A stretch of 64,000 nucleotides of DNA from positions 3,348,001 through 3,412,000 of the forward strand of contig NZ_CP053439.1 in NCBI RefSeq assembly GCF_000769405.2, written 5' to 3'. The notes below the pieces were generated by a model. The model was given only the letters and a program-made list of their open reading frames with translations. It was not told where the DNA came from and did not search any database. The stretch's first letter is position 1; every line of letters starts with the position of its first letter. This document shows, in pieces, positions 1-64,000 of this stretch. Source of the stretch: Rhizobium brockwellii. GTDB lineage: Bacteria; Pseudomonadota; Alphaproteobacteria; Rhizobiales; Rhizobiaceae. A program made the translations under genes and the position numbers.

Positions 1-41
1 CGGGGGTAGTTCACCGGCGGCAGCTTGTCAGTAAAGCACGT

Positions 42-1085
42 TCAGACCTTCAGCTCGCGCCGCTCGCGTTCGGTCACCATCGCAAGGTCGAGCACCTTCT
101 GCAGGTTGGCGGCGTGGCGGAAGTTCGGGTCCGGCTGAACGCCGCTTGCCACGGCCTCGGCAAAACGCTCGTAGTTGGTCGCCACCGGTTCAACCTCGAT
201 CTTCGTCCAGGTGGCAGTCTCGACATCCTCGCCGAGGCAGCCGTGCAGCTCGGAACCGCTGGGACGATGGATGACCTCAAGGCTGCCCCTCTCGCCATAA
301 ATACGCAGCTTCAACTCGTTCAGATGTCCTGTCGCCCAGCGGCTGGCATGGATGACGCCGAGCGCGCCATTGGCAAAGTCGACAGACATGGTGAAGCTGT
401 CATTGGCATCGAGCAGATATTCGCCGATCTGGCCGCCTGGCGCCTTGTTAAAGGTCTTCAACCGCGCAAAGACGTGGTCGATGTCGGTCGCCGCGCCATA
501 GGCGGCGAAATCCAGAATATGGATGCCGACGTCACCGAGCACGCCATTCGAACCATGACCGGTGGAAAGCCGCCACAGCCAGGTGGATTCCGTGCGCCAG
601 TCGCCCCAGGCGCGCGACACCAGCCAGCTCTGGAGATAAGAGGCTTCCACATGTCTGATCGTGCCGAGCTCGCCGGCGAGCACCATCTCACGGGCGCGTT
701 GCAGCGGCGCGACGTTGCGATAGGTGAGGTTGACCATGTTGATGACGCCGGCCTTTTCGGCCGCCTCCGTCATCTCCAGCGCCTTCGCATAGTTCTCCGC
801 CAGCGGCTTTTCGCAGAAGACGTGCTTGCCCGCGGCAATCAGCGCCATCGTCGTCGGGTGATGGATGCGGTCGGGCGTGACATTTGTTGCCGCATCGAAT
901 TCACCCCAGGCGATCGCCTCCTCCAATGAAAGAAATCGCTTTTCGATGTTGAACTTGTCGGCGAAGGCCGAAAGCCGCTCGGGATCGGTGTCGACGGCGC
1001 CGACCACCGTCACGCCGTCGATGAGGGGGAAGCGGGCGAGCTGGTTTTTCGCCATCACCCCCGTGCCAAGAACGAGTAGTCGCAT
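42..1085 (-). CDS. Gfo/Idh/MocA family NAD(P)-dependent oxidoreductase
   Basis: Predicted cytosolic sugar or polyol dehydrogenase of 347 residues, the normal length for the family. A Rossmann dinucleotide-binding start (LVLGTGVMA, residues 4-12) and the family signature EKPLAE (about residues 93-98) are visible; the C-terminal half matches the usual alpha/beta substrate domain. It starts nine bases after the stop of the thuA-like gene upstream and is probably co-transcribed with it. In Sinorhizobium the ThuA/ThuB pair has this gene order and acts in trehalose or related disaccharide oxidation, so this is the ThuB position. The substrate cannot be read from the sequence, and no sugar ABC transporter is present in the window to confirm trehalose. 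Confidence 0.85.
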   Translation of the reverse strand: MRLLVLGTGVMAKNQLARFPLIDGVTVVGAVDTDPERLSAFADKFNIEKRFLSLEEAIAWGEFDAATNVTPDRIHHPTTMALIAAGKHVFCEKPLAENYAKALEMTEAAEKAGVINMVNLTYRNVAPLQRAREMVLAGELGTIRHVEASYLQSWLVSRAWGDWRTESTWLWRLSTGHGSNGVLGDVGIHILDFAAYGAATDIDHVFARLKTFNKAPGGQIGEYLLDANDSFTMSVDFANGALGVIHASRWATGHLNELKLRIYGERGSLEVIHRPSGSELHGCLGEDVETATWTKIEVEPVATNYERFAEAVASGVQPDPNFRHAANLQKVLDLAMVTERERRELKV

Positions 1086-1094
1086 GGGTGCTCC

Positions 1095-1880
1095 TCAGCG
1101 GTAACCGGCTTCGCCGGCCTGGTGCAGTCTCGGGCCGCGTTCAACGATCGGCTCCAGTGCTTTTTCTACCGGCACATTTGGGGCGTCGGTGATACCAGTC
1201 AACGACCCCTCAGGGTTATAGGCCCACTTCACGCCGTTGATCAGCACCTTCTGCACATTGGCATCGTGGTAGGTCGGATAGGTCTCGTGGCCGGGGCGGA
1301 AATAGAAGATATTGCCGGCGCCACGGCGCCAGGTCAGGCCCGAGCGGAACACTTCGCCGCCCTGGAACCAGGAGATGAACACCGTTTCGAGCGGTTCCGG
1401 CACCGAAAACTGCTCGCCGTACATTTCCTCGTTCTCAAGCTCGAAATGTTCACCGATGCCGGCGGCGATCGGATGGCGCTGGTTGATCGTCCACAGACGC
1501 TCGCGCTCACCCGCCTCGCGCCATTTCAGCGCGCAGGGCGTGCCCATCAACCGCTTGAAGATCTTGGAGAAATGGCCGGAATGCAGCACGAGCAGGCCCA
1601 TGCCTTCCCAGACGCGTTTGGCGACCCGCTCGACAACGACGTCGGAGACCGCGCCGTGATCCTTGTGGCCCCACCAGGTCAGCACGTCGGTCTCAGTAAG
1701 ACGGGCTTCGCTGAGGCCGTGTTCCGGCTCCTGCAGCGTCGCTGTCGTCGCCGAAATACTGGGATCGGTGTTCAGCGCATTGGCGATCGTCGTGTGCATG
1801 CCCTCGGGATAGATGCCCCGGACGATCTCATTGGTAGTCTCGTGGATATTCTCTCCCCAGACGACGGTGCGAATGGCCAT
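1095..1880 (-). CDS. thuA: ThuA-like protein (trehalose utilization family)
   Basis: A 261-residue protein of the ThuA family, a class I glutamine amidotransferase-like fold. The family works with a Gfo/Idh-type dehydrogenase in trehalose/maltitol-type sugar oxidation in rhizobia. Strongly conserved stretches are WWGHKDHG (about residues 77-84), LHSGHFSK and [11 protein letters not shown] near the end. The frame stays open upstream, but the start at 1880 ([11 protein letters not shown]) has a good AGGAG ribosome site seven bases away and matches where ThuA proteins begin as I recall them. It heads a two-gene operon with the dehydrogenase. A 24-base palindrome lies about 115 bases upstream and may be its operator. 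The family call is firm; the exact sugar is inferred. Confidence 0.8.
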
Positions 1881-1994
1881 GATGTGCTCCTGTAGAACCT
1901 GGAAGTATCGATAGGCGGGAAGGCAGGATTCAAAGCGCTTTGGAAAACGGCGCCGGCTGCGCCTCGTCTCCTCCACGTCCAAGGAACACATAGA

Positions 1995-2018
1995 CCTTTG
2001 TCAGTATTTTGACAAAGG
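1995..2018. promoter_or_regulatory. Perfect 9-bp inverted repeat upstream of thuA, possible operator
   Basis: CCTTTGTCA and TGACAAAGG are separated by six bases. The site lies about 115 bases in front of the thuA-like start and 54 bases past the stop of the SMR gene. There is no T-run after it on either strand, so it looks more like a repressor site than a terminator. No regulator gene is adjacent. Confidence 0.4.
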
Positions 2019-2071
2019 GGAAAATTTACCGGCCGAAGACGGACAAAACGCCTGGCAATATCGCAGCAATA

Positions 2072-2413
2072 TCAATGTGAAACGGATTTCGAGAACAGAT
2101 TGACGACCATAACGCCCGATATGATCAGCCCAAGGCCGACGATTGCCGGCAGGTCGAGGCGCTGCTTGAAGAAGACCAGGCCGACCGAGGAAATCAGCAC
2201 GATTCCCAAAGCGCTCCAAATCGCATAGGCGATACCGACCGGGATGCTTTTCAGAGTCAACGACAGGCAATAAAAGGCGGCCGCATAACAGGCGACGACG
2301 AGTGCCGTCGGTCCGATGCGGGTAAACTGCTGTGACAGCTGCAGCGCGGTCGTGCCGATGACTTCGAGCACGATGGCTGCAAACAGCAGCCCGTAGACGG
2401 CGGCCTGGCTCAT
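2072..2413 (-). CDS. SMR family small multidrug efflux protein
   Basis: A 113-residue inner-membrane protein with four predicted transmembrane helices, typical of the EmrE/QacE small multidrug resistance family. These exchange protons for lipophilic cations. The essential membrane glutamate is present (E17, in LEVIGTT, aligning with E14 of EmrE), as is the SAxG-type segment in helix 3 (WSALGIVLI). The gene starts 18 bases after the TetR-family gene stops, so the two form an operon with the regulator first. Expression is therefore probably controlled by that repressor through the operator at 3010-3023. Substrate range is not predictable. Confidence 0.9.
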   Translation of the reverse strand: MSQAAVYGLLFAAIVLEVIGTTALQLSQQFTRIGPTALVVACYAAAFYCLSLTLKSIPVGIAYAIWSALGIVLISSVGLVFFKQRLDLPAIVGLGLIISGVMVVNLFSKSVSH

Positions 2414-2431
2414 GGCGAATTCCTTTTCGAA

Positions 2432-2995
2432 TCACTTGCCGGTCAGTTCAACAAGGCGATCGATAAGATCCCGCCTCAGAACGCCGTTGATATCATGGCT
2501 TTCCAACGTATCTGCGAACCAAAGTCCGTCGGCGGCGAAGCGCACGACTTGTGCGTCGAGGGAGGAATCGGTGCCGATATATTCCTCGGCCCGCGCCTGC
2601 ACCCATTGGCGCCAGCGAAGACGCAGCCGGGGTTCGGCAAGAAGCGCGATCGTCACCTGCGTCCAACTCCTGGAATCGTCGGGACGCTCCTTGAGACCGG
2701 ACACCGCCCTGAGATAGGCGCGGGTGAAGCGCCCCTGCGGCAGCGGATCGCCGCGCATCAGTTCCTCTATATCGGTGTCGAACTTTTCGAGCAGGCTCTC
2801 GAACAGGGCATCGAGCAGCGCATTCTTCGTCGGGAAGTGATGCAGCAGCCCGCCCTTGCTGACGTTGGACGCGGCCGAAACCGCATCGAGCGTGACGCCC
2901 GCCATGCCGTCGCTGGCAGCAAGGCGCGCGGCGACCTCCAGCAACTGCTGGCGCACGAGCACGGGCTGTTTCTTGCGATGATGAGCGTTCGACAT
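2432..2995 (-). CDS. TetR family repressor of the adjacent SMR efflux gene
   Basis: A 187-residue TetR/AcrR regulator. The N-terminal helix-turn-helix (about residues 15-60: VSKGGLLHHFPTKNALLDAL) is classical; the C-terminal ligand domain is of the TetR_C_6-like type but not assignable with certainty. The start at 2995 (MSNAHHRKK) is preferred over an upstream one at 3031, because the longer form would begin inside the promoter. A perfect 14-base palindrome between likely -35 and -10 elements just upstream is the obvious autoregulatory operator. First gene of a two-gene operon with the SMR pump. Confidence 0.88.
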   Translation of the reverse strand: MSNAHHRKKQPVLVRQQLLEVAARLAASDGMAGVTLDAVSAASNVSKGGLLHHFPTKNALLDALFESLLEKFDTDIEELMRGDPLPQGRFTRAYLRAVSGLKERPDDSRSWTQVTIALLAEPRLRLRWRQWVQARAEEYIGTDSSLDAQVVRFAADGLWFADTLESHDINGVLRRDLIDRLVELTGK

Positions 2996-3002
2996 GCAGA
3001 TT

Positions 3003-3031
3003 AAAAGATACCGTCCGGACGGTTTTGTCAA
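3003..3031 (-). promoter_or_regulatory. Promoter with embedded TetR operator
   Basis: On the minus strand TTGACA (3031-3026) is followed by a 17-base spacer and TCTTTT (3008-3003). The spacer holds the perfect palindrome ACCGTCCGGACGGT (3010-3023). Similar ACCGnCCGGnCGGT-type sites are used by several efflux-controlling TetR proteins. Repressor binding here would block polymerase directly. Confidence 0.75.
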
Positions 3032-3164
3032 GCAGAATCGGGCGCAACCCCCGCCATCCCGGCATTATGCGCGAAATGCCGCGGCGCTTTGATGACAGTT
3101 GCGATCATTTTCCGCCCGGTGCATGAAGAGGCCGGGGAATGGTTGAGGCAATGGGGATGGTTTC

Positions 3165-3575
3165 GTGACGGAGAAGGTCACCACCTTATATCAAGCGATC
3201 GGCGGCGACCCCGTCGTGCGGGCACTGACGCACCGCTTCTACAAATTGATGGACAGGCTTCCGGAGGCGAGAAACGTGCGGGCCGTGCACCCGCCGAGCC
3301 TTACGGGCAGCGAAGAAAAATTCTACGAATATATGACCGGCTATCTCGGCGGCCCGCCGCTCTATACCGACAAGCGCGGCCATCCACGCCTGCGCAGCCG
3401 CCATTTCGTCGCCGAGATCGGCCCTGTCGAGCGCGACGAATGGCTGCTCTGCTTCCGCCGCGCCCTGGACGAGACGATCGCAAGCCAGGCGCTGCGCGAT
3501 CTCATCTGGGCGCCGGTGGAACGGCTCGCCTATCACATGCAGAACAAGGTCCCTGACAACAAGGAACAATCATGA
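3165..3575 (+). CDS. Group II truncated hemoglobin
   Basis: A 136-residue globin of the truncated group II (trHbO-like) family, which binds heme and acts with O2, NO or peroxide. The N-terminal TLYQAIGG is the standard start of the fold; the proximal histidine is in the HPRLRSRHF segment (about residues 73-81), and W94 in the DEWLLCF stretch is the conserved group II tryptophan. The start is GTG at 3165; the ATG at 3151 is out of frame. The stop overlaps the start of the DUF423 gene (ATGA), implying coupled translation. No iron box or Fnr box was seen in front. Confidence 0.88.
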   Translation: MTEKVTTLYQAIGGDPVVRALTHRFYKLMDRLPEARNVRAVHPPSLTGSEEKFYEYMTGYLGGPPLYTDKRGHPRLRSRHFVAEIGPVERDEWLLCFRRALDETIASQALRDLIWAPVERLAYHMQNKVPDNKEQS

Positions 3576-3943
3576 GCTTGAACGCGCGTCTGGAACCGGT
3601 GTTTTATCTCTTTGCCGGCCTGTTTGGCGTAGCCGGCGTGGCGCTCGCCGCCCTTGCTGCCCATGGCGGCGGCGAGGCCAATCTTGCGGCATCCGCATCT
3701 GCCATGTGCCTTGCCCACGCCCCTGCCCTGCTGGCATTGGCTCTCGGCAACGTCAGGCTCAGAACCGCCTGGCTGGCCGGTTTGCTGATGATTGTCGGAA
3801 CGCTGCTCTTTGCGGGCGATCTCGTCACCCTGCGCTTTGCCGGCTCCAGCCTCTTCCCCTATGCCGCGCCGACCGGCGGCTGGGCGATGATGCTTGGCTG
3901 GCTGGCCGTTGCGGCAGGCGCTATCTTCCACGTCAGGAATTGA
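3572..3943 (+). CDS. DUF423 family small membrane protein
   Basis: A 123-residue inner-membrane protein with four predicted helices, matching the DUF423 (YgdD-like) family in length and pattern: an opening FAGLFGVAGVALAALAAHG, a central GTLLFAGDL, and a closing PTGGWAMMLGWLA. The function of the family is unknown. Translation is probably coupled to the truncated globin because ATGA is shared. The 239 bases that follow hold no gene, but contain a palindromic repeat element. Confidence 0.85.
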   Translation: MSLNARLEPVFYLFAGLFGVAGVALAALAAHGGGEANLAASASAMCLAHAPALLALALGNVRLRTAWLAGLLMIVGTLLFAGDLVTLRFAGSSLFPYAAPTGGWAMMLGWLAVAAGAIFHVRN

Positions 3944-3976
3944 GAGAGCTTTTACTGACCGCTCAAGCCCTCTCCT

Positions 3977-4114
3977 CCCTCATTCCTGTGCCAGTCACAG
4001 GAATCCCGTGCGCCCAAGTCCTTGGGCGCGAAAGACTTTTCCCCCGCGGTGTTGGTTCATTCACGGCGCAGACGCGCCGTGGCTGGATTCCTGTGACGAT
4101 CACAGGAATGAGGG
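3977..4114. repeat. 138-bp palindromic mosaic repeat, copy 1
   Basis: The ends are a perfect 14-bp inverted repeat (CCCTCATTCCTGTG at 3977-3990 and its complement at 4101-4114). Inside are more perfect hairpins: ATTCCTGTG/CACAGGAAT at each end, GCGCCCAAG/CTTGGGCGC at 4010-4029, and CACGGCGC/GCGCCGTG at 4062-4081. A second, more decayed copy lies in the opposite orientation at 12771-12912. It has the look of a non-coding rhizobial intergenic mosaic element (RIME-like). Confidence 0.85.
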
Positions 4115-4182
4115 TGGTGGGCCAGGACGAGTACAAAATCAAGATTTTAGCCAAGAGCCAAGTCGCTCTGCATCAACCACAA

Positions 4183-4497
4183 TCAAATCCCGTCGACCAC
4201 ATTGAAACCCTCGAAAACAGGCGGCCCCTTGTAGATCGCCTTGTGATCGCCAGCATTGCGGTGCGCCGCGCGAAAGCTCTCGGACTTCGTCCAGTTCTGA
4301 AAATCCGCTTCGCTTTTCCAGACCGTGTGCGAGGAATAGAGCGTATAGCCCTCCTCTTCGTTGGCCTTGCCGCGCAGCAGCCGGAATTCGACGAAACCGG
4401 GCACCTCGGGCAAGCTGGAATCGCGATTGCGCCAGACCGTCTCGAAATCGCCTTCGCTCCCGGTTGCAACCTTGAAGCGGTTCATTGCGATATACAT
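4183..4497 (-). CDS. IsdG/HmuD-like heme-degrading monooxygenase
   Basis: A 104-residue ABM-fold protein predicted to open the heme ring and release iron in the cytosol. Residues N6, W69 and H79 sit where the IsdG family has its catalytic Asn, Trp and His (N7, W67, H77 in S. aureus IsdG). Rhizobial relatives are HmuQ and HmuD of Bradyrhizobium. It is the last gene of a three-gene minus-strand operon (DUF2325, unknown 90-residue protein, this gene) that has a TGA-N9-TCA iron box in front, and it lies near tonB and hmuPSTUV. Heme-iron use is therefore well supported by both motif and context. HmuD and HmuQ cannot be told apart here. Confidence 0.85.
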   Translation of the reverse strand: MYIAMNRFKVATGSEGDFETVWRNRDSSLPEVPGFVEFRLLRGKANEEEGYTLYSSHTVWKSEADFQNWTKSESFRAAHRNAGDHKAIYKGPPVFEGFNVVDGI

Positions 4498-4505
4498 GAA
4501 TCTCC

Positions 4506-4778
4506 TTACGCCTTCCTCTTGCCCGCCCTTGCAGAACGCAAGGGAAAGGCGAGAACATTATCACCGTTTGCCGCTGCCGGGCCAAGCGGTCTTGTTGTCG
4601 CTTCCCCGGGCATGCGCGCTTCCCAGGTCGGGAACAGCGTCACATTCTGGTAGATCTGCTGGCGTTCGGCATGCTGCTGGAAAAGTTCGTAGAGTTCGGG
4701 CACGAGGCCCTCGCCTGTCTGCGCGGCGAGCTTGTGCAGGCCGATCATGGTGAAGCCGTCGGGGCGCTGGTCGTTCAT
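4506..4778 (-). CDS. Unknown 90-residue protein of the iron-box operon
   Basis: No family recognised. It is soluble and helical in the middle (about residues 12-50, rich in Leu, Glu and Gln), followed by a Pro/Gly/Ala-rich low-complexity tail ending in RARAGKRKA. It has no cysteines and no signal peptide. Its ATG overlaps the stop of the DUF2325 gene (shared ATGA), and the heme monooxygenase starts eight bases after its stop, so it is the middle gene of a tightly packed operon. A role linked to iron or heme is inferred only from the operon and its RirA-type box. Confidence 0.75.
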   Translation of the reverse strand: MNDQRPDGFTMIGLHKLAAQTGEGLVPELYELFQQHAERQQIYQNVTLFPTWEARMPGEATTRPLGPAAANGDNVLAFPLRSARAGKRKA

Positions 4779-5182
4779 CGGGAATTGTCTCGTTCGTTCA
4801 TCGTCTGCAGCGCACGCTCCAGACTGGACTTGCTGCCGTTGCGAAGCGGGATGAAGGTCTTGCTGAACTTCTTGCAGCCGGTCTTCACACGCAGGCAGGC
4901 ATCGTGGCTGATACAGTCGATCGGGCAGAACACGCAGTCGACCGAGGGAAGCAGAGTATCGATGCGGGAAACCGCTTCGCGCAGACCGCCATCATGGTGG
5001 ATGAGCTCAGCGCCGAAATTGCTGCAGATCTGGCGAAGATGCGCCACCTGGCAGTCACGGCCACCGACATAGAGGAAACTGCGGCCATCCAGTTTGGATC
5101 GCCCGAGGGATGCTTGACCGGCGTCCTCGCCCGCGCTATCGCGGACCTCCCGGTTCGAACCCTTCTTGCCCTTGCGAGCCAT
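4775..5182 (-). CDS. DUF2325 family protein
   Basis: A 135-residue protein with a basic leader of about 35 residues followed by a DUF2325 domain. The domain shows the family pattern FLYVGGRDCQVAHLR, IHHDGGLRE, then CVFCPIDCISHDAC and KTGCKKF. Several conserved Cys and His residues (for example those in CVFCPIDC and SHDAC) suggest metal or redox binding, but the biochemical role of the family is unknown. It is the first gene of the operon that ends in the heme monooxygenase, about 90 bases downstream of an iron-responsive box. That context argues for a part in iron handling. Confidence 0.82.
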   Translation of the reverse strand: MARKGKKGSNREVRDSAGEDAGQASLGRSKLDGRSFLYVGGRDCQVAHLRQICSNFGAELIHHDGGLREAVSRIDTLLPSVDCVFCPIDCISHDACLRVKTGCKKFSKTFIPLRNGSKSSLERALQTMNERDNSR

Positions 5183-5262
5183 ATGCCACCCGTTCGCTCG
5201 TTGATCGTCACACGATTCCTGCGTGTGCGGGTGGACCTTATTAAACTTGATTTTTAGAGTAA

Positions 5263-5287
5263 AGTATAAAGTTGATTATTTTTATCA
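5263..5287 (-). promoter_or_regulatory. RirA-type iron-responsive box and -10 in front of the DUF2325 operon
   Basis: TGATTATTTTTATCA at 5273-5287 fits the rhizobial iron-responsive operator TGA-N9-TCA exactly. A TATACT -10-like hexamer lies at 5268-5263 on the minus strand, in a strongly AT-rich stretch. Binding would cover the core promoter of the operon starting at 5182. RirA is the expected repressor under iron-replete conditions. Confidence 0.7.
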
Positions 5288-5289
5288 TA

Positions 5290-6609
5290 TTAATTCACTG
5301 TGATTGGCAAGGAGGTGAAGTTTCTCCCGTTACCACCAGGCGTCGGGCCAAATGGTGCGGCGCGCCGAACAGCCTCAACGGCGAGTTGGTCGATTTCAGG
5401 CACGCCGGAACCGCGTGTGACGCGAACCGAAGTCAAGCCGCCGCTACCATTCACTGAAAACGAGACGACCACGGTTCCCTCGACGCCACGAGGTGTTCTG
5501 ATTGAACGACGAATGCGACTACGAACCTTTCCGTCGTAATTGGCATTGGCTGCCGTTCCGATCCCGTCGTTATTGCCGGCCGAACGCGAATTGCTATCCG
5601 ATTGAGCCGTCGCGTTACCTTCGGCGACACCTCGTTCAGAATCCTGCTGCGCCTCACCCTCCGAACCAGCAGCCTTTTTCGGCGGGCGCTTCTTCTCGAC
5701 CGGCTTCGGCTTTTCCTGCGCCACCACCTTCGGCTTCTGCGTCGGCGTCACGATCTCCTGCGGCACCTCCGGCTCCGGCTGGATTTCCGCCGTTTCGACT
5801 GGCTTCACCTCTTCGGGTTCGGCAGCAGCGACAGGCGGCACCTCCGATGGCTGAACTTCCGGGGAGATCTCTTCAGCAGGTTTCGGCTCTTCCGGAACGA
5901 CGGTCGACATCGGCTGCGCTACAGCAGTTTCAGCCGGCACTTCGGAAACGATAATCTCCGGCTCCGCAGCGGTGACGGTTTCGGGCGAGACGCGCGTCAC
6001 CTCGGGAGGAGGAGCCTGCTGGACGGTATCCTGGGTCTCGACCGGCGCGACTTCGGTCGGCTGAACGGTTTCCAGTTGAAGTTCCGCCGCTTCGGTCGGC
6101 TGGATCTTATCCGGCTCGACGGCTTCCGGAATGATTTCTTCCTGCACCGTGACTTCGGTCTCGCCGGCAGCAGTCTGGTCGACATCCGAGTTGCCGTACA
6201 TCACCACGCTCACGGCTTCGCCCGCTTCCTCGATCGCCTCTTCCGGAGCATTTGGGAAGGCAATGAGCAACACCGCAGCCAAGGTCATATGGAAAATCAG
6301 CGAACAAACACAAGTCAGCGCCACCCGTCTCCGCACCGGTGCCTTCTCGTCCTCCTGCTTTTCCACCGCCGCATCCATCGGCGGCGGAGGAACAGAGGCT
6401 ATCGGCTCGGCTTCCGGATGGTCGGGAAAGGAAGGGATCTGCGCGAAGCGCGCGTAGTGGACCACCGCCTCGCCGGCCGGCTGCCGCTGCACATTGCGCA
6501 GGTCGGAAAGCTCGTGGCCGGGATGCATGTTGTTGTCGTTCAGACCGCCGTCAGCGTCCGGCTCCCCGATGAGCACCTGTCTCGATCTGGTTTTCGCTGA
6601 AATTGTCAT
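5290..6609 (-). CDS. tonB: TonB energy-transducing protein
   Basis: A 439-residue TonB, longer than the E. coli protein. It has a cytosolic N-terminal tail of about 95 residues, one transmembrane anchor (about residues 97-118, LTCVCSLIFHMTLAAVLLIA), a very long periplasmic spacer rich in Pro, Glu and Val (about 130-310), and a C-terminal TonB domain (about 350-439, with VEGTVVVSFSVNGSGGL and the closing LPITVN). It couples the proton gradient through ExbBD to outer-membrane receptors such as the heme receptor. A GAGG ribosome site lies seven bases before the start at 6609. The neighbouring hmuPSTUV genes make heme uptake the likely main job. exbBD and the receptor are not in the window. Confidence 0.9.
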   Translation of the reverse strand: MTISAKTRSRQVLIGEPDADGGLNDNNMHPGHELSDLRNVQRQPAGEAVVHYARFAQIPSFPDHPEAEPIASVPPPPMDAAVEKQEDEKAPVRRRVALTCVCSLIFHMTLAAVLLIAFPNAPEEAIEEAGEAVSVVMYGNSDVDQTAAGETEVTVQEEIIPEAVEPDKIQPTEAAELQLETVQPTEVAPVETQDTVQQAPPPEVTRVSPETVTAAEPEIIVSEVPAETAVAQPMSTVVPEEPKPAEEISPEVQPSEVPPVAAAEPEEVKPVETAEIQPEPEVPQEIVTPTQKPKVVAQEKPKPVEKKRPPKKAAGSEGEAQQDSERGVAEGNATAQSDSNSRSAGNNDGIGTAANANYDGKVRSRIRRSIRTPRGVEGTVVVSFSVNGSGGLTSVRVTRGSGVPEIDQLAVEAVRRAAPFGPTPGGNGRNFTSLPITVN

Positions 6610-6663
6610 TTGTATGCCTCGGACAGCCTGAAACAGGTCCGCCGGGACCCCGGCGTATTCTCA

Positions 6664-6765
6664 AAGCAATTCCAGGAAAAGCGCGAAGCGGTTTTCCGTC
6701 CGGAACTGCGTAAAAACAAAAGGTTAGAGCGGTTCTGCGCTTCCTTCAAAAGCTGAACCGCTCTA
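6664..6765. repeat. Rhizobial palindromic repeat, tonB side (family B, copy 1)
   Basis: An AGCAATTCCAGGAAAA-type lead, a GCGGTTTTCCGTCCGGAA core, then an AGAGCGGTTC/GAACCGCTCT hairpin (6726-6764). A very similar element lies in reverse orientation at 41692-41790. It fills most of the gap between tonB and the small exported protein, and the hairpin may also end transcription of the latter. Confidence 0.7.
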
Positions 6766-7200
6766 GCCCTCGAAGGGAACGGAAATCTGCGAGCGGGTGA
6801 CGAGACCCTTCATGCATTCGCCCGCCGCCGGGCCGTCGCAGACCGGCGTATCGTTGATGATGATGCGGGTGACCGTCTCGCACTTCACATTCGGCATATC
6901 GAACTGGCGCACGCGCTTCTTGCCCTTCGGCAGATCGCGGAAGTCGAGCACGGTGATGCGGTCGACGGCATTCTTGTCGTTGAAAAAGGCGAGCTCGAAG
7001 GAGATCTTGTTGATCGGGGTCTGGAGATTGTTCTCGGCGACGAAAGTCATCATGCAGCCCTTTTGCGATGGCGCCAGAGCGTTGAGTTCGACATCGAGCT
7101 TGGTGGTTGCCGCATCCTGCGCCTGGCATATGCTTGAAACCGCCATCACCATGCCGGCTGCAACAGCCGCAAACCTAACCGTCATCATCTTCTCCGCCAT
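6763..7200 (-). CDS. Exported protein of unknown function beside hmu/tonB
   Basis: Up to 145 residues. A clear Sec signal peptide covers about residues 6-27 (MTVRFAAVAAGMVMAVSSI, cleavage near CQA/QD). The mature part is a compact, beta-rich domain with five cysteines (around CMMTF, KCETV, VCDGP and ECMKG) that could form disulfides in the periplasm. A GGAG ribosome site sits inside the reading frame, so translation may begin at the ATGs near 7188/7185 rather than at 7200. It is transcribed away from hmuPSTUV and towards tonB. No function can be assigned; co-regulation with heme uptake is likely from position. Confidence 0.8.
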   Translation of the reverse strand: MAEKMMTVRFAAVAAGMVMAVSSICQAQDAATTKLDVELNALAPSQKGCMMTFVAENNLQTPINKISFELAFFNDKNAVDRITVLDFRDLPKGKKRVRQFDMPNVKCETVTRIIINDTPVCDGPAAGECMKGLVTRSQISVPFEG

Positions 7201-7253
7201 TGTCGCGAACCGCCGCCAGGCGGCCTCATATCAGCAATCTCAAAAACTTGACT

Positions 7254-7271
7254 GCAATAGTCTCCTATTGC
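7254..7271. promoter_or_regulatory. Perfect inverted repeat between the divergent hmu genes
   Basis: GCAATAG and CTATTGC are separated by TCTC. The site lies in the 143-base region between the exported-protein gene and hmuP, just downstream of a TTGACT that could serve as a -35. It could be a binding site for a second regulator; none is assigned. Confidence 0.35.
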
Positions 7272-7286
7272 GTCTTTAAAAAACTA

Positions 7287-7301
7287 TGAGTAAGAAAGTC
7301 A
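7287..7301. promoter_or_regulatory. RirA-type iron-responsive box in front of hmuP
   Basis: TGAGTAAGAAAGTCA matches TGA-N9-TCA, the iron-responsive operator of rhizobia. It lies 43 bases before the proposed hmuP start and 87 bases before the divergent exported-protein start, so it could control both directions. The inner nine bases are not symmetric, so the match rests on the outer triplets and the context. Confidence 0.55.
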
Positions 7302-7343
7302 AGATAATTGTCATCACAACCGGGGACCCTGATCGCCGGCCTC

Positions 7344-7544
7344 ATGGAATTGCCAACCGAAATGATGGTTGAAAAGCCAGATAACTTTAAGCACGTGCCG
7401 CTGCAGAGCGAGCCTGCGGCGCAGCACCGGATAGTCGAAAGCGCGGATCTTTTCCGCGGCACGAACGAGATCATGATTAGACACGACGGCTTGGTCTATC
7501 GCCTGAAGATCACCCGTCAGGGCAAGCTCATTCTCAATAAGTAG
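7344..7544 (+). CDS. hmuP: HmuP/HemP family heme uptake regulator
   Basis: A short protein (66 residues from this start) with the full HemP signature near the C-terminus: SADLFRGTNEIMIRHDG, then YRLKITRQGKLILNK. In Sinorhizobium and Bradyrhizobium HmuP is needed, with Irr or RirA, for expression of heme uptake genes. It lies eight bases before hmuS and heads the hmuPSTUV operon. The start is uncertain: the frame is open to a TTG at 7308, and ATGs at 7344, 7362 and 7365 are possible; none has a strong ribosome site. The family call is secure. Confidence 0.85.
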   Translation: MELPTEMMVEKPDNFKHVPLQSEPAAQHRIVESADLFRGTNEIMIRHDGLVYRLKITRQGKLILNK

Positions 7545-7552
7545 GGTAGGAT

Positions 7553-8602
7553 ATGACTGAACAGACAAGACCGGCGCCAGCCGAAATCCGCGCGTTTCGC
7601 GCCGACAATCCGAAGATGCGCGAGCGCGATATCGCCGCCCAGCTGAAGATTTCCGAGGCCGCCCTCGTCGCCGCCGAAACCGGCATAAGCGTGACACGCA
7701 TCGATGGCAGTGCGCTGAAGCTTCTCGAACACGTGGCCGGCCTCGGCGAAGTGATGGCGCTGTCGCGCAACGAAAGTGCCGTGCACGAGAAGATCGGCGT
7801 CTACGAAAACATCAAGAGCGGCGCGCAGGCCGCGATCGTTCTCGGCGAGAATATCGATCTGCGCATCTTCCCGAGCCGCTGGGAGCATGGTTTCGCCGTA
7901 TCCAAGAAGGATGGCGATCAGGAGCGCCTCAGCCTGCAATATTTCGACAAGGCCGGCAACGCCGTGCACAAGGTGCACCTGCGCCCGAGCTCGAATATCG
8001 CGGCCTATCACGCGATCGTCGCCGAGCTGAAGCTGGAAGACCAATCGCAGGAATTTGTCGAGGCTGAAACCTCGAACGCCGCCGATGAGACCACTGACGT
8101 CAGCCGCGACGAGCTGCGCGACAACTGGAGCAAGCTCACCGATACGCATCAGTTCTTCGGCATGCTGAAGCGCCTGAAGATCGGCCGCCAGGCGGCCGTG
8201 CGGACCGTCGGCGACGACTATGCCTGGAAGCTCGACAACAGCGCGACGGCAGAGATGATGCATGCCTCGGTGAAATCCGGCCTGCCGATCATGTGCTTCG
8301 TCGCCAATGACGGCATCGTCCAGATCCATTCCGGCCCGATCTTCAACGTGCAGCCGATGGGACCGTGGATCAATATCATGGATCCGACCTTCCACCTGCA
8401 TCTGCGCCAGGATCACATCGCCGAGACCTGGGCCGTGCGCAAGCCGACCACGGACGGCCACGTCACCTCGCTGGAAGCTTACAATGCCGAAGGCGAGATG
8501 ATCATCCAGTTCTTCGGCAAGCGGCAGGAAGGTTCCGACGAACGCGCCGAGTGGCGCAAGATCATCGAAAACCTGCCGCGGGCAGCAAGTGTGGCCGCAT
8601 AA
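7553..8602 (+). CDS. hmuS: Hemin-degrading/hemin-transfer factor HmuS
   Basis: A 349-residue cytosolic protein of the HemS/ChuS/HmuS family, made of two structural repeats (about 1-170 and 180-345). Family members receive heme from the HmuTUV importer and store, transfer or degrade it. The MLKRLKIGRQAAVRTVGDDYAW segment and the closing FFGKRQEGSDERAEW are typical. Length is normal. It sits between hmuP and hmuT in the usual rhizobial order. Degradation in rhizobia is thought to be carried out mainly by HmuD/HmuQ, and a candidate for that enzyme lies 3 kb away. Confidence 0.92.
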   Translation: MTEQTRPAPAEIRAFRADNPKMRERDIAAQLKISEAALVAAETGISVTRIDGSALKLLEHVAGLGEVMALSRNESAVHEKIGVYENIKSGAQAAIVLGENIDLRIFPSRWEHGFAVSKKDGDQERLSLQYFDKAGNAVHKVHLRPSSNIAAYHAIVAELKLEDQSQEFVEAETSNAADETTDVSRDELRDNWSKLTDTHQFFGMLKRLKIGRQAAVRTVGDDYAWKLDNSATAEMMHASVKSGLPIMCFVANDGIVQIHSGPIFNVQPMGPWINIMDPTFHLHLRQDHIAETWAVRKPTTDGHVTSLEAYNAEGEMIIQFFGKRQEGSDERAEWRKIIENLPRAASVAA

Positions 8603-8613
8603 GGATCGCAACG

Positions 8614-9543
8614 ATGACGATGCGTAACAATCTCCGCCGGATCCGCCCTTGGGAACTGGCCCTGACGGCGGCCGTCATGGCGCTGCCGCTGATCCCGATG
8701 GCGCGGGCGGTCGACGGCTTTGCCTTCGTCCGCGCAGCCCATGCTGAGGAAAAGAAGTTCGACACGTCGCGCCTGGTTTCGGTCGGTGGCGACATCACCG
8801 AAATCGTCTATGCGCTCGGCGAGGAAAACCGGCTGATCGCCCGCGACACGACGAGCATCTATCCGGAGGCGGCGCTGAAGCTGCCCAATGTCGGTTACAT
8901 GCGCGCACTCTCGCCGGAAGGCATCCTCGCCATGAACCCGACGGCGATCATCGCCGTCGAAGGTTCGGGCCCGCAGGAGGCGCTGGCCGTGCTGAAAAAT
9001 ACCAGCGTGCCCTTCGAGTCCGTGCCGAGCGCCTTTACCCGCGACGGCATCATCGCCAAGATCGACCGTGTCGGCACATTGCTCGGCGTGCCCGACAAGG
9101 CGAAGGCGCTTGAAGAAAAGGTCTCAGCCGATCTCGACGCGGCGATCGCCGATGCCGAAAAGCGCCCGGAGGCCGAGCGCAAGCGCGTTCTCTTCATCCT
9201 CAGCGCCCAGAACGGCCGGATCATGGCATCGGGCACCGGCACGGCCGCCGATGGCATCGTCAAGCTCGCCGGCGCCATCAATGCCGTCGGCGCATTCCCG
9301 GGCTACAAGCCGCTGACGGACGAGGCGATCATCGAAGCCAAGCCCGACATCATCCTGATGATGAACCGCGGCGATGGCGCCGGCACCAAGAACGAGGACC
9401 TGCTGGCTCAGCCGGCGATCGCGCTGACACCGGCAGGTGAGAAAAAAGCGATCATCCGAATGGATGGCGTTTACCTGCTCGGCTTCGGCCCGCGCACTGC
9501 CGCCGCCGCGCGTGAGCTCAACACGGCGATCTACGGGGGCTGA
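8614..9543 (+). CDS. hmuT: Periplasmic hemin-binding protein HmuT
   Basis: A 309-residue class III (BtuF-like) binding protein. The ATG at 8614 gives a basic leader and a hydrophobic stretch (about residues 12-28) that reads as a signal peptide with cleavage after HAEEK or nearby. The domain begins RLVSVGGDITEIVYALGEENRLIARDTTS, as in heme binding proteins, and shows LPNVGYMRALSPEGILAMNPTAI. It delivers hemin to the HmuUV importer. The frame extends further upstream into hmuS, but the signal peptide fixes the start. It ends two bases before hmuU. Confidence 0.9.
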   Translation: MTMRNNLRRIRPWELALTAAVMALPLIPMARAVDGFAFVRAAHAEEKKFDTSRLVSVGGDITEIVYALGEENRLIARDTTSIYPEAALKLPNVGYMRALSPEGILAMNPTAIIAVEGSGPQEALAVLKNTSVPFESVPSAFTRDGIIAKIDRVGTLLGVPDKAKALEEKVSADLDAAIADAEKRPEAERKRVLFILSAQNGRIMASGTGTAADGIVKLAGAINAVGAFPGYKPLTDEAIIEAKPDIILMMNRGDGAGTKNEDLLAQPAIALTPAGEKKAIIRMDGVYLLGFGPRTAAAARELNTAIYGG

Positions 9544-9545
9544 TC

Positions 9546-10658
9546 ATGGCCCTGCCGCAAGCCATGATGGAACGAAGGCGATCATTCCCGATCGCGGACA
9601 TCCGCGAAATCAGGCAGGCCGGCGACAGGACGCGGCTCGCCTTGCTGGCGCTCGCTCTGCTCGTCGCCGGCTCGGTCTTCTCAATGCTGTTTTCGGTGAC
9701 GACAGGCGCCTCGGATGTCTCGATCCTCGACGTGATCAGCAACATCGCCGGCTCCGAGGCGGCGCTCAGCACGCGTGACCGGATCATCATCTTCGATATC
9801 CGCCTGCCGAGAGCGATCCTTGGTTTCCTGATCGGCGCCTCGCTGGCCGTCTCCGGTACGGTGATGCAGGGCCTGTTCCGCAATCCGCTAGCCGATCCCG
9901 GCCTCGTCGGCGTCTCCTCCGGCGCAAGCTTCGGCGCAGTCGCGATGATCGTGCTCGGCGGCGGCATCGCAGCTCCACTAGAGGCTCTTCTCGGCATCTA
10001 CGCTCTGCCGGCAGCTGCTTTCGGCGGCGGCCTCGTCACGACGCTGCTGCTCTACAGGATCGCCACCCGTCATGGCCAGACCTCGGTGGCGACGATGCTG
10101 CTTGCCGGCATCGCGCTCGGCGCGCTCGCCCTCGCCACAACAGGACTGCTGATCTACATGGCCAACGACCAGCAGCTGCGCGACCTGACCTTCTGGAGCA
10201 TGGGCTCGCTTGCCGGCGCCACATGGACGAAGATCGCCGCCGCCACTCCGATCATCCTGTTGTCCTTCACCGCCCTGCCCTTCATGGCCCGCGGCCTCAA
10301 TGCCATCACGCTCGGCGAGGCGGCCGCCTTTCATATGGGCGTGCCGGTGCAGCGGCTGAAGAATGTCGCGATCGTCGGCGTCGCTGCGGCGACCGGCGCG
10401 TCCGTTGCCGTCAGCGGCGGCATCGGTTTCGTCGGGATCGTCGTGCCGCATATCCTGCGCATGGCGATCGGTCCCGACCATCGTTTTCTGCTGCCGGCCG
10501 CAGCTCTTCTCGGCGGCTCCCTGCTGATCTTCGCGGATGTCCTGGCGCGCACCCTGGTTGCCCCGGCCGAGCTGCCGATCGGCATCATCACCGCGGCGGT
10601 CGGCGGACCGTTCTTCCTGTGGATCCTGCTGAGGCAGCGTTCGCGCCTTGCCCTGTGA
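9546..10658 (+). CDS. hmuU: Hemin ABC transporter permease HmuU
   Basis: A 370-residue FecCD-family permease with about nine or ten predicted membrane helices. The first helix follows a cytosolic tail of about 35 residues. Family landmarks are DIRLPRAILGFLIGASLAVSG, GLFRNPLADPGLVGVSSGA and, near the end, GFVGIVVPHILRM with the coupling segment for HmuV. As a homodimer with HmuV it forms the inner-membrane hemin importer. Spaced two bases after hmuT and 12 bases before the hmuV GTG, so clearly operonic. Confidence 0.92.
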   Translation: MALPQAMMERRRSFPIADIREIRQAGDRTRLALLALALLVAGSVFSMLFSVTTGASDVSILDVISNIAGSEAALSTRDRIIIFDIRLPRAILGFLIGASLAVSGTVMQGLFRNPLADPGLVGVSSGASFGAVAMIVLGGGIAAPLEALLGIYALPAAAFGGGLVTTLLLYRIATRHGQTSVATMLLAGIALGALALATTGLLIYMANDQQLRDLTFWSMGSLAGATWTKIAAATPIILLSFTALPFMARGLNAITLGEAAAFHMGVPVQRLKNVAIVGVAAATGASVAVSGGIGFVGIVVPHILRMAIGPDHRFLLPAAALLGGSLLIFADVLARTLVAPAELPIGIITAAVGGPFFLWILLRQRSRLAL

Positions 10659-10670
10659 GCGATGTCGTGA

Positions 10671-11489
10671 GTGACCCCCGTGAGTGACATTGCGATGATC
10701 GAAGTTTCCGGCGTCTCCGTGCGCCTTTCCGGCAAAACCATCATTAGCGACGTCACTTTTACGGCAAATGCCGGCGAGCTGACGGCGATTGCCGGGCCGA
10801 ACGGCTCCGGCAAGACGACGACGATGAAAGCCATTTCCGGCGAACTTGCCTATGGCGGCTCGGTGCGCATCGGCGACGACGAAGTAAAGGCGCTGAAACC
10901 CTGGCAGCTTGCCGCCATTCGTGGCGTGCTGCCGCAGGCAAGCACCATCTCCTTTCCCTTCACCGTGCGCGAGATCGTCCGCATGGGCCTGACGTCAGGC
11001 CTCAACCTGCATCCCGACAAGGCCGAGCAGACGGCAGCGGCAGCGCTTGCCTCCGTCGACTTGACCGGCTTCGAAGGCCGTTTCTATCAGGAACTCTCCG
11101 GCGGCGAGCAGCAGCGTGTGCAGCTTGCCCGCGTGCTCTGCCAGATCGCCGAGCCCATCGTCGACGGCAAGCCCTGCTGGCTGCTGCTCGACGAGCCGGT
11201 CTCAAGCCTCGACATCAGCCACCAGCTGACCATCATGACGCTCGCCCGCAATTTCTGCGAACGCGGCGGCGGTGTCATCGCCGTCATGCACGATCTCAAC
11301 CTGACGGCGCTCTTTGCCGACCGCATCGTGCTGATGAAATCCGGCCGCCTCGCCGCCGCCGGCAACATCGGCGAAGTGCTGACGAACAAAACGATGCTCT
11401 CGGTGTTCGGCTGCGCGCTGCGCATCAACCAGGTGCCGGTCGATGGCACGCCCTTCGTGCTCGCCCACAGCGCCATTTCCCGCCCCTGA
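10671..11489 (+). CDS. hmuV: Hemin ABC transporter ATP-binding protein HmuV
   Basis: A 272-residue ABC ATPase. Walker A is GPNGSGKTT (about residues 42-50), the signature is LSGGEQQRV and Walker B is LLLDEPVSSLD, followed by the switch histidine (MHDLN). This is the last gene of hmuPSTUV. Start choice is open: GTG at 10671, GTG at 10680 or ATG at 10695 (MIEVSG) are all in frame; the ATG matches the usual beginning of HmuV but lacks a visible ribosome site. Powers hemin import with HmuU. Confidence 0.92.
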   Translation: MTPVSDIAMIEVSGVSVRLSGKTIISDVTFTANAGELTAIAGPNGSGKTTTMKAISGELAYGGSVRIGDDEVKALKPWQLAAIRGVLPQASTISFPFTVREIVRMGLTSGLNLHPDKAEQTAAAALASVDLTGFEGRFYQELSGGEQQRVQLARVLCQIAEPIVDGKPCWLLLDEPVSSLDISHQLTIMTLARNFCERGGGVIAVMHDLNLTALFADRIVLMKSGRLAAAGNIGEVLTNKTMLSVFGCALRINQVPVDGTPFVLAHSAISRP

Positions 11490-11502
11490 ACACCGCGCGA
11501 GC

Positions 11503-11527
11503 GGAACTTTTGATCGCCCGGCACGTT
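11503..11527 (+). promoter_or_regulatory. EcfG-type general stress promoter in front of the DUF883 gene
   Basis: GGAAC (11503-11507), a 16-base spacer and CGTT (11524-11527) match the alphaproteobacterial EcfG promoter. It lies about 110 bases before the DUF883 start and just past hmuV. The spacer overlaps the left arm of an 11-bp inverted repeat (ATCGCCCGGCA at 11513-11523 with its complement at 11549-11559), which may act as a weak hmuV terminator. Confidence 0.75.
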
Positions 11528-11637
11528 GTCGGCAGTGATCTGGGTCAATGCCGGGCGATATCATTCATGCAACGGACGGTGGTGACCCTCGTGCCAAATA
11601 GGCGGGCTTGCGCGCGCCCCAGCCAATGGAGACAGCC

Positions 11638-11982
11638 ATGAGCTATTCTATCTTCCAGTCCGGCCGCAGCCGCCGCAACGGGACCTTCCACAATTTGGAA
11701 TCCGGCATCGAGGAGCAGGTCGAGGCGCTGCGCGGCGAGCTCGCGGAACTGACGCGTCTCGTCGGCAAGAGCTCACGCCACCAGAGCGAAAAAATCCGCA
11801 GCCAGGCCGGTGCCGGCTATGAGGAACTGCTCGGCCGCAGCGAGGATCTGCTGCGCGAATTGCAGCACGGCTATGAGCGCGGCGCGACGGAAATGCGCGA
11901 TACCGTGCGCAAGCATCCGCTGGCAACCATCGGCGCTGCAGCCGCTTTCGGCCTTGCCATCGCCTTCCTCGCCCGGCGCTGA
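11638..11982 (+). CDS. DUF883 (ElaB/YqjD-like) membrane-anchored stress protein
   Basis: A 114-residue protein: a charged helical region (about 15-90, likely coiled coil) followed by one C-terminal transmembrane helix (about 93-110, TIGAAAAFGLAIAFLA) and a short basic end. This is the DUF883 layout; E. coli relatives bind ribosomes at the inner membrane in stationary phase. The start at 11638 has a GGAG ribosome site. The EcfG promoter upstream places it in the general stress response, whose regulators lie 1.5-3.5 kb away. Followed nine bases later by a second small membrane protein. Confidence 0.82.
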   Translation: MSYSIFQSGRSRRNGTFHNLESGIEEQVEALRGELAELTRLVGKSSRHQSEKIRSQAGAGYEELLGRSEDLLRELQHGYERGATEMRDTVRKHPLATIGAAAAFGLAIAFLARR

Positions 11983-11991
11983 GGAAGCGCG

Positions 11992-12393
11992 ATGCTATTT
12001 TCGATCCTCAGCCTGCTGACGGGGGCAAGCGTGCACCGGACCGTTGCGCGCGCAAAGCGCAATGGCATCTTCATTGCGCTTGCCGTGCTCTTACTTCTCA
12101 CCGCCTACGCGCTGGCCGTCACCGCCGGCGCCGTCTGGCTCGCCGGCATCTACGGCCCGGTCGGAGCTGCCCTCTTCCTGGCCGCCTGCGCGCTGCTGAT
12201 CGCAATCATCGCCCTGGTGGCGATGTCAATCATCAACGCCCGGGAAGCACGCCGCGCCCGTGAACGCCGTGCGTCGCTCGAATCGCTGGCAACGGTGGGG
12301 CTCGGTCTTATCCGCGCCCAGCCGCTGCTGACCGCCGGTGTTCTGGCAGCAATCGTCGCCGCCAATCTGGTGGGGTCAAAGCGCGAGGATTGA
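11992..12393 (+). CDS. Small membrane protein, holin-superfamily-like
   Basis: A 133-residue protein with two strong central helices (about residues 24-49 and 55-80), a charged arginine-rich loop (REARRARERRAS) and a third hydrophobic segment near the C-terminus (about 108-126). It resembles the proteins that accompany DUF883 genes and are often called phage-holin-family or DUF1469-like; no lytic gene is nearby, so a real holin is unlikely. Probably in an operon with the DUF883 gene and under the same EcfG promoter. Function unknown. Confidence 0.75.
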   Translation: MLFSILSLLTGASVHRTVARAKRNGIFIALAVLLLLTAYALAVTAGAVWLAGIYGPVGAALFLAACALLIAIIALVAMSIINAREARRARERRASLESLATVGLGLIRAQPLLTAGVLAAIVAANLVGSKRED

Positions 12394-12770
12394 TGCCTGG
12401 GACAAGGCCGCCCCGCACCAAAACCAGGGAGAAGGCCACTCAATTGGTATGGGATGGATGCTTTAACGGCTCATCCCATCTCTCCAGCCTTCAGTTCCTG
12501 GTGTCCGGAGCGGCGCGCGAAGTCCACTCATGCTTCGGCCGTTGAGCATCAAGCCAGAGGAGTCTGGGGCAGGCCAGAGCGGGATAGCTGCTCTCCAGAC
12601 CGATTGCCAGCCCCTCGGGAGAGTTTTATCTTGGGTGGGTATAGGCTATGCAACGTTGTCTACGGTTTGAGAGTTCGTGGACAACCGCTCATGAACGCCG
12701 GTGCTGGCAGCGATCATCGCAACCACCTCCTCGTGCGCCAATGAAAAATTAGGCAAGGACGGTCAGCCCA

Positions 12771-12912
12771 TCCTCGCTCATTCGTGTGCCCGTCACAGTA
12801 ATCCAGCCACGGCGCGTCCGCGCCGTGAGTGAACCAATACCAAGTGGAAAGAGTCTTTCGCGCCCAAGGACTTGGGCGCACTGGATTCCTGCGACAAGCA
12901 CAGGAATGAGGA
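12771..12912. repeat. Palindromic mosaic repeat, copy 2, reverse orientation
   Basis: Carries the same segments as the element at 3977-4114 in inverse order: the CACGGCGC-type hairpin first, then CGCCCAAG/CTTGGGCG, with eroded CATTCnTGTG ends. The terminal repeats have several mismatches, unlike copy 1. Confidence 0.8.
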
Positions 12913-12984
12913 TGAGAGGTAGTGCCTCGAATGGCCGTCCCATCCCGTGGAGCCCGTCCTTCTCCCCACCCTTCAACGCAAAAA

Positions 12985-13014
12985 AAAGCCGGCTCCCCGA
13001 AGGTAGCCGGCTTT
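12985..13014 (-). terminator. Intrinsic terminator of nepR-ecfG
   Basis: AAAGCCGGCT and AGCCGGCTTT form a 10-bp stem with a 10-base loop. Read on the minus strand the stem runs into a T-run, 20 bases after the ecfG stop. Confidence 0.85.
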
Positions 13015-13034
13015 CCTCCCAAATATAACTCTTG

Positions 13035-13592
13035 TCAGAACGCGAAAGCCTTCGATGTCAGTGGCGCCGAAGTGGCGTCGGGGCCGAAATCGGCCTCGCC
13101 TGAAATCTGCAGCAACTCCTGCAGCCGCTGACGGGCCCGGTTGACGCGGCTCTTGATCGTGCCCACGGCGCAGCCGCAGATTTCGGCCGCCTCCTCGTAG
13201 GAGAAACCCGAGGCGCCGACGAGGATGATCGCCTCGCGTTGATCCGGCGGCAACTGGTCGAGTGCTTTCTTGAAGTCCTGCAGATCGAGCGCGCCATATT
13301 GCGAGGGGTGCATCGCCATCGATTCGGTGAACAGCCCGTCGCTGTCCTGCACTTCGCGGCCGCTCTTGCGCATCTGGCTGTAGAGTTCGTTGCGCAGGAT
13401 CGTAAAGAGCCAGGCCTTCATATTGGTGCCCATCTCGAAATGATCCTGTTTGGCCCAGGCTTTCATGATGGTGTCCTGGACGAGATCGTCGGCACGGTCG
13501 TGCCGTCCGATAAGCGAGATCGCGAAGGCGCGAAGGCTTGGGAGTGCCGCCAGCAGTTCCCGCTTGAAGCTGGGTTGCGATTTGTCTTCCAT
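13035..13592 (-). CDS. ecfG: General stress ECF sigma factor EcfG
   Basis: A 185-residue ECF sigma factor of the EcfG (ECF15) group. Region 2 is about residues 12-75 (DRADDLVQDTIMKAW, then MKAWLFTILRNELYSQMRK) and region 4 about 110-165 (LPPDQREAIILVGASGFSYEEAAEICGCAVGTIKSRVNRARQRL). It directs transcription from GGAAC-N16/17-CGTT promoters and is held inactive by NepR until phosphorylated PhyR takes NepR away. nepR lies ten bases upstream, phyR is divergent, and matching promoters are found in front of phyR, the neighbouring kinase and the DUF883 gene. An intrinsic terminator follows. Confidence 0.94.
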   Translation of the reverse strand: MEDKSQPSFKRELLAALPSLRAFAISLIGRHDRADDLVQDTIMKAWAKQDHFEMGTNMKAWLFTILRNELYSQMRKSGREVQDSDGLFTESMAMHPSQYGALDLQDFKKALDQLPPDQREAIILVGASGFSYEEAAEICGCAVGTIKSRVNRARQRLQELLQISGEADFGPDATSAPLTSKAFAF

Positions 13593-13602
13593 GCGGGCGA
13601 TC

Positions 13603-13809
13603 CTATTCGGCCATCTTGGCAGAAGCCATCATTTCAGCATGGTCGAGCTTTTCGAGAAGGTCGAGAAAACGATCGGGAATCGCCTCATCCTGTGCGGCCG
13701 AATAGAGCGACCGTAGCCTGACGCCGATCTGGTTGTTCGGGTCCAGGATGTCGCTTGCCCGCAGCTCCAGCTTTCGCTGATCGGCTGCTTCTTTCTTGCG
13801 TGTAGTCAT
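13603..13809 (-). CDS. nepR: Anti-sigma factor NepR
   Basis: A 68-residue anti-sigma factor. The NepR core is plain: NNQIGVRLRSLYSAAQDEAI then PDRFLDLLEKLD (about residues 25-57). It binds EcfG and, in competition, the sigma-like domain of phosphorylated PhyR. The ATG at 13809 (MTTRKKEA) is preferred; the frame is open to 13884, but that part would be encoded by a palindromic repeat. First gene of the nepR-ecfG operon, divergent from phyR. Confidence 0.92.
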   Translation of the reverse strand: MTTRKKEAADQRKLELRASDILDPNNQIGVRLRSLYSAAQDEAIPDRFLDLLEKLDHAEMMASAKMAE

Positions 13810-13839
13810 CAATTCGTCTTCTCGCCGGTTGTCTGTTCC

Positions 13840-13953
13840 AGAGCATGATGCCGAAAAGTGTGAGCGGTTTTCGGATGACATCATGCTCTAACTTTTTAAT
13901 TTAGAACAGGATTCAGATTTTAGGCCGGCCCGGCCTAAAATCATCCTGTTCTA
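13840..13953. repeat. Rhizobial two-hairpin palindromic repeat (family A, copy 1)
   Basis: Hairpin one pairs AGAGCATGATG with CATCATGCTCT around a GCGGTTTTCGG-type loop (13840-13891). Hairpin two pairs TAGAACAGGAT with ATCCTGTTCTA and has an inner perfect stem TTTTAGGCCGG/CCGGCCTAAAA. Related copies lie at 35170-35278, 43180-43227 and 62949-63000. Confidence 0.8.
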
Positions 13954-14109
13954 GGGGGCGTGGATGGGATCGAACACGATTTCAACCATCGACATCGAAC
14001 GTTCCGTTGTCGATGTCTATGGTATTTGTCGCTGGATGGGTCAAAACGCTTCGCCCTTTCTTCGTCGGCTGGAATAATGCGGGGCAACGAAAAAAGTTCC
14101 TGCCGATCC

Positions 14110-14134
14110 GGAACTTTTTTATCAAGGCGGCGTT
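14110..14134 (+). promoter_or_regulatory. EcfG promoter of phyR
   Basis: GGAAC (14110-14114), a 16-base spacer and CGTT (14131-14134), 45 bases before the phyR start. This gives positive feedback of the stress response on its own activator. Confidence 0.85.
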
Positions 14135-14179
14135 AACCGCTCATTGAAGCCAATGCCGGCCTGTATGCAGGAGCCATGA

Positions 14180-14974
14180 ATGACACTTTCTACTCGGATT
14201 GCGCCGCACCTTCCTTATCTGCGCCGCTATTCTCGCGCCCTTACCGGCACTCAGACTTCGGGCGACGCCTATGTCGCCGCCGTTCTCGAAGCCATCATCG
14301 CCGATCTGTCGATTTTCCCGGATACGGCGAATGACCGGGTCGCACTCTACAAACTGTTCACGCAACTGTTTGGTTCCACCGCAGTCCAGATTCCAGAGCC
14401 GACCTCGCCCTATGCCTGGGAGCAACGCGCCACGCTGAACCTTTCCAAGGTATCGCCGCGCGCCCGTCAGGCCTTCCTGCTCGCCTCCGTGGAGAACTTC
14501 CGCGTCGCTGAAATCGCCGAAATCCTGGCAACCGAGGAACAGGATGTCATGCGTCTGCTCGACGTGGCGTCGCAGGAGATTTCCCGTCAGGTCGCAACCG
14601 ATATCATGATCATCGAGGACGAACCGCTGATCGCCATGGATATCGAGCAGATGGTCGAGAGCCTCGGCCATCGCGTCACCGGCATTGCCCGGACGCATGC
14701 CGAGGCCGTGGCGCTCTACAATAAGACCAAGCCGAGCATGGTGCTGGCCGACATCCAGCTTGCCGACGGCAGCTCCGGTATCGACGCAGTCAACGACATC
14801 CTCAAGACGTCGAGTGTGCCGGTGATCTTCATCACCGCTTTCCCGGAACGGCTTCTGACCGGCGAGCGCCCGGAACCGACTTTCCTTGTCACCAAGCCCT
14901 TCAATCCCGACATGGTCAAGGCACTGATCAGCCAGGCTCTTTTCTTCAATGAATCGACCAGAGTAGCTGCCTGA
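14180..14974 (+). CDS. phyR: General stress response regulator PhyR
   Basis: A 264-residue PhyR. An N-terminal ECF-sigma-like domain (about 1-130) mimics EcfG and binds NepR; the C-terminal receiver domain (about 142-260) has acidic pocket E146/D147, phosphoacceptor D191 (VLADIQLADGSSG), T219 in FITAFPERLLTG and K239 in VTKPF. On phosphorylation it releases EcfG from NepR. Divergent from nepR-ecfG, with its own EcfG promoter, and followed by an HWE-type kinase that is the likely phosphate donor. Confidence 0.95.
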   Translation: MTLSTRIAPHLPYLRRYSRALTGTQTSGDAYVAAVLEAIIADLSIFPDTANDRVALYKLFTQLFGSTAVQIPEPTSPYAWEQRATLNLSKVSPRARQAFLLASVENFRVAEIAEILATEEQDVMRLLDVASQEISRQVATDIMIIEDEPLIAMDIEQMVESLGHRVTGIARTHAEAVALYNKTKPSMVLADIQLADGSSGIDAVNDILKTSSVPVIFITAFPERLLTGERPEPTFLVTKPFNPDMVKALISQALFFNESTRVAA

Positions 14975-14994
14975 GACGCAATTTTCCGGCCTTC

Positions 14995-15020
14995 GGAACC
15001 AAATCGCCAAAGCAGGCGTT
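14995..15020 (+). promoter_or_regulatory. EcfG promoter of the HWE kinase gene
   Basis: GGAAC (14995-14999), a 17-base spacer and CGTT (15017-15020). A transcript from here would start near 15026-15030. That rules out translation from the upstream in-frame codon at 15024 and supports the GTG at 15150. Confidence 0.75.
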
Positions 15021-15149
15021 CCGGTGCTACCGGGACGCTTCGGTAGCTTTAACGGTTTTTTGCAGCGCTTTGTTCTAGAGTTGGCAGGCGGTGTCTGTAA
15101 GGGCGCTCCCTTCAGCGACGTTCAAGATGTCACAAGGAAAGGCGGCCGC

Positions 15150-16163
15150 GTGAATACGACTGAACCATTGTCCGGCATGCCATTCACCTTCGAAGGCAAA
15201 GCCGTAATGATGGAACGCGCGCTTGGCAGCGCCGGGATTTCGATCCTCTGCCAGGACGCCCGACTGTCTATCTTCTACGCCGAAAATCTGCCACCGCATT
15301 TCGCAGCGCTCTTTATGCCCGGCGGCAGCGACGCCGCCCTTTTCGGCGACGCCCATGGGCGATATCTGACGGCACTGAAACACAAGGTGCTGGAAACCGG
15401 CATCCCTAACAATGCCGAGGTTGAGATCGACGTTGACGGCGAAAGGCGCACGTATGAACTGAAGATCCAGCGCACCGGCGAACGCGGCGCACATGGACTT
15501 CTGTCCGTCATGACTGAAGTCACCGAAAGCCGGCATCGCGAAAAAGTTCTGAAATCTCTGCTGCGCGAACTCTCTCACCGCTCGAAGAACCTTCTCGCCA
15601 TCATCCAGGGCATTGCCACGCAGACGGCGCGCAATACGCTCTCTCTCGACAGCTTCCTCCTCAAGTTCCGCGGACGGCTGCAATCGCTTTCCAATTCGCA
15701 GGACCTGATCACGGATTCGAGCTGGCGCGGCGCCTACCTCTTCGAACTCGCCGAAAAGCAGTTCGCCCCCTATTGGCCGGAGACGGCCGGCTCCATGCCG
15801 ATCTATGGCATCAACGCTCACCTGACACCGAATGCCGCCGTGCACCTCGGGCTCGCCCTCCACGAACTCATCGTCAACTCCGCCTCCTTTGGCGCGATAT
15901 CAGGCGGCGCCGCCTCCATCACGCTGAATTGCCGCGAAGCCATGATCAACGACAGGAAGGCGATCGAAGTCGCCTGGGCGGAAGTTCTGCATGATCAGTC
16001 GGAAGTCCACGAATTCAGCGACAACAGCTTCGGCCGCACAGTGCTGGAGCGTGTCGTGCCTTCGTCGGTCAACGGCAAGGCGGAGTTGAACCTCGTTCCC
16101 GGCCGAATTGAATATCGTCTGACCATTCCGGAAACCGAATTCGAGATCTTCAAGCGAGTGTGA
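15150..16163 (+). CDS. HWE/HisKA_2 family sensor histidine kinase next to phyR
   Basis: A 337-residue soluble kinase. The N-terminal part (about 10-125) reads as a PAS-like sensor domain; the phosphorylation motif ELSHRSKNLLAIIQG (about residues 145-159) is of the HWE/HisKA_2 type, followed by an ATPase domain with LHELIVNSASFGA as N-box. The GTG start at 15150 has an AAGGAAAGG ribosome site and lies inside the transcript expected from the EcfG promoter at 14995-15020. HWE kinases next to phyR (PhyK, LovK types) feed the general stress response, so this is a likely PhyR kinase. It has no membrane segments, so a cytosolic signal is expected. An intrinsic hairpin follows. Confidence 0.85.
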   Translation: MNTTEPLSGMPFTFEGKAVMMERALGSAGISILCQDARLSIFYAENLPPHFAALFMPGGSDAALFGDAHGRYLTALKHKVLETGIPNNAEVEIDVDGERRTYELKIQRTGERGAHGLLSVMTEVTESRHREKVLKSLLRELSHRSKNLLAIIQGIATQTARNTLSLDSFLLKFRGRLQSLSNSQDLITDSSWRGAYLFELAEKQFAPYWPETAGSMPIYGINAHLTPNAAVHLGLALHELIVNSASFGAISGGAASITLNCREAMINDRKAIEVAWAEVLHDQSEVHEFSDNSFGRTVLERVVPSSVNGKAELNLVPGRIEYRLTIPETEFEIFKRV

Positions 16164-16191
16164 AAGCCCTGGAGACAGCCCCGAACGAAAA

Positions 16192-16222
16192 ACAGCCGGT
16201 GCGAGGGCGGCGCACCGGCTGT
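16192..16222 (+). terminator. Terminator hairpin after the HWE kinase
   Basis: ACAGCCGGTGCG and CGCACCGGCTGT form a perfect 12-bp stem with a 7-base loop, 28 bases past the stop. The T-run is short. Confidence 0.7.
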
Positions 16223-16570
16223 CTTCACTCACCGGGAGGGGACCGTGAGTACGTCCGGATAGTGGGTTGGGGGCGCGCATGTTGGGTCGATGCGATCACC
16301 ATCCGGATATCGCATTAACGACGACATCAAACTTTGGTTCCCTGCCATCTAAAAAAAATTCGACTTTTTTGAATCTTTTTGCGGATGCCCTTGCCTCGTC
16401 GCGTGCTCAGCCATTTCACCGACGCAGGCAGAATAAATTCTTCCAGCAAAAACAGTGGATTACTTACGAAGCAGCCAAAGAAAATCGTCAAAATTTTACC
16501 GTTTGATAAATTTTTAAACCTGAGTTACGCTTTCCCTCACAGGCCGTTTACCAATAATGAGGGAACTTCA
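16223..16570 (+). other. AT-rich leader region in front of preT
   Basis: About 350 bases, more AT-rich than its surroundings, with A- and T-runs around 16350-16380. Contains TTTACCGTTTGATAAA (16495-16510) and TTTACCAAT (16547-16555), which resemble the candidate RutR site at 26940-26955. The frame of preT is open through part of it, but the ribosome site and homology put the start at 16571. Confidence 0.45.
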
Positions 16571-17932
16571 ATGGAACGACTGGAAACGGGGATTCATGCC
16601 GGCCGGCTTTCGCCCGCCGAGTATGAGGCTAATTTTTCCGATCTTCATCCGCGCCTCGACAATCATGAGGCGCTGGTCGCCGCCGACCGCTGTTATTTCT
16701 GTTATGACGCGCCGTGCATGACGGCCTGTCCCACCTCGATCGACATTCCACTGTTCATCCGCCAGATTTCGACCGGCAATCCGATCGGCTCGGCAAAGAC
16801 GATCTTCGACCAGAACATCCTCGGCGGCATGTGCGCCCGCGTCTGTCCCACCGAAGAACTCTGTGAACAGGCCTGCGTGCGCAACACGGCTGAAGAGCGG
16901 CCCGTTGAGATCGGCCGCCTGCAGCGTTACGCCACCGATGCCGCCATGCAGGCCGACAAGCAATTCTATGCCAGGGCCGAACCGACTGACAAGACGATCG
17001 CCGTCATCGGCGCCGGTCCTGCCGGCCTTGCCGCCGCCCATCGCCTAGCCGTCAAGGGCCATTCGGTCGTCATCTATGACGCCAAGGAAAAATCCGGCGG
17101 CCTCAACGAATACGGCATCGCCACCTACAAGACGGTCGACGACTTCGCCCAGAAGGAAGTCGATTACGTCCTCTCGATCGGCGGCATCAAGGTTCGGCAT
17201 GGACAGCGTCTCGGCCACGATTTCTCGCTTTCCGATCTGCAGGCCCAATATGACGGCGTCTTCCTCGGTATCGGCCTTGCCGGCGTCAACGCGCTGCGCA
17301 TCGAGGGCGAGAACCTCGCAGGCGTCGACGACGCCGTCGATTTCATCGCGGCACTCCGCCAGGCCGAAGACAAGAGCGAAATCGCCGTCGGCCGCCGCGT
17401 CGTCGTCCTTGGCGGCGGCATGACCGCGATCGACGCTGCCGTACAGGCAAAGCTGCTCGGCGCCGAGGAGGTGACGATCTGTTACCGCCGTGGCAAGGAG
17501 CACATGAACGCGTCGGAATTCGAGCAGGATCTGGCAAGCTCCAAGGGCGTCATCATTCGCCACTGGCTGGCGCCGAAATCGATCCTGTCGCAGGACGGCA
17601 AAGTCGCCGCCATCGAGGTGGAATATACGAGGATTGTCGAAGGCCGCCTGGTCGGCACCGGCGAAACCGGTGTCATTGCCGCCGACCAGATCTTCAAGGC
17701 GATCGGCCAGAGCTTCGACGCCTCTGGTCTCGGTTCGCTGCGCATGGAATCCGGCCGCATCGCTGTCGATGGCGAAGGCCATACCTCGCTCGACGGCGTC
17801 TGGGCCGGCGGCGACTGCGTCTTCGGCGGCGACGACCTCACGGTTTCCGCCGTCGCCCACGGTCGCGACGCGGCTGAATCCATCCATCGTGCCCTCGCCG
17901 CAGCAGCCGCTCCGGCTGTCGCGGTTGCTTGA
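16571..17932 (+). CDS. preT: NAD-dependent dihydropyrimidine dehydrogenase subunit PreT
   Basis: A 453-residue flavoprotein subunit that oxidises NADH and passes electrons to PreA for reduction of uracil and thymine. The N-terminal Fe-S region has C41, C44, C49 and C53 (CYFCYDAPCMTAC) and a second Cys set in GMCARVCPTEELCEQAC. A FAD site (VIGAGPAGLAAAHRLA) and an NAD site (VVVLGGGMTAIDAA) follow. The ATG at 16571 has a GAGGGAA ribosome site. preA starts 15 bases downstream. Catalyses the first step of the reductive pyrimidine pathway, whose later enzymes are encoded at 27-30 kb. Confidence 0.93.
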   Translation: MERLETGIHAGRLSPAEYEANFSDLHPRLDNHEALVAADRCYFCYDAPCMTACPTSIDIPLFIRQISTGNPIGSAKTIFDQNILGGMCARVCPTEELCEQACVRNTAEERPVEIGRLQRYATDAAMQADKQFYARAEPTDKTIAVIGAGPAGLAAAHRLAVKGHSVVIYDAKEKSGGLNEYGIATYKTVDDFAQKEVDYVLSIGGIKVRHGQRLGHDFSLSDLQAQYDGVFLGIGLAGVNALRIEGENLAGVDDAVDFIAALRQAEDKSEIAVGRRVVVLGGGMTAIDAAVQAKLLGAEEVTICYRRGKEHMNASEFEQDLASSKGVIIRHWLAPKSILSQDGKVAAIEVEYTRIVEGRLVGTGETGVIAADQIFKAIGQSFDASGLGSLRMESGRIAVDGEGHTSLDGVWAGGDCVFGGDDLTVSAVAHGRDAAESIHRALAAAAAPAVAVA

Positions 17933-17947
17933 AGGGGAGAATGAACA

Positions 17948-19261
17948 ATGGCTGATCTCCGTAATAATTTCGTCGGTATCAAGTCCCCGAACCCGTTCTG
18001 GCTGGCGTCTGCGCCGCCGACCGACAAGGCATACAATGTCGAGCGCGCCTTCAAGGCCGGCTGGGGCGGCGTGGTCTGGAAGACGCTGGGCGAGGAAGGC
18101 CCGCCCGTCGTCAACGTCAACGGCCCACGCTACGGTGCGATCTGGGGCGCCGACCGCCGCCTGCTCGGTTTGAACAATATCGAGCTCATCACCGACCGCG
18201 ACCTCTACACCAACCTGCGGGAAATGAAGCAGGTGAAGATGAACTGGCCGGATCGGGCGCTGATCGCCTCGATCATGGTTCCCTGCGAGGAAGAAGCCTG
18301 GAAGGCGATCCTACCCTTGGTCGAAGAGACCGGCGCCGACGGCATCGAGCTCAACTTCGGCTGTCCGCATGGCATGTCCGAGCGCGGCATGGGCTCCGCG
18401 GTCGGCCAGGTGCCTGAGTATATCGAGATGGTCGTGCGCTGGTGCAAGCAGTATACCCGCATGCCTGTCATCACCAAACTGACCCCCAACATTAGCGATA
18501 TCCGCCGTCCCGCCCGTGCCGCCAAGGCCGGCGGCACCGATGCCGTCTCGCTGATCAACACGATCAATTCGATCGTCTCCGTCGATCTCGACAACTTCGC
18601 CCCCAACCCGACGGTCGGCGGCAAGGGCAGCCATGGCGGTTATTGCGGCCCGGCGGTAAAGCCGATCGCGCTCAACATGGTGGCCGAGATCGCCCGCGAT
18701 CCGGAAACCTACGGCCTGCCGATCTCGGGCATCGGCGGCATCACCACCTGGCGCGACGCGGCCGAATTCCTCGTGCTCGGCGCCGGCAACGTCCAGGTCT
18801 GCACGGCGGCGATGACATACGGCTTCAAGATCGTCCAGGAGATGATCACTGGCCTCTCCGACTGGATGGACGAAAAAGGCCACCGCAGCCTCGACGACAT
18901 TACCGGCCGCGCCGTGCCCAACGTCACCGACTGGCAATATCTCAACCTCAACTATATCGCCAAGGCGAAGATCGACCAGGACGCCTGCATCAAATGCGGC
19001 CGCTGCTACATCGCCTGCGAGGATACTTCGCACCAGGCGATCACCAACTTCGTCGATGGCGCGCGTCATTTCGAGGTGATGGACGAGGAATGCGTCGGCT
19101 GCAATCTCTGCGTCAGTGTCTGTCCGGTCGAGAACTGCATCACCATGGAGCAGCTTCCCGCCGGCGCCCTCGACAAGCGCACCGGCCGCGTCGTCGACCC
19201 GAACTATGCCAACTGGACCACGCACCCGAACAATCCGATGGCGCGCCAGGCGGCGGAGTAA
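17948..19261 (+). CDS. preA: NAD-dependent dihydropyrimidine dehydrogenase subunit PreA
   Basis: A 437-residue catalytic subunit. An N-terminal dihydroorotate-dehydrogenase-like FMN barrel (about 1-320) carries the active-site cysteine loop (FGCPHGMSERGMG). The C-terminal part has two 4Fe-4S motifs (CIKCGRCYIAC and CVGCNLCVSVCPVENC). With PreT it reduces uracil/thymine to the 5,6-dihydro compounds in the cytosol. The arrangement preTA is the normal bacterial operon. Length is normal and nothing is missing. Confidence 0.95.
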   Translation: MADLRNNFVGIKSPNPFWLASAPPTDKAYNVERAFKAGWGGVVWKTLGEEGPPVVNVNGPRYGAIWGADRRLLGLNNIELITDRDLYTNLREMKQVKMNWPDRALIASIMVPCEEEAWKAILPLVEETGADGIELNFGCPHGMSERGMGSAVGQVPEYIEMVVRWCKQYTRMPVITKLTPNISDIRRPARAAKAGGTDAVSLINTINSIVSVDLDNFAPNPTVGGKGSHGGYCGPAVKPIALNMVAEIARDPETYGLPISGIGGITTWRDAAEFLVLGAGNVQVCTAAMTYGFKIVQEMITGLSDWMDEKGHRSLDDITGRAVPNVTDWQYLNLNYIAKAKIDQDACIKCGRCYIACEDTSHQAITNFVDGARHFEVMDEECVGCNLCVSVCPVENCITMEQLPAGALDKRTGRVVDPNYANWTTHPNNPMARQAAE

Positions 19262-19336
19262 GGATCTGCAACGCCGCGGGAAGATCGATCCGCGGCGTTG
19301 CGATCTTGCCAGCCACGTTCGAAGCACCTGGCCAGT

Positions 19337-20347
19337 CTAACCGCCGAATGACTTCCGATAGGCACTCGGGCTCGTCCCGAGCCTCCTGCGGAAATGATGG
19401 CGCATCGTCGCCAGCGTTCCAAAGCCGCTGGCGGCGGCGATGTCATCGAGCGAAACAGCAAGTTCCTTCTCCAGCAGATCGCGGGCATGCCGCAGCCGCT
19501 CCTTCAGCAGCCATTCGCCGACGCTGAGGCCCGTCGTCGCTTCGAAGCGCCGCTGGAAGGTGCGCATGCTCATGCCCGCTCTTTTCGCAAGCTGGCTGAT
19601 CGGCTGCTCCTCAGAAAGGCTTTCGCGCATCCATTCGATCAGCGGCCCCAGGCGGATGCCCTCGCGTTCCTCGGGAACAGGCGCGTGAATGAACTGCGCC
19701 TGTCCGCCTTCGCGGTGCGGCGGCACGACGAGGCGGCGGGCGACGCTGTTTGCGGCTTCCGAACCGAAATCGCCGCGCACCACATGCAGGCAGAGATCGA
19801 TGCCGGCCGCACTGCCCGCCGCCGTCAGCAGGCTGCCTTCGTCCATGTAGAGAACGTCGGCATCGAGCGTGATGTCGGGATAACGTGCGGCGATCGAGAC
19901 GACATAGCGCCAATGTGTCGTCGCCCTGCGGTTGGCAAGCAGCCCCGATCCGGCAAGAACCGCAACGCCGGAGCAGAGCGACATGATGCGCGCGCCGCGT
20001 TGATGCGCTGCCCTGAGCGCTGAAACCAACGGCTCGGGAACGGCCGCATCGATCGACCGCCAACCCGGCACGACGATCAGGTCCGCTTCGTCAAGCACTT
20101 CCAGTCCCTTGTCAACTGCGACCGTCAGCCCTCCCGCAGCGCGAAGCGGACCCGGTTCGATGCCGCAGACCGAGAAGCGATACCAGCCTTCGCCCATCTC
20201 CGGGCGTGGCAGGCCGAAGACCTCGTAGGCGATGCCGAATTCGAAGGTGCAGAGCCCATCATAGGCAAGCGCGGCGACCAGCGGTCCTTTGCTCTGCTGC
20301 GGCGATGAGTTTGGCATGATCTTTACGCTGTCGGTCATGTTGGCCAA
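19337..20347 (-). CDS. FtrA/GlxA-type AraC family transcriptional regulator
   Basis: A 336-residue regulator: an N-terminal DJ-1/PfpI-like domain (about 22-195, with the nucleophile-elbow cysteine in IMSLCSGVAVLAG) and a C-terminal AraC helix-turn-helix pair (about 235-332, ISQLAKRAGMSMRTFQRRF and VSLDDIAAASGFGTLATMRHHF). This is the layout of FtrA/GlxA proteins. It is divergent from the rhodanese gene with about 60 bases between them, and that gene is its likely target. Start may be 20347 or 20338. Effector unknown. Confidence 0.88.
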   Translation of the reverse strand: MANMTDSVKIMPNSSPQQSKGPLVAALAYDGLCTFEFGIAYEVFGLPRPEMGEGWYRFSVCGIEPGPLRAAGGLTVAVDKGLEVLDEADLIVVPGWRSIDAAVPEPLVSALRAAHQRGARIMSLCSGVAVLAGSGLLANRRATTHWRYVVSIAARYPDITLDADVLYMDEGSLLTAAGSAAGIDLCLHVVRGDFGSEAANSVARRLVVPPHREGGQAQFIHAPVPEEREGIRLGPLIEWMRESLSEEQPISQLAKRAGMSMRTFQRRFEATTGLSVGEWLLKERLRHARDLLEKELAVSLDDIAAASGFGTLATMRHHFRRRLGTSPSAYRKSFGG

Positions 20348-20407
20348 TTTCGCACAGCTTTAGCATCGGCGATACCAGGCGGCAACTTCAGAAAAAAGGA
20401 AAGACCG

Positions 20408-20818
20408 ATGCCAAGTCCCGTTTCCCAAATACCTGCTGCGGCTCCGGATGCCGCTGTCGCTCACTTTGCCGCCAAGCTCGCTTTCGAAACCGATTGCTCG
20501 GACGTGCATGCCGCCTTTGTGGCCGGCAAAGTCGATTTCGTTCTCCTCGACGTGCGCTCGCCGCAGCTCTTCACAGAGTCCCATATTCCAGGAGCGATCA
20601 ACCTGCCGCACGGCAAGATGACGGCGCACCGTATGTCGACATGGGCAAGCGATATGCTGTTCGTCGTCTATTGCGCCGGCCCGCACTGCAACGGCGCCGA
20701 CAAGGCTGCCTTCCGCCTCGCCAGTCTCGGCCTCCAGGCCAAGCTGTTGATCGGCGGCATGACCGGCTGGGCCGATGAAGGCTTCGCCTTCGAGCAGGGC
20801 GTCCCCGCTGCCGCCTGA
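20408..20818 (+). CDS. Rhodanese-like domain protein
   Basis: A 136-residue single-domain rhodanese. The domain runs about residues 30-130, with LLDVRSPQLFTESHIPGAINLPHG and an active-site loop around the cysteine in VVYCAGPHCNGADKAA (CAGPHCNG). Such proteins move sulfane sulfur; the substrate is unknown. A hydrophilic N-terminal stretch of about 25 residues shows no signal peptide, so it is cytosolic. Divergent from the FtrA-like regulator, which frequently controls such a gene in rhizobia. Confidence 0.87.
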   Translation: MPSPVSQIPAAAPDAAVAHFAAKLAFETDCSDVHAAFVAGKVDFVLLDVRSPQLFTESHIPGAINLPHGKMTAHRMSTWASDMLFVVYCAGPHCNGADKAAFRLASLGLQAKLLIGGMTGWADEGFAFEQGVPAAA

Positions 20819-20875
20819 ACGGCCCCCGTCTCCCCCTTACAATTATACGGCGGGGAGACGGGAAATTCGCCGCCG

Positions 20876-21898
20876 TCAGAACTCGACGACCACCTTGCCG
20901 AAGGGCCCGCGATAGAGATGATCGAGCGCCTCAGGGAATTCGTCGAAGGCATAACGCTTGTCGATCACAGGCTTCAGCCCGGTCTGGTCGATTGCCCGCA
21001 CGAAGTCCTCCAGCGCACGGCGATGGCCGACGGATATGCCCTGCACAACCGGCGCCTTGAGCAGCAGCGGGCCGGCCGGGCCGGAAACCTCGAACCCCTC
21101 GAACACGCCGATCACGGAAATGCGACCATTGATCGCCACCGCCTTCAGCGCCTGACCGAGATGCGGGCCGCCGACGATCTCGAGCACGTGATCGGCGCCA
21201 TAGCCGCCGGTCAACTGATAGAGTTGCTCCACCCAGTCGCCCTCATGGCGGTTGATCGCGTGATCGGCGCCCAGCGCAGCCGCGCGGCCGAGCTTCTCGG
21301 CGCTGCCTGACGTGATGAAGACCTCCGCACCATGCGCCTTGGCGATCTGCAGACCGAAGAGCGCCACGCCGCCGGTGCCTTGCACCAGCACCTTGTCGCC
21401 GGCCTTCAGACCGCCGCGTTCGATCAGGGCGAACCAGGCAGTCAGCCCGGCACAGGGCAAGGTGCTCGCCTGCGCCGCATCGAGCGTATCAGGCGCGTGT
21501 GAATACCACTCCTCGGACAGCACGGTGTATTGGGAGAGGACGCCGGGATAAAAGCCGCCGCGCGTCTTGTAAGGTGGCGTGCGCGCATCACCCAAGCCGC
21601 GTCCGTCGATCCAGTCGGGAGAAAAGGTCGAAATGACCCGATCGCCCGGCCTGAACCGGCTGACCTCAGGCCCGACTGCTTCGACGACCCCAGCCATGTC
21701 GGAAGCCGGCACGAAGGGAAATTGCAGCGGCAACCCCATGCCGCTCTCCATCACCAACCGATCGCGGAAATTGAGCGAGACGGCTTCCGTCCGGACCAGA
21801 ATCCTGTTTCCCGAAACCGGTTCGAGCTTCCGCTCGCCGATCGTCAGCTGGCGCTCCGGTCCAACCGCGTCGATCTGCCATTGCCGTGTTGTCTGCAT
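20876..21898 (-). CDS. Zinc-type alcohol dehydrogenase/quinone oxidoreductase family protein
   Basis: A 340-residue medium-chain dehydrogenase/reductase. A GroES-like N-terminal domain (ASDMAGVVEAVGPEVSRFRPGDRV) is followed by a Rossmann domain (VQGTGGVALFGLQIAKAHGAEV). The structural-zinc cysteine cluster of classical ADHs is not evident, and the NAD(P)-binding part looks like the YjgB/quinone-reductase branch. The start at 21898 (MQTTRQW) is preferred over 21988, which would overlap the LysR gene. Divergent from that LysR regulator, which probably controls it. Substrate unknown. Confidence 0.85.
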   Translation of the reverse strand: MQTTRQWQIDAVGPERQLTIGERKLEPVSGNRILVRTEAVSLNFRDRLVMESGMGLPLQFPFVPASDMAGVVEAVGPEVSRFRPGDRVISTFSPDWIDGRGLGDARTPPYKTRGGFYPGVLSQYTVLSEEWYSHAPDTLDAAQASTLPCAGLTAWFALIERGGLKAGDKVLVQGTGGVALFGLQIAKAHGAEVFITSGSAEKLGRAAALGADHAINRHEGDWVEQLYQLTGGYGADHVLEIVGGPHLGQALKAVAINGRISVIGVFEGFEVSGPAGPLLLKAPVVQGISVGHRRALEDFVRAIDQTGLKPVIDKRYAFDEFPEALDHLYRGPFGKVVVEF

Positions 21899-21999
21899 TG
21901 TCTTGCTCCTTGTTCCTTGCAGGGATGACAAGGATATCGTTGAATATTTCGCACCAGTTGCGATATTAATTCTCCAGAATGGTTCCAAAGAGGAAACAA

Positions 22000-22899
22000 A
22001 TGGAACAGCTGAAGGGTATCTCGATCTTTGTCGAAGCCGTCGAGGCAGGTGGCTTTTCGGCTGCCGCCGAACGGCTCCATCTCACGCGTTCGGCGGTCGG
22101 CAAGACGATCGCACGTCTTGAACAGCGTCTCGGCGTGCGCCTCTTCAACCGTACGACACGCATGCAGAGCCTCACCGAGGAAGGCCGCTTCTTCTACGAG
22201 CGCTGCCTGCGGGCGGTTGAGGAAATCCGCCTCGGGGAAGCCATGCTGGAATCCGGCCGGCGTGACGTGCGCGGCCGCCTGCGCATCTCGATGCCGGTGC
22301 TTTTCGGCCGCCACTGCATCGCGCCGATCCTGGCACGCCTGCTCGATGAACATCCGAACCTCGAACTCGACCTTTCCTTCAACGACCGTATCGTCGACCT
22401 GCTGGAGGACGGGTTCGATCTTGTCATCCGCAACGGGCCGCTGAAGGACAATCCGGATCTGATGGCCCGCGCGATCGCCCGACAACGCATGACCGTCTGC
22501 GCATCGCCCGCCTATCTGGAAAAACATGGCGCGCCGCAAACGGTGTTCGATATTCCGCAGCATGAAGGCATCGTCTACAGGCGGGGCGATGACGACAAAG
22601 GTTGGATCTTTCCGACTGCAACCGATCCCGGGCGGCGGATGCCGCCAAAGGCGCGACTGCGGCTCGACGACCTCGCTTCGATTTCCGATGCGGCCGTCGC
22701 CGGACGCGGTCTTGCCTGGCTCCCCTGCTGGCTGGTCCGCGAGGAGGTGCTTGCAGGCCGGCTCATTCAGGTGCTGAAGCAGGAACCGGCCAATGTCTTC
22801 GATGCTCATGCCGTTTGGCTGCGCTCCCCGGTCATGCTGCCGAAGGTGCGGCTCGCGATCGATACGCTCGCCGCCGGACTGCCGGCAATGATGGGCTGA
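22000..22899 (+). CDS. LysR family transcriptional regulator
   Basis: A 299-residue LTTR with an N-terminal winged helix-turn-helix (about 1-60: ISIFVEAVEAGGFSAAAERLHLTRSAVGKTIARLEQRLGVRLFNRTTR) and a C-terminal periplasmic-binding-like effector domain. The ATG at 22000 has an AGAGGAAA ribosome site and is preferred over 21979. It is divergent from the alcohol dehydrogenase gene with about 100 bases between them, the classic LysR arrangement. Effector unknown. Confidence 0.9.
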   Translation: MEQLKGISIFVEAVEAGGFSAAAERLHLTRSAVGKTIARLEQRLGVRLFNRTTRMQSLTEEGRFFYERCLRAVEEIRLGEAMLESGRRDVRGRLRISMPVLFGRHCIAPILARLLDEHPNLELDLSFNDRIVDLLEDGFDLVIRNGPLKDNPDLMARAIARQRMTVCASPAYLEKHGAPQTVFDIPQHEGIVYRRGDDDKGWIFPTATDPGRRMPPKARLRLDDLASISDAAVAGRGLAWLPCWLVREEVLAGRLIQVLKQEPANVFDAHAVWLRSPVMLPKVRLAIDTLAAGLPAMMG

Positions 22900-23037
22900 A
22901 GCGATCGCCGCGCATCGAGCGACGAGAAACCCATGTTATTCCTGGGCGTTTCTCTGGAAATAACCCGATGCCGCAGTATATCCGCTAGTTCGTCGTCTCT
23001 TTAGGGCGACCGCCATATCACTCGGAAAAACGTCAGC

Positions 23038-23574
23038 ATGTCACTTCGCAGCGCCCTCCGCGCACAAACTGCAGATTGCCACGCCGCGGTCGACACCCTC
23101 TTCGGCAGTTTCAACCTCTCACGCACCCAGGATTATAAGGCTTTCTTGCGCGCGCATGCGCGGGTCGTACCGGCTATCGAACATGCGCTTGAGAATGGAG
23201 GAATCGGCCGTCTGCTGCCGGACTGGCCGGACCGAAGGCGCGCACATCTATTGGCTGCCGACATAAGGGAACTCGATGATCGATTGCCGGTGCTGCTTCC
23301 GCAACCGGTATTGCGCTGCGAAGCAGCGGTCTGGGGTGCCGCCTATGTTCTTGAAGGCTCCAAGCTCGGCGGCGCGCTGCTCGCCAAGGCTGTGCCCGAC
23401 CACTTGCCCAACAGCTATCTGAAGCCGCAAGGCCCGAAGGGCGCCATGCGGCTTTTCATGGATCGTCTTGACGCGAGCAAGGTGGAGGATCCCCATGCGG
23501 CGGTCGCCGCCGCCCGCGATATTTTCGATCTCTTCCTCAAAGCCGGGGAAGTCGAACTGGAAGCCGTCCCATGA
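23038..23574 (+). CDS. bphO: Heme oxygenase (biliverdin-producing), BphO type
   Basis: A 178-residue heme oxygenase-like protein. The N-terminal LRAQTADCHAAVDTLF carries the proximal-histidine position (H15), and AAVWGAAYVLEGSKLGGALLAK holds the distal-helix glycine pattern. It should open heme to biliverdin IX-alpha, the chromophore of the bacteriophytochrome. The bphP start overlaps its stop by four bases (ATGA), so the two are translationally coupled. A GGAAAAA ribosome-like sequence precedes the start. Confidence 0.87.
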   Translation: MSLRSALRAQTADCHAAVDTLFGSFNLSRTQDYKAFLRAHARVVPAIEHALENGGIGRLLPDWPDRRRAHLLAADIRELDDRLPVLLPQPVLRCEAAVWGAAYVLEGSKLGGALLAKAVPDHLPNSYLKPQGPKGAMRLFMDRLDASKVEDPHAAVAAARDIFDLFLKAGEVELEAVP

Positions 23575-26138
23575 GCGGCACGCACGAACCGGTCGATCTC
23601 ACCAATTGCGACCGTGAGCCGATCCACCAGCTCGGCTCGGTCCAGCCCTTCGGCTTTCTGTTGGCGGTATCCTCAGACTGGATCGTCATGCGCGCCTCCG
23701 CAAATCTGGCGGAGTTTCTCGGAGTGACAGAGGTCAACGCGATCGGCCGTCCTGTTCTCTCTCTGATTACACCCGAAGCACTCCACACAATCCGCAACAA
23801 GCTTACCACGTTGCGCGGTTCGGACGTCGTCGAGCGCATTTTCGGCATTGCCCTGATGCACGATCAAAACAGGTTCGACCTTGCCGTGCACCTGAACGGA
23901 GGTCAGGTCATCATCGAAGGCGAGCGCTGCCAGGAAGACAGGCACGACGCCGCGTCACTCTCGATGCGCAGCATGATGTCCCGCCTCGACCACACGGAAA
24001 CACTGGAAGCTTTCTTCCGTGAGGGTGCAAGACAGGCGCGCGCGCTCACCGGTTTCGATCGGGTCATGGTCTATCGTTTCGACGAAAGCGGTTCCGGCGA
24101 GGTCGTGGCGGAAGCCGCCCGGGCCGGCATCGGATCGTTCCTCGGGCTGCACTATCCGGCTTCCGACATTCCGGTACAGGCGCGCGCCCTTTATCTGCGC
24201 AACCTGTTCCGTATCATTGCTGATGTCGACGCCGTCCCGGTCCCGATCCTGCCGCCGCTCGATGAGCACGGTCAGCCGCTTGACCTCTCCATGTCGGTCT
24301 TGCGTTCGATCTCGCCGATACACATCGAATATTTGAAAAACATGGGCGTTGGCGCTTCGCTCTCCATATCGATCGTTGTCGACGGTAGGCTCTGGGGCCT
24401 GTTTGCCTGCCATCATTACGGCCCGCGGCTGCCTTCGGCCCAAAGCCGCTCTACTGCCGAACTCTTCGGCCAGATGTTTGCGTCGCGCCTTGAAAGCCGC
24501 GAACGGCGACTGGCTCTCGACTACGAGACCAAGGCGCGGCGCATTGCCGACCGGCTTCTCACCTCCGTCGCAGACAATGCGAGCCTGCTCGACGATCCGG
24601 CCTGGCTGATCGAGGCGCTCGCCGACGCCATTCCTGCCGACGGGATCGGCGTCTGGATCAACGGCCGGCTGGCACTTGCCGGCATCGGGCCGGATGAGAG
24701 AAGTTTCGCAGCCCTCGTCCGTCACCTCAACCGCAACGCCGCCGGCCGCATCTATGCCGTGGACAGGCTCGCGGAAGCCTATCCGGATCTTGAGGTCGAC
24801 GATGCGGTGGCAGGCATGCTCGCCATCCCGATCTCGCGTTCGCCGCGCGATTATGTCGTGCTTTTCCGTCAGGAATTGGTGCGAACAGTTCGCTGGGGCG
24901 GCGATCCCCACAAGCCGGTGGAATACGGTCCGAATGGCCCGCGGCTGACGCCGCGCAAGAGTTTCGAAGCCTGGTCGGAACTGGTGCGCGGCCGCTCCCT
25001 CCCCTTCACCGAGGCCGAGCGCCGTGTCGCCGAAACGATCCGCGTCACATTGATCGAGGTGGTGTTGCGCCTCACCGACGAGGTCAGCATGGCGCGCCAG
25101 ACGGCAAACGAGCGCCAGGAACTGCTGATCGCCGAGCTGAACCACCGCGTCCGCAACATACTGAGCCTTATCACCGGCATCATCCGGCAGTCGCAGGCAA
25201 CGTCGGTCGGCCTTGGCGACTACATCCGCCAGCTCGAGGGCCGCATCCAGTCGCTCGCCCGCGCCCATGACCAGATCACCCGCGATCACTGGGCGCCCGC
25301 TTCGCTCCGGCAATTGCTGCTGGCAGAGACCGCCGCCTATCTCGGGAAAAATGCGCAACGCATCCAGATGGGCGGCGAGGACGTGCTGCTGGAACCGCAG
25401 GCCTTTTCCACCGCCGCCCTTGTCTTCCACGAGCTGATGACCAACAGCGCCAAATATGGCAGCCTTTCCGGCACCGGCAGCGGCACGGTCCAACTTGGCT
25501 GGCACCGCGACGACGAGGGCAATCTGCGTATCGGCTGGCGCGAAAAGCATGGTCCGCCCGTCGTCGAACCCAAACGCCACGGCTTCGGTTCGACCATCAT
25601 CCGCCGCTCGATCCCCTATGACCTCGGCGGCAAGGCGGAGGTCCGCTACCTCAGGGATGGGCTCGAGGCGGATTTCTGCATTCCGGCGCGACATGTCGTC
25701 GGCCCGGCGAGCGAACGGTCAAATCCGGCTCCGGTCGGAACGACCGAACCCAGGACCAATCCCGACGATCAGCCGCTCTCCGGCCTGAACGTGCTGTTGG
25801 TGGAAAACAATCTGATCATCGCCATGGATGGGGAGGACATCCTGCGCCGCCTGGGCGCCGACGTCGCTACGGCGCCAAGTGTCACTGAGGCGATCGAAAT
25901 TCTGGCAGGCCAGTCCTTCGATCTGGCGCTTCTCGATGTCAATCTTGGCGATGAGACGAGTTTCGGAATTGCCGACCGGCTGGCAGCCGAAGGCGTGCCC
26001 TTCGTTTTTGCCACGGGCTATGGGGAGGGCATCGCTCAGGCAAACAGCCACTCGGACGCGCCCGTGCTACAGAAACCTTATACGATGGAAGGCGTGACGA
26101 ATATTCTTGCCCGGGTGCCGCTTCGCAGGAGCGGGTAA
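23571..26138 (+). CDS. bphP: Bacteriophytochrome with HWE kinase and C-terminal receiver domain
   Basis: An 855-residue light sensor. PAS (about 15-120), GAF (about 140-310, with PASDIPVQARALYLRN) and PHY (about 320-500) form the photosensory core; C13 in TNCDREPIH is the biliverdin-attachment cysteine. Next come an HWE/HisKA_2 kinase with phosphorylation H525 (ELNHRVRNILSLI), an ATPase domain, and a receiver domain (about 738-850) with phosphoacceptor D789 and a PFVFATGYGEG segment of the FATGUY type. The fused receiver makes it a hybrid kinase. The upstream overlapping heme oxygenase supplies the chromophore. Output is unknown; the kinase class is the one that feeds PhyR, which is encoded 9 kb away. 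Confidence 0.92.
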   Translation: MSGTHEPVDLTNCDREPIHQLGSVQPFGFLLAVSSDWIVMRASANLAEFLGVTEVNAIGRPVLSLITPEALHTIRNKLTTLRGSDVVERIFGIALMHDQNRFDLAVHLNGGQVIIEGERCQEDRHDAASLSMRSMMSRLDHTETLEAFFREGARQARALTGFDRVMVYRFDESGSGEVVAEAARAGIGSFLGLHYPASDIPVQARALYLRNLFRIIADVDAVPVPILPPLDEHGQPLDLSMSVLRSISPIHIEYLKNMGVGASLSISIVVDGRLWGLFACHHYGPRLPSAQSRSTAELFGQMFASRLESRERRLALDYETKARRIADRLLTSVADNASLLDDPAWLIEALADAIPADGIGVWINGRLALAGIGPDERSFAALVRHLNRNAAGRIYAVDRLAEAYPDLEVDDAVAGMLAIPISRSPRDYVVLFRQELVRTVRWGGDPHKPVEYGPNGPRLTPRKSFEAWSELVRGRSLPFTEAERRVAETIRVTLIEVVLRLTDEVSMARQTANERQELLIAELNHRVRNILSLITGIIRQSQATSVGLGDYIRQLEGRIQSLARAHDQITRDHWAPASLRQLLLAETAAYLGKNAQRIQMGGEDVLLEPQAFSTAALVFHELMTNSAKYGSLSGTGSGTVQLGWHRDDEGNLRIGWREKHGPPVVEPKRHGFGSTIIRRSIPYDLGGKAEVRYLRDGLEADFCIPARHVVGPASERSNPAPVGTTEPRTNPDDQPLSGLNVLLVENNLIIAMDGEDILRRLGADVATAPSVTEAIEILAGQSFDLALLDVNLGDETSFGIADRLAAEGVPFVFATGYGEGIAQANSHSDAPVLQKPYTMEGVTNILARVPLRRSG

Positions 26139-26143
26139 AACCC

Positions 26144-26794
26144 TCACCCTCCGAGAGGATCCGGTCGCAGCCCGCCGATGAAGAGCTGTTCCAGAAACCG
26201 CGCCGCATCCTCGAAGCGCCCTTCGCCCGAATGTTCCTGCCCCAGCACGGCACGCACCTGAACGTCGAAATCGGCGTAATGCTGCGTCGTCGACCAGATG
26301 GAGAAGATCAGGTGGTAGGGATCGCATTTGACGATCTTGCCTGATTTCGCCCAGGCCCGGATGACCTCCGCCTTCTCGTCGACCAGTTCCTTCAGCGGCC
26401 CCTTCAACTCGTCCTCGATATGCGGCGCACCCTGCAGCACCTCATTGGCGAAGAGCCGGCTCTCGCGGGGAAAATCGCGGGCCATCTCCAGCTTGCGGCG
26501 GATGTAGCTGCGGATTTCCGACTCCGGATTGCCCTCGGCGTTAAAGGCCCGCAACGGCTCCAGCCAGGTGTAGAGCACCCGGTCGATCAGTGCCCGGTGC
26601 ATGGCTTCCTTGGTGCGGAAATAATAGAGCAGGTTGGGTTTCGACATGCCGGCCACTTCGGCGATCTGGTCGATGGTCGAACCGCGAAAGCCGCTTGCCG
26701 AAAACACGTCGAGGGCCGCTTCCAGGATCTGCTCTTCCTTCTCCTCCTGGATTCGCGTCCGCCTCAGGGTTTTCGCTGCTCTCGGTATGGTCAC
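26144..26794 (-). CDS. rutR: RutR-like TetR family regulator of pyrimidine use
   Basis: A 216-residue TetR protein. The helix-turn-helix is at about 28-75 (STIDQIAEVAGMSKPNLLYYFRTKEAM). The C-terminal ligand domain has the RutR hallmarks SRLFANEVLQGAPH and KIVKCDPYHLIFSIWSTTQHYADFDVQVRAVLG. E. coli RutR senses uracil and thymine. Here it is divergent from the carbamoylase/dihydropyrimidinase operon, and a site close to the RutR consensus lies between them. Its stop lies close to the bphP stop (convergent). Confidence 0.9.
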   Translation of the reverse strand: MTIPRAAKTLRRTRIQEEKEEQILEAALDVFSASGFRGSTIDQIAEVAGMSKPNLLYYFRTKEAMHRALIDRVLYTWLEPLRAFNAEGNPESEIRSYIRRKLEMARDFPRESRLFANEVLQGAPHIEDELKGPLKELVDEKAEVIRAWAKSGKIVKCDPYHLIFSIWSTTQHYADFDVQVRAVLGQEHSGEGRFEDAARFLEQLFIGGLRPDPLGG

Positions 26795-27096
26795 AGGCTG
26801 TTATTTCCCCTTGAAATTCAACTTCTTCGCTCAAGTTTAGACCGGAAACGTTCCCCGCCCCTTTCTTGAGCAACTGCCCGTATTTTTATCGGCAATTTTC
26901 GTGTTTTTCGTCTTGAGCCCGGCGGTGGAAGTTGTAATGTTTACCAATCGGTCAAATTATCCGCCAGATGCAAAACAAAGGCAACTGACGATTTTCCGGC
27001 GCTCGACAAAACCAATAAGGGAGCGCAGGAAAGGACCACGGGAACAGGCGGGCATGCCCTTTGCATGACTGCCGCAAACAGGTGAGGGCATACAAA
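26795..27096. other. Divergent control region of rutR and the pyrimidine operon
   Basis: About 300 bases without a gene. Holds the RutR-like site at 26940-26955 and the ribosome site GTGAGGG for the next gene. No clear sigma-54 site was found by eye. Confidence 0.5.
26940..26955. promoter_or_regulatory. Candidate RutR operator
   Basis: TTTACCAATCGGTCAA differs at two of 14 defined positions from the E. coli RutR consensus TTGACCAnnTGGTCAA. It lies in the divergent region between rutR and the carbamoylase gene, where an operator would be expected. Confidence 0.6.
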
Positions 27097-28350
27097 ATGG
27101 TGGCAGCACCAGGCGAGAACATGCGCGTCAATGGCGACCGTCTCTGGGACAGCCTCATGGACATGGCGAAGATCGGCCCCGGCATCGCGGGCGGCAACAA
27201 TCGCCAGACACTGACGGATGCCGATGCGCAGGGCCGCAGCCTTTTCAAAAAATGGTGTGACGATGCCGGATTGACCATGGGTGTCGACCGCATGGGCACG
27301 ATGTTCGCCACCCGCCCCGGCACCGATCCCGATGCCCTGCCCGTCTATGTCGGCTCGCATCTCGACACCCAGCCGACCGGCGGCAAATATGACGGCGTGC
27401 TCGGCGTCCTTGCAGCTCTCGAAGTCGTGCGCACGATGAACGATCTCGGCATCAAGACCAAACATCCAATCGTCGTTACCAATTGGACGAATGAGGAAGG
27501 CGCGCGTTTTGCCCCTGCCATGCTGGCGTCAGGCGTCTTCGCCGGCGTGCACAGCCTGGACTTTGCCTATAATCGCAGGGACCCCGAGGGCAATCTGTTC
27601 GGCGACGAACTGAAGCGCATCGGCTGGGTCGGCGACGAAGAGGTCGGCGCTCGCAAGATGCACGCCTATTTCGAATATCACATCGAGCAGGGGCCGATTC
27701 TCGAAGCCGAGGAAAAGCAGATCGGCGTCGTCACCCATTGCCAGGGCCTCTGGTGGCTGGAATTCACGCTGACCGGCAAGGAAGCCCATACCGGTTCGAC
27801 GCCGATGAACCTGCGCGTCAATGCCGGCCTCGCCATGGCCCGCATCCTGGAGATGGTCCAGGGCGTGGCGATGGGCGAACAGCCGGGCGCCGTCGGCGGC
27901 GTCGGCCAGGTATTCTTCTCGCCAAACTCCCGCAATGTGCTGCCCGGCAAGGTGGTCTTCACCGTCGACATCCGCTCGCCCGACAAGGAGAAGCTCGACC
28001 GCATGCGGGCAAAGATCGAGGCGAAAGCGCCTGAGATCACCGATGCACTCGGTGTCGGCTGTTCCATCGAGGCGATCGGCCATTTCGAGCCGATCACCTT
28101 CGATCCGAAATTGGTCACGTCGGTGCGCGACGCCGCCGAGCGGCTCGGCTACAGCCACATGAACATCATCTCCGGCGCCGGCCACGACGCCTGCTGGGCC
28201 GCCCAGGTCGCCCCCGCGACGATGGTCATGTGCCCTTGCGTCGGCGGGCTTTCGCACAATGAGGCGGAAGAGATCTCCAAGGAGTGGGCGACGGCCGGAG
28301 CCGATGTGCTGTTTCATGCGGTAGTGGAAACGGCGGAGATTGTGGTGTGA
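27097..28350 (+). CDS. Zn-dependent amidohydrolase, beta-ureidopropionase/carbamoylase family
   Basis: A 417-residue M20-type metalloenzyme of the hydantoinase/carbamoylase family. Metal-site segments are SHLDTQPTGGKYDGVLG, TNWTNEEGARF and YHIEQGPILE; dimer-domain GKEAHTGSTPM is also present. Next to dihydropyrimidinase and RutR it should hydrolyse N-carbamoyl-beta-alanine, the last step of reductive pyrimidine breakdown (PydC role). N-carbamoyl-L-amino acids are the alternative substrate. The ATG at 27097 has a GTGAGGG ribosome site. The unknown gene that follows overlaps its stop. Confidence 0.88.
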   Translation: MVAAPGENMRVNGDRLWDSLMDMAKIGPGIAGGNNRQTLTDADAQGRSLFKKWCDDAGLTMGVDRMGTMFATRPGTDPDALPVYVGSHLDTQPTGGKYDGVLGVLAALEVVRTMNDLGIKTKHPIVVTNWTNEEGARFAPAMLASGVFAGVHSLDFAYNRRDPEGNLFGDELKRIGWVGDEEVGARKMHAYFEYHIEQGPILEAEEKQIGVVTHCQGLWWLEFTLTGKEAHTGSTPMNLRVNAGLAMARILEMVQGVAMGEQPGAVGGVGQVFFSPNSRNVLPGKVVFTVDIRSPDKEKLDRMRAKIEAKAPEITDALGVGCSIEAIGHFEPITFDPKLVTSVRDAAERLGYSHMNIISGAGHDACWAAQVAPATMVMCPCVGGLSHNEAEEISKEWATAGADVLFHAVVETAEIVV

Positions 28351-28955
28351 TGGCGCCAGACCTGCCAACGACTTATCTCGATTATGCTGATATCTTTAAG
28401 TTCGAAACTCAGCGAACAGCCGACGACCTTGCATGGGCTAATGCCAATGCGACGCCGGTGAACGAAGGTCCGTGGGACGATATACCCGGCGTGCAGATCT
28501 TCTACATTGGCATCAACACGGCAGGCGAGCGGATCAAGCTTCCGCAAATATCGAGCTTTTGGCGCTATAAACCTTCTAGCATTCAGCTGGCCGATCCAGA
28601 TGACCGGGACTCGCCCCACCAAACCTATTATGTCACTGGGCGGCCTGGCTCCATTGATATCGTTCGGATCGAACTCGGTCCTTCCATGCCCGGCATACTG
28701 ATCGAACGTCCCAAGGGCAGCCAACCCGTACAATCAACCGGGCTGATCGACGGCAAGGATTTTTACTTTCGCGAAAGCGATGGTTTTTGGTCTTTGTCTG
28801 TCGGTGGCATCGACGTCGTTGAACAGCCCGACTGGTATTGCGAGGAAAAGCACGACAAGCCGGATGAGTTGAGTGAGGAGGCCGTCTACAGCCTTATCGC
28901 CAAGGGTGCGGCGCTCTTTAGAAACGGCACGCCCACGATGGCAGTGGAGCCGTAA
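28350..28955 (+). CDS. Unknown 201-residue protein inserted in the pyrimidine operon
   Basis: No family recognised. A soluble, mixed alpha/beta-looking protein without signal peptide or membrane segments, rich in Asp, Pro and Tyr. The ATG shares one base with the stop of the carbamoylase gene, and dihydropyrimidinase follows 34 bases later, so it is embedded in the operon. Its base composition looks lower in GC than that of its neighbours by eye (not computed), which could mean later acquisition. A tie to pyrimidine use is only positional; it might also be an immunity- or SMI-type protein, but nothing shows this. Confidence 0.7.
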   Translation: MAPDLPTTYLDYADIFKFETQRTADDLAWANANATPVNEGPWDDIPGVQIFYIGINTAGERIKLPQISSFWRYKPSSIQLADPDDRDSPHQTYYVTGRPGSIDIVRIELGPSMPGILIERPKGSQPVQSTGLIDGKDFYFRESDGFWSLSVGGIDVVEQPDWYCEEKHDKPDELSEEAVYSLIAKGAALFRNGTPTMAVEP

Positions 28956-28989
28956 GACAATAAGACCGCTGGGAAAAGGAACAGCAGCC

Positions 28990-30444
28990 ATGACCACAGT
29001 CATCAAGAACGGCACCATCGTCACCGCCGACCTGACCTATAAGGCGGATGTCAAAATCGACGGCGGCAAGATCGTAGAGATTGGTCCGAACCTCTCCGGC
29101 GACGAAACACTCGACGCCTCCGGCTGTTATATCATGCCCGGCGGCATCGATCCGCACACCCATCTCGAAATGCCCTTCATGGGCACTTACTCCTCCGACG
29201 ATTTCGAGAGCGGCACGCGCGCCGCCCTTTCCGGCGGCACGACCATGGTGGTCGATTTCGCCCTGCCCGCCCCCGGCCAGTCGCTGCTCGAGGCGCTGAC
29301 CATGTGGGACAACAAATCGACCCGCGCCAACTGCGATTATTCCTTCCACATGGCGGTCACCTGGTGGAGCGAGCAGGTCTTCAAGGAGATGGAGACCATC
29401 GTCCGCGACAAGGGCATCAACACCTTCAAACACTTCATGGCCTACAAGGGCGCGCTGATGGTGGACGATGACGAGATGTTCGCGTCGTTCCAACGCTGCG
29501 CCGAACTCGGCGCCCTGCCGCTGGTGCACGCTGAAAACGGCGACGTCGTCGCCTCGATGTCGTCAAAGCTGCTGGCCGAGGGCAATAACGGCCCCGAGGC
29601 GCATGCCTATTCCCGGCCCGCCGAAGTGGAAGGTGAGGCCACCAACCGCGCCATCATGATCGCCGACATGGCCGGCTGCCCGGTCTATATCGTCCACACC
29701 TCCTGCGAACAGGCGCACGAGGCGATCCGCCGCGCCCGCGCCAAAGGCATGCGCGTCTATGGCGAACCGCTGATCCAGCACCTGACGCTCGACGAGAGCG
29801 AATATTCCAACCCCGACTGGGATCATGCGGCCCGCCGGGTGATGTCGCCGCCCTTCCGCAACAAACAGCATCAGGATTCACTCTGGGCAGGGCTTGCCTC
29901 CGGTTCGCTGCAGGTGGTCGCCACCGATCATTGCGCCTTCACCACGGCGCAGAAGCGCTTCGGCGTCGGCGATTTCACCAAGATCCCGAACGGCACCGGC
30001 GGCCTCGAAGACCGCATGCCGATGCTCTGGACGCATGGCGTCAACACTGGCCGACTGACGATGAACGAATTCGTCGCCGTCACCTCGACCAACATCGCCA
30101 AGATCCTCAACATCTATCCGAAGAAGGGCGCGATCCTTGTCGGCGCCGATGCCGACATCGTCGTCTGGGACCCGCAACGTTCCAAGACCATCTCGTCCAA
30201 GGCCCAGCAGTCGGCGATCGACTACAACGTCTTCGAAGGCAAGGAAGTGACCGGCCTGCCGCGCTATACGCTGACGCGCGGCGTTGTCGCGATCGAGGAA
30301 AACACCATCAAGACCCGCGAGGGTCACGGCGAATTTGTCAGGCGCGAGCCGGTCACGGCTGTCAGCAAGGCGCTTTCCCAGTGGAAGGACATCACCGCGC
30401 CGCGCAAGGTGACGCGTAGCGGCATTCCGGCAAGCGGCGTATGA
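28990..30444 (+). CDS. hydA: Dihydropyrimidinase (D-hydantoinase)
   Basis: A 484-residue amidohydrolase that opens 5,6-dihydrouracil/dihydrothymine to N-carbamoyl-beta-amino acids (PydB role). Zn ligands are in GGIDPHTHLEMPF (H56, H58); K153 in HFMAYKGALM is the carboxylated lysine, and further ligands are in LVHAENGD and VYIVHTSC. D of VATDHCAF completes the site. The ATG at 28990 is preceded by GGAACAGCAGCC. Together with preTA and the upstream amidohydrolase it completes the reductive pyrimidine pathway. Length is normal. Confidence 0.93.
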   Translation: MTTVIKNGTIVTADLTYKADVKIDGGKIVEIGPNLSGDETLDASGCYIMPGGIDPHTHLEMPFMGTYSSDDFESGTRAALSGGTTMVVDFALPAPGQSLLEALTMWDNKSTRANCDYSFHMAVTWWSEQVFKEMETIVRDKGINTFKHFMAYKGALMVDDDEMFASFQRCAELGALPLVHAENGDVVASMSSKLLAEGNNGPEAHAYSRPAEVEGEATNRAIMIADMAGCPVYIVHTSCEQAHEAIRRARAKGMRVYGEPLIQHLTLDESEYSNPDWDHAARRVMSPPFRNKQHQDSLWAGLASGSLQVVATDHCAFTTAQKRFGVGDFTKIPNGTGGLEDRMPMLWTHGVNTGRLTMNEFVAVTSTNIAKILNIYPKKGAILVGADADIVVWDPQRSKTISSKAQQSAIDYNVFEGKEVTGLPRYTLTRGVVAIEENTIKTREGHGEFVRREPVTAVSKALSQWKDITAPRKVTRSGIPASGV

Positions 30445-30502
30445 CGATGGCGCAAGACGATACGGCCATCAACCGGGGACCGCTGCCTCTATGCCGATAA
30501 CC

Positions 30503-30916
30503 TCACGCCGGCACCAAAGCGTCCAACTCCGGCAGAAGCACGACGCTTTCCTGCTCGTTCGGATCGGTGCGGGCGATGATCGCCGTGCACGGCGTGCTGC
30601 TGAGGTTTGCCGGCAGGTGTGGCACGCCGGCCGGGATATAGAAAAGTTCGCCGGCATGGACGATGACGTGATGCTCCAGCCGGTCTCCGTACCAGGTATG
30701 GGCCTCGCCGGAGAGCATGTAGATCGCCGTCTCGTGCGCCTCGTGCAGATGCGCCTTGGCGCGTACACCCGGCGGGATTGTCAGGAGGTGCATGCAGATG
30801 CCCTTGGCGCCGACCGTCTCGGCCGCGACCCCCTGGAAATAGCTGAGCCCCTGCTTGCCGTCATAGGCATGATTGGGGCGAACGATGTGGCAGGTGGGCT
30901 TTGATGTCACGTCCAT
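30503..30916 (-). CDS. Cupin domain protein
   Basis: A 137-residue single-domain cupin. Motif 1 (about 58-75) reads HLHEAHETAIYMLSGEAHTWYG and motif 2 GELFYIPAGVPHLPANLS; His and Glu residues could bind a metal. The start at 30916 (MDVTSKPT) has a GGAGG ribosome site; the longer frame would overlap the ABC ATPase gene. It lies opposite in direction to the flanking pyrimidine and transporter genes, between dihydropyrimidinase and the importer. Role unknown. Confidence 0.85.
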   Translation of the reverse strand: MDVTSKPTCHIVRPNHAYDGKQGLSYFQGVAAETVGAKGICMHLLTIPPGVRAKAHLHEAHETAIYMLSGEAHTWYGDRLEHHVIVHAGELFYIPAGVPHLPANLSSTPCTAIIARTDPNEQESVVLLPELDALVPA

Positions 30917-31010
30917 CCTCATCCTCCATGGAGTGTGTCGTCGATAAAACCGGCGATATTGATAGCACGCAAACCGCGTTCCCGCGGCGAAAACAAGACT
31001 GGTCGCATTG

Positions 31011-31787
31011 ATGCAAGCACCCTCCGTCGTATCCGCCAAGGATCTCTGTCTCACTTACCAGGCGAATGACGGCCCGGTGCGTGCACTGAGCAATGTCAAT
31101 CTCGATGTCCGCAAGGGCGATTTCGTCTCTTTCATCGGTCCCTCGGGCTGCGGCAAGACCACTTTCCTGCGTGTCATCGCCGATCTCGAGAAGAGCACCT
31201 CAGGCGAGATCTCGATCAACGGCATGACACCGGAAGAGGCTCGCAAGGCCCGCGCCTACGGCTATGTCTTCCAGGCGCCAGCGCTCTATCCCTGGCGCAC
31301 CATCGAAAACAACATCGCCCTGCCCTTGGAGATCATGGGCTATTCCGGCGCCGAGCGGACGCGGCGCATCGCCGAAGCGCTCGATCTCGTCAGTCTTTCG
31401 GGCTTCGAGAAGAAATTCCCCTGGCAGCTTTCCGGCGGCATGCAGCAGCGCGCCTCGATCGCCCGTGCGCTCGCCTTCGACGCCGACCTGCTGCTGATGG
31501 ATGAGCCCTTCGGCGCCCTGGACGAGATCGTCCGCGACCATCTGAACGAAGAGCTGCTGAAACTCTGGACCCGCACCAACAAGACGATCTGCTTCGTCAC
31601 CCACTCCATCCCCGAGGCGGTCTACCTCTCGACCAAGATCGTGGTGATGTCTCCGCGCCCGGGTCGCGTGACCGATGTGATCGACTCGACCCTGCCGGCC
31701 GAACGCCCGCTCGACATCCGCGAAACCCCCGAGTTCCTGGAGATTGCCCATCGCGTCCGCGAAGGGCTGAGGACTGGGCACGCATGA
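31011..31787 (+). CDS. ABC transporter ATP-binding protein (nitrate/sulfonate/pyrimidine type)
   Basis: A 258-residue ATPase of the SsuB/TauB/ThiZ group. Walker A is GPSGCGKTT, the signature LSGGMQQR, and Walker B LLLMDEPFGALDE, followed by VTHSIPEAVYLS. First gene of an importer operon with two permeases and an NMT1/THI5-like binding protein. Because it follows the rutR-dihydropyrimidinase cluster, its cargo is probably a pyrimidine or hydantoin-like compound; taurine, nitrate or thiamine precursors are other options for the family. ATG at 31011. Confidence 0.88.
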   Translation: MQAPSVVSAKDLCLTYQANDGPVRALSNVNLDVRKGDFVSFIGPSGCGKTTFLRVIADLEKSTSGEISINGMTPEEARKARAYGYVFQAPALYPWRTIENNIALPLEIMGYSGAERTRRIAEALDLVSLSGFEKKFPWQLSGGMQQRASIARALAFDADLLLMDEPFGALDEIVRDHLNEELLKLWTRTNKTICFVTHSIPEAVYLSTKIVVMSPRPGRVTDVIDSTLPAERPLDIRETPEFLEIAHRVREGLRTGHA

Positions 31788-31811
31788 GGAGCGGGAGCGT
31801 GCGCCCTGGGA

Positions 31812-31989
31812 CCACCCCCCTTTGCCCTGCCGGGCATCTCCCCCACAAGGGTGGAGATCGATATGCCGCGCCGGCTTCCCCAAACAAGGATCGCCGTTCC
31901 GTTCGCTGCAGAGCTAACAAGGAGCGAGGCGCTACCCTCCTGCCGATCTCCCCCCTTGTGGGGGAGATCGGCAGGGCAGAGGGGGGTGG
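31812..31989. repeat. 178-bp inverted-repeat element inside the importer operon
   Basis: The outer arms are 20 bases (CCACCCCCCTTTGCCCTGCC at 31812-31831 and its complement at 31970-31989) and differ at one position. Just inside, GATCTCCCCC/GGGGGAGATC-type stems repeat at both ends. It fills most of the 223 bases between the ATPase and the first permease. Looks like a non-coding rhizobial repeat. Confidence 0.8.
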
Positions 31990-32010
31990 CTGCGCGTTCG
32001 ACGCCAACCA

Positions 32011-32955
32011 ATGGGGGCAGTCGCTGTGAAACCCGACACCTTCAAGGACAAGATCGTCCCCGTCACCACAATCCTGCTGGCGCTCGTCGTCATCTGGTAT
32101 GTCGCCGCCATCCTCATGAACGCGCCGTTCCAGCGCGACATGGACGGCCGCGCCGGTGTTACACCTACGACCCTCGAATTCATCGGCAAGACGCTGGCGC
32201 AGCCGAAGCCGATTTTGCCGGCGCCGCATCAGGTGGCGCAGAACGTCTACGAGAACACCTTCATGCGCAGCCTTTCGAGCAACCGCAGCCTCGTCTATCA
32301 CAGCTGGGTAACGCTCTCCTCCACCCTTCTCGGCTTCGGCTTCGGCATGCTGCTCGGCATCCTTCTCGCCGTGCTCATCGTCCACAACCGCGCCATGGAC
32401 CGCTCGCTGATGCCCTGGCTGGTGGCGAGCCAGACCATACCGATCCTCGCCATCGCGCCGATGATCGTCATCATCTCCTATAACGTGCTGACCGGCGACA
32501 ATGCCGTTGCACACCTCCTCAATCTCGATTCCGACGCCTCCCGTCTTGTCTCGAAGGCGCTGATCTCCACCTATCTCTCCTTCTTTCCGGTCGCCGTCGG
32601 CATGGTGAAGGGGCTGCGTTCGCCTGAAATCATGCATCTCGACCTGATGCGCACCTATTATGCCAGCCCGATGCAGACTTTCTGGAAGCTGCGCGTTCCA
32701 GCCTCGATCCCATTCCTCTTCACCTCGATGAAGGTCGCGATCGCCGCCAGCCTCGTCGGCGCCATCGTCGGCGAGCTGCCGACGGGTGCTGTCGCCGGCA
32801 TCGGCTCGAAGCTGCTCGCCGGCTCCTATTACAGCCAGACCATCGATATCTGGGCCGCCCTCGTCGCCGGATCGCTGCTCGCGGGCATCCTGGTTGCGAT
32901 TGTCGGCGTCGCGGCGAAAATCGTCGACCGCGCCATGGGCGGGAGACCGGCATGA
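32011..32955 (+). CDS. ABC transporter permease 1 of the NMT1-type importer
   Basis: A 314-residue BPD-type permease with about six predicted helices. The coupling motif region is LRVPASIPFLFTSMKVAIAASLVGAIVGE. Compared with SsuC/TauC-type permeases there is a longer first periplasmic loop (about 35-95). GTG at 32026 is an alternative start. It is followed by the second permease with a 4-base overlap (ATGA), so the two form a heteromeric pore, as in RibX/ThiX-like systems with paired permeases. Confidence 0.87.
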   Translation: MGAVAVKPDTFKDKIVPVTTILLALVVIWYVAAILMNAPFQRDMDGRAGVTPTTLEFIGKTLAQPKPILPAPHQVAQNVYENTFMRSLSSNRSLVYHSWVTLSSTLLGFGFGMLLGILLAVLIVHNRAMDRSLMPWLVASQTIPILAIAPMIVIISYNVLTGDNAVAHLLNLDSDASRLVSKALISTYLSFFPVAVGMVKGLRSPEIMHLDLMRTYYASPMQTFWKLRVPASIPFLFTSMKVAIAASLVGAIVGELPTGAVAGIGSKLLAGSYYSQTIDIWAALVAGSLLAGILVAIVGVAAKIVDRAMGGRPA

Positions 32956-34079
32956 GACATCTGACCTTCTCCTGGCAAGGCGTGCTCGCCCTACTCCTCT
33001 GCGTCGGAGCGCTGACGTCCCTCCCGCTCCTGGCCGACGGCGCGACGCGCCCCCTTACCGATGGCACGGCAAGCCTCATTTTCATCATCGTCATCGCGGC
33101 TGCCCTGCTGTCTCTAGCACCGCAGCCGCCGGCCTATCGGGCCACCGTGCTGTTTATCGGCGCGCATGGCGCCGCCTGGATGCTGCTTTCGGCTCTTTCC
33201 GGCAACGAGGGCGCGGCGACGCGGGCATTCTTCCTGCTGCTCTTTGCGTGCTGGCTGCTTGCCTGGCGATGCGTCACCGAACTGTCGAAACTGCAGCCCG
33301 TCACCACTTCCGGCAAGTCGGCGCTCCAGCTCCTGATCCCGGCGATCTTCGGCGCCTGGATCCTCATTCTCTGGGAGGCGGTCACGCGCGGCGCCGGCGT
33401 TCCCTTCATCCTGCTGCCGCCGCCGAGCGCCATCGGGGCGCGGTTCATGGCGTCGCTGCCGATCCTCGGCGCGGACGTCAGGCAGACGATTTTCAAGGCG
33501 GTGCTGATCGGTTATATCGTCGGCTGCCTCAGTGGCTTCGTCGTTGCGGTGCTGGCCGACCGCATCGCCTTCCTGCGCCGCGGCCTTCTGCCGATCGGCA
33601 ACATGGTTTCAGCGCTGCCGATCATCGGCGTCGCCCCTGTCATGGTCATGTGGTTCGGCTTCGACTGGCCGTCGAAGGCCGCCGTCGTCATCATCATGAC
33701 CTTCTTCCCGATGCTGGTGAATACCGTCGCCGGCCTTGCCGCCTCCGGCAGCATGGAGCGCGACCTGATGCGCACCTATGCTTCCGGCTATTGGCAGACG
33801 CTGCTGAAGCTCAGGCTTCCGGCGGCAATGCCCTTCATTTTCAACGCACTGAAGATCAACTCGACGCTGGCGCTGATTGGTGCCATCGTTGCGGAATTCT
33901 TCGGGACGCCGATCGTCGGCATGGGCTTCCGTATCTCCACCGAGATCGGCCGCATGAATGTCGACATGGTCTGGGCGGAAATCGCCGTCGCGGCGCTGGC
34001 CGGCTCGATCTTCTATGGCATCATCGCCCTGACCGAACGGGCGGTGACGTTCTGGCATCCGTCTATCCGTGGTGGCTAG
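32952..34079 (+). CDS. ABC transporter permease 2 of the NMT1-type importer
   Basis: A 375-residue permease. An N-terminal extra segment of about 110 residues holds three or four helices, then the standard BPD permease domain (about 130-370), with the coupling region LRLPAAMPFIFNALKINSTLALIGAIVAEFFG. The start overlaps the stop of permease 1. The longer length is due to the N-terminal membrane segment. Pairs with permease 1, the ATPase at 31011 and the binding protein at 34138. Confidence 0.87.
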   Translation: MRHLTFSWQGVLALLLCVGALTSLPLLADGATRPLTDGTASLIFIIVIAAALLSLAPQPPAYRATVLFIGAHGAAWMLLSALSGNEGAATRAFFLLLFACWLLAWRCVTELSKLQPVTTSGKSALQLLIPAIFGAWILILWEAVTRGAGVPFILLPPPSAIGARFMASLPILGADVRQTIFKAVLIGYIVGCLSGFVVAVLADRIAFLRRGLLPIGNMVSALPIIGVAPVMVMWFGFDWPSKAAVVIIMTFFPMLVNTVAGLAASGSMERDLMRTYASGYWQTLLKLRLPAAMPFIFNALKINSTLALIGAIVAEFFGTPIVGMGFRISTEIGRMNVDMVWAEIAVAALAGSIFYGIIALTERAVTFWHPSIRGG

Positions 34080-34137
34080 GCGCGCACGGGCTCCAGAAAC
34101 GGGTCCGGGCATAACTTCAGAGGGTAAGGATAAGAAA

Positions 34138-35109
34138 ATGAGAAAGTTGATGGTTGCAATGATGGCGAGCGCGATGTCGCTTGCATCGGCCCATGCGATG
34201 GCCGCCGACAAGGTGGTGCTGCAGCTGAAATGGGTCACGCAGAGCCAGTTCGGCGGCTACTACGTCGCCAAGGAAAAGGGCTTCTATAAGGAAGAAGGCC
34301 TCGACGTCGACATCAAGCCGGGTGGCCCTGATATCGCCCCCGAGCAGGTGATTGCCGGCGGCGGCGCCGATGTCATCGTCGACTGGATGGGCGGTGCCCT
34401 GGTTGCCCGCGAAAAGGGCGTTCCGCTCGTCAACATCGCCCAGCCCTACCAGAAGGCGGGCCTGGAAATGGTCTGCCGCAAGGACGGCCCGATCAAGACC
34501 GAAGCCGACTTCAAGGGCCACACGCTCGGCGTCTGGTTCTTCGGCAACGAATATCCCTTCTTCGCCTGGATGAACAAGCTCGGCCTGTCCACAGAAGGCG
34601 GTCCGAACGGCGTCACCGTGCTGAAGCAGAGCTTCGATGTGCAGCCGCTTGTCCAGAAGCAGGCCGACTGCATCTCCGTCATGACCTATAACGAATACTG
34701 GCAGGCGATCGATGCCGGCTTCAAGCCGGAAGAACTCACGGTCTTCAACTACACGGAAATGGGCAACGACCTTCTTGAAGACGGCCTCTATGCGATGGAA
34801 GACAAGCTGAAAGACCCGGCCTTCAAGGAGAAGATGGTCAAGTTCGTCCGCGCATCGATGAAGGGCTGGAAATATGCCACCGAGAATCCCGACGAAGCCG
34901 CCGAGATCGTCATGGACAATGGCGGCCAAGACGACAACCATCAGAAGCGCATGATGGGTGAAGTCGCCAAGCTGGTCGGCGACAGCTCCGGCAAGCTGGA
35001 CGAGGCGCTCTATGCCCGCACGGCAAAGGCGCTGCTCGATCAGAAGATCATCAGCAAGGAGCCGTCGGGCGCCTGGACGCACGACATCACCGACGCCGCT
35101 TCCAAGTAG
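34138..35109 (+). CDS. NMT1/THI5-like periplasmic binding protein
   Basis: A 323-residue solute-binding protein. Signal peptide at about 1-22 (MRKLMVAMMASAMSLASAHA/MAADK). The mature start VVLQLKWVTQSQFGGYYVAKEKGFYKEEGLDVDI is the NMT1/THI5-like signature, found in proteins binding pyrimidine precursors, riboflavin or similar ring compounds. GAGGGTAAGG is the ribosome site. Given the neighbouring pyrimidine catabolic genes, a pyrimidine or related heterocycle is the best guess for its ligand. A strong terminator follows. Confidence 0.88.
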   Translation: MRKLMVAMMASAMSLASAHAMAADKVVLQLKWVTQSQFGGYYVAKEKGFYKEEGLDVDIKPGGPDIAPEQVIAGGGADVIVDWMGGALVAREKGVPLVNIAQPYQKAGLEMVCRKDGPIKTEADFKGHTLGVWFFGNEYPFFAWMNKLGLSTEGGPNGVTVLKQSFDVQPLVQKQADCISVMTYNEYWQAIDAGFKPEELTVFNYTEMGNDLLEDGLYAMEDKLKDPAFKEKMVKFVRASMKGWKYATENPDEAAEIVMDNGGQDDNHQKRMMGEVAKLVGDSSGKLDEALYARTAKALLDQKIISKEPSGAWTHDITDAASK

Positions 35110-35130
35110 TTTCGGCAGGATTGCGAAGCG

Positions 35131-35158
35131 AAACGCGCGGGAATTTTCCCGCGCGTTT
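35131..35158 (+). terminator. Strong intrinsic terminator after the importer operon
   Basis: Perfect 13-bp stem (AAACGCGCGGGAA with its complement) around two bases, followed by TTTTGTCTTTTT, 21 bases after the stop. Confidence 0.93.
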
Positions 35159-35615
35159 TGTCTTTTTGTGGAACGTGATGCCAAAAACTGTCCGCGGTAT
35201 TCGGACGACATTCTCTATCTATTTGATTTGGATGCTGATTCAGATTTCCGGTCAGTCGGCCTAAATCATCTGCATCCAGCAACCGAAAAAAATGCCTTGC
35301 AACTGTCGCATTTATCGGGCGTCAAACGTCTTAGGGATGAGGCGCGATCAATCTTCGTAATGTTGACATAACCTTGCGGTGATTGATTGACGTCGGAATG
35401 GTAATTATTATCGCCTAATGGGGAATTGTTTTCTGCCGGACTTGTAGATCGAGCAAATCGATACCACCTACAAGCCGAATTTGCCGGCGAGGGATGAAGA
35501 CGGCAAAGGATCGGCGGATACCTCTGAGAATGCAGGAAGGGCAGTGGCCTGATCGCGCGCTGAGTGGCAGACGCTCGAGTTCGGCCAACCTTATCATAAG
35601 ATTGGACGAAGACGC
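35159..35615. other. Intergenic region in front of the RND efflux genes
   Basis: Holds a family A palindromic repeat at 35170-35278. The remainder is more AT-rich (around 35360-35420) and probably contains the efflux promoter, but no -35/-10 pair is convincing. No gene seen. Confidence 0.5.
35170..35278. repeat. Two-hairpin palindromic repeat (family A, copy 2, decayed)
   Basis: The same order of segments as 13840-13953 (GTGATGCCAAAAACTG, then TTCGGACGACAT, then GATTCAGATTTCCGGTC and GGCCTAAATCATCTGC), with many differences. The stems are partly lost. Confidence 0.65.
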
Positions 35616-36806
35616 ATGGCACGCAAGCCGACTGGAATTCTAGGCGCCTCTACTCTTTTTGCAGCGGCACTTGCTGCATCCACCGCATTTTCGCAGGAAG
35701 CGCCGGTCGCAAAACCGCAGCAGAACCTGCCGGCGATCGTCGTCACCACGGCGGTGAACCGCACCCTCGTTGACCGTGTCATCGGCACCGGAACGGTCAA
35801 GCCCGTCGAAGAAGTCTATATCCAGCCGCAGGTCGAGGGCCTCTCGATCCGCACGCTGAAAGCCGATATCGGCGATAAGGTTCAGGCCGAAAGCACGTTG
35901 GCGACGCTCAACGATGACGCAGTGGTCCTGGAAAAGAGCCAGATGATGGCGACGAAGGCCAAGGGCGAGGCAAGCCTCGCCCAGCTGCGCGCCCAGCTCA
36001 TCGAGGCGCAGGCCAATGCCGAACAGGCAAGGCAGCAGCAGGCCCGCGCCCAGGAAATGGTCAAGAAGGGCACGGTTTCCACGGCCCAGGTCGAACAGGC
36101 CGAGGCGACTGCCGCCGCAGCCAATGCCCGCGTCGTCTCAGCCGAACAGGCGATCGAGGTCTCCGAAGCGGATCTCAAGGTCTTCGACAGCCAGATCGCC
36201 GATGCGGATTTGAAGCTGGCGCGCACCGACGTGAAGACGCCAGTCGCCGGTACGGTCTCGGCGAAGAACGCCAAGGTCGGCGCCATTGCCGCCGGCAACG
36301 GCGATCCGCTGTTCACCATCATCCGCGACGGCGATATCGAGCTTGTCGCTGAGGTCGCCGAAAGCGATGTCGTCAGGATCATGGCCGGCCAAAAGGCAAC
36401 GATTTCGCTTTCCGGCAGCCGTGAGAAGCTTTCCGGCGCCGTACGCCTGGTTTCGCCGACTGTCGATCCGGTCACCCGCCTTGGCCTCGTCCATATCTCC
36501 ATCGATGACGACAGCAAGGCGCGTTCCGGCATGTATGGCAGCGCCGAGATCATCGTGCGCGAGACTGAAGGCGTAGCGCTTCCCCTGACCGCAGTACTTA
36601 CCGCCAACGAAGGCTCCTCCGCCCGCAAAGTCGAGGACGGCGTGGTGAAATTCGCCAAGATCGAGACCGGCATCCAGGACGGCGCCTATGTCGAGGTGAT
36701 CGATGGATTGAAGACCGGCGACGAGGTCGTGGCCAAGGCGGGCGCTTACGTCCGCGACGGCGACCACATCACGCCGGTGCGTGAACAGCTCCCGGCTTCC
36801 AACTAA
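35616..36806 (+). CDS. RND efflux periplasmic adaptor (membrane fusion protein)
   Basis: A 396-residue HlyD/MexA-type adaptor. Signal peptide at about 1-25 (cleavage after AAST/AFS), then a half-lipoyl domain, a long coiled-coil hairpin (about 100-185, rich in Ala, Gln and Glu), the second half-lipoyl part (ARTDVKTPVAGTVSAKNAKVG), and beta-barrel and membrane-proximal domains. It links the inner-membrane RND pump encoded 12 bases downstream to an outer-membrane channel; no outer-membrane gene is adjacent, so a shared TolC-like channel is expected. Substrate unknown. Confidence 0.92.
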   Translation: MARKPTGILGASTLFAAALAASTAFSQEAPVAKPQQNLPAIVVTTAVNRTLVDRVIGTGTVKPVEEVYIQPQVEGLSIRTLKADIGDKVQAESTLATLNDDAVVLEKSQMMATKAKGEASLAQLRAQLIEAQANAEQARQQQARAQEMVKKGTVSTAQVEQAEATAAAANARVVSAEQAIEVSEADLKVFDSQIADADLKLARTDVKTPVAGTVSAKNAKVGAIAAGNGDPLFTIIRDGDIELVAEVAESDVVRIMAGQKATISLSGSREKLSGAVRLVSPTVDPVTRLGLVHISIDDDSKARSGMYGSAEIIVRETEGVALPLTAVLTANEGSSARKVEDGVVKFAKIETGIQDGAYVEVIDGLKTGDEVVAKAGAYVRDGDHITPVREQLPASN

Positions 36807-36818
36807 AGAGACCATCCG

Positions 36819-39800
36819 ATGAATTTTTCAGCCTGGTCCATCCGAAATCCCATTGCACCGCTGCTGGCCTTCTGCCTGCTGGTGTTCATCGGCATGCAGT
36901 CCTTCAACGCGCTGCCGATCACGCGCTTTCCGAACATCGACGTGCCGCTCGTTTCGATCAATGTGACGCAGAGCGGCGCTTCGCCGGCCGAGCTCGAAAT
37001 GCAGGTGACGAAGGAGATCGAAGACGCGGTGGCCTCCATCACCGGCATCGACGAAATCCAGTCGACGGTGACCGACGGCAGCTCGCAGACCGTCGTCATG
37101 TTCCGGATGGAAGTGCCGACCGAACAAGCCGTGCAGGACACCAAGGATGCGATCGACCGCATCCGCAGCGATCTGCCGACTACGGCCGAAGCACCGATCG
37201 TCTCCAAGGTCGATGTCGAGGGACAGGCGATCCAGACCTTCGCCGTTTCCTCGCCTGCCATGTCGCTGGAAGAACTTTCGTGGTTCGTCGACGATACGAT
37301 CAAGCGTTCGCTGCAGGGCCAGGCCGGCATCGGCCGTGTCGACCGTTACGGCGGCGCCGAGCGCGAAGTGCGCATCGAACTTACCCCTGACAAGCTCAAT
37401 GCCTACGGCATCACCGCCGCGAGCGTGAACCAGCAGCTGCGCGGCACCAACATCGACCTCGGCTCAGGCCGCGGCCAGGTGGCGGGAAGCGAACAGGCGA
37501 TCCGTGTTCTCGGCGACGCCCGCAACGTCGCCGACCTCGCCAACACGACGATCGGCCTGCCAAACGGCCGCTTCGTCAAACTATCCGATCTCGGCGTCAT
37601 CAAGGACACCTATGAGGAGCCGAAATCCTTCTCGCGCTTCAACGATACGCCAGTCGTTACCTTCGGCGTTTTCCGCTCCAAGGGCGCCAGCGAGGTCAGC
37701 GTCGCCGAAACCGTGGCGCAGAACCTCGACAAGGTGCGGACCGAAAATCCGAATGTGAAGATCGAACTGATCGACGATTCGGTCTATTTCACCTACGGCA
37801 ACTACGAAGCCGCCATCCATACGCTTCTCGAAGGCGCGCTACTCGCCGTCATTGTCGTCTTCCTGTTCCTGAGGAACTGGCGCGCGACGCTAATTTCGGC
37901 AATCGCCCTACCCTTGTCCGCGATCCCGACCTTCTGGATCATGGACATGATGGGTTTCTCACTGAACCTCGTCAGCTTCCTCGCTCTGACGCTCGCCACA
38001 GGTATCCTTGTCGACGATGCGATCGTCGAAATCGAAAACATCGCCCGCCACATCAAGATGGGCAAGACGCCCTATCGAGCGGCGATCGAGGCGGCTGATG
38101 AAATCGGCCTTGCCGTCATCGCCACCACCTTCACCATCATCGCCGTTTTCGTGCCCGTTTCCTTCATGCCGGGCATTCCGGGCCAGTACTTCATCCAGTT
38201 CGGCCTGACCGTCGCCTTCTCCGTCTTCTTCTCGCTGATGGTCGCGCGACTGATCACCCCGATGATGGCCGCCTATCTGATGCGCGCCGAAGACGGCATG
38301 GAAGACCATCACGACAATGATGGCCTGCTGATGCGGGGATACACCCGTCTCATACGTGGCACGACCGGACGCTGGTACACGCGTTATGCGACGCTGATTG
38401 TCGCGTTCGCTTTCCTGGTCGGCTCCGTTTTGCTGCTGATGCAGGTTCCCGGCAGCTTCCTGCCGCCGGAAGATGCCTCACGCATCGTTCTCTCCGTCGA
38501 ACTGCCGCCCAATGCGCGCCTTGACGACACCGAGAAGACGACGGATGCGATCTATGACAGGGTCAAGGATATCAATGGCGTCGATAGCGTCTTCGTCCTC
38601 GGTGGCGCATCGCCGAAGGGCGATCTCGAACTGCGCCGTGCGACCATTACACTGGCACTCGATAAGCTCGACCAATCGCTGGTCAAGAAGATGGTCAACG
38701 ACGTGATCGGCCGTATCCCCGTCATTGGCCCGAAACTGCCGAAGGTGGAGGTCCACGGCCGTGAACGCCCGCAGTGGGATATCGAAAAGGAAGTCTTCGC
38801 CAAGCTGCGTGACATTCCCGACGTCCGGATCCTGAAGCTCAATGACCGCGGCGAACGCGACCTCTCCTTCAACTTCCTTTCCAAGAACGACAAGGACCTG
38901 AACGACGCCGTGGGCATTCTGGAATCCAAGCTGCGCGCCGATCCGCTGCTTGCCAATGTCAGCGCCGACGGCTCCCTGCCCCGTCCGGAACTGCAGGTTC
39001 ACCCGCGCATGGATGAGGCGGCCCGCCTCGGCATTACGCCGCAGCAGATCTCCGAGACGATCCGCGTCGCCACCATCGGCGATGTCGATGCCGCCCTTGC
39101 CAAGATCTCGCTCGACGATCGCCAGATCCCGATCCGCGTTCAGGCCGCACTCGACATGCGTCGCGATCTCGCGGCCATCCGGACATTGAAGATCCAGACC
39201 GCCAGCGGCGGCACCGTTCCGCTCGCGAGCGTCGCCAATATCGACTATTCGGAAGGGGTAAGCTCGATCAAGCGCAACAACCGCTACCGCGTCGTCTCGA
39301 TCGGTTCCGACCTGCCGCAGGGCGTAGCACTCGACACTGCTTCGGCCCGCTTCCGTCAGATCGTCAACGACGCCAATATCCCGGCCACGGTGCACCTTGC
39401 CGAAAGCGGCGACACCAAGGTGCAGAGCGAGATGCAGCAGAGTTTCGTCAACGCCATGTTGATGGGCCTGCTGCTGGTGCTGACGGTGCTTATCCTGCTC
39501 TTCAAGGACGTGATCCAGCCCTTCACCATCCTGTTCTCACTGCCGCTCGCCATTGGCGGCGTCGCAGCCGGCCTGATCCTCACCAGCAATCCGCTGTCGA
39601 TGCCTGTCATGATCGGCATCCTGATGCTGATGGGTGTCGTCACCAAGAACGCGATCCTGCTCGTCGATTTCGCAATCGAGATGCGCCATCAGGGCATGCC
39701 TCGTGTCGAGGCCATGGTCGAAGCCGGCCGCAAGCGCGCCCGGCCGATCATCATGACCTCGATCGCCATGTCCGCGGGCATGCTGCCTTCCGCGCTTGGT

Positions 39801-40145
39801 GTCGGCGAAGGCGGCTCGTTCCGCGCGCCGATGGCAATCGCGGTGATCGGCGGCATCATCGTTTCGACCGTGCTCTCGCTCGTCGTCGTGCCCTCCTTCT
39901 TCCTGATCATGGACGATCTGTCCCGCCTGCTTGGCTGGGCTTTCGGTCGCCTGGTCGGCAGGAAGGACAACGAGGAACTGCCGCTGTCGCGCGAGGATCT
40001 CACCCGCGTCACCCGGGAGAACCGCGACGACATCGACTCGCTGGAGGAGCGCCTGACCGCGATCGAAAAGCCGGAAAGCAAACGCAAGAACGCCAAGGGC
40101 AACGACACCAACGTGCTGCGCTTGCCGCCCTTCGCGGCGGAATAA
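36819..40145 (+). CDS. RND family efflux permease
   Basis: An 1108-residue AcrB/MdtB-like pump with 12 predicted helices and two large periplasmic loops. The proton-relay aspartates are present in helix 4 (GILVDDAIVEIENIARH, about residues 394-410); helix 10-11 shows GVVTKNAILLVDFA. A charged C-terminal tail of about 60 residues beyond the last helix is longer than in AcrB. Forms an operon with the adaptor at 35616. Typical substrates are drugs, detergents or plant phenolics; the real one is unknown. A strong terminator follows. Confidence 0.94.
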   Translation: MNFSAWSIRNPIAPLLAFCLLVFIGMQSFNALPITRFPNIDVPLVSINVTQSGASPAELEMQVTKEIEDAVASITGIDEIQSTVTDGSSQTVVMFRMEVPTEQAVQDTKDAIDRIRSDLPTTAEAPIVSKVDVEGQAIQTFAVSSPAMSLEELSWFVDDTIKRSLQGQAGIGRVDRYGGAEREVRIELTPDKLNAYGITAASVNQQLRGTNIDLGSGRGQVAGSEQAIRVLGDARNVADLANTTIGLPNGRFVKLSDLGVIKDTYEEPKSFSRFNDTPVVTFGVFRSKGASEVSVAETVAQNLDKVRTENPNVKIELIDDSVYFTYGNYEAAIHTLLEGALLAVIVVFLFLRNWRATLISAIALPLSAIPTFWIMDMMGFSLNLVSFLALTLATGILVDDAIVEIENIARHIKMGKTPYRAAIEAADEIGLAVIATTFTIIAVFVPVSFMPGIPGQYFIQFGLTVAFSVFFSLMVARLITPMMAAYLMRAEDGMEDHHDNDGLLMRGYTRLIRGTTGRWYTRYATLIVAFAFLVGSVLLLMQVPGSFLPPEDASRIVLSVELPPNARLDDTEKTTDAIYDRVKDINGVDSVFVLGGASPKGDLELRRATITLALDKLDQSLVKKMVNDVIGRIPVIGPKLPKVEVHGRERPQWDIEKEVFAKLRDIPDVRILKLNDRGERDLSFNFLSKNDKDLNDAVGILESKLRADPLLANVSADGSLPRPELQVHPRMDEAARLGITPQQISETIRVATIGDVDAALAKISLDDRQIPIRVQAALDMRRDLAAIRTLKIQTASGGTVPLASVANIDYSEGVSSIKRNNRYRVVSIGSDLPQGVALDTASARFRQIVNDANIPATVHLAESGDTKVQSEMQQSFVNAMLMGLLLVLTVLILLFKDVIQPFTILFSLPLAIGGVAAGLILTSNPLSMPVMIGILMLMGVVTKNAILLVDFAIEMRHQGMPRVEAMVEAGRKRARPIIMTSIAMSAGMLPSALGVGEGGSFRAPMAIAVIGGIIVSTVLSLVVVPSFFLIMDDLSRLLGWAFGRLVGRKDNEELPLSREDLTRVTRENRDDIDSLEERLTAIEKPESKRKNAKGNDTNVLRLPPFAAE

Positions 40146-40162
40146 GCAAAACCCAGGAAATG

Positions 40163-40192
40163 AACGGGCCGGGAGCGATCTCCCGGCCCGTT
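40163..40192 (+). terminator. Intrinsic terminator after the RND pump gene
   Basis: AACGGGCCGGGAG pairs perfectly with CTCCCGGCCCGTT over a 4-base loop and is followed by TCGTTTTTTT, 17 bases past the stop. Confidence 0.93.
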
Positions 40193-40217
40193 TCGTTTTT
40201 TTGGTCATGTCTGACGG

Positions 40218-40231
40218 TTGACCAAAATCAA
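40218..40231. promoter_or_regulatory. Fnr/FixK-type box (anaerobox) in front of the Crp/Fnr gene
   Basis: TTGACCAAAATCAA matches TTGAT-N4-ATCAA with one mismatch and lies 80 bases before the Crp/Fnr-family start. May be used for control by FixK/FnrN or for autoregulation. Confidence 0.6.
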
Positions 40232-40311
40232 TTCCGTCGCCGTCTCCCTCCCGTATTTTGCCCGGCATGCACATGGAATTGGAAAGACCGGCCATATCAG
40301 GAGACCGGGAG

Positions 40312-40995
40312 ATGAACAGCACGCTGACATTCAACGGCCATGAGACCGCTGTGCTCGCCAAGGCCGACTTCATGGCCGGGCTCGACCACAACGAGGCTGA
40401 AGCCCTGCGCGCCTGCGCCACCGTTCTCTTCTGCGACCCGCACGACGTTCTCTTCGAGGAGGGCGACGAGGCGGCCTATTTCTATTGCGTGCTCAGCGGT
40501 TATGTCAGGCTCTATCGCCACAACAGTGACGGCAGGCAGGCCGACATCCGCATCTGCGAGCCTGGCGACAGCTTCGCTGAATGCCTGATCCATACCGACG
40601 AAACCTATCGCACCGGCGCGCAGGCGATGGATCATGCCGTGCTGGCGCGCTTCCACATTCCCAAGGTTCGGCTATTGCTCGAGGAACGGCCGCGGATCGG
40701 CAAGGCGATCATGCGCAGCCTGTCGCTGCATCTGATCTCGACGATGGAATGCCTGGCAAGCGATCGCATGCAGACCGCACCGCAGCGCGTGGCGCACTAT
40801 CTGCTGACCCACTGCGCCGGGAACGGTGCAGCCGCTTCGCTGCGGCTGCCCTTTCCCAAAAATCTGCTTGCCCGCAAGCTCGGCCTCGCACCAGAGGCGC
40901 TCTCGCGCGCCTTTTCGACGCTGAAGACGAAAGGCGTCACCGTGCGCGGCCGGGCGATCGCCATCAGCGACGTCGACCTGCTGCGGCAGGTCTGA
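40312..40995 (+). CDS. Crp/Fnr family transcriptional regulator
   Basis: A 227-residue regulator with an N-terminal cyclic-nucleotide-type beta-roll (about 15-130) and a C-terminal Crp helix-turn-helix (LARKLGLAPEALSRAFSTLKTKGV, about 182-205). The spaced N-terminal cysteines that hold the Fe-S cluster of FNR are absent, so it is nearer to Dnr/NarR-like or FixK-like members. The ATG at 40312 has a CAGGAGACCGGGA ribosome site. An Fnr-type box lies upstream. Its targets and signal are unknown; nitrogen-oxide or oxygen response is the usual role. Confidence 0.88.
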   Translation: MNSTLTFNGHETAVLAKADFMAGLDHNEAEALRACATVLFCDPHDVLFEEGDEAAYFYCVLSGYVRLYRHNSDGRQADIRICEPGDSFAECLIHTDETYRTGAQAMDHAVLARFHIPKVRLLLEERPRIGKAIMRSLSLHLISTMECLASDRMQTAPQRVAHYLLTHCAGNGAAASLRLPFPKNLLARKLGLAPEALSRAFSTLKTKGVTVRGRAIAISDVDLLRQV

Positions 40996-41014
40996 CCGCC
41001 AAAATCATCCCGCT

Positions 41015-41626
41015 TTAGAGCCCGCCCTGCTCCCTGAGGAAGCTGACGATCGAGCTGACGCCGTCGCCGCGCTTCATGTCGGAGAACACGAAGGGGCGGC
41101 TCGCACGCATGCGTGTCGCATCCCGGTCCATCACCTCGAGATCGGCGCCGACATAGGGCGCCAGATCCTTCTTGTTGATGACGAGCAGGTCCGATCGGGT
41201 GATGCCGGGGCCTCCCTTGCGCGGGATTTCCTCACCCTGGCAAACCGAGATGACATAGATGGTGATATCGGCAAGATCGGGCGAAAAGGTCGCCGCCAGA
41301 TTGTCGCCGCCGGATTCGATGAAGACGACGTCGAGATCGGGGATTCGCTGGTTGAGGCCGGCGATCGCCTGCAAATTGATCGTCGCATCCTCGCGGATGG
41401 CGGTATGCGGGCACCCACCCGTTTCGACACCGACGATGCGGTCCGAAGTCAATGCCTGCATCCGCACCAGCGCCTCGGCATCCTCTGTGGTGTAGATATC
41501 GTTGGTGACGACGGCGACGGAATAGTCGTCGCGCATCGCCTTGCAGAGCTTTTCGGTCAGCGCCGTCTTGCCCGAGCCGACCGGCCCGCCGATGCCGACA
41601 CGCAAAGGTCCGTTTCTTGATTTCAT
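41015..41626 (-). CDS. ureG: Urease accessory GTPase UreG
   Basis: A 203-residue GTPase that drives nickel insertion into urease. The P-loop is [11 protein letters not shown] (about residues 9-19), the metal-binding CPH motif is in [16 protein letters not shown], and [10 protein letters not shown] gives base specificity. The start at 41626 (MKSRNGPLR) fits the family; the frame runs on upstream through a repeat. Separated from ureF by about 190 bases that contain a palindromic repeat. Last gene of the urease cluster. Confidence 0.95.
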
Positions 41627-41691
41627 GTGCCTTACTCCAATCGAACCCGGATGATAACGAACCCGCCCGCCCGCGCCACCGTCAAATGACT

Positions 41692-41790
41692 TAGAGCGCC
41701 TATTTTTCTTCGCATCACGGAAGCGCTCTATCTCTTTGTTTTCACGCAATTCCGGACGAAAAACCGCTGCGCACTTTTGCTGGAATTGCT
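41692..41790. repeat. Rhizobial palindromic repeat between ureF and ureG (family B, copy 2)
   Basis: Reverse-orientation relative of 6664-6765: read on the minus strand it shows AGCAATTCCAGCAAAA, GCGGTTTTTCGTCCGGAA and a TAGAGCG/CGCTCTA hairpin. Its insertion splits the ureF-ureG junction. Confidence 0.7.
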
Positions 41791-41816
41791 CTCACCGCAG
41801 CGATAATTTCGGACAA

Positions 41817-42488
41817 TCACGAACGGAACAGCCGCGTCGCCTGCGTCTCGTGACGCAGGCTGGTAATATCGGCCTGCACCGTCGCCGAACCCAGATCGTC
41901 AAGCGTCGAGGCTGCCGCCCGCCGGGCGACCTCCGCGATATGGTCTTCCAGACCGGCAAGCACGGCGACGCCATCCCTCTGCCCGGCGACACCGAGGCGG
42001 ATGCCTGATGAAACCGCTTGTGAGACATAGGCATGCAGGAACGCGGCGAGCGCCTTCTCGGGCCTTATGCCATGAGCGCCCGTCACTGCCCCGACCGCAA
42101 TGGGATACGCGACCTTGTCAGTTAGCCGCTCGAACACCGCGTCCGGCCAGGCCCGCGCCGCTGCGAGGAAAGCCTCACCGAGCAGCATCGTTTCCTGATG
42201 CCGCTCGCGTGATCCGGCCAGCGCCTCGGCGAGTGCAGCGACTTCGGCAAGACGTGCGGCTTCTGCCTGTTGCCTGTGGCTTTCGGCCAGCAGCACCGCA
42301 TCGTTCCAGGCCGAACCATTGCCGACCAGCGTGCCGATCCAGGCCGCAAGCGAGGTCGCATCCGTAACGAGCCCGTCGGCCACCGCACGCTCCAGCCCGC
42401 CCGAATAGGCAAAGCTGCCGATCGGAAAAGCCGGCGAGAGCCATGCCGTCAGGCGCAACAATGCCTGCAGCTCGCGATCCCTGGTCAT
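41817..42488 (-). CDS. ureF: Urease accessory protein UreF
   Basis: A 223-residue helical protein that regulates UreG in the UreDFG nickel-loading complex. Family landmarks: [24 protein letters not shown] near the start and [36 protein letters not shown] in the second half. ATG at 42488 preferred over the TTG at 42491. ureE ends six bases upstream. Confidence 0.94.
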
Positions 42489-42494
42489 CAAGGC

Positions 42495-43091
42495 TCAGTC
42501 GTGCTTGTGGTCATGATCATGACCGCGATCGTGGCGGTGCTCATGCTCATGCTCGTAGCCATGTTCGTGATCATGGTCATGGCCGTGATTATGATCATGT
42601 GCGTGGTCATGCCCGTGGTCATGATTGTGATCGTGATCATGCCCATGCGAGTGCCCGCCTGGGGAATGATAGGCGCCGCGCGCCGGCTGGAACGGCTCGT
42701 CAATCTCGAGGACGACGGCGCCGAGGCCCTGCAGCATGGCGCGGATGACATGATCGCGGAGGATGACGATGCGGTCTTCCTCGATCTGCGCGGCAAGATG
42801 CCGGTTGCCGAGATGCCAGGCGAGCTCGACCAGATGGGTGCGGTCGCGACCGCGGATTTCGAAGAGTTTCTCATCAGCGGCGAGGATCTCGATCAGTTCG
42901 CCGTCGTCGCGCACCAAAAGGTCGCCATTGGAGAAAAGCACCGGATCCTTGAGATCGAGCATGACCATTTCGCCATTTTCCAGATGCAGCAGCTTGCGGC
43001 GCAGATGACGCAGATCATGCGGCAGCTTGACTTGGGCGATCGGGTGGGAGGAAGGGGTTCCGGCGGGAAGATAGGAGGTGACGCGCTGCAT
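42495..43091 (-). CDS. ureE: Urease nickel chaperone UreE with long His-rich tail
   Basis: A 198-residue nickel-binding chaperone. The two UreE domains span about 1-145. The C-terminal tail of about 50 residues is a run of His alternating with Asp, Gly or Glu (about 149-198), longer than the tail of Klebsiella UreE, giving high nickel-storage capacity. The repetitive DNA 42500-42650 is explained by this tail. It lies between ureF and a diguanylate cyclase gene. Confidence 0.94.
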
Positions 43092-43179
43092 GACATGTCC
43101 GTTTTTCTGAGAGGACGACCATGCAAAATAGCTCTTCCCGATGCAAGCACCAATGGCCTTTCATCTAAATCAAAAAATA

Positions 43180-43227
43180 GAGCATGATGTCGTCCGAAAA
43201 CCGCAAACACTTTTCGGCATCATGCTC
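43180..43227. repeat. Single-hairpin palindromic repeat (family A, copy 3)
   Basis: GAGCATGATG pairs with CATCATGCTC, with a GTCCGAAAACCGCAAACACTTTTCGG-type interior split by mismatches. Reverse orientation to 13840-13891. In the gap between ureE and the diguanylate cyclase. Confidence 0.75.
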
Positions 43228-43239
43228 CAGACCTGGCTT

Positions 43240-44103
43240 TTATATTCCGTAAGCCTGCATCACATTGTCGCTCTCCGGTCCTCTGTTCTCGCCATCGACG
43301 CCGTTATCGACGAGCCCGTGCCAAGCGTGATGCAGACCTTCCCGTTCGTGTACGACGCGATTGCGCCCAAGCGCCTTGGCGAGATAGAGCGCCCGGTCGG
43401 CGGAAGCATAGACCGCCTGCTTGTTGCGCCCGGCGACCAGATCGGCAACGCCGCCGGAAACGGTGATGCGGATATCGTGGCCCTCGGCCCTGATGGCGCC
43501 GCCGGCGATCCGGCATCGGACGCTTTCGATGCGCTCCATCCGCGCCTCCAGCGGTTCCCCGGAGACGATGACGCCGAACTCCTCCCCACCCAGCCGTGCG
43601 ACGACGGACATCTCATTGAAGGCGGATGTGAGCATGGCCGAAACGGCGACGATGACGGCATCGCCGCAGCCATGGCCGAAGCGGTCGTTGATCGCCTTGA
43701 AACGGTCGACGTCAAAAATCACCAGCGACGCGTTGCCATCGGTATTCTCAAGCGCCTCGGTAAAGGCGCGCCGGTTGAGCAGCCCGGAAAGCGTATCCGT
43801 GCGGCTGAGCTTTTCGAACTCCGCCCGCGAGAGCGCGAGGTCGCGCATGGCAAAGCCGGCAAACAGCGACAGCATGCCGGAAACGGTACCGCCGATCAGC
43901 CAAGAAAAGATCGCGCTGAAGCCGATTGCATGGGCGAGCGTCACCGGTAGAAGCCCGAGAAGATCGAGCGACGGCATCGTCAATGCGATGATGACTCCTG
44001 AGAGAATAACCGCAAGAAAAGCCATCTTCAGGGCGAAGACGTAGACGTTCTTGCGGTATTGAAGATCGCCAAAATCGGCCTGCAGCGAAATCCAGTTTCT
44101 CAT
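43240..44103 (-). CDS. Membrane-bound diguanylate cyclase (GGDEF)
   Basis: A 287-residue protein with two predicted helices (about 23-45 and 53-80) and a cytosolic GGDEF domain (about 100-265). The active-site loop reads GGEEF (ARLGGEEFGVIV), so cyclic-di-GMP synthesis is expected; the upstream RxxD inhibitory site is not visible. It starts at 44103 (MRNWISLQ) with an AAGG ribosome site. Located between ureE and the DUF2459 gene in the urease region, but it has no known link to urease. Confidence 0.88.
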   Translation of the reverse strand: MRNWISLQADFGDLQYRKNVYVFALKMAFLAVILSGVIIALTMPSLDLLGLLPVTLAHAIGFSAIFSWLIGGTVSGMLSLFAGFAMRDLALSRAEFEKLSRTDTLSGLLNRRAFTEALENTDGNASLVIFDVDRFKAINDRFGHGCGDAVIVAVSAMLTSAFNEMSVVARLGGEEFGVIVSGEPLEARMERIESVRCRIAGGAIRAEGHDIRITVSGGVADLVAGRNKQAVYASADRALYLAKALGRNRVVHEREGLHHAWHGLVDNGVDGENRGPESDNVMQAYGI

Positions 44104-44433
44104 GAGAATCAACCTTCTGCTCGGCGTTTCCAGGCATTGATAAGAGCCCAATTGCTGCGGGTGTCTTAATTGACTCGTTAAAATTCGAACGGTTTTGGAC
44201 GTTTCGGTGGACAGAATTTTTCTAGCAGGGGATGCAGTTTTCCAATCCCTGAATCGAACAGTGTGGAGAGAGAGATAAACAATTGATATGAAAGGGATTT
44301 ATTGAGCTTCTAGGTGCGGCTGTTCCAGAATGACGTAGCTGAAGAAAATACCGGCTTTTCCACCGATTTTTACAACCAGATGGAGAGCGCTATTCACAAT
44401 TCACTTTAAGAGCGGACTGGCCCGACAGCTGCT
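44104..44433. other. 330-base gap inside the urease region
   Basis: AT-richer than its neighbours. No gene, repeat or clear promoter was recognised. It probably holds the promoter of the diguanylate cyclase gene. Confidence 0.4.
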
Positions 44434-45105
44434 TCAATTGTAGACGGAAACAGACAATCGCAATGCTTGTGGAAGCGGGTTCCATATGCCGGTTCGAAGC
44501 CCGGCCGAGCGCAGGGCAGCGGCAGTCCAGGTGTTGCAGCCGAAGAGGGCGTTGAAGTATCCCCTGGCCTCGAAGAACCGATCGATCTCGCCGTATCCGG
44601 CATCCGGAATCGGCACCACCGCGCCCGCATCGCGGACGAAGCTCCGCGAGATAAAGTCGCGCAGTTGCGCCAATTGATCCTCACTGACATCGAATGCCGT
44701 CACAGTGGACTGTGGCTCGGTGATAGGACCGGCAAGATCCACATGCAGCACCGAACGGTCGATCGTCAGCGCGCGCAACACCGGCAGCGGCTTCAGTTCC
44801 GCCCATGTGGGAGTTTCCAGATAGAAGGCACGACCGCCCCAGCCGATAATGAGCCACTCCGCATTCGGATGGCCGAGCGGAAAACCGGTATCGTCGAGGA
44901 AGGAAAAGGCAGCCCGCGTTTCCGCGTCGAGCGGAATGGCAATATCGGTATGGATCGGTCCTGACAACAGGAGAATCCGATGCGTCACCGCCGCGGACGA
45001 CGCCTTGACCGGCGCAATCAGCGGCCGGGGAATGAAGGTCCCGCAAGCCACCGAGAGCAGAAGCAGAAATACGATCCGCAACAACCAGCGGATACCTGTC
45101 CTCAT
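44434..45105 (-). CDS. DUF2459 (TIGR02117, urease-region) protein
   Basis: A 223-residue protein with a lipoprotein- or signal-like hydrophobic start (about 5-25, with VACGTF). The body carries the DUF2459 pattern: HTDIAIPLDA, WLIIGWGGRAFYLETPTW, and CNTWTAAALRSAG near the end, whose Cys/His could form a NlpC-like catalytic site. The family is known as a conserved hypothetical of urease regions, and here it follows ureC by 31 bases. Function unknown. Confidence 0.83.
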   Translation of the reverse strand: MRTGIRWLLRIVFLLLLSVACGTFIPRPLIAPVKASSAAVTHRILLLSGPIHTDIAIPLDAETRAAFSFLDDTGFPLGHPNAEWLIIGWGGRAFYLETPTWAELKPLPVLRALTIDRSVLHVDLAGPITEPQSTVTAFDVSEDQLAQLRDFISRSFVRDAGAVVPIPDAGYGEIDRFFEARGYFNALFGCNTWTAAALRSAGLRTGIWNPLPQALRLSVSVYN

Positions 45106-45136
45106 CGCAGCCGTCCGTCACACATCGGACGTGGGC

Positions 45137-46849
<1,713 letters not shown>

Positions 46850-46858
46850 ATTCTGGTT

Positions 46859-47269
46859 CTACCTCTGGAGTTCCGAAAAATTGGGAGATTTCGATGCGGC
46901 CCTGTCGAAAGTCAGGGTCGTGCGGCAGCCGTTTCGCTTATTGATTTCGCCGATGAGATGGTCAGAAAAATCGCCCGGATATGCGATGAAGCCGCTCAAC
47001 GATGCCTCCACGATCGCAGCGTCCTGGACCATTACATTTGACATGTGCAGCAGCCTTGTCATGACCCCGGCAATGATCACCTTGCTGTATTTCAGCTTCT
47101 GCCGAAGCACCCAGATCGTCTCGACAACGACCACATGGTTGACGAAGAACGGTTCGCGGCTCCCCACGACGGCATCGCGAACCAGGGCGAACTGGTCCGG
47201 CGTGTGGTCCCCCTCGGAAAGATCGGTGAGGAAGATCCTGAGAAGGATATTCGTATCAATCCCCAGCAT
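46859..47269 (-). CDS. PIN domain toxin (VapC-like)
   Basis: A 136-residue PIN-fold ribonuclease. The first acidic residue is in LGIDTNILLR (D5), others in the centre (E50 region, VVETIWVLR) and near the end (TFDRAAS). The start at 47269 (MLGIDTN) overlaps the upstream AbrB gene by 14 bases, the usual arrangement for a toxin after its antitoxin. It sits directly in front of ureC (9-base gap). Intact by eye. Type II toxin-antitoxin role from the family. Confidence 0.87.
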   Translation of the reverse strand: MLGIDTNILLRIFLTDLSEGDHTPDQFALVRDAVVGSREPFFVNHVVVVETIWVLRQKLKYSKVIIAGVMTRLLHMSNVMVQDAAIVEASLSGFIAYPGDFSDHLIGEINKRNGCRTTLTFDRAASKSPNFSELQR

Positions 47270-47522
47270 TCCACGATCCCGTCGCCATTGCACCGCGCGC
47301 CTCGGCGATCCATTTTTCAATGTCGTCGCCCGAAACCGGTTCGTCGCTCTTCAGAACTCCTATCAAGTCGGCAAGACTTTCTCTCAGCACGCGAACCTCG
47401 AAAACGCCGTCGGAATTCGCGACGAAATCGATCCGGTCGCCGGCATGAATGTCCAACGACTTGCGCAACCCCGCAGGCAGCGTGATCTGATTTTTCGATG
47501 TGACCTTTGCCGATGTCGCCAT
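47256..47522 (-). CDS. AbrB/VapB family antitoxin
   Basis: An 88-residue protein with an N-terminal swapped-hairpin AbrB domain (MATSAKVTSKNQITLPAGLRKSL, then GDRIDFV) and an acidic C-terminal part that should wrap the toxin. Its stop overlaps the PIN toxin start. Probably represses its own promoter, which would lie in the short gap to the upstream gene. ATG at 47522 chosen by homology. Confidence 0.87.
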   Translation of the reverse strand: MATSAKVTSKNQITLPAGLRKSLDIHAGDRIDFVANSDGVFEVRVLRESLADLIGVLKSDEPVSGDDIEKWIAEARGAMATGSWNAGD

Positions 47523-47533
47523 AACAAATCTCC

Positions 47534-48187
47534 TTACCTTTTGTTCAAAATGTAAGGCGTCTTGCCGGATGCCGCAATGTCTGTCCCAAGCCGTCGAAGC
47601 CGTCCCTCGTCGATATACCGGTCCACCAGCTGCCGCTCGGCGGCGAACGGATGCCATTCCCAGCCGACATGGCCGAAGCCAGCGAGCGTCACCTCGGCCT
47701 CGTCATGTCTCTCCAGCACCTCACCGATCACGATCATGCCGCTGCTCGGCACCACGTATGGCTGAGGATCAAAAGCCGAAATCGCTGTATCGACGGCATC
47801 GTGAATCGACTTGCCGATGACGACGTGCCTTTTGCCGGTGTCTGTGCAGAAGGCGCTGAACTCAGCGGTATAGTCGTCGCAGAAATCGTCGAGTTCCGGA
47901 TGAGAGACGGCAAGCGGCGCCCGCATCGCGGCGAATTTTTCCGGGTCGCGTACGCTCCAGATTTCTCCAGCCGAAACGACGCCCGGATGGGCGTGCCACT
48001 CACGCGAACCGAGCATCGCCTTTGCCGGCCTGCCGGTATTGCAGACCGCGACGGCATCCGTGCGGCTGCCGCCGGCGCCATAGGAGCGGCAATCATTGAA
48101 GCGGATGACAATATCGGCGGCATCGATGATGCCAGCCCCGCCCTCCTCAATGTCGCCATTGCCGACGATCATAATTTTCCTGATCAC
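47534..48187 (-). CDS. GT29/sialyltransferase-like urease-operon protein
   Basis: A 217-residue cytosolic protein. The N-terminal segment IMIVGNGDIEEGGAGIIDAADIVIRFNDCRSYGAGGSRTDA resembles the sialylmotif L of family 29 glycosyltransferases in its two parts; HVGWEWHPFAAER near the end resembles the second motif. Similar proteins are often called urease operon accessory protein in rhizobia, but no enzymatic role is proven. Two-base gap to the LprI-like gene upstream. Confidence 0.75.
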   Translation of the reverse strand: MIRKIMIVGNGDIEEGGAGIIDAADIVIRFNDCRSYGAGGSRTDAVAVCNTGRPAKAMLGSREWHAHPGVVSAGEIWSVRDPEKFAAMRAPLAVSHPELDDFCDDYTAEFSAFCTDTGKRHVVIGKSIHDAVDTAISAFDPQPYVVPSSGMIVIGEVLERHDEAEVTLAGFGHVGWEWHPFAAERQLVDRYIDEGRLRRLGTDIAASGKTPYILNKR

Positions 48188-48188
48188 C

Positions 48189-48596
48189 TTAGTTGCTCAT
48201 CGTATCTTCAAGCTCTTTCAGCTCTTTCGTGCGTTTGTCCGTGATGTTGGCGAGACACCCGGCGACCAGCATCGGCTCCATCGTGCCGCCACGGGCCTGA
48301 AATCCAAAGGCGTCGCATTCGGCGTCACGATAGTCGATCCAGGCGCGCTGCGCCTTGACCAGCGCCTGCTCTGCGCCCTTCATGTCGCCATCCAGGCCCT
48401 TGTCGATCGCCGCCAGGGCGGCGCGCGTCTTCTTATATTGCGCATTCAGCGCCTTGTCGGCAGTCTCGTGGCGCGCCGCCTCGCAGCCAGTCATGTCCGA
48501 TTGCGTCTTGGGATTGTTGCAATCCATATCCTCAGCAGAGGCAGCACCTGCCGTCAGCAGCATCGCCGCCCCGACGAGGCAGATATTCAAGCGCAT
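48189..48596 (-). CDS. LprI/DUF1311 family exported protein
   Basis: A 135-residue protein with a signal peptide (about 1-21, MRLNICLVGAAMLLTAGAASA). The mature part has the DUF1311 pattern: four or more cysteines (CNNP, GCEAARHETADKALNAQYKK, DAECDAF, GCLANIT) and an amphipathic helical core. LprI of mycobacteria inhibits lysozyme; here the function is unknown. Found between ureB and the GT29-like gene. Confidence 0.87.
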   Translation of the reverse strand: MRLNICLVGAAMLLTAGAASAEDMDCNNPKTQSDMTGCEAARHETADKALNAQYKKTRAALAAIDKGLDGDMKGAEQALVKAQRAWIDYRDAECDAFGFQARGGTMEPMLVAGCLANITDKRTKELKELEDTMSN

Positions 48597-48618
48597 GCAC
48601 TTCTCCCGTATTTTGTCC

Positions 48619-48924
48619 TTAAAGCTTGCCCATCACCAGCTGACGGAAACCGTAGACCTCGCGCTTGCCGGAAAGCGGGATCAGCGTCACCGAGCGCGTC
48701 TGCCCCGGCTCGAAGCGCACCGCCGTCCCCGCCGGGATATCGAGCCGCTTGCCGTGTGCTACCGCGCGATCGAAGGAAAGCCCAGCATTGGTCTCGGCGA
48801 AATGATAGTGGCTGCCGACCTGCACCGGCCGATCGCCGGTATTGGAAACCTCCAGCGTCACCGTCGGCGCGCCGGCATTCAGTTCGATGTCGCCGCTTGC
48901 GGCAATGATCTCGCCTGGAATCAT
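48619..48924 (-). CDS. ureB: Urease beta subunit UreB
   Basis: A 101-residue structural subunit of the urease trimer. Begins [46 protein letters not shown], the family pattern, and keeps [17 protein letters not shown]. Separate from ureA (not fused), as usual in rhizobia. Confidence 0.96.
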
Positions 48925-48934
48925 CTCGTCCTCC

Positions 48935-49186
48935 TTAAGCCGCCTTGGGCGCGCAGCCCTCGGCCTTCAGTACGCGCTTCGTCGATGCCGGATTTTTGGC
49001 GAGCATGGCCGCCGGCCGAATAGGCCTCGCGACGAGATTGCCGCCGCAGTTCGGGCAGACACCCTTCAGCACGCCGTCCACGCAATCGGCGCAGAAGGTG
49101 CATTCGTAGGTGCAGATCCGTGCCTCAGCGCTGTCAGGCGACAGATCCTTGTCGCAGCATTCGCAATTGGGCCTGAGTTCCAACAT
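48935..49186 (-). CDS. DUF1272 zinc-ribbon-like protein
   Basis: An 83-residue cysteine-rich protein. Cysteines form two or more pairs: [18 protein letters not shown] and CPNCGG, a likely zinc-binding arrangement. The DUF1272 family has unknown function and is often found between urease genes in rhizobia. Start at 49186 (MLELRPN). Lies between ureA and ureB. Confidence 0.87.
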
Positions 49187-49196
49187 TCCTATCTCC

Positions 49197-49499
49197 TCAC
49201 CGGATCGGTTCGTGCACGGTGACGAGCTTGGTGCCATCGGGAAACGTTGCCTCCACCTGCACGTCATGGATCATCTCTGCAATCCCCTCCATCACCTGGT
49301 CGCGGCCGATCACATGGGCACCGGCTTCCATCAGCTCGGCAACCGGACGGCCGTCGCGGGCGCCTTCGACGACGAAGTCGCTGATCAGCGCGATCGCTTC
49401 GGGATAGTTCAGTTTGACGCCGCGCTCCAGCCGCCGCCGCGCCACCATCGCCGCCATCGAAATCAACAGCTTGTCTTTTTCTCTCGGAGTGAGGTTCAT
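49197..49499 (-). CDS. ureA: Urease gamma subunit UreA
   Basis: A 100-residue urease subunit. [35 protein letters not shown] and the closing [15 protein letters not shown] are characteristic. Starts 33 bases after ureD stops. Confidence 0.97.
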
Positions 49500-49532
49500 C
49501 GCTTGTCCATCTGCTTGATCGAATGCTGTAGT

Positions 49533-50354
49533 TCATAGATTCCAGACTTTCGGCACAGGCGCACCATTGCGCAAGGCGGAAATGACCGGGATCAGGATTT
49601 TTCTGAGTGAGAAGCCGTCGGCTGCGGCAAGGCGAATGACGAGCTTGCCATTCCAAGCGCTTGCACCGCCCATCGATCCTTCGACGAGCGGCCGGACTTT
49701 GCCAAGATAGGCTTCTGAAAGCGGCCCGGCATAAAGCAGGGTCGCAAAGGCCACCTGTCCGCCGAGCACCGCCTGTCGCGCCGTCAGCGCCGCCACACCT
49801 TCGGAAAGTCTGAGTTCCTCGGCGTGGATCAGTTGGCTCGAACGACGGATGCGCCAGCGGTCGCGGAACAGCCCTGATACCACCGCCTCACCCATCGCCT
49901 TGCGGCCGAGCAGCACGGCTTCCACAGCGAGAAATTCGGCGCTCTCGTCAAGATCGACATCCAACCGGCGGAAAAGTGCGGCCCGATCGAAGAGGATCGT
50001 TTCCTGCGGCAGCCAGTCGACGCGGGCTTGGGCTCCGACCTTGATGCTGGTCGCCACCTCGGCGATGCCGGCCGAAGCCTTGTAGATCTTCTCGCAAGCT
50101 TGAGTGGTGACGTCGATGCGCGTACCGGCACCGGCATCCACGCTCCAGGCCATGCGGTCACCGCCCGTCAGCCCGCCAGCGGTATTGATGATGACGGCTT
50201 CCATGGAGGCGTCGAAGGTATCGGGCAGGCGGATCTTCGCTGCCCCCTCCTGATAGAGTTCACGGATGCGCGTGCGGCCATCGAACAGCTTTGCCACCAG
50301 ATGTCCGCGTCCTTCCGCTCTTTGAGGTCTCGTGCCTGCCGCCGCAATCGTCAT
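49533..50354 (-). CDS. ureD: Urease accessory protein UreD
   Basis: A 273-residue scaffold protein (UreD/UreH) of the nickel-loading complex. [37 protein letters not shown] is the family core. The ATG at 50354 (MTIAAAG) has an AAAGGGACG ribosome site and is preferred to 50387. First gene of the urease cluster; urtE ends about 150 bases upstream, so the urea importer and urease may be read together. Confidence 0.93.
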
Positions 50355-50505
50355 ATCGTCCCTTTCGGTCGCGCCCCTGGTTTTCATTCAAGCGCGCGGA
50401 TAACGGAAAGCAAGCAATTCCTATGCCGCCCCGAGCAGACCTTTGGCAACGGCGGAAGGTTTTCCAGGCGCCGCGCCCTCTGCTGCAAAATGCGGCATCT
50501 GCCGG

Positions 50506-51201
50506 TCAGACAGTCAGGTGGCGGCGGGCCTCCGGCGTATCCAGCGTCTCGGCAAGCCCTTCATGCACGATTTCGCCACGGTCCATGATGTAGACATAGT
50601 CGGCAAGCTCGCGGCAGAAATCGAGATATTGTTCGACGAGCAGGATCGCCATGCCTGTGGAGTCACGCAAATAGCGGATCGCCCGGCCGATATCCTTGAT
50701 GATCGATGGCTGAATGCCCTCGGTCGGCTCGTCGAGCACGAGAATCCTCGGCCGCGTCACCATGGCGCGCCCGATTGCCAGCTGCTGCTGCTGCCCGCCG
50801 GAAAGATCGCCGCCGCGACGTGACAACATCGACTTCAGCACCGGGAAGAGACTGAAGATGTCATCGGGGATGTTGCGGTCGCGGCGGCCAAGCGGCGCAA
50901 AGCCGGTTTCGAGATTTTCCTTGACTGTAAGTAGCGGGAAGATTTCGCGCCCTTGCGGCACATAGCCGATGCCCTGCTTGGCGCGGGCAAAGGGCGGCAG
51001 GCCGTTGAGCCTGGTATCGTTGAAGGTGACGGTGCCGGCCGACAGCGGATGCTGGCCGGTAACGGCGCGCAGAAGAGAACTCTTCCCCACGCCGTTACGC
51101 CCCAGCACGCAGGTGATCTTGCCCATCTCGGCCTTGATCGAGATGCCGCGCAGCGCCTGAGCGGCGCCATAATGCAGGTTTGCGTTTTCGACTGTCAGCA
51201 T
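50506..51201 (-). CDS. urtE: Urea ABC transporter ATP-binding protein UrtE
   Basis: A 231-residue ATPase of the LivF type. Walker A is GRNGVGKSS, the signature LSGGQQQQLAIGRA, Walker B RILVLDEPTEGIQPS. Works with UrtD on the UrtBC pore for high-affinity urea uptake. Separated from urtD by a 200-base gap with a palindromic repeat. Followed downstream by ureD. Confidence 0.94.
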   Translation of the reverse strand: MLTVENANLHYGAAQALRGISIKAEMGKITCVLGRNGVGKSSLLRAVTGQHPLSAGTVTFNDTRLNGLPPFARAKQGIGYVPQGREIFPLLTVKENLETGFAPLGRRDRNIPDDIFSLFPVLKSMLSRRGGDLSGGQQQQLAIGRAMVTRPRILVLDEPTEGIQPSIIKDIGRAIRYLRDSTGMAILLVEQYLDFCRELADYVYIMDRGEIVHEGLAETLDTPEARRHLTV

Positions 51202-51242
51202 CGGTTTCCCTTTACATTCAAACTACTGTCGGAGCAGGCCGC

Positions 51243-51382
51243 TGCCCCTCATCCTGCTGCCGCCACCTTCTCCCCGCTTGCGGGGAGAAGGGAATATGCC
51301 GCGACCTATCCGTCCCTCGTCCACCTCTCGCATGGCACGTCCCCTCGCCCCGTTTACGGGGAGAGGGTTAGGGTGAGGGGCA
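51243..51382. repeat. 140-bp palindromic repeat between urtD and urtE
   Basis: Outer arms TGCCCCTCATCCTG and TTAGGGTGAGGGGCA; two internal stems, CTTCTCCCCGC/GCGGGGAGAAG and CCCTCGCCCCGT/ACGGGGAGAGGG. This type is widely scattered in rhizobial genomes. It lies inside the urt operon but between genes. Confidence 0.8.
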
Positions 51383-51399
51383 TCCGGCAAACACGACGC

Positions 51400-52164
51400 T
51401 CACCGCCCCAGATAATTCTCGATCACCTTCGGATCCGAACTCACAAAATCGATCGATCCCTCCGCCAGCACCGATCCTTCAGCAAGGCAGGTCACCTTGA
51501 CGCCGAGGTCACGGATGAAGCCCATGTCGTGCTCGACGACGACGACCGACCGGGTTTTGGCGATATCCTTGAGCAGGATCGCGGTTTCCGCCGTCTCCGC
51601 ATCGGTCATGCCGGCCACCGGTTCGTCGACGAGCAGAAGCTTCGGCTCCTGCGCCAGCAGCATGCCGATCTCCAGCCACTGCTTCTGCCCGTGCGAGAGA
51701 TTGGCGGCGAATTCGTCGCGGCGATGCGTCAGCCGCACCGTTCCGAGGATCTCCTCGATGCGCGCCTTGTCCTCGCCGGAAAGCCGGTAGAGCAGCGTCG
51801 AGAACACACCACGACGTCGGTTCAGCGCCAACTCCAGATTGTCCCACACCGTATGGCTTTCGAAGACGGTCGGCTTCTGAAACTTGCGGCCGATGCCGAG
51901 CTGAGCGATATCGGCTTCGTCCTTCTTGGTGAGATCGATCGTGCCGTTGAAGAACACCTCGCCCTCATCGGGCCGGGTCTTGCCGGTGATGATATCCATC
52001 ATCGTCGTCTTGCCGGCGCCGTTCGGGCCGATGATGGCACGGAGTTCACCGGGCTCGATGACGATCGACAGCGAGTTCAGCGCCTTGAAGCCGTCGAAGG
52101 AAACCGACACGCCGTTGAGATAAAGCACGCTGGTGGGTTTGACGTCGGGGATCATGGCGCTCAC
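51400..52164 (-). CDS. urtD: Urea ABC transporter ATP-binding protein UrtD
   Basis: A 254-residue LivG-type ATPase: Walker A GPNGAGKTT, signature LSHGQKQWLEIGM, Walker B KLLLVDEPVAGM. LSHG instead of LSGG is normal for UrtD. The GTG start overlaps the stop of urtC (GTGA), giving coupled translation. Confidence 0.94.
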   Translation of the reverse strand: MSAMIPDVKPTSVLYLNGVSVSFDGFKALNSLSIVIEPGELRAIIGPNGAGKTTMMDIITGKTRPDEGEVFFNGTIDLTKKDEADIAQLGIGRKFQKPTVFESHTVWDNLELALNRRRGVFSTLLYRLSGEDKARIEEILGTVRLTHRRDEFAANLSHGQKQWLEIGMLLAQEPKLLLVDEPVAGMTDAETAETAILLKDIAKTRSVVVVEHDMGFIRDLGVKVTCLAEGSVLAEGSIDFVSSDPKVIENYLGR

Positions 52165-53324
52165 TCCGCTGCCTGGATTTTCGGCTCGATACCGTCTTCC
52201 TCAGCCGCCGGTGTACCCGCCTTGGAGACAGGCTTCCGCTTGCCGAGATATTGCGCAATCGTGCCGACGACACCCTTCGGCAGGAACAGCGTGACCGCGA
52301 CGAAGAGACCGCCGAGTGCAAACAGCCAGAATTCCGGGAAGAGACCGGTGAAGATAGTCTTGCCGCCGTTGACGAGGATCGCGCCGATGATAGGCCCGAT
52401 CAGCGTCGCCCGCCCGCCGACCGCGGTCCAGATGACGACTTCGATCGAGTTCGCAGGGGCGAATTCGCCCGGATTGATGATGCCCACCTGCGGCACGTAA
52501 AGCGCGCCGGCAATACCCGCCATCATCGCCGAGACGACGAAGGTGAAAAGCTTGAAATGCTCGACGCGGTAGCCGAGGAAGCGCGTGCGGCTTTCGGCAT
52601 CGCGCACGCCGACCAGCACCTTGCCGAACTTAGAGCGCACGATCGCCGAGGCGATCATCAGCGATAGAGCGAGGAAGATCGCAGTTGCGGCAAAGAGGGC
52701 TGCACGCGTGCCGTCAGCCTGGACGTTGAAACCGATAATGTCCTTGAAATCAGTGAGGCCGTTATTGCCGCCGAAGCCCATGTCGTTGCGGAAGAAGGCC
52801 AGCAGCAGCGCGTAGGTCATCGCCTGGGTGATGATCGAGAGATAGACGCCGTTGACGCGTGAGCGGAAGGCAAACCAGCCGAAGACGAAGGCGAGCAGGC
52901 CGGGTACGACGAGCACCATCAGCGCCGCAAACCAGAAATGGTTGAAGCCGTACCAGAACCAGGGCAGATCCTTCCAGTTCAGGAACACCATGAAGTCGGG
53001 CAGAACAGGGTCTCCGTAGCTGCCGCGCGTGCCGATCTGGCGCATCAGATACATGCCCATCGCATAGCCGCCGAGCGCAAAGAAGGCACCGTGGCCGAGG
53101 GAGAGGATGCCGCAGAAGCCCCAGACGAGATCGAGCGCCAGCGCCAGCAGCGCATAGGTCAGATACTTGCCGAACAGCGACATGATATAAGTCGGCACGT
53201 GCAGCGGATTGGTCGGCCCCGTCATCAGGTTCATGACCGGCACGAGGACCGCGACCAGAAGCAGGAGGGCGATGGCAATAACGATCTTGCGATCGAGTGA
53301 TCGGAGAAGGAAGGCCGTTATCAT
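52161..53324 (-). CDS. urtC: Urea ABC transporter permease UrtC
   Basis: A 387-residue LivM-type permease with about ten helices, including DLVWGFCGILSLGHGAFFALGGYAMG and the coupling region VGVRDAESRTRFLGYRVEHFKLFTFVVSA. Overlaps urtB (ATGA at 53321-53324) and urtD at its two ends. Forms the urea channel with UrtB. Confidence 0.95.
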   Translation of the reverse strand: MITAFLLRSLDRKIVIAIALLLLVAVLVPVMNLMTGPTNPLHVPTYIMSLFGKYLTYALLALALDLVWGFCGILSLGHGAFFALGGYAMGMYLMRQIGTRGSYGDPVLPDFMVFLNWKDLPWFWYGFNHFWFAALMVLVVPGLLAFVFGWFAFRSRVNGVYLSIITQAMTYALLLAFFRNDMGFGGNNGLTDFKDIIGFNVQADGTRAALFAATAIFLALSLMIASAIVRSKFGKVLVGVRDAESRTRFLGYRVEHFKLFTFVVSAMMAGIAGALYVPQVGIINPGEFAPANSIEVVIWTAVGGRATLIGPIIGAILVNGGKTIFTGLFPEFWLFALGGLFVAVTLFLPKGVVGTIAQYLGKRKPVSKAGTPAAEEDGIEPKIQAAE

Positions 53325-54958
53325 GCTTCCACCGCCCTTCCTTTGAGTGCGAAGAGCCCGCGCGGACGCTTCTGGATGAAGAGAATGATGAGGACGAGCA
53401 CCAGGATCTTACCGAGCACGGCGCCGGCGAAGGGCTCGAGGAACTTGTTGACGACGCCGAGCGACAGTGCGCCGACCAGCGTCCCCCAGAGATTGCCGAC
53501 ACCGCCGAAGACGACGACCATGAAGCTGTCGATGATGTAGCTCTGGCCGAGGTTCGGCGAGACATTGTCGATCTGGCTGAGCGCCACGCCGGCGATGCCG
53601 GCAATGCCCGAGCCGAGCGCGAAGGTGAAGGCATCGACCCAGCCGGTGCGGATGCCCATCGACGACGCCATGCGCCGGTTCTGCGTAACGGCGCGCATCT
53701 GCAGGCCGAAGGCGGACCGCTTGAGCAGCAGGAGCAGCGCCACAAAGACCACCATCGAAAAGACGATGATCCACAGTCGGTTCCAGGTGATGGAGAGCCC
53801 GCCGAGATCGAAGACGCCGGACATCCAGCTCGGATTGCGGACCTCGCGGTTGGTCGGACCGAAGCTGCTGCGCACCGCCTGCTGCAGGATCAGCGACACG
53901 CCCCAGGTGGCGAGCAGCGTTTCCAGCGGCCGGCCGTAGAGATAGCGGATGACGGCGCGCTCGATTACCAGACCGACGAAGCCGGTAAAGACGAAGGCCG
54001 CAGGCACGGCAAAGGCCAGCGAATAATCGGCAAGTTTAGGAAAGGCGGAGGTGATGTACTCCTGCACCACATAGGTGGTGTAGGCACCGATCATCACCAT
54101 TTCGCCATGCGCCATGTTGATGACGCCCATGACGCCGAAGGTGATGGCAAGGCCGATCGCTGCAAGCAGCAGTACCGAGCCGAGAGACAATCCGTACCAG
54201 ATATTCTGGACGATATCCCACAGCGCCAGGCTGCGATTGATGGAGCTGATATCCGCCTGGATCACCGGCTTCAGGTCGTCAGGCGCGGTTTCGAGCGTCG
54301 CCGTGAGGATGGTCAGCGCATCGCGATTGCCGCGCGCCGCGATCGTATCGATCGCAGCCTTCTTGTCTTCGACGCTGGCATCCGTCTTGAGCAGCAGCAC
54401 GGCGCGCGCCGCTTCCATCGTATTCTTGATCTCAGCGTCCTTTTCGGCCGCAAGCGCCGAGTTCAGCAGATCGAGATTGGCGGGATCGGCATCTTTCAGA
54501 AGGCCCTGCGCCGCGGCAAGCCGCGCGGAACGGTCCGTGCTCATCAGCGTCAACTGGCTGGTGGCAGCGCCGATGACGCCGCGAAGCGCGTTGTTGATCT
54601 TGACCTTCGTCATCAGATCCGGATCGACATCGGCAGCGGCTTCGCCGGTGATCGGATCGGAATAGGTCGGTTCGTCATCGGTACCGCCCTGGAGGAGAAC
54701 CGGGCCGCCATCGGAATTGACGTAGAGAAGGCCGTCGCTCAACTGCTGCAGGATCTGGCTGACATGCTGGTCCTTGGAAGCGACCAGCGCTTTGATAGCC
54801 GCTTCGCGTTCCGGGAAGTCGCCGACGCCGAGCGCGTCGATCAGCACGTGGATATCGTCCTGGGCCTGGACTTCGCTCGAGATCGTCACGCCCGAAAATG
54901 TCAGGCCCGAAAATGTCAGGCAAACCGTGATGAGGAAAATCTTTATGGCGCGATACAT
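53321..54958 (-). CDS. urtB: Urea ABC transporter permease UrtB
   Basis: A 545-residue LivH-type permease with the long N-terminal periplasmic part (about 30-245) typical of UrtB, then about eight helices (AIGLAITFGVMGVINMAHGEMVMIGAYTTY; GIAGVALSQIDNVSPNLGQSYIID). The signal peptide contains a perfect 15-base tandem duplication (54890-54919) that repeats the residues LTFSG. Second gene of the operon after urtA. Confidence 0.95.
   Translation of the reverse strand: MYRAIKIFLITVCLTFSGLTFSGVTISSEVQAQDDIHVLIDALGVGDFPEREAAIKALVASKDQHVSQILQQLSDGLLYVNSDGGPVLLQGGTDDEPTYSDPITGEAAADVDPDLMTKVKINNALRGVIGAATSQLTLMSTDRSARLAAAQGLLKDADPANLDLLNSALAAEKDAEIKNTMEAARAVLLLKTDASVEDKKAAIDTIAARGNRDALTILTATLETAPDDLKPVIQADISSINRSLALWDIVQNIWYGLSLGSVLLLAAIGLAITFGVMGVINMAHGEMVMIGAYTTYVVQEYITSAFPKLADYSLAFAVPAAFVFTGFVGLVIERAVIRYLYGRPLETLLATWGVSLILQQAVRSSFGPTNREVRNPSWMSGVFDLGGLSITWNRLWIIVFSMVVFVALLLLLKRSAFGLQMRAVTQNRRMASSMGIRTGWVDAFTFALGSGIAGIAGVALSQIDNVSPNLGQSYIIDSFMVVVFGGVGNLWGTLVGALSLGVVNKFLEPFAGAVLGKILVLVLIILFIQKRPRGLFALKGRAVEA
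54890..54919. repeat. 15-bp in-frame tandem duplication in the urtB signal peptide
   Basis: GCCCGAAAATGTCAG occurs twice back to back. On the coding strand it gives LTFSG twice, within the hydrophobic part of the signal peptide, lengthening it by five residues. Confidence 0.9.
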
Positions 54959-55072
54959 CGGCTTTCTCGCCCTTGATAGTGTTGGCCTCGCGGCGCAATC
55001 GCTGGGACGGAGCTTCCGCCCGGGATCAACCCCGGACGGAATCCTTCAGGCAATCATCGGATCGGGTCGTAC

Positions 55073-56365
55073 TCAGGAGCCCTTGCCACCGCACTTGCCC
55101 GTAGCGACGTTGAAGTTGCCGCAGGACATCGGCTTGCGCCAATCGGAGATCAGGTCCTTGGAATCAGGCAGGAAGTCGGACCATTCGTCGCCGACGACGG
55201 CAGGTGTCTGCTGGACGATTTCGAACTGGCCGTCGGCCTGGATTTCACCGATCAGCACCGGCTTGGTGATGTGGTGGTTCGGCATGACGGTTGCATAGCC
55301 GCCGGAGAGGTTCGGAACGCTGACGCCGATGATGGTATCGAGAACCTTGTCGGTATCGGTCGTGCCGGCAGCCTGGACGGCCTTAACCCATGCGTTGAAG
55401 CCGATATACGCAGCTTCCATCGGGTCGTTCGTCACGCGCTTGTCGTTCTTGGTGAAAGCGTGCCAGTCCTTGATGAACTTCTTGTTGGCAGGGCTTTCGA
55501 CCGACTCGAAATAGTTCCAGGCAGCGAGATGGCCGACGAGCGGCTTGGTATCGAGGCCGGCAAGCTCTTCTTCGCCGACCGAGAAGGCGACGACGGGGAT
55601 GTCTGTTGCCTTGATGCCCTTGTTACCCAGTTCCTTGTAGAACGGAACGTTGGCATCGCCGTTGATCGTCGAGACGACGGCGGTCTTCTTGCCGGCCGAA
55701 CCGAATTCCTTGATCTTGGAAACTTCGGTCTGCCAGTCGGAGAAGCCGAACGGCGTGTAGTTGGTCATGATGTCTTCTTTCGGAATACCCTTCGAAATCA
55801 GGTATGCCTCGAGAATCTTGTTGGTCGTGCGCGGATAAACGTAGTCCGTACCTTCGAGAACGAAGCGCTTTACGCCTTCTTTTTCCATCAGGTAGTCGAC
55901 AGCTGGAATGGCCTGCTGGTTCGGAGCAGCACCGGTGTAGAAGATGTTGCGCGAGGACTCTTCGCCTTCATACTGGACCGGGTAGAAGAGGATCGAGTTG
56001 GTCTCTTCGAAAACCGGCAGAACGGACTTGCGCGACGAGGACGTCCAGCAACCGAAGACGGCGGCAACCTTGTCCTTCTGGATCAGCTCACGTGCCTTTT
56101 CGGCAAACAGCGGCCAATCGGAAGCCGGGTCGACGACGACGGCCTCGAGCTTCTTGCCGAGAAGGCCGCCCTTCTTATTCTGCTCGTCGATGAGCATCAG
56201 CATGGCGTCCTTGAGCGTGGTCTCGGAGATGGCCATGGTGCCGGAAAGCGAGTGCAGAATGCCGACCTTGATCGTATCATCGGCGGCAACCGCACCGCTG
56301 AAGGCAGCCGAGGCCGCCATGACGGCGCCGAGTGCAGCGCCCGTAATAGTAGTTCTGAGATTCAT
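55073..56365 (-). CDS. urtA: Urea ABC transporter substrate-binding protein UrtA
   Basis: A 430-residue periplasmic binding protein. Signal peptide about 1-28 (GAVMAASAAFSGAVAADDT). The mature part begins IKVGILHSLSGTMAISETTLKDAMLMLIDEQNKKGGLLG and carries FGCWTSSSRKSVLPVFEE and FYPVQYEGEESSRNIFYTGA, all characteristic of UrtA. First gene of urtABCDE. A gap of 114 bases separates it from urtB, which may help produce more binding protein than permease. No clear NtrC or sigma-54 site was found upstream by eye. Confidence 0.95.
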   Translation of the reverse strand: MNLRTTITGAALGAVMAASAAFSGAVAADDTIKVGILHSLSGTMAISETTLKDAMLMLIDEQNKKGGLLGKKLEAVVVDPASDWPLFAEKARELIQKDKVAAVFGCWTSSSRKSVLPVFEETNSILFYPVQYEGEESSRNIFYTGAAPNQQAIPAVDYLMEKEGVKRFVLEGTDYVYPRTTNKILEAYLISKGIPKEDIMTNYTPFGFSDWQTEVSKIKEFGSAGKKTAVVSTINGDANVPFYKELGNKGIKATDIPVVAFSVGEEELAGLDTKPLVGHLAAWNYFESVESPANKKFIKDWHAFTKNDKRVTNDPMEAAYIGFNAWVKAVQAAGTTDTDKVLDTIIGVSVPNLSGGYATVMPNHHITKPVLIGEIQADGQFEIVQQTPAVVGDEWSDFLPDSKDLISDWRKPMSCGNFNVATGKCGGKGS

Positions 56366-56508
56366 CTGGTTGAGCCCCTCTTCTTGTTCCGCAACAGGCC
56401 GGAAACGGAGATTAACTGTTGCTTAAGGGACTATCGGGTGCTGCAGCGCAAAAACACATACGCAAAATGACGTAGGTCCGGGGGCCAAACAGGCAGGTCA
56501 GAGAAGGA

Positions 56509-56536
56509 AGGGCATCCCTGCGGCGGGAGATGCCCT
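56509..56536 (-). terminator. Hairpin after the acid phosphatase gene
   Basis: AGGGCATC and GATGCCCT form an 8-bp stem; on the minus strand it is followed by TCCTTCTCT. Lies 18 bases past the phosphatase stop and before urtA. Confidence 0.6.
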
Positions 56537-56553
56537 GTCTCGATACCAGCAAT

Positions 56554-58458
56554 TTATCCGTCGATCGTCAAAGTGACTGATGTCGGGCCGTAGGAGAGGC
56601 TCGCCTGGTGGCCGGAAACCGTGACCTTGCCGAAGGTGCCAGTCACCGCACTCGCCTTGAGGATTTCGATCTTCGTTCCGGGCGTTGGGGCATAGCCGTC
56701 GACAAGCGTCACATCGAGGTCGCCGGCCAGCGCCGCCTTGCCCTCGACGACCAGCGTCCCCGCGCCGTTTGCGCCGAGCGCCGGCTTCGTCGTGGCATTG
56801 GCGACCTGCTGATAGTCACCGCTCACGGTCAACGGCTTGGCGGCCGCCAGAACGAGCGAGCCGCCGTTGACCGTCAGCCCGCCACGACCGAAGGCCGACG
56901 ACGACAGGGCCACCAGCGCGCCTTCTTCCAGCACGGTGCCGCCGGCATAGCTGTTGGCGCCCGAAAGCCCGAGGATGCCGTTGCCGCGCTTCACCAGCCT
57001 GCCCCTGCCGGTGATGTCGTTCCGCCAGGTGTCGATCGAATTGAACCCGCCCTTTGCCGCGTCCATCGTCACGGTCACGTCCTGTTCGAACGCACCGTAA
57101 CCATCGGCGGCGGCAAAGAGGTTGAGACGGCCGTAACCTTCCGCATCGTCGAGCAGCGGGTAGCCGGAGGCGATCTCCGTCGTCTTCAGCACGGCGCGGC
57201 GCTGCTCGCCGTCCAGATAGGGCAGACGCGTTTCGAGAAGCGCTTCGGCGCCCTGCGGCACGCGCGCCGGCTGATCCGTCGAATGGATCGTCGGCAGGCC
57301 ATAGCTCAAGCGCTGCAGCACGTAGGCGCGATTGGCGTCATGATCGGCGAAACGGTCTGCAGCGAGCGGTGCCGCGTGGGCGGCAACCTCGAGCGCACCC
57401 GCATCCGCAACGCCTGATTTGGCGACGAGCCATGACTGCGCTTGGGCGTAGGCATCGCTCTTCAGCGCCGCATTGTCGGCCTTGTTCAGATTGTAAACGA
57501 CCGCAGCCGTGCCGAGCATCCGGCCGCCCATGACGTCGAGAGGAGAATGCATGCCCGCGAGAATACGGTCTTCACCCAGCTCGCTGGCGCGCGTGATCAT
57601 TTCCTGAAAGCGCTGCGGTACGAGATAGGCCATGGCGAGCGCATCCCGCCAGGCTTCCGCCGTATGCCCGCTCGGGAAACCACCGTCCTCGACCGGCTTG
57701 CCGCTCTTGGCGGGCTCCAGCGTCGGCACCACCAACACGTCCTGGCTCCAGCGGTAGGGACGGCCATATTTGAAATAGCGTTTTGTGGGCTCCGTCGAGC
57801 CGTCACCGCTTGCGGCGTTGATGAAGTCGATTGCAAGGCCCATGTCGGGGTTGGCATCGGTCTTGTTTTCCGAGTCCGGCTTGCTGCCGGCGCCGCGATT
57901 GTTGCCCTTGTCGTCATATTTGACCGTCGTCGCGTCGGCCGCCACCTCGGTGATCGTGGTGGTCTGCTTCGAGCCGGCCTTCCAGGCATCCGTCAGCGGA
58001 CCGAGGCCATCGACGATGCTGGCATTCTTGCCACGCCGATCGTCGAGGTAGGCAGCCACCGCCTGATCGGCAGTTCGCGCCCGCGTCGCTTTGACGACAT
58101 AGGCGATGTTGGCGTCATGGACGGACTGGTTGACGATATGGCCGTCGGTCTTGCTGGCGGGAATGCCGTCCCAATCCGTCTTGGCGACAGCCGGGCAATT
58201 ATCCTTGGCCGGGGCTTCGACACCCGCATCGACGAAAGGCGTGCGCGGTGTCCAGATTTCGAGGAAGCCGGAGAGAAGATGAACGGCGGCGTTGGTGTCC
58301 ACCGTCGAGAAGCAGGCGTCACCGCGTTTGTTGGTGTTTCCGGCCTGCGCATAAGGCGCTTTCGCTGCGGTGGCCTGCTCGGCGCTGGCAAGCGATGGCA
58401 CGATGGAAAGGAGGCAGACGAGGGCAGTGCTCAGGCGACAAAAGCTTAAAGCAGACAT
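56554..58458 (-). CDS. Exported class A acid phosphatase (PAP2) with autotransporter-type beta repeat
   Basis: A 634-residue protein. Signal peptide about 1-26. The N-terminal two-thirds is a class A non-specific acid phosphatase with the full motif: K-x6-RP (KRYFKYGRP), PSGH (GGFPSGHTAEAW) and R-x5-H-x3-D (DRILAGMHSPLD). From about residue 480 it carries an autotransporter-associated strand repeat (GILGLSGANSYAGGTVLEEGALV) and a short beta-rich end, but no 12-strand barrel follows, so it is not a complete autotransporter. The start at 58458 (MSALSF) is set by the signal peptide. Divergent from the NCS1-kinase gene. Substrate unknown. Confidence 0.87.
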   Translation of the reverse strand: MSALSFCRLSTALVCLLSIVPSLASAEQATAAKAPYAQAGNTNKRGDACFSTVDTNAAVHLLSGFLEIWTPRTPFVDAGVEAPAKDNCPAVAKTDWDGIPASKTDGHIVNQSVHDANIAYVVKATRARTADQAVAAYLDDRRGKNASIVDGLGPLTDAWKAGSKQTTTITEVAADATTVKYDDKGNNRGAGSKPDSENKTDANPDMGLAIDFINAASGDGSTEPTKRYFKYGRPYRWSQDVLVVPTLEPAKSGKPVEDGGFPSGHTAEAWRDALAMAYLVPQRFQEMITRASELGEDRILAGMHSPLDVMGGRMLGTAAVVYNLNKADNAALKSDAYAQAQSWLVAKSGVADAGALEVAAHAAPLAADRFADHDANRAYVLQRLSYGLPTIHSTDQPARVPQGAEALLETRLPYLDGEQRRAVLKTTEIASGYPLLDDAEGYGRLNLFAAADGYGAFEQDVTVTMDAAKGGFNSIDTWRNDITGRGRLVKRGNGILGLSGANSYAGGTVLEEGALVALSSSAFGRGGLTVNGGSLVLAAAKPLTVSGDYQQVANATTKPALGANGAGTLVVEGKAALAGDLDVTLVDGYAPTPGTKIEILKASAVTGTFGKVTVSGHQASLSYGPTSVTLTIDG

Positions 58459-58636
58459 GGTGATACCCGAAATGGTTGAACGAACGCCGGGAGAGTTAGA
58501 GTTCTTATGTGACAGATCAATTGCAAAAATATTGCCATTCTGTGAACCAGTTGGCGTCCGCCTCTTGCCTTTCCTATCCATCCCGCCAAAACTGGCTGGA
58601 AGACGATGAGCCCAACCAGATTGCCGGAAAGAGGGC

Positions 58637-61600
58637 ATGACAGCGCGCCAACGCATCATTCCGGTGAGACGCGAATATAATCGCTGGGTCGCCAACCAAA
58701 CGCTGGAAGATTATGCGTTGCGCTTCACTGCCAAGAGCGCCCGCCATTTCTCCTCGCAGCGCATCTCGCAGACGGCGATCGGCGCGATCTCCTTCCTGGC
58801 GCTGGAGGCGATCGGCGGCGCGATCACCCTCTCCTACGGCACCACCAACGCCTTTTACGCCATCATCGTCGCCTCGATCGCCATGCTGGCGATCGGCCTG
58901 CCGATCAGCCGCTACGCCATCCGCCACGGCGTCGACATCGATCTTCTGACGCGCGGCGCGGGCTTCGGCTACATCGGCTCGACCATCACCTCGCTGATCT
59001 ATGCAAGCTTCACCTTCATGCTGTTTGCGATCGAGGCCTCGATCATGTCCGGGGCGCTGGAGCTCACCCTCGGCATCCCGCTCTGGATCGGCTACATCAT
59101 CAGCGCCGTCATGGTAATCCCGCTGGTGACGCACGGCGTGCGGCTGATCAGCAAGTTTCAGCTGATGACCCAGCCCTTCTGGATCGTGCTGAATATCCTG
59201 CCCTTCATCTTCATCGCCTTGCTGGACTGGGAAAAATTCGATCTCTGGCGCGCCTTTGCCGGCATCCGTCATGCCTCAGGCCCACCCGGCACCGTCGCCG
59301 AGTTCGATCTGGTGGAGTTCGGCGCTGCTTCTGCCGTCATCCTGGCGCTGATGTCGCAGATCGGCGAACAGGCCGACTTCCTGCGCTTCCTGCCGCCAGA
59401 CCCGCAGCGCAAGTGGCGCCACCGCCTGGCGATCTTTCTCGCCGGGCCTGGCTGGGTCATCATCGGCGCGCCGAAGCTGCTTGCCGGTTCCTTCCTGGTC
59501 GTGCTGACCTTCACCTCAGGCGTCCCCCTCGACCGCGCCGCCGACCCGGCGCAGATGTATCTGACCGCCTTCGGCTACATGGTCCCCTGGCACAATGCCG
59601 CGCTGCTATTGATGGCCGCTTTCGTCGTCGTCTCGCAGCTGAAGATCAACGTGATGAACGCCTATGCCGGCTCGCTCGCCTGGTCGAACTTCTTTTCGCG
59701 GCTGACCCATAGCCATCCCGGCCGTGTCATCTGGCTGGTCTTCAACGTCGCAATCGCCCTGCTTTTGATGGAACTCGGCATCTACCGGCTGCTGGAGGAG
59801 ACGCTCGGCATCTTCTCGATCATCGCCATGGCCTGGCTCTGCACGATTTCCGCCGATCTCTTCATCAACAAGCCGCTGGGGTTGGCTCCCCCCGGCATCG
59901 AGTTCAAGCGCGCCCACCTCTACGACATCAACCCGGTCGGCCTCGGCGCCATGACGCTGTCGGCGGCGGTGTCGCTGACCGCCCATTTCGGCGCCTTCGG
60001 CGAGATCGCCGCCTCGCTCGCCCCCTACATCACCCTCGTCATCGCCCTGATCGCCTCGCCTGTCATCGCCTGGGCGACGAAAGGCAAGTTCTATCTCGCC
60101 CGCAAGCCGCGCCAGAGCTGGAAGAACCTGACGAGCATTACCTGCTCGGTCTGCGAACACCCGTTCGAGCCGGAGGACATGGCCTGGTGCCCGGCCTATG
60201 CCGCGCCGATCTGCTCGCTCTGCTGCTCGCTCGACAGCCGCTGCCACGACATGTGCAAGCCGGCGGCCCGTTTCAACGCTCAGGTCGGCACCGTCGCCAA
60301 GGCGCTGCTGCCGGAAGCCATTCTGGGGAAGCTGACGACGCGCCTTGGCCGCTACGGCATCGCCGTCGTGCTGGCATTGACCGCCATCGGCGCGATCCTG
60401 GCAATGATTGCCCATCAGGTCGCCTCCGCCTCACCCGCGACGGGTGAGGTCGTTAACCGCACCATCCTCATCGTCTTCTTCGTCTTCTCGGTGATCTCAG
60501 GCGTCGTCTGCTGGTTCTATGTGCTCGCCCATGACAGCCGCGTCGTTGCCGAGGAGGAATCTTCGCGCCAGAACACGCTGCTGCTCAAAGAAATTGCCGC
60601 CCACAAGAAGACCGACGCTGCCCTGCAGAACGCCAAGGAAACGGCCGAGGCCGCCAACCGCGCCAAGAGCCGCTATGTCGTCGGGCTCAGCCATGAATTA
60701 CGCACGCCACTGAACGCCGTGCTCGGCTACGCCCAGATCCTCGAACGCGACGAGACCATTCCGGCACCGCGCCAATCCTCGATCAAGGTCATCCGCCGCA
60801 GCGCCGAACACCTCTCGGGACTGATCGACGGCCTGCTCGATATTTCCAAGATCGAAGCCGGCCGCCTGCAGGTCTATTCCAATGAGATCAACATCCAGGA
60901 TTTCCTCGACCAGATCGTCGATATGTTCCGCCCGCAGGCGCAGGCAAAAGGGCTTGCCTTCATCCATGAGCGCGCGCCGGCCTTGCCGCAATTCGTCCGC
61001 ACCGACGAAAAGCGCCTGCGCCAGATTCTCGTCAACCTGCTCTCCAATGCCATCAAGTTCACCGACGAGGGCAGCGTCACCTTCGATGTCGGCTATCGCA
61101 GCCAGGTAGCAACCTTCACCGTCGCCGATACCGGCCGAGGCATCACGGAGAAGGACCTGCCTCGTATCTATGAACCTTTCCAGCGCGGTGAGGCCGAAAG
61201 CGTACGGCCAATGCCGGGGCTCGGCCTTGGCCTCACCATCACCCGGCTTCTGACCAACACGCTCGGTGGCGAGATTTCGGTTTCGAGCATAAAGGACGAA
61301 GGCTCGACCTTCCGCGTCCGGCTGATGCTGTCCGCCGTCATGCGCGCCGTGGCCGCAGCGCCGCAGGAGAAGCGCATCGTCGGTTATGACGGCCCGCGCC
61401 GAACGGTCGTCGTCGTCGATGATAACGAGGACCACCGCGAGATGATGCGCGAGATCCTGGCGCCGCTCGATTTCATTGTGCTGACGGCGGCAGGCGGCGG
61501 CGAATGCCTGACGCTGATCGAGGGCATCATGCCGGACCTTTTCCTCGTCGATATTCTGATGCCCGGCATGAACGGCTGGCAGCTCGTCTCGCGTCTGCGC

Positions 61601-62023
61601 GAGGCCGGCCAGATGGCGCCGGTGCTGATGCTGTCGGCCAATATCGGTGATGCGGCCGTTCTCAGCGACAGCGACGACAGCCACAATGATGCGATCGGCA
61701 AGCCGGTCGACATCCGCCAGCTGCGCGACAAACTCGCCCTGCATCTCGGCGTGACATGGATCTATGCCGATGCCACGCCAGCCGTTCCTGTCAAGATCGA
61801 AGCGCCGATGCTGAGCCCAGGTGCTGCCCATGTGCAGGAATTGCTGCGGCTCGGCGAGATCGGCTATATCAGAGGCATTGAAGCCAAGCTTTCGGACCTT
61901 GCCAAGGTGGAGGCAAATCAGCCATTCACGGAGGAACTTCGCGCCTATGTCGCCGCCTTCGATCTCGCCGGCTTCATGACCTTCCTGCACGACTTCGACG
62001 AAAAGGTGGAATCCATTGGCTGA
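58637..62023 (+). CDS. Hybrid histidine kinase with an NCS1-type permease sensor domain
   Basis: A 1128-residue protein with four parts. Residues about 15-490 form a multi-helix domain related to NCS1 nucleobase:cation symporters (purine/cytosine permease family). Next is a Cys-rich segment (503-540) with eight cysteines (C503, C506, C518, C526, C529, C530, C536, C540) and nearby H508 and H537. Then two more helices (about 572-640), a short coiled coil, a HisKA domain with H686 (LSHELRTPLNAV), an ATPase domain (GLGLGLTIT) and a receiver domain with D972 (LVDILMPGMNGW). The layout recalls CbrA, whose sensor is an SLC5-type transporter. It probably senses a nucleobase or similar nitrogen compound and signals through the overlapping response regulator. 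Confidence 0.87.
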   Translation: MTARQRIIPVRREYNRWVANQTLEDYALRFTAKSARHFSSQRISQTAIGAISFLALEAIGGAITLSYGTTNAFYAIIVASIAMLAIGLPISRYAIRHGVDIDLLTRGAGFGYIGSTITSLIYASFTFMLFAIEASIMSGALELTLGIPLWIGYIISAVMVIPLVTHGVRLISKFQLMTQPFWIVLNILPFIFIALLDWEKFDLWRAFAGIRHASGPPGTVAEFDLVEFGAASAVILALMSQIGEQADFLRFLPPDPQRKWRHRLAIFLAGPGWVIIGAPKLLAGSFLVVLTFTSGVPLDRAADPAQMYLTAFGYMVPWHNAALLLMAAFVVVSQLKINVMNAYAGSLAWSNFFSRLTHSHPGRVIWLVFNVAIALLLMELGIYRLLEETLGIFSIIAMAWLCTISADLFINKPLGLAPPGIEFKRAHLYDINPVGLGAMTLSAAVSLTAHFGAFGEIAASLAPYITLVIALIASPVIAWATKGKFYLARKPRQSWKNLTSITCSVCEHPFEPEDMAWCPAYAAPICSLCCSLDSRCHDMCKPAARFNAQVGTVAKALLPEAILGKLTTRLGRYGIAVVLALTAIGAILAMIAHQVASASPATGEVVNRTILIVFFVFSVISGVVCWFYVLAHDSRVVAEEESSRQNTLLLKEIAAHKKTDAALQNAKETAEAANRAKSRYVVGLSHELRTPLNAVLGYAQILERDETIPAPRQSSIKVIRRSAEHLSGLIDGLLDISKIEAGRLQVYSNEINIQDFLDQIVDMFRPQAQAKGLAFIHERAPALPQFVRTDEKRLRQILVNLLSNAIKFTDEGSVTFDVGYRSQVATFTVADTGRGITEKDLPRIYEPFQRGEAESVRPMPGLGLGLTITRLLTNTLGGEISVSSIKDEGSTFRVRLMLSAVMRAVAAAPQEKRIVGYDGPRRTVVVVDDNEDHREMMREILAPLDFIVLTAAGGGECLTLIEGIMPDLFLVDILMPGMNGWQLVSRLREAGQMAPVLMLSANIGDAAVLSDSDDSHNDAIGKPVDIRQLRDKLALHLGVTWIYADATPAVPVKIEAPMLSPGAAHVQELLRLGEIGYIRGIEAKLSDLAKVEANQPFTEELRAYVAAFDLAGFMTFLHDFDEKVESIG

Positions 62024-62933
62024 GCCGGCCCTCCCCCGCGACATCGTTCTGCTCGTCGACGACTCGGCCGAAGCACTCGGCTTTATGACCGACGCGCTCG
62101 AACAATCCGGCTTCTCCGTGCTGATCGCCACATCGGGCACGGCGGCACTTGGTATCGTCGAGCGCATCACGCCCGATCTCATCCTGCTCGACGCGTTGAT
62201 GCCGGGTATGGATGGCTTCGAGACCTGCCGCCGACTGAAGGCGAATGCCGCGGTAGCTCAGGTGCCTGTCGTCTTCATGACCGGCCTGACCGAGACCGAG
62301 CATGTCGTGCACGCGCTGGAATCCGGCGGCGTCGATTATCTCAGCAAGCCGATCAACATCGATGAACTGCGCGCCCGCATCCGCGTCCATCTGCGCAACG
62401 CTCGCTCGGCCCAAAGCGCCCGCATCGCCCTGGACGCAGCCGGCCGCCATCTGCTGGCAGTCAAGGGCGATGGCGCCATCCACTGGTCAACGCCGCAAGC
62501 GACACGGCTGGTCAATGCCGCCATGGGAAGCGACGACGGCATGGAAATCGTCGTCCGCCATATCGCCGGCTGGATGCACGACCGCGTCGCCGCGGTGCGC
62601 GACGGCATCATCTCGATCGCCCATGCCGGCCAGGCGGCGCTGCAGCTCGCTTTCCTCGGCGCAATCGGCCCTGACGAATATCTCTTCCGCCTCACCGCCG
62701 CCAGTCAGCGCAGCGACGACGAGGTCCTGCGCCAGCGCTTTTCGCTCACCCAGCGCGAATCCGAAGTGCTGCTCTGGATCGCCAAGGGCAAGGCCAACCG
62801 CGACATCGGTGAAATATTGGGACTGTCGGCGCGGACGGTGAACAAACACCTCGAACAGATTTACGTGAAGCTCGGCGTCGAGAACCGGGCCTCGGCCGCC
62901 GTGAAAGCCACGCATGTGCTGTACGAGATGTGA
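62016..62933 (+). CDS. LuxR-type response regulator coupled to the NCS1-kinase
   Basis: A 305-residue regulator. Receiver domain about 8-130 with D15/D16 and phosphoacceptor D59 (LILLDALMPGMDG); middle region of unclear fold; LuxR helix-turn-helix at about 240-300 (LTQRESEVLLWIAKGKANRDIGEILGLSARTVNKHLEQIYVKLGV). TTG start at 62016 overlaps the kinase stop by eight bases. It is the likely DNA-binding partner of the kinase; the target genes are unknown. Similar pairs are found in other Rhizobiales. Confidence 0.88.
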   Translation: MAEPALPRDIVLLVDDSAEALGFMTDALEQSGFSVLIATSGTAALGIVERITPDLILLDALMPGMDGFETCRRLKANAAVAQVPVVFMTGLTETEHVVHALESGGVDYLSKPINIDELRARIRVHLRNARSAQSARIALDAAGRHLLAVKGDGAIHWSTPQATRLVNAAMGSDDGMEIVVRHIAGWMHDRVAAVRDGIISIAHAGQAALQLAFLGAIGPDEYLFRLTAASQRSDDEVLRQRFSLTQRESEVLLWIAKGKANRDIGEILGLSARTVNKHLEQIYVKLGVENRASAAVKATHVLYEM

Positions 62934-62948
62934 GATGGTGTTGGCGGC

Positions 62949-63000
62949 TAGAACAGGATGTCGTCCGAAGACCGCTCACACTTTTCGGCATCATGCTCTA
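62949..63000. repeat. Palindromic repeat (family A, copy 4, hybrid)
   Basis: Begins like hairpin two of the family (TAGAACAGGATG) and ends like hairpin one (CTTTTCGGCATCATGCTCTA), so the outer arms match imperfectly. It lies between two convergent genes and may stop both transcripts. Confidence 0.7.
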
Positions 63001-63004
63001 GGCG

Positions 63005-63976
63005 CTAAACCACCCGATCCGGCACATCCCTGCCCTCGAAAAACGCCGTCACGTTGTCGACCACCTTCATGCCCATGGCGGTCCGCGTCTCTTCCGTGGC
63101 GCTGCCAAGATGCGGCAGCACCATGACGTTCTCCATCCGCCGCAGCGTCTCCGGCACATCAGGTTCCGCCTCGTAGACGTCAAGCCCGGCGCCGCGGATC
63201 GTGCCCGCCTTGAGCGCTGCAATCAGCGCCGCCTGATCCACCACGTCGCCACGCGCCGTATTGATGAGAAAGGCGCCCGGCTTCATCGCCGCAAGCCGCG
63301 CCGCATTCATCAGGTGCCGGTTCTCTGCTCCACCTGGACAATGCAGCGAGACGAAATCGGCCACCGCCAGCACGGCCTCGATAGTCGGCAGCTGCCGCGC
63401 GCCGTAACGCGTCGCCTCAGCCGGATCAATCGGTGAACGGTTGAAGAACACCACATCCATGCCGAAGCCGAAATGGCAGCGTTGAGCGAAGGCCTTGCCG
63501 ATTCGGCCGAAACCGATAATGCCGACCGTCTTCCCCGTCACCTTGGTGCCGACCATATGCGTCGGGCACCAGCCCTTCCATTCACCAGCGCGTAGCTGTC
63601 GCTCGCCCTCACCGCCGCGCCGGGCAACGGAGAGCAGCAGCAACATGGCGATATCGGCCGTGCAGTCGGTCAGCACGCCCGGCGTGTTCGTGACCGCAAC
63701 GCCTCTCTCCTTGGCAGCGGATATATCGATGTGATTGTAGCCGACGCCGAAATTGCCAAGGATCTTGGTGACAACCGGCGCGCCGTCGAAGACGGCGGCC
63801 GGCAACCGATCGGAAACCGTCGGCAATACGGCATCATAGGTAGAGAGCGCCAGCCTTAGCTCGTTTTCACCGAGCGGAATATCGCCAGGATTGAACGTCA
63901 CGTCGAAACGTTCGGCAAGGACGGTTTCCACCGTGGCTGGCCAGCGCCGGGTGACGAGAATGCGGGGTTTAGACAT
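63005..63976 (-). CDS. D-2-hydroxyacid dehydrogenase (glyoxylate/hydroxypyruvate reductase type)
   Basis: A 323-residue NAD(P)-dependent enzyme. The cofactor site is GKTVGIIGFGRIGKAFAQR (about 148-166), with the catalytic Arg in NTARGDVVD, Glu in DVYEAEPDVP and His in VLPHLGSATEETR. Length and motifs match the D-glycerate dehydrogenase/glyoxylate reductase (GyaR) group. Substrates glyoxylate or hydroxypyruvate are likely but not certain. It is convergent with the response regulator gene. The remaining 24 bases of the window hold nothing assignable. Confidence 0.9.
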   Translation of the reverse strand: MSKPRILVTRRWPATVETVLAERFDVTFNPGDIPLGENELRLALSTYDAVLPTVSDRLPAAVFDGAPVVTKILGNFGVGYNHIDISAAKERGVAVTNTPGVLTDCTADIAMLLLLSVARRGGEGERQLRAGEWKGWCPTHMVGTKVTGKTVGIIGFGRIGKAFAQRCHFGFGMDVVFFNRSPIDPAEATRYGARQLPTIEAVLAVADFVSLHCPGGAENRHLMNAARLAAMKPGAFLINTARGDVVDQAALIAALKAGTIRGAGLDVYEAEPDVPETLRRMENVMVLPHLGSATEETRTAMGMKVVDNVTAFFEGRDVPDRVV

Positions 63977-64000
63977 GGACGGTTCCGCTCAATGCTTCAA

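Follow-up and report, generated by a model that had tools for sequence, protein, structure and literature searches.

A permease-derived hybrid histidine kinase with a LuxR-type partner as a likely sensor system for urea and short-chain amides in Rhizobium brockwellii

The window, a stretch of 64,000 nucleotides from Rhizobium brockwellii, contains a gene for a hybrid sensor histidine kinase and, overlapping it by 8 bases, the gene of a LuxR-type response regulator, as well as urea transporter (urtABCDE) and urease genes (Table 1). An earlier note on this DNA had described a permease-like sensor fused to a hybrid kinase and a LuxR-type partner overlapping it; the former is borne out by domain scan and fold, the latter by open reading frame and domain scan.

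Table 1 Features of the locus, with positions in the window
Feature	Position	Strand	Remarks
urease genes, overall span	41015..46849	-	same strand as urtABCDE; putative joint transcription
ureG	41018-41749	-	urease gene
ureE	42498-43091	-	urease gene
ureC	45140-46849	-	urease gene
urtB, urtC, urtD, urtE	50506..54958	-	predicted target genes; TIGR03409, TIGR03408, TIGR03411, TIGR03410 above cut-off
urtA	55073..56365	-	TIGR03407 above cut-off
predicted operator CATACGCAAAATGACGTAGG (palindrome family ATACGTCAATTGACGTAT)	56457..56476	.	94 bp before urtA start; 27.7 bits with PWM
hybrid sensor histidine kinase, 1128 aa	58637..62023	+	NCS1-fold permease domain, Cys module, two helices, HisKA, HATPase_c, REC, C-terminal tail
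NCS1-fold permease-like sensor domain, residues 1-490	58637..60106	+	predicted model; CodB and Mhp1 best matches; conservation
eight-cysteine module, residues 503-540	60143..60256	+	C-x2-C-x11-C-x7-C-x2-C-C-x5-C-x3-C; likely zinc-binding
HisKA and HATPase_c, residues 677-898	60665..61330	+	Pfam scan
REC domain of hybrid kinase, residues 924-1033	61406..61735	+	Pfam scan
LuxR-type response regulator, 305 aa, REC and GerE	62016..62933	+	TTG start; Pfam

According to Pfam scan and alignment the protein is a hybrid histidine kinase, having a HisKA domain with the phospho-acceptor histidine, an HATPase_c domain and a REC domain with its aspartate. His686 is kept in all 144 kinase homologues and Asp972 in 141, the remaining three having gaps at this position. 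The predicted model contains two further helices between the Cys module and HisKA, and the Pfam scan detected no PAS domain in the kinase and no domain between its transporter and kinase parts. The regulator combines REC with a GerE helix-turn-helix and so belongs to the NarL/FixJ (LuxR-type) regulators; its Asp59 is invariant among 6 aligned regulators.

The model of the permease domain matches CodB and Mhp1 over about 400-430 residues. Structure comparison places the fold closer to these two than to other LeuT-fold families, which were dropped as closest kin because their Z was lower. Pfam PF02133 gave no direct match to the window kinase at E<=10 and none among 22 kinase homologues at E<=1, nor did searching Pfam and the PDB directly by sequence, with the window protein or sequence A1 as query, turn up an NCS1 match. 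The kinship is visible only through the fold and through stand-alone permease intermediates such as the Klebsiella pneumoniae 'cytosine/allantoin permease' behind the urease genes, which shares the NCS1 lineage of the kinase (hhalign E 1e-130). The permease part is therefore named an NCS1-derived domain and not a typical family member. Within its pocket region T126, E133, Q241, K336, N338 and N341 are invariant in 144/144 homologues, and in conservation the predicted pocket equals the catalytic histidine; Lys336 stands where Mhp1 has Thr313, a residue of the Na2 site. Degenerate substrate-binding residues, named in the earlier note as a sign against it, were not found.

Among 59 kinase loci in the sampled genomes, some urea/amide gene is present at 55, in support of the nitrogen-source role proposed earlier, and at 41 the kinase pair and a urea/amide ABC transporter are divergently oriented, which is the usual arrangement. 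A formamidase neighbour occurs at 36 loci compared with 11 for ureC, and UrtA from three of three formamidase-linked loci passes the NCBI UrtA model. Against a urea/amide sensor count the long neighbourhoods of loci L180, L182 and L185, in which none of the urea/amide genes searched for was found; the other locus lacking them, L201, is a short contig. Ten open reading frames scanned at L180 and L185 comprised two chemotaxis receptors, DUF1800, DUF1501, an AMP-binding enzyme, another kinase and the partner regulator, with no domain match for three. One record places the kinase neighbourhood on a Klebsiella plasmid.

Stand-alone permeases of this lineage, which lack the kinase part and carry four of the eight cysteines, are mostly found beside urease, formamidase or amidase genes; those of the urease clusters of Klebsiella pneumoniae and Acinetobacter share the CxxC...CSLC element. 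However, none of these enzymes was found at four Actinomycete stand-alone loci (L216, L270, L271, L272), and a Rhodococcus permease of 32% identity, which has no Cys tail, adjoins hydantoinase genes, both of which speak against the urea/amide reading. The idea of a stand-alone urea/amide permease fits the co-response of msmeg_3402, a 'cytosine permease', and the formamidase msmeg_3403, which have adjacent tags and are both raised under nitrogen limitation in the part of the source available (PMC4617892); msmeg_3402 is a candidate member of the subfamily.

The NCS1 fold, whose typical permeases carry cyclic nitrogen compounds, raises the alternative that allantoin, hydantoin, uracil or cytosine is sensed as a compound leading to urea, with induction of the urea genes for the later steps. 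Urea can be an end product of purine catabolism, N341 is the retained equivalent of Mhp1 Asn318, and the hydantoinase genes beside the distant Rhodococcus relative point the same way. However, the position of Mhp1 Gln121 is occupied by an invariant Glu, that of Trp117 by L or F and that of Trp220 by a variable small or aliphatic residue. The aromatic sandwich is not retained, the pair which in Mhp1 encloses hydantoin according to the accessible part of the work on its residue roles (PMC4195764). Furthermore, the genes nearby concern urea, formamide and amides, and among the kinase loci whose annotation was read, purine-type enzymes occur only as xanthine-dehydrogenase-like sets at L205 and L207, at a distance of about 8 to 10 kb. 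Because of the lost aromatic pair and these neighbours, urea or short-chain amides are more probable ligands than the previously suggested nucleobase, allantoin or hydantoin, and we regard sensing of a cyclic compound as unlikely. The very tight linkage to urtABCDE would also agree with a permease domain that reports transport activity by contact with, or competition from, the Urt ABC transporter instead of binding a ligand. This is slightly less probable still, considering that the pocket is as conserved as His686 and stays invariant in kinases from stretches where urt genes were not found (L064-L068, L180, L182, L185).

All eight cysteines of residues 503-540 are invariant in 144/144 kinase homologues, whereas a lack of conservation in orthologs had been named as a sign against the earlier note. 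This note had also held the segment to be foreign to known NCS1 permeases. However, of the 124 sequences in the stand-alone set (which includes two kinases and one Rhodococcus permease translated for this analysis), 122 contain the C-x2-C...C-x2-C element, which is C-terminal in all 34 tails examined. Since stand-alone permeases carry this half module, the Cys module is part of the permease lineage. The domain search proposed for the segment yielded a weak zinc-finger-like similarity and no significant match: Prok-RING_1 appeared in Pfam at E 0.26 only, and the module alone (49-residue model, pLDDT 77.4) gave RING/PHD/FYVE-like fold rows, the best PDB row at E 0.93 and none at <=0.001. The module probably forms two structural zinc sites. 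No support was found for the 'solute plus metal/redox' double input suggested before, and a structural zinc domain fits the strict invariance and weak similarity at least as well. That the module is the main sensor, for redox or a metal such as Ni or Zn, and tunes urease to metal supply with the permease as membrane anchor, would agree with eight invariant cysteines and with the nickel requirement of urease. It is very unlikely nevertheless, given the half module in permeases without kinase, the equally invariant pocket and the predominance of formamidase over ureC among the neighbours.

The predicted operator is a near-perfect palindrome, TACG-N8-CGTA, and the sole match in the window at <=3 mismatches (expected 0.06). 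The palindrome stands before urtA, at varying spacing, in 36 of 41 held-out regions compared with 5 of 789 random stretches, and in none of 30 urtA upstream regions of kinase-less genomes, of which 29 are informative and one, L263, has only about 34 bp of upstream sequence. Its occurrence thus depends on the presence of the kinase. At L180, L182 and L221, where there are no urt genes, it also occurs, in front of the kinase or of a stand-alone permease. None of the 11 kinase-less stand-alone loci scanned carries it (best 12.6 bits). Several results count against the urea/amide switch. Of 23 unusual loci listed, 18 have no palindrome above threshold, among them all eight that carry ureC while urtA is missing from the stretch (L063, L066, L067, L068, L150, L153, L161, L189). 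Novosphingobium L207 (9.7 bits) and L208 (3.6) likewise lack a convincing site. The bare pattern is not enriched in the own genome (8 places at <=3 mismatches, reversed control 9; strict pattern 3, control 2), and two extra places lie near no obvious nitrogen genes as judged from open reading frame starts only. These counts would suit a palindrome belonging to another urt regulator, with the kinase pair acting elsewhere; the 29 informative kinase-less regions without it and its presence at loci without urt genes make this the most improbable explanation.

We consider it likely that the kinase is a sensor of urea or short-chain amides whose LuxR-type partner binds the palindrome before urtA. 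The pocket would most likely bind urea here and formamide or acetamide in other lineages. When the ligand is bound or transported, the last permease helices would move, and the Cys module and the two following helices would relay this movement to HisKA. The phosphoryl group may then pass from His686 to Asp972 and reach, either from there or through intermediate transfers, Asp59 of the regulator, which would bind ATACGTCAATTGACGTAT and activate the urea transporter and probably also the urease genes behind urt.

The pair works like CrbS/R (MxtR/ErdR) and RpuS/R, which together with CbrA/B are SLC5/STAC sensor systems in which a histidine kinase is joined to a transporter-like domain; as far as the sources were available, CrbS and RpuS are likewise hybrids with REC, CrbR and RpuR are LuxR-type partners encoded beside them, and a short DNA repeat precedes the target genes (PMC9100948, PMC5715377). 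However, the window kinase has no SLC5 transporter domain and stands outside this family, sharing the LuxR-type partner and the DNA repeat as a mode of working and not as membership; its transporter part is of NCS1 origin and followed by the eight-cysteine linker, and its site is a palindrome in place of the imperfect direct repeat of RpuR and the imperfect inverted repeat of CrbR. The neighbours and predicted targets are the urtABCDE and fmd (formamidase, FmdB, UrtA-type transporter) systems, for which no dedicated two-component regulator was found described in the literature searched. The searches, in which subscription literature was thinly covered, found no functional study of a kinase with an NCS1 domain, of urea sensing by a kinase, of a two-component system linked to urt or of an NCS1 permease for urea or amides, in keeping with the earlier view of a little described system. 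Locus tags for strain 3841, guessed from numbering, had no literature match, and one genome paper lists the genes side by side without functional test in the part available (PMC13296017).

There is about an even chance that an NCS1 branch evolved into a permease of acyclic substrates, urea and short-chain amides, with a C-terminal zinc knuckle, and in many Pseudomonadota became a sensor kinase by gaining a second four-cysteine site together with two helices and a hybrid kinase part, forming with LuxR partner and palindrome a widespread urea/amide regulon switch, also on Klebsiella plasmids. Urea and short-chain amide use is an important nitrogen route of soil bacteria and plant symbionts. If our reading is true, many Pseudomonadota would control it through a sensor of its own and a defined DNA switch, transporter-derived sensor kinases would extend from SLC5 to NCS1, and the 'cytosine permease' encoded behind the urease genes of Klebsiella would gain a suggested function. 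The palindrome makes the regulon of each kinase-bearing genome directly testable by reporter.

The kinase, in which an NCS1-fold permease domain, an eight-cysteine module and two further helices precede the HisKA-HATPase_c-REC part, and its LuxR-type regulator very probably control the promoter of the urea/amide ABC transporter genes urtABCDE through a palindrome before urtA. By analogy with CrbR and RpuR, the LuxR-type partners in two SLC5/STAC sensor-kinase systems, this control would be an activation (PMC5715377; PMC9100948).

Coordinates of the features (positions in the window unless a locus is named)
Feature	Position	Strand	Remarks
Diguanylate cyclase (GGDEF) ORF	43243-44151	-	amid urease accessory genes
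ureC	45140-46849	-	only ureC of the genome; followed on the same strand by ureE and ureG
UrtB	53321-54958	-	545 aa; conserved permease domain confined to the second half (251-541)
Predicted operator	56457-56476		27.7 bits with the weight matrix
PAP2-type phosphatase with autotransporter-type repeat (PATR)	56554-58695	-	between urtA and kinase
Kinase ORF	58637-62023	+	1128 residues; Pfam: HisKA, HATPase_c, REC
Kinase C-terminal tail	61745-62020	+	residues about 1037-1128; no domain in the Pfam scan
Regulator ORF	62016-62933	+	305 residues; 8-base overlap with the kinase ORF; Pfam: REC, GerE
NCS1 'cytosine permease' of the same lineage, Klebsiella pneumoniae	L214:8956-10563; L269:7956-9563		after urease genes

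In the Pfam scan, residues 1-497 of the kinase gave no match beyond chance level (E 0.2). The window resembles a Rhizobium of the leguminosarum group; the named locus of R. johnstonii 3841 matches at 99% over residues 1-651. The genome carries one kinase copy, and with this genome counted the kinase was found in 60/60 genomes of the genus (one in fragments), 26/385 of the class (E ≤ 1e-10) and 58/398 of the phylum (E ≤ 1e-5), six of the last being weak or short matches (G554, G536, G732, G436, G729, G595). A scan of 72,556 plasmid records gave 539 matches at E ≤ 1e-5, of which Klebsiella accounts for 342; the Klebsiella rows in the spread list of matches are kinases with 48% identity.

The gene neighbourhood points to urea and amides. 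Among 59 loci from sampled genomes, a subset of all matches, the regulator is present in 57, a UrtA-like gene in 45 (divergent and within 6 kb in 41), formamidase in 36, aliphatic amidase in 13, ureC in 11 and AmiS in two. Overall, 55 carry one or more of these urea/amide genes; none was found at L180, L182, L185 and L201 (a short contig), and a scan of ten ORFs at L180 and L185 revealed no such neighbour. The 80 named loci, which are best matches with a bias towards Rhizobiaceae, have the regulator in 80, urtA in 76 (75 divergent within 6 kb) and any urea/amide gene in 77 cases. The NCBI UrtA model accepts the UrtA of formamidase-linked loci (3/3 tested). Since the window urtA is the only match above 33% identity in its own genome, chance would not be expected to produce these neighbourhoods. 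On plasmids, urtABCDE and formamidase are annotated beside the kinase in Klebsiella, urtABCDE-FmdA-FmdB lies at the locus in Paracoccus and Paraburkholderia, and urt and urease genes in Methylosinus; in Novosphingobium urease genes directly precede the kinase and urt genes are farther away, and Methylovirgula combines formamidase, kinase, regulator, a stand-alone permease (without fused kinase) and aliphatic amidase. In the sole Klebsiella plasmid record inspected (L202), IS elements follow the kinase and no regulator gene is annotated behind it. Shorter permease-kinases (frames of 873-899 aa; L064, L065, L208) adjoin formamidase and an AmiS/UreI transporter; the Pfam scan of the L208 kinase (P0125) gave no REC.

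An EM search of 54 dereplicated urtA-kinase intergenic regions (from 77, up to 560 bp) yielded the palindrome TATACGTCAATTGACGTATA with a log-likelihood of 542.6; two shuffled sets reached 26.8 and 28.1. Its 16-base core occurs with up to three mismatches in 85/117 regions (0.15 expected from shuffling) and TACG-N8-CGTA in 101/117 (1.66 expected), in most regions some 80-250 bp from urtA. In Rhizobiaceae the distance stays near 95 bp, even with the kinase as much as 7.8 kb off; at L167, L184 and L188 the operator is instead close to the kinase (at most about 220 bp) and more than 900 bp from urtA. The PAP2/PATR gene, found by tblastn at only six other loci among the matches listed (L069, L070, L071, L073, L078, L116), therefore looks like a later insertion between urtA and kinase which left the operator with urtA.

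A weight-matrix scan of 139 loci (threshold 21.6 bits; matrix built from the same loci) gave 106 matches, 92 within 600 bp before urtA, six before formamidase, five before the kinase only and three elsewhere; when 53 of these loci were shuffled once each, no match resulted. Two independent tests followed. With a matrix from 76 regions (L069-L148), the operator was recovered at 12 bits in 36 of 41 held-out regions (34 at 15 and 30 at 18 bits), these being from different genomes but partly the same orders, versus 5/789 random stretches taken from these loci and 3/820 shuffled ones. It was absent from 30 urtA upstream regions of 27 kinase-less genomes (best 1.3 bits), 29 of them informative, since at L263 the contig leaves only about 34 bp before the gene. 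Plasmid loci outside the matrix scored 26.2 (L202), 31.2 (L205), 29.7 (L206), 17.1 (Methylosinus, L222), 9.7 (Novosphingobium, L207) and 3.6 bits (L208). Weaker operators precede formamidase and aliphatic amidase in Methylovirgula (17.3 and 15.9 bits). Besides the neighbourhoods of L180 and L185, two results speak against the proposed control. Of the 23 unusual loci listed from the scan, 18 lack an operator above threshold; these include every one of the eight with ureC and without urtA in the stretch, although in three of the eight (L150, L153, L189) other urt genes lie at the stretch edge. Within the window's own genome the bare palindrome pattern shows no enrichment (8 versus 9 control places; 3 versus 2 in a second count).

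The pocket was compared with that of the hydantoin permease Mhp1, where, according to PMC4195764, the ligand is sandwiched by Trp117 and Trp220 and bonded by Asn318, Gln121 and Gly219, and a Trp220 change has a small effect on uptake. Read across the alignment, Trp117 corresponds to L/F129 of the kinase, Gln121 to E133, Asn318 to N341 and Thr313 to K336; Trp220 corresponds to I235 (in homologues usually I, L or V, elsewhere G, A or M). T126, E133, Q241, K336, N338 and N341 are identical in 144/144 kinases, and position 129 holds L in 77 of them and F in the other 67 (146 loci inspected, L165 and L189 missed by the search pattern; rows not dereplicated). Judged by this alignment, the ring sandwich is weakened and the polar residues are fixed, so that a small acyclic ligand would fit; urea or a short-chain amide is a fairly probable ligand of the NCS1 domain.

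The eight cysteines are invariant in two alignments (22/22 and 144/144 homologues). Of 7997 candidates scored in a protein search with the stand-alone Acinetobacter permease P0123 (535 aa), 5253 passed E ≤ 0.001. In a file of 124 sequences (the best 120 of these 5253, P0123, one Rhodococcus permease and two translated kinases), C-x2-C...C-x2-C occurs in 122 and is C-terminal in 34/34 tails printed; the eight-cysteine pattern occurs in two, by printed sequence both kinases. Because stand-alone permeases carry this half-module, the element is a feature of the permease lineage; the kinase module is, as its sequence reads, that element plus four more cysteines. Zinc binding is plausible. A fold search with a 49-residue model (pLDDT 77.4) gave no significant match, the top rows being RING, PHD and FYVE fingers (E 0.93 and worse). 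The module is likely to be a structural zinc domain and not a sensor. Four kinases (L063, L066, L067, L068; frames of 1216-1365 aa) have extra residues between permease and module; they lie near ureC, with no operator above threshold.

The stand-alone relatives have similar neighbours, with ureC, fmdA or amiE at 9/14 loci examined, five of the nine (three from Acinetobacter, two from Klebsiella) being near-copies. The gene follows ureD to ureG in Klebsiella pneumoniae, precedes ureEFGJDABC on Acinetobacter plasmids, and adjoins formamidase in Moraxella and Tsukamurella and aliphatic amidase in Arthrobacter sp. U41. The Klebsiella 'cytosine permease' is a candidate for urea or amide uptake. No ureC, fmdA or amiE was seen at four Actinomycete loci (L216, L270, L271, L272); a distant Rhodococcus permease (32%) lacking the cysteine tail adjoins hydantoinase genes. 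At one of the 14 loci (A. baumannii L221), kinase and regulator are divergent to the stand-alone permease, with an operator of 27.6 bits in between; 11 kinase-less stand-alone loci reached 12.6 bits at most.

Most likely, the ligand would bind in the permease pocket, the cysteine module and the two extra helices would pass the signal to the kinase part, and the phosphoryl signal would reach the LuxR partner by way of the internal REC; the partner would then bind the palindrome before urtA. Transporter-derived sensor kinases of the SLC5/STAC type (CrbS, CbrA, RpuS) are already known. A search of open-access titles and abstracts found no paper on an NCS1-derived one, and PMC13296017 lists the gene group in one Ectopseudomonas genome without functional test. 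The NCS1 sensor kinase would extend the known transporter-derived kinases, and its predicted regulon is unusually testable.
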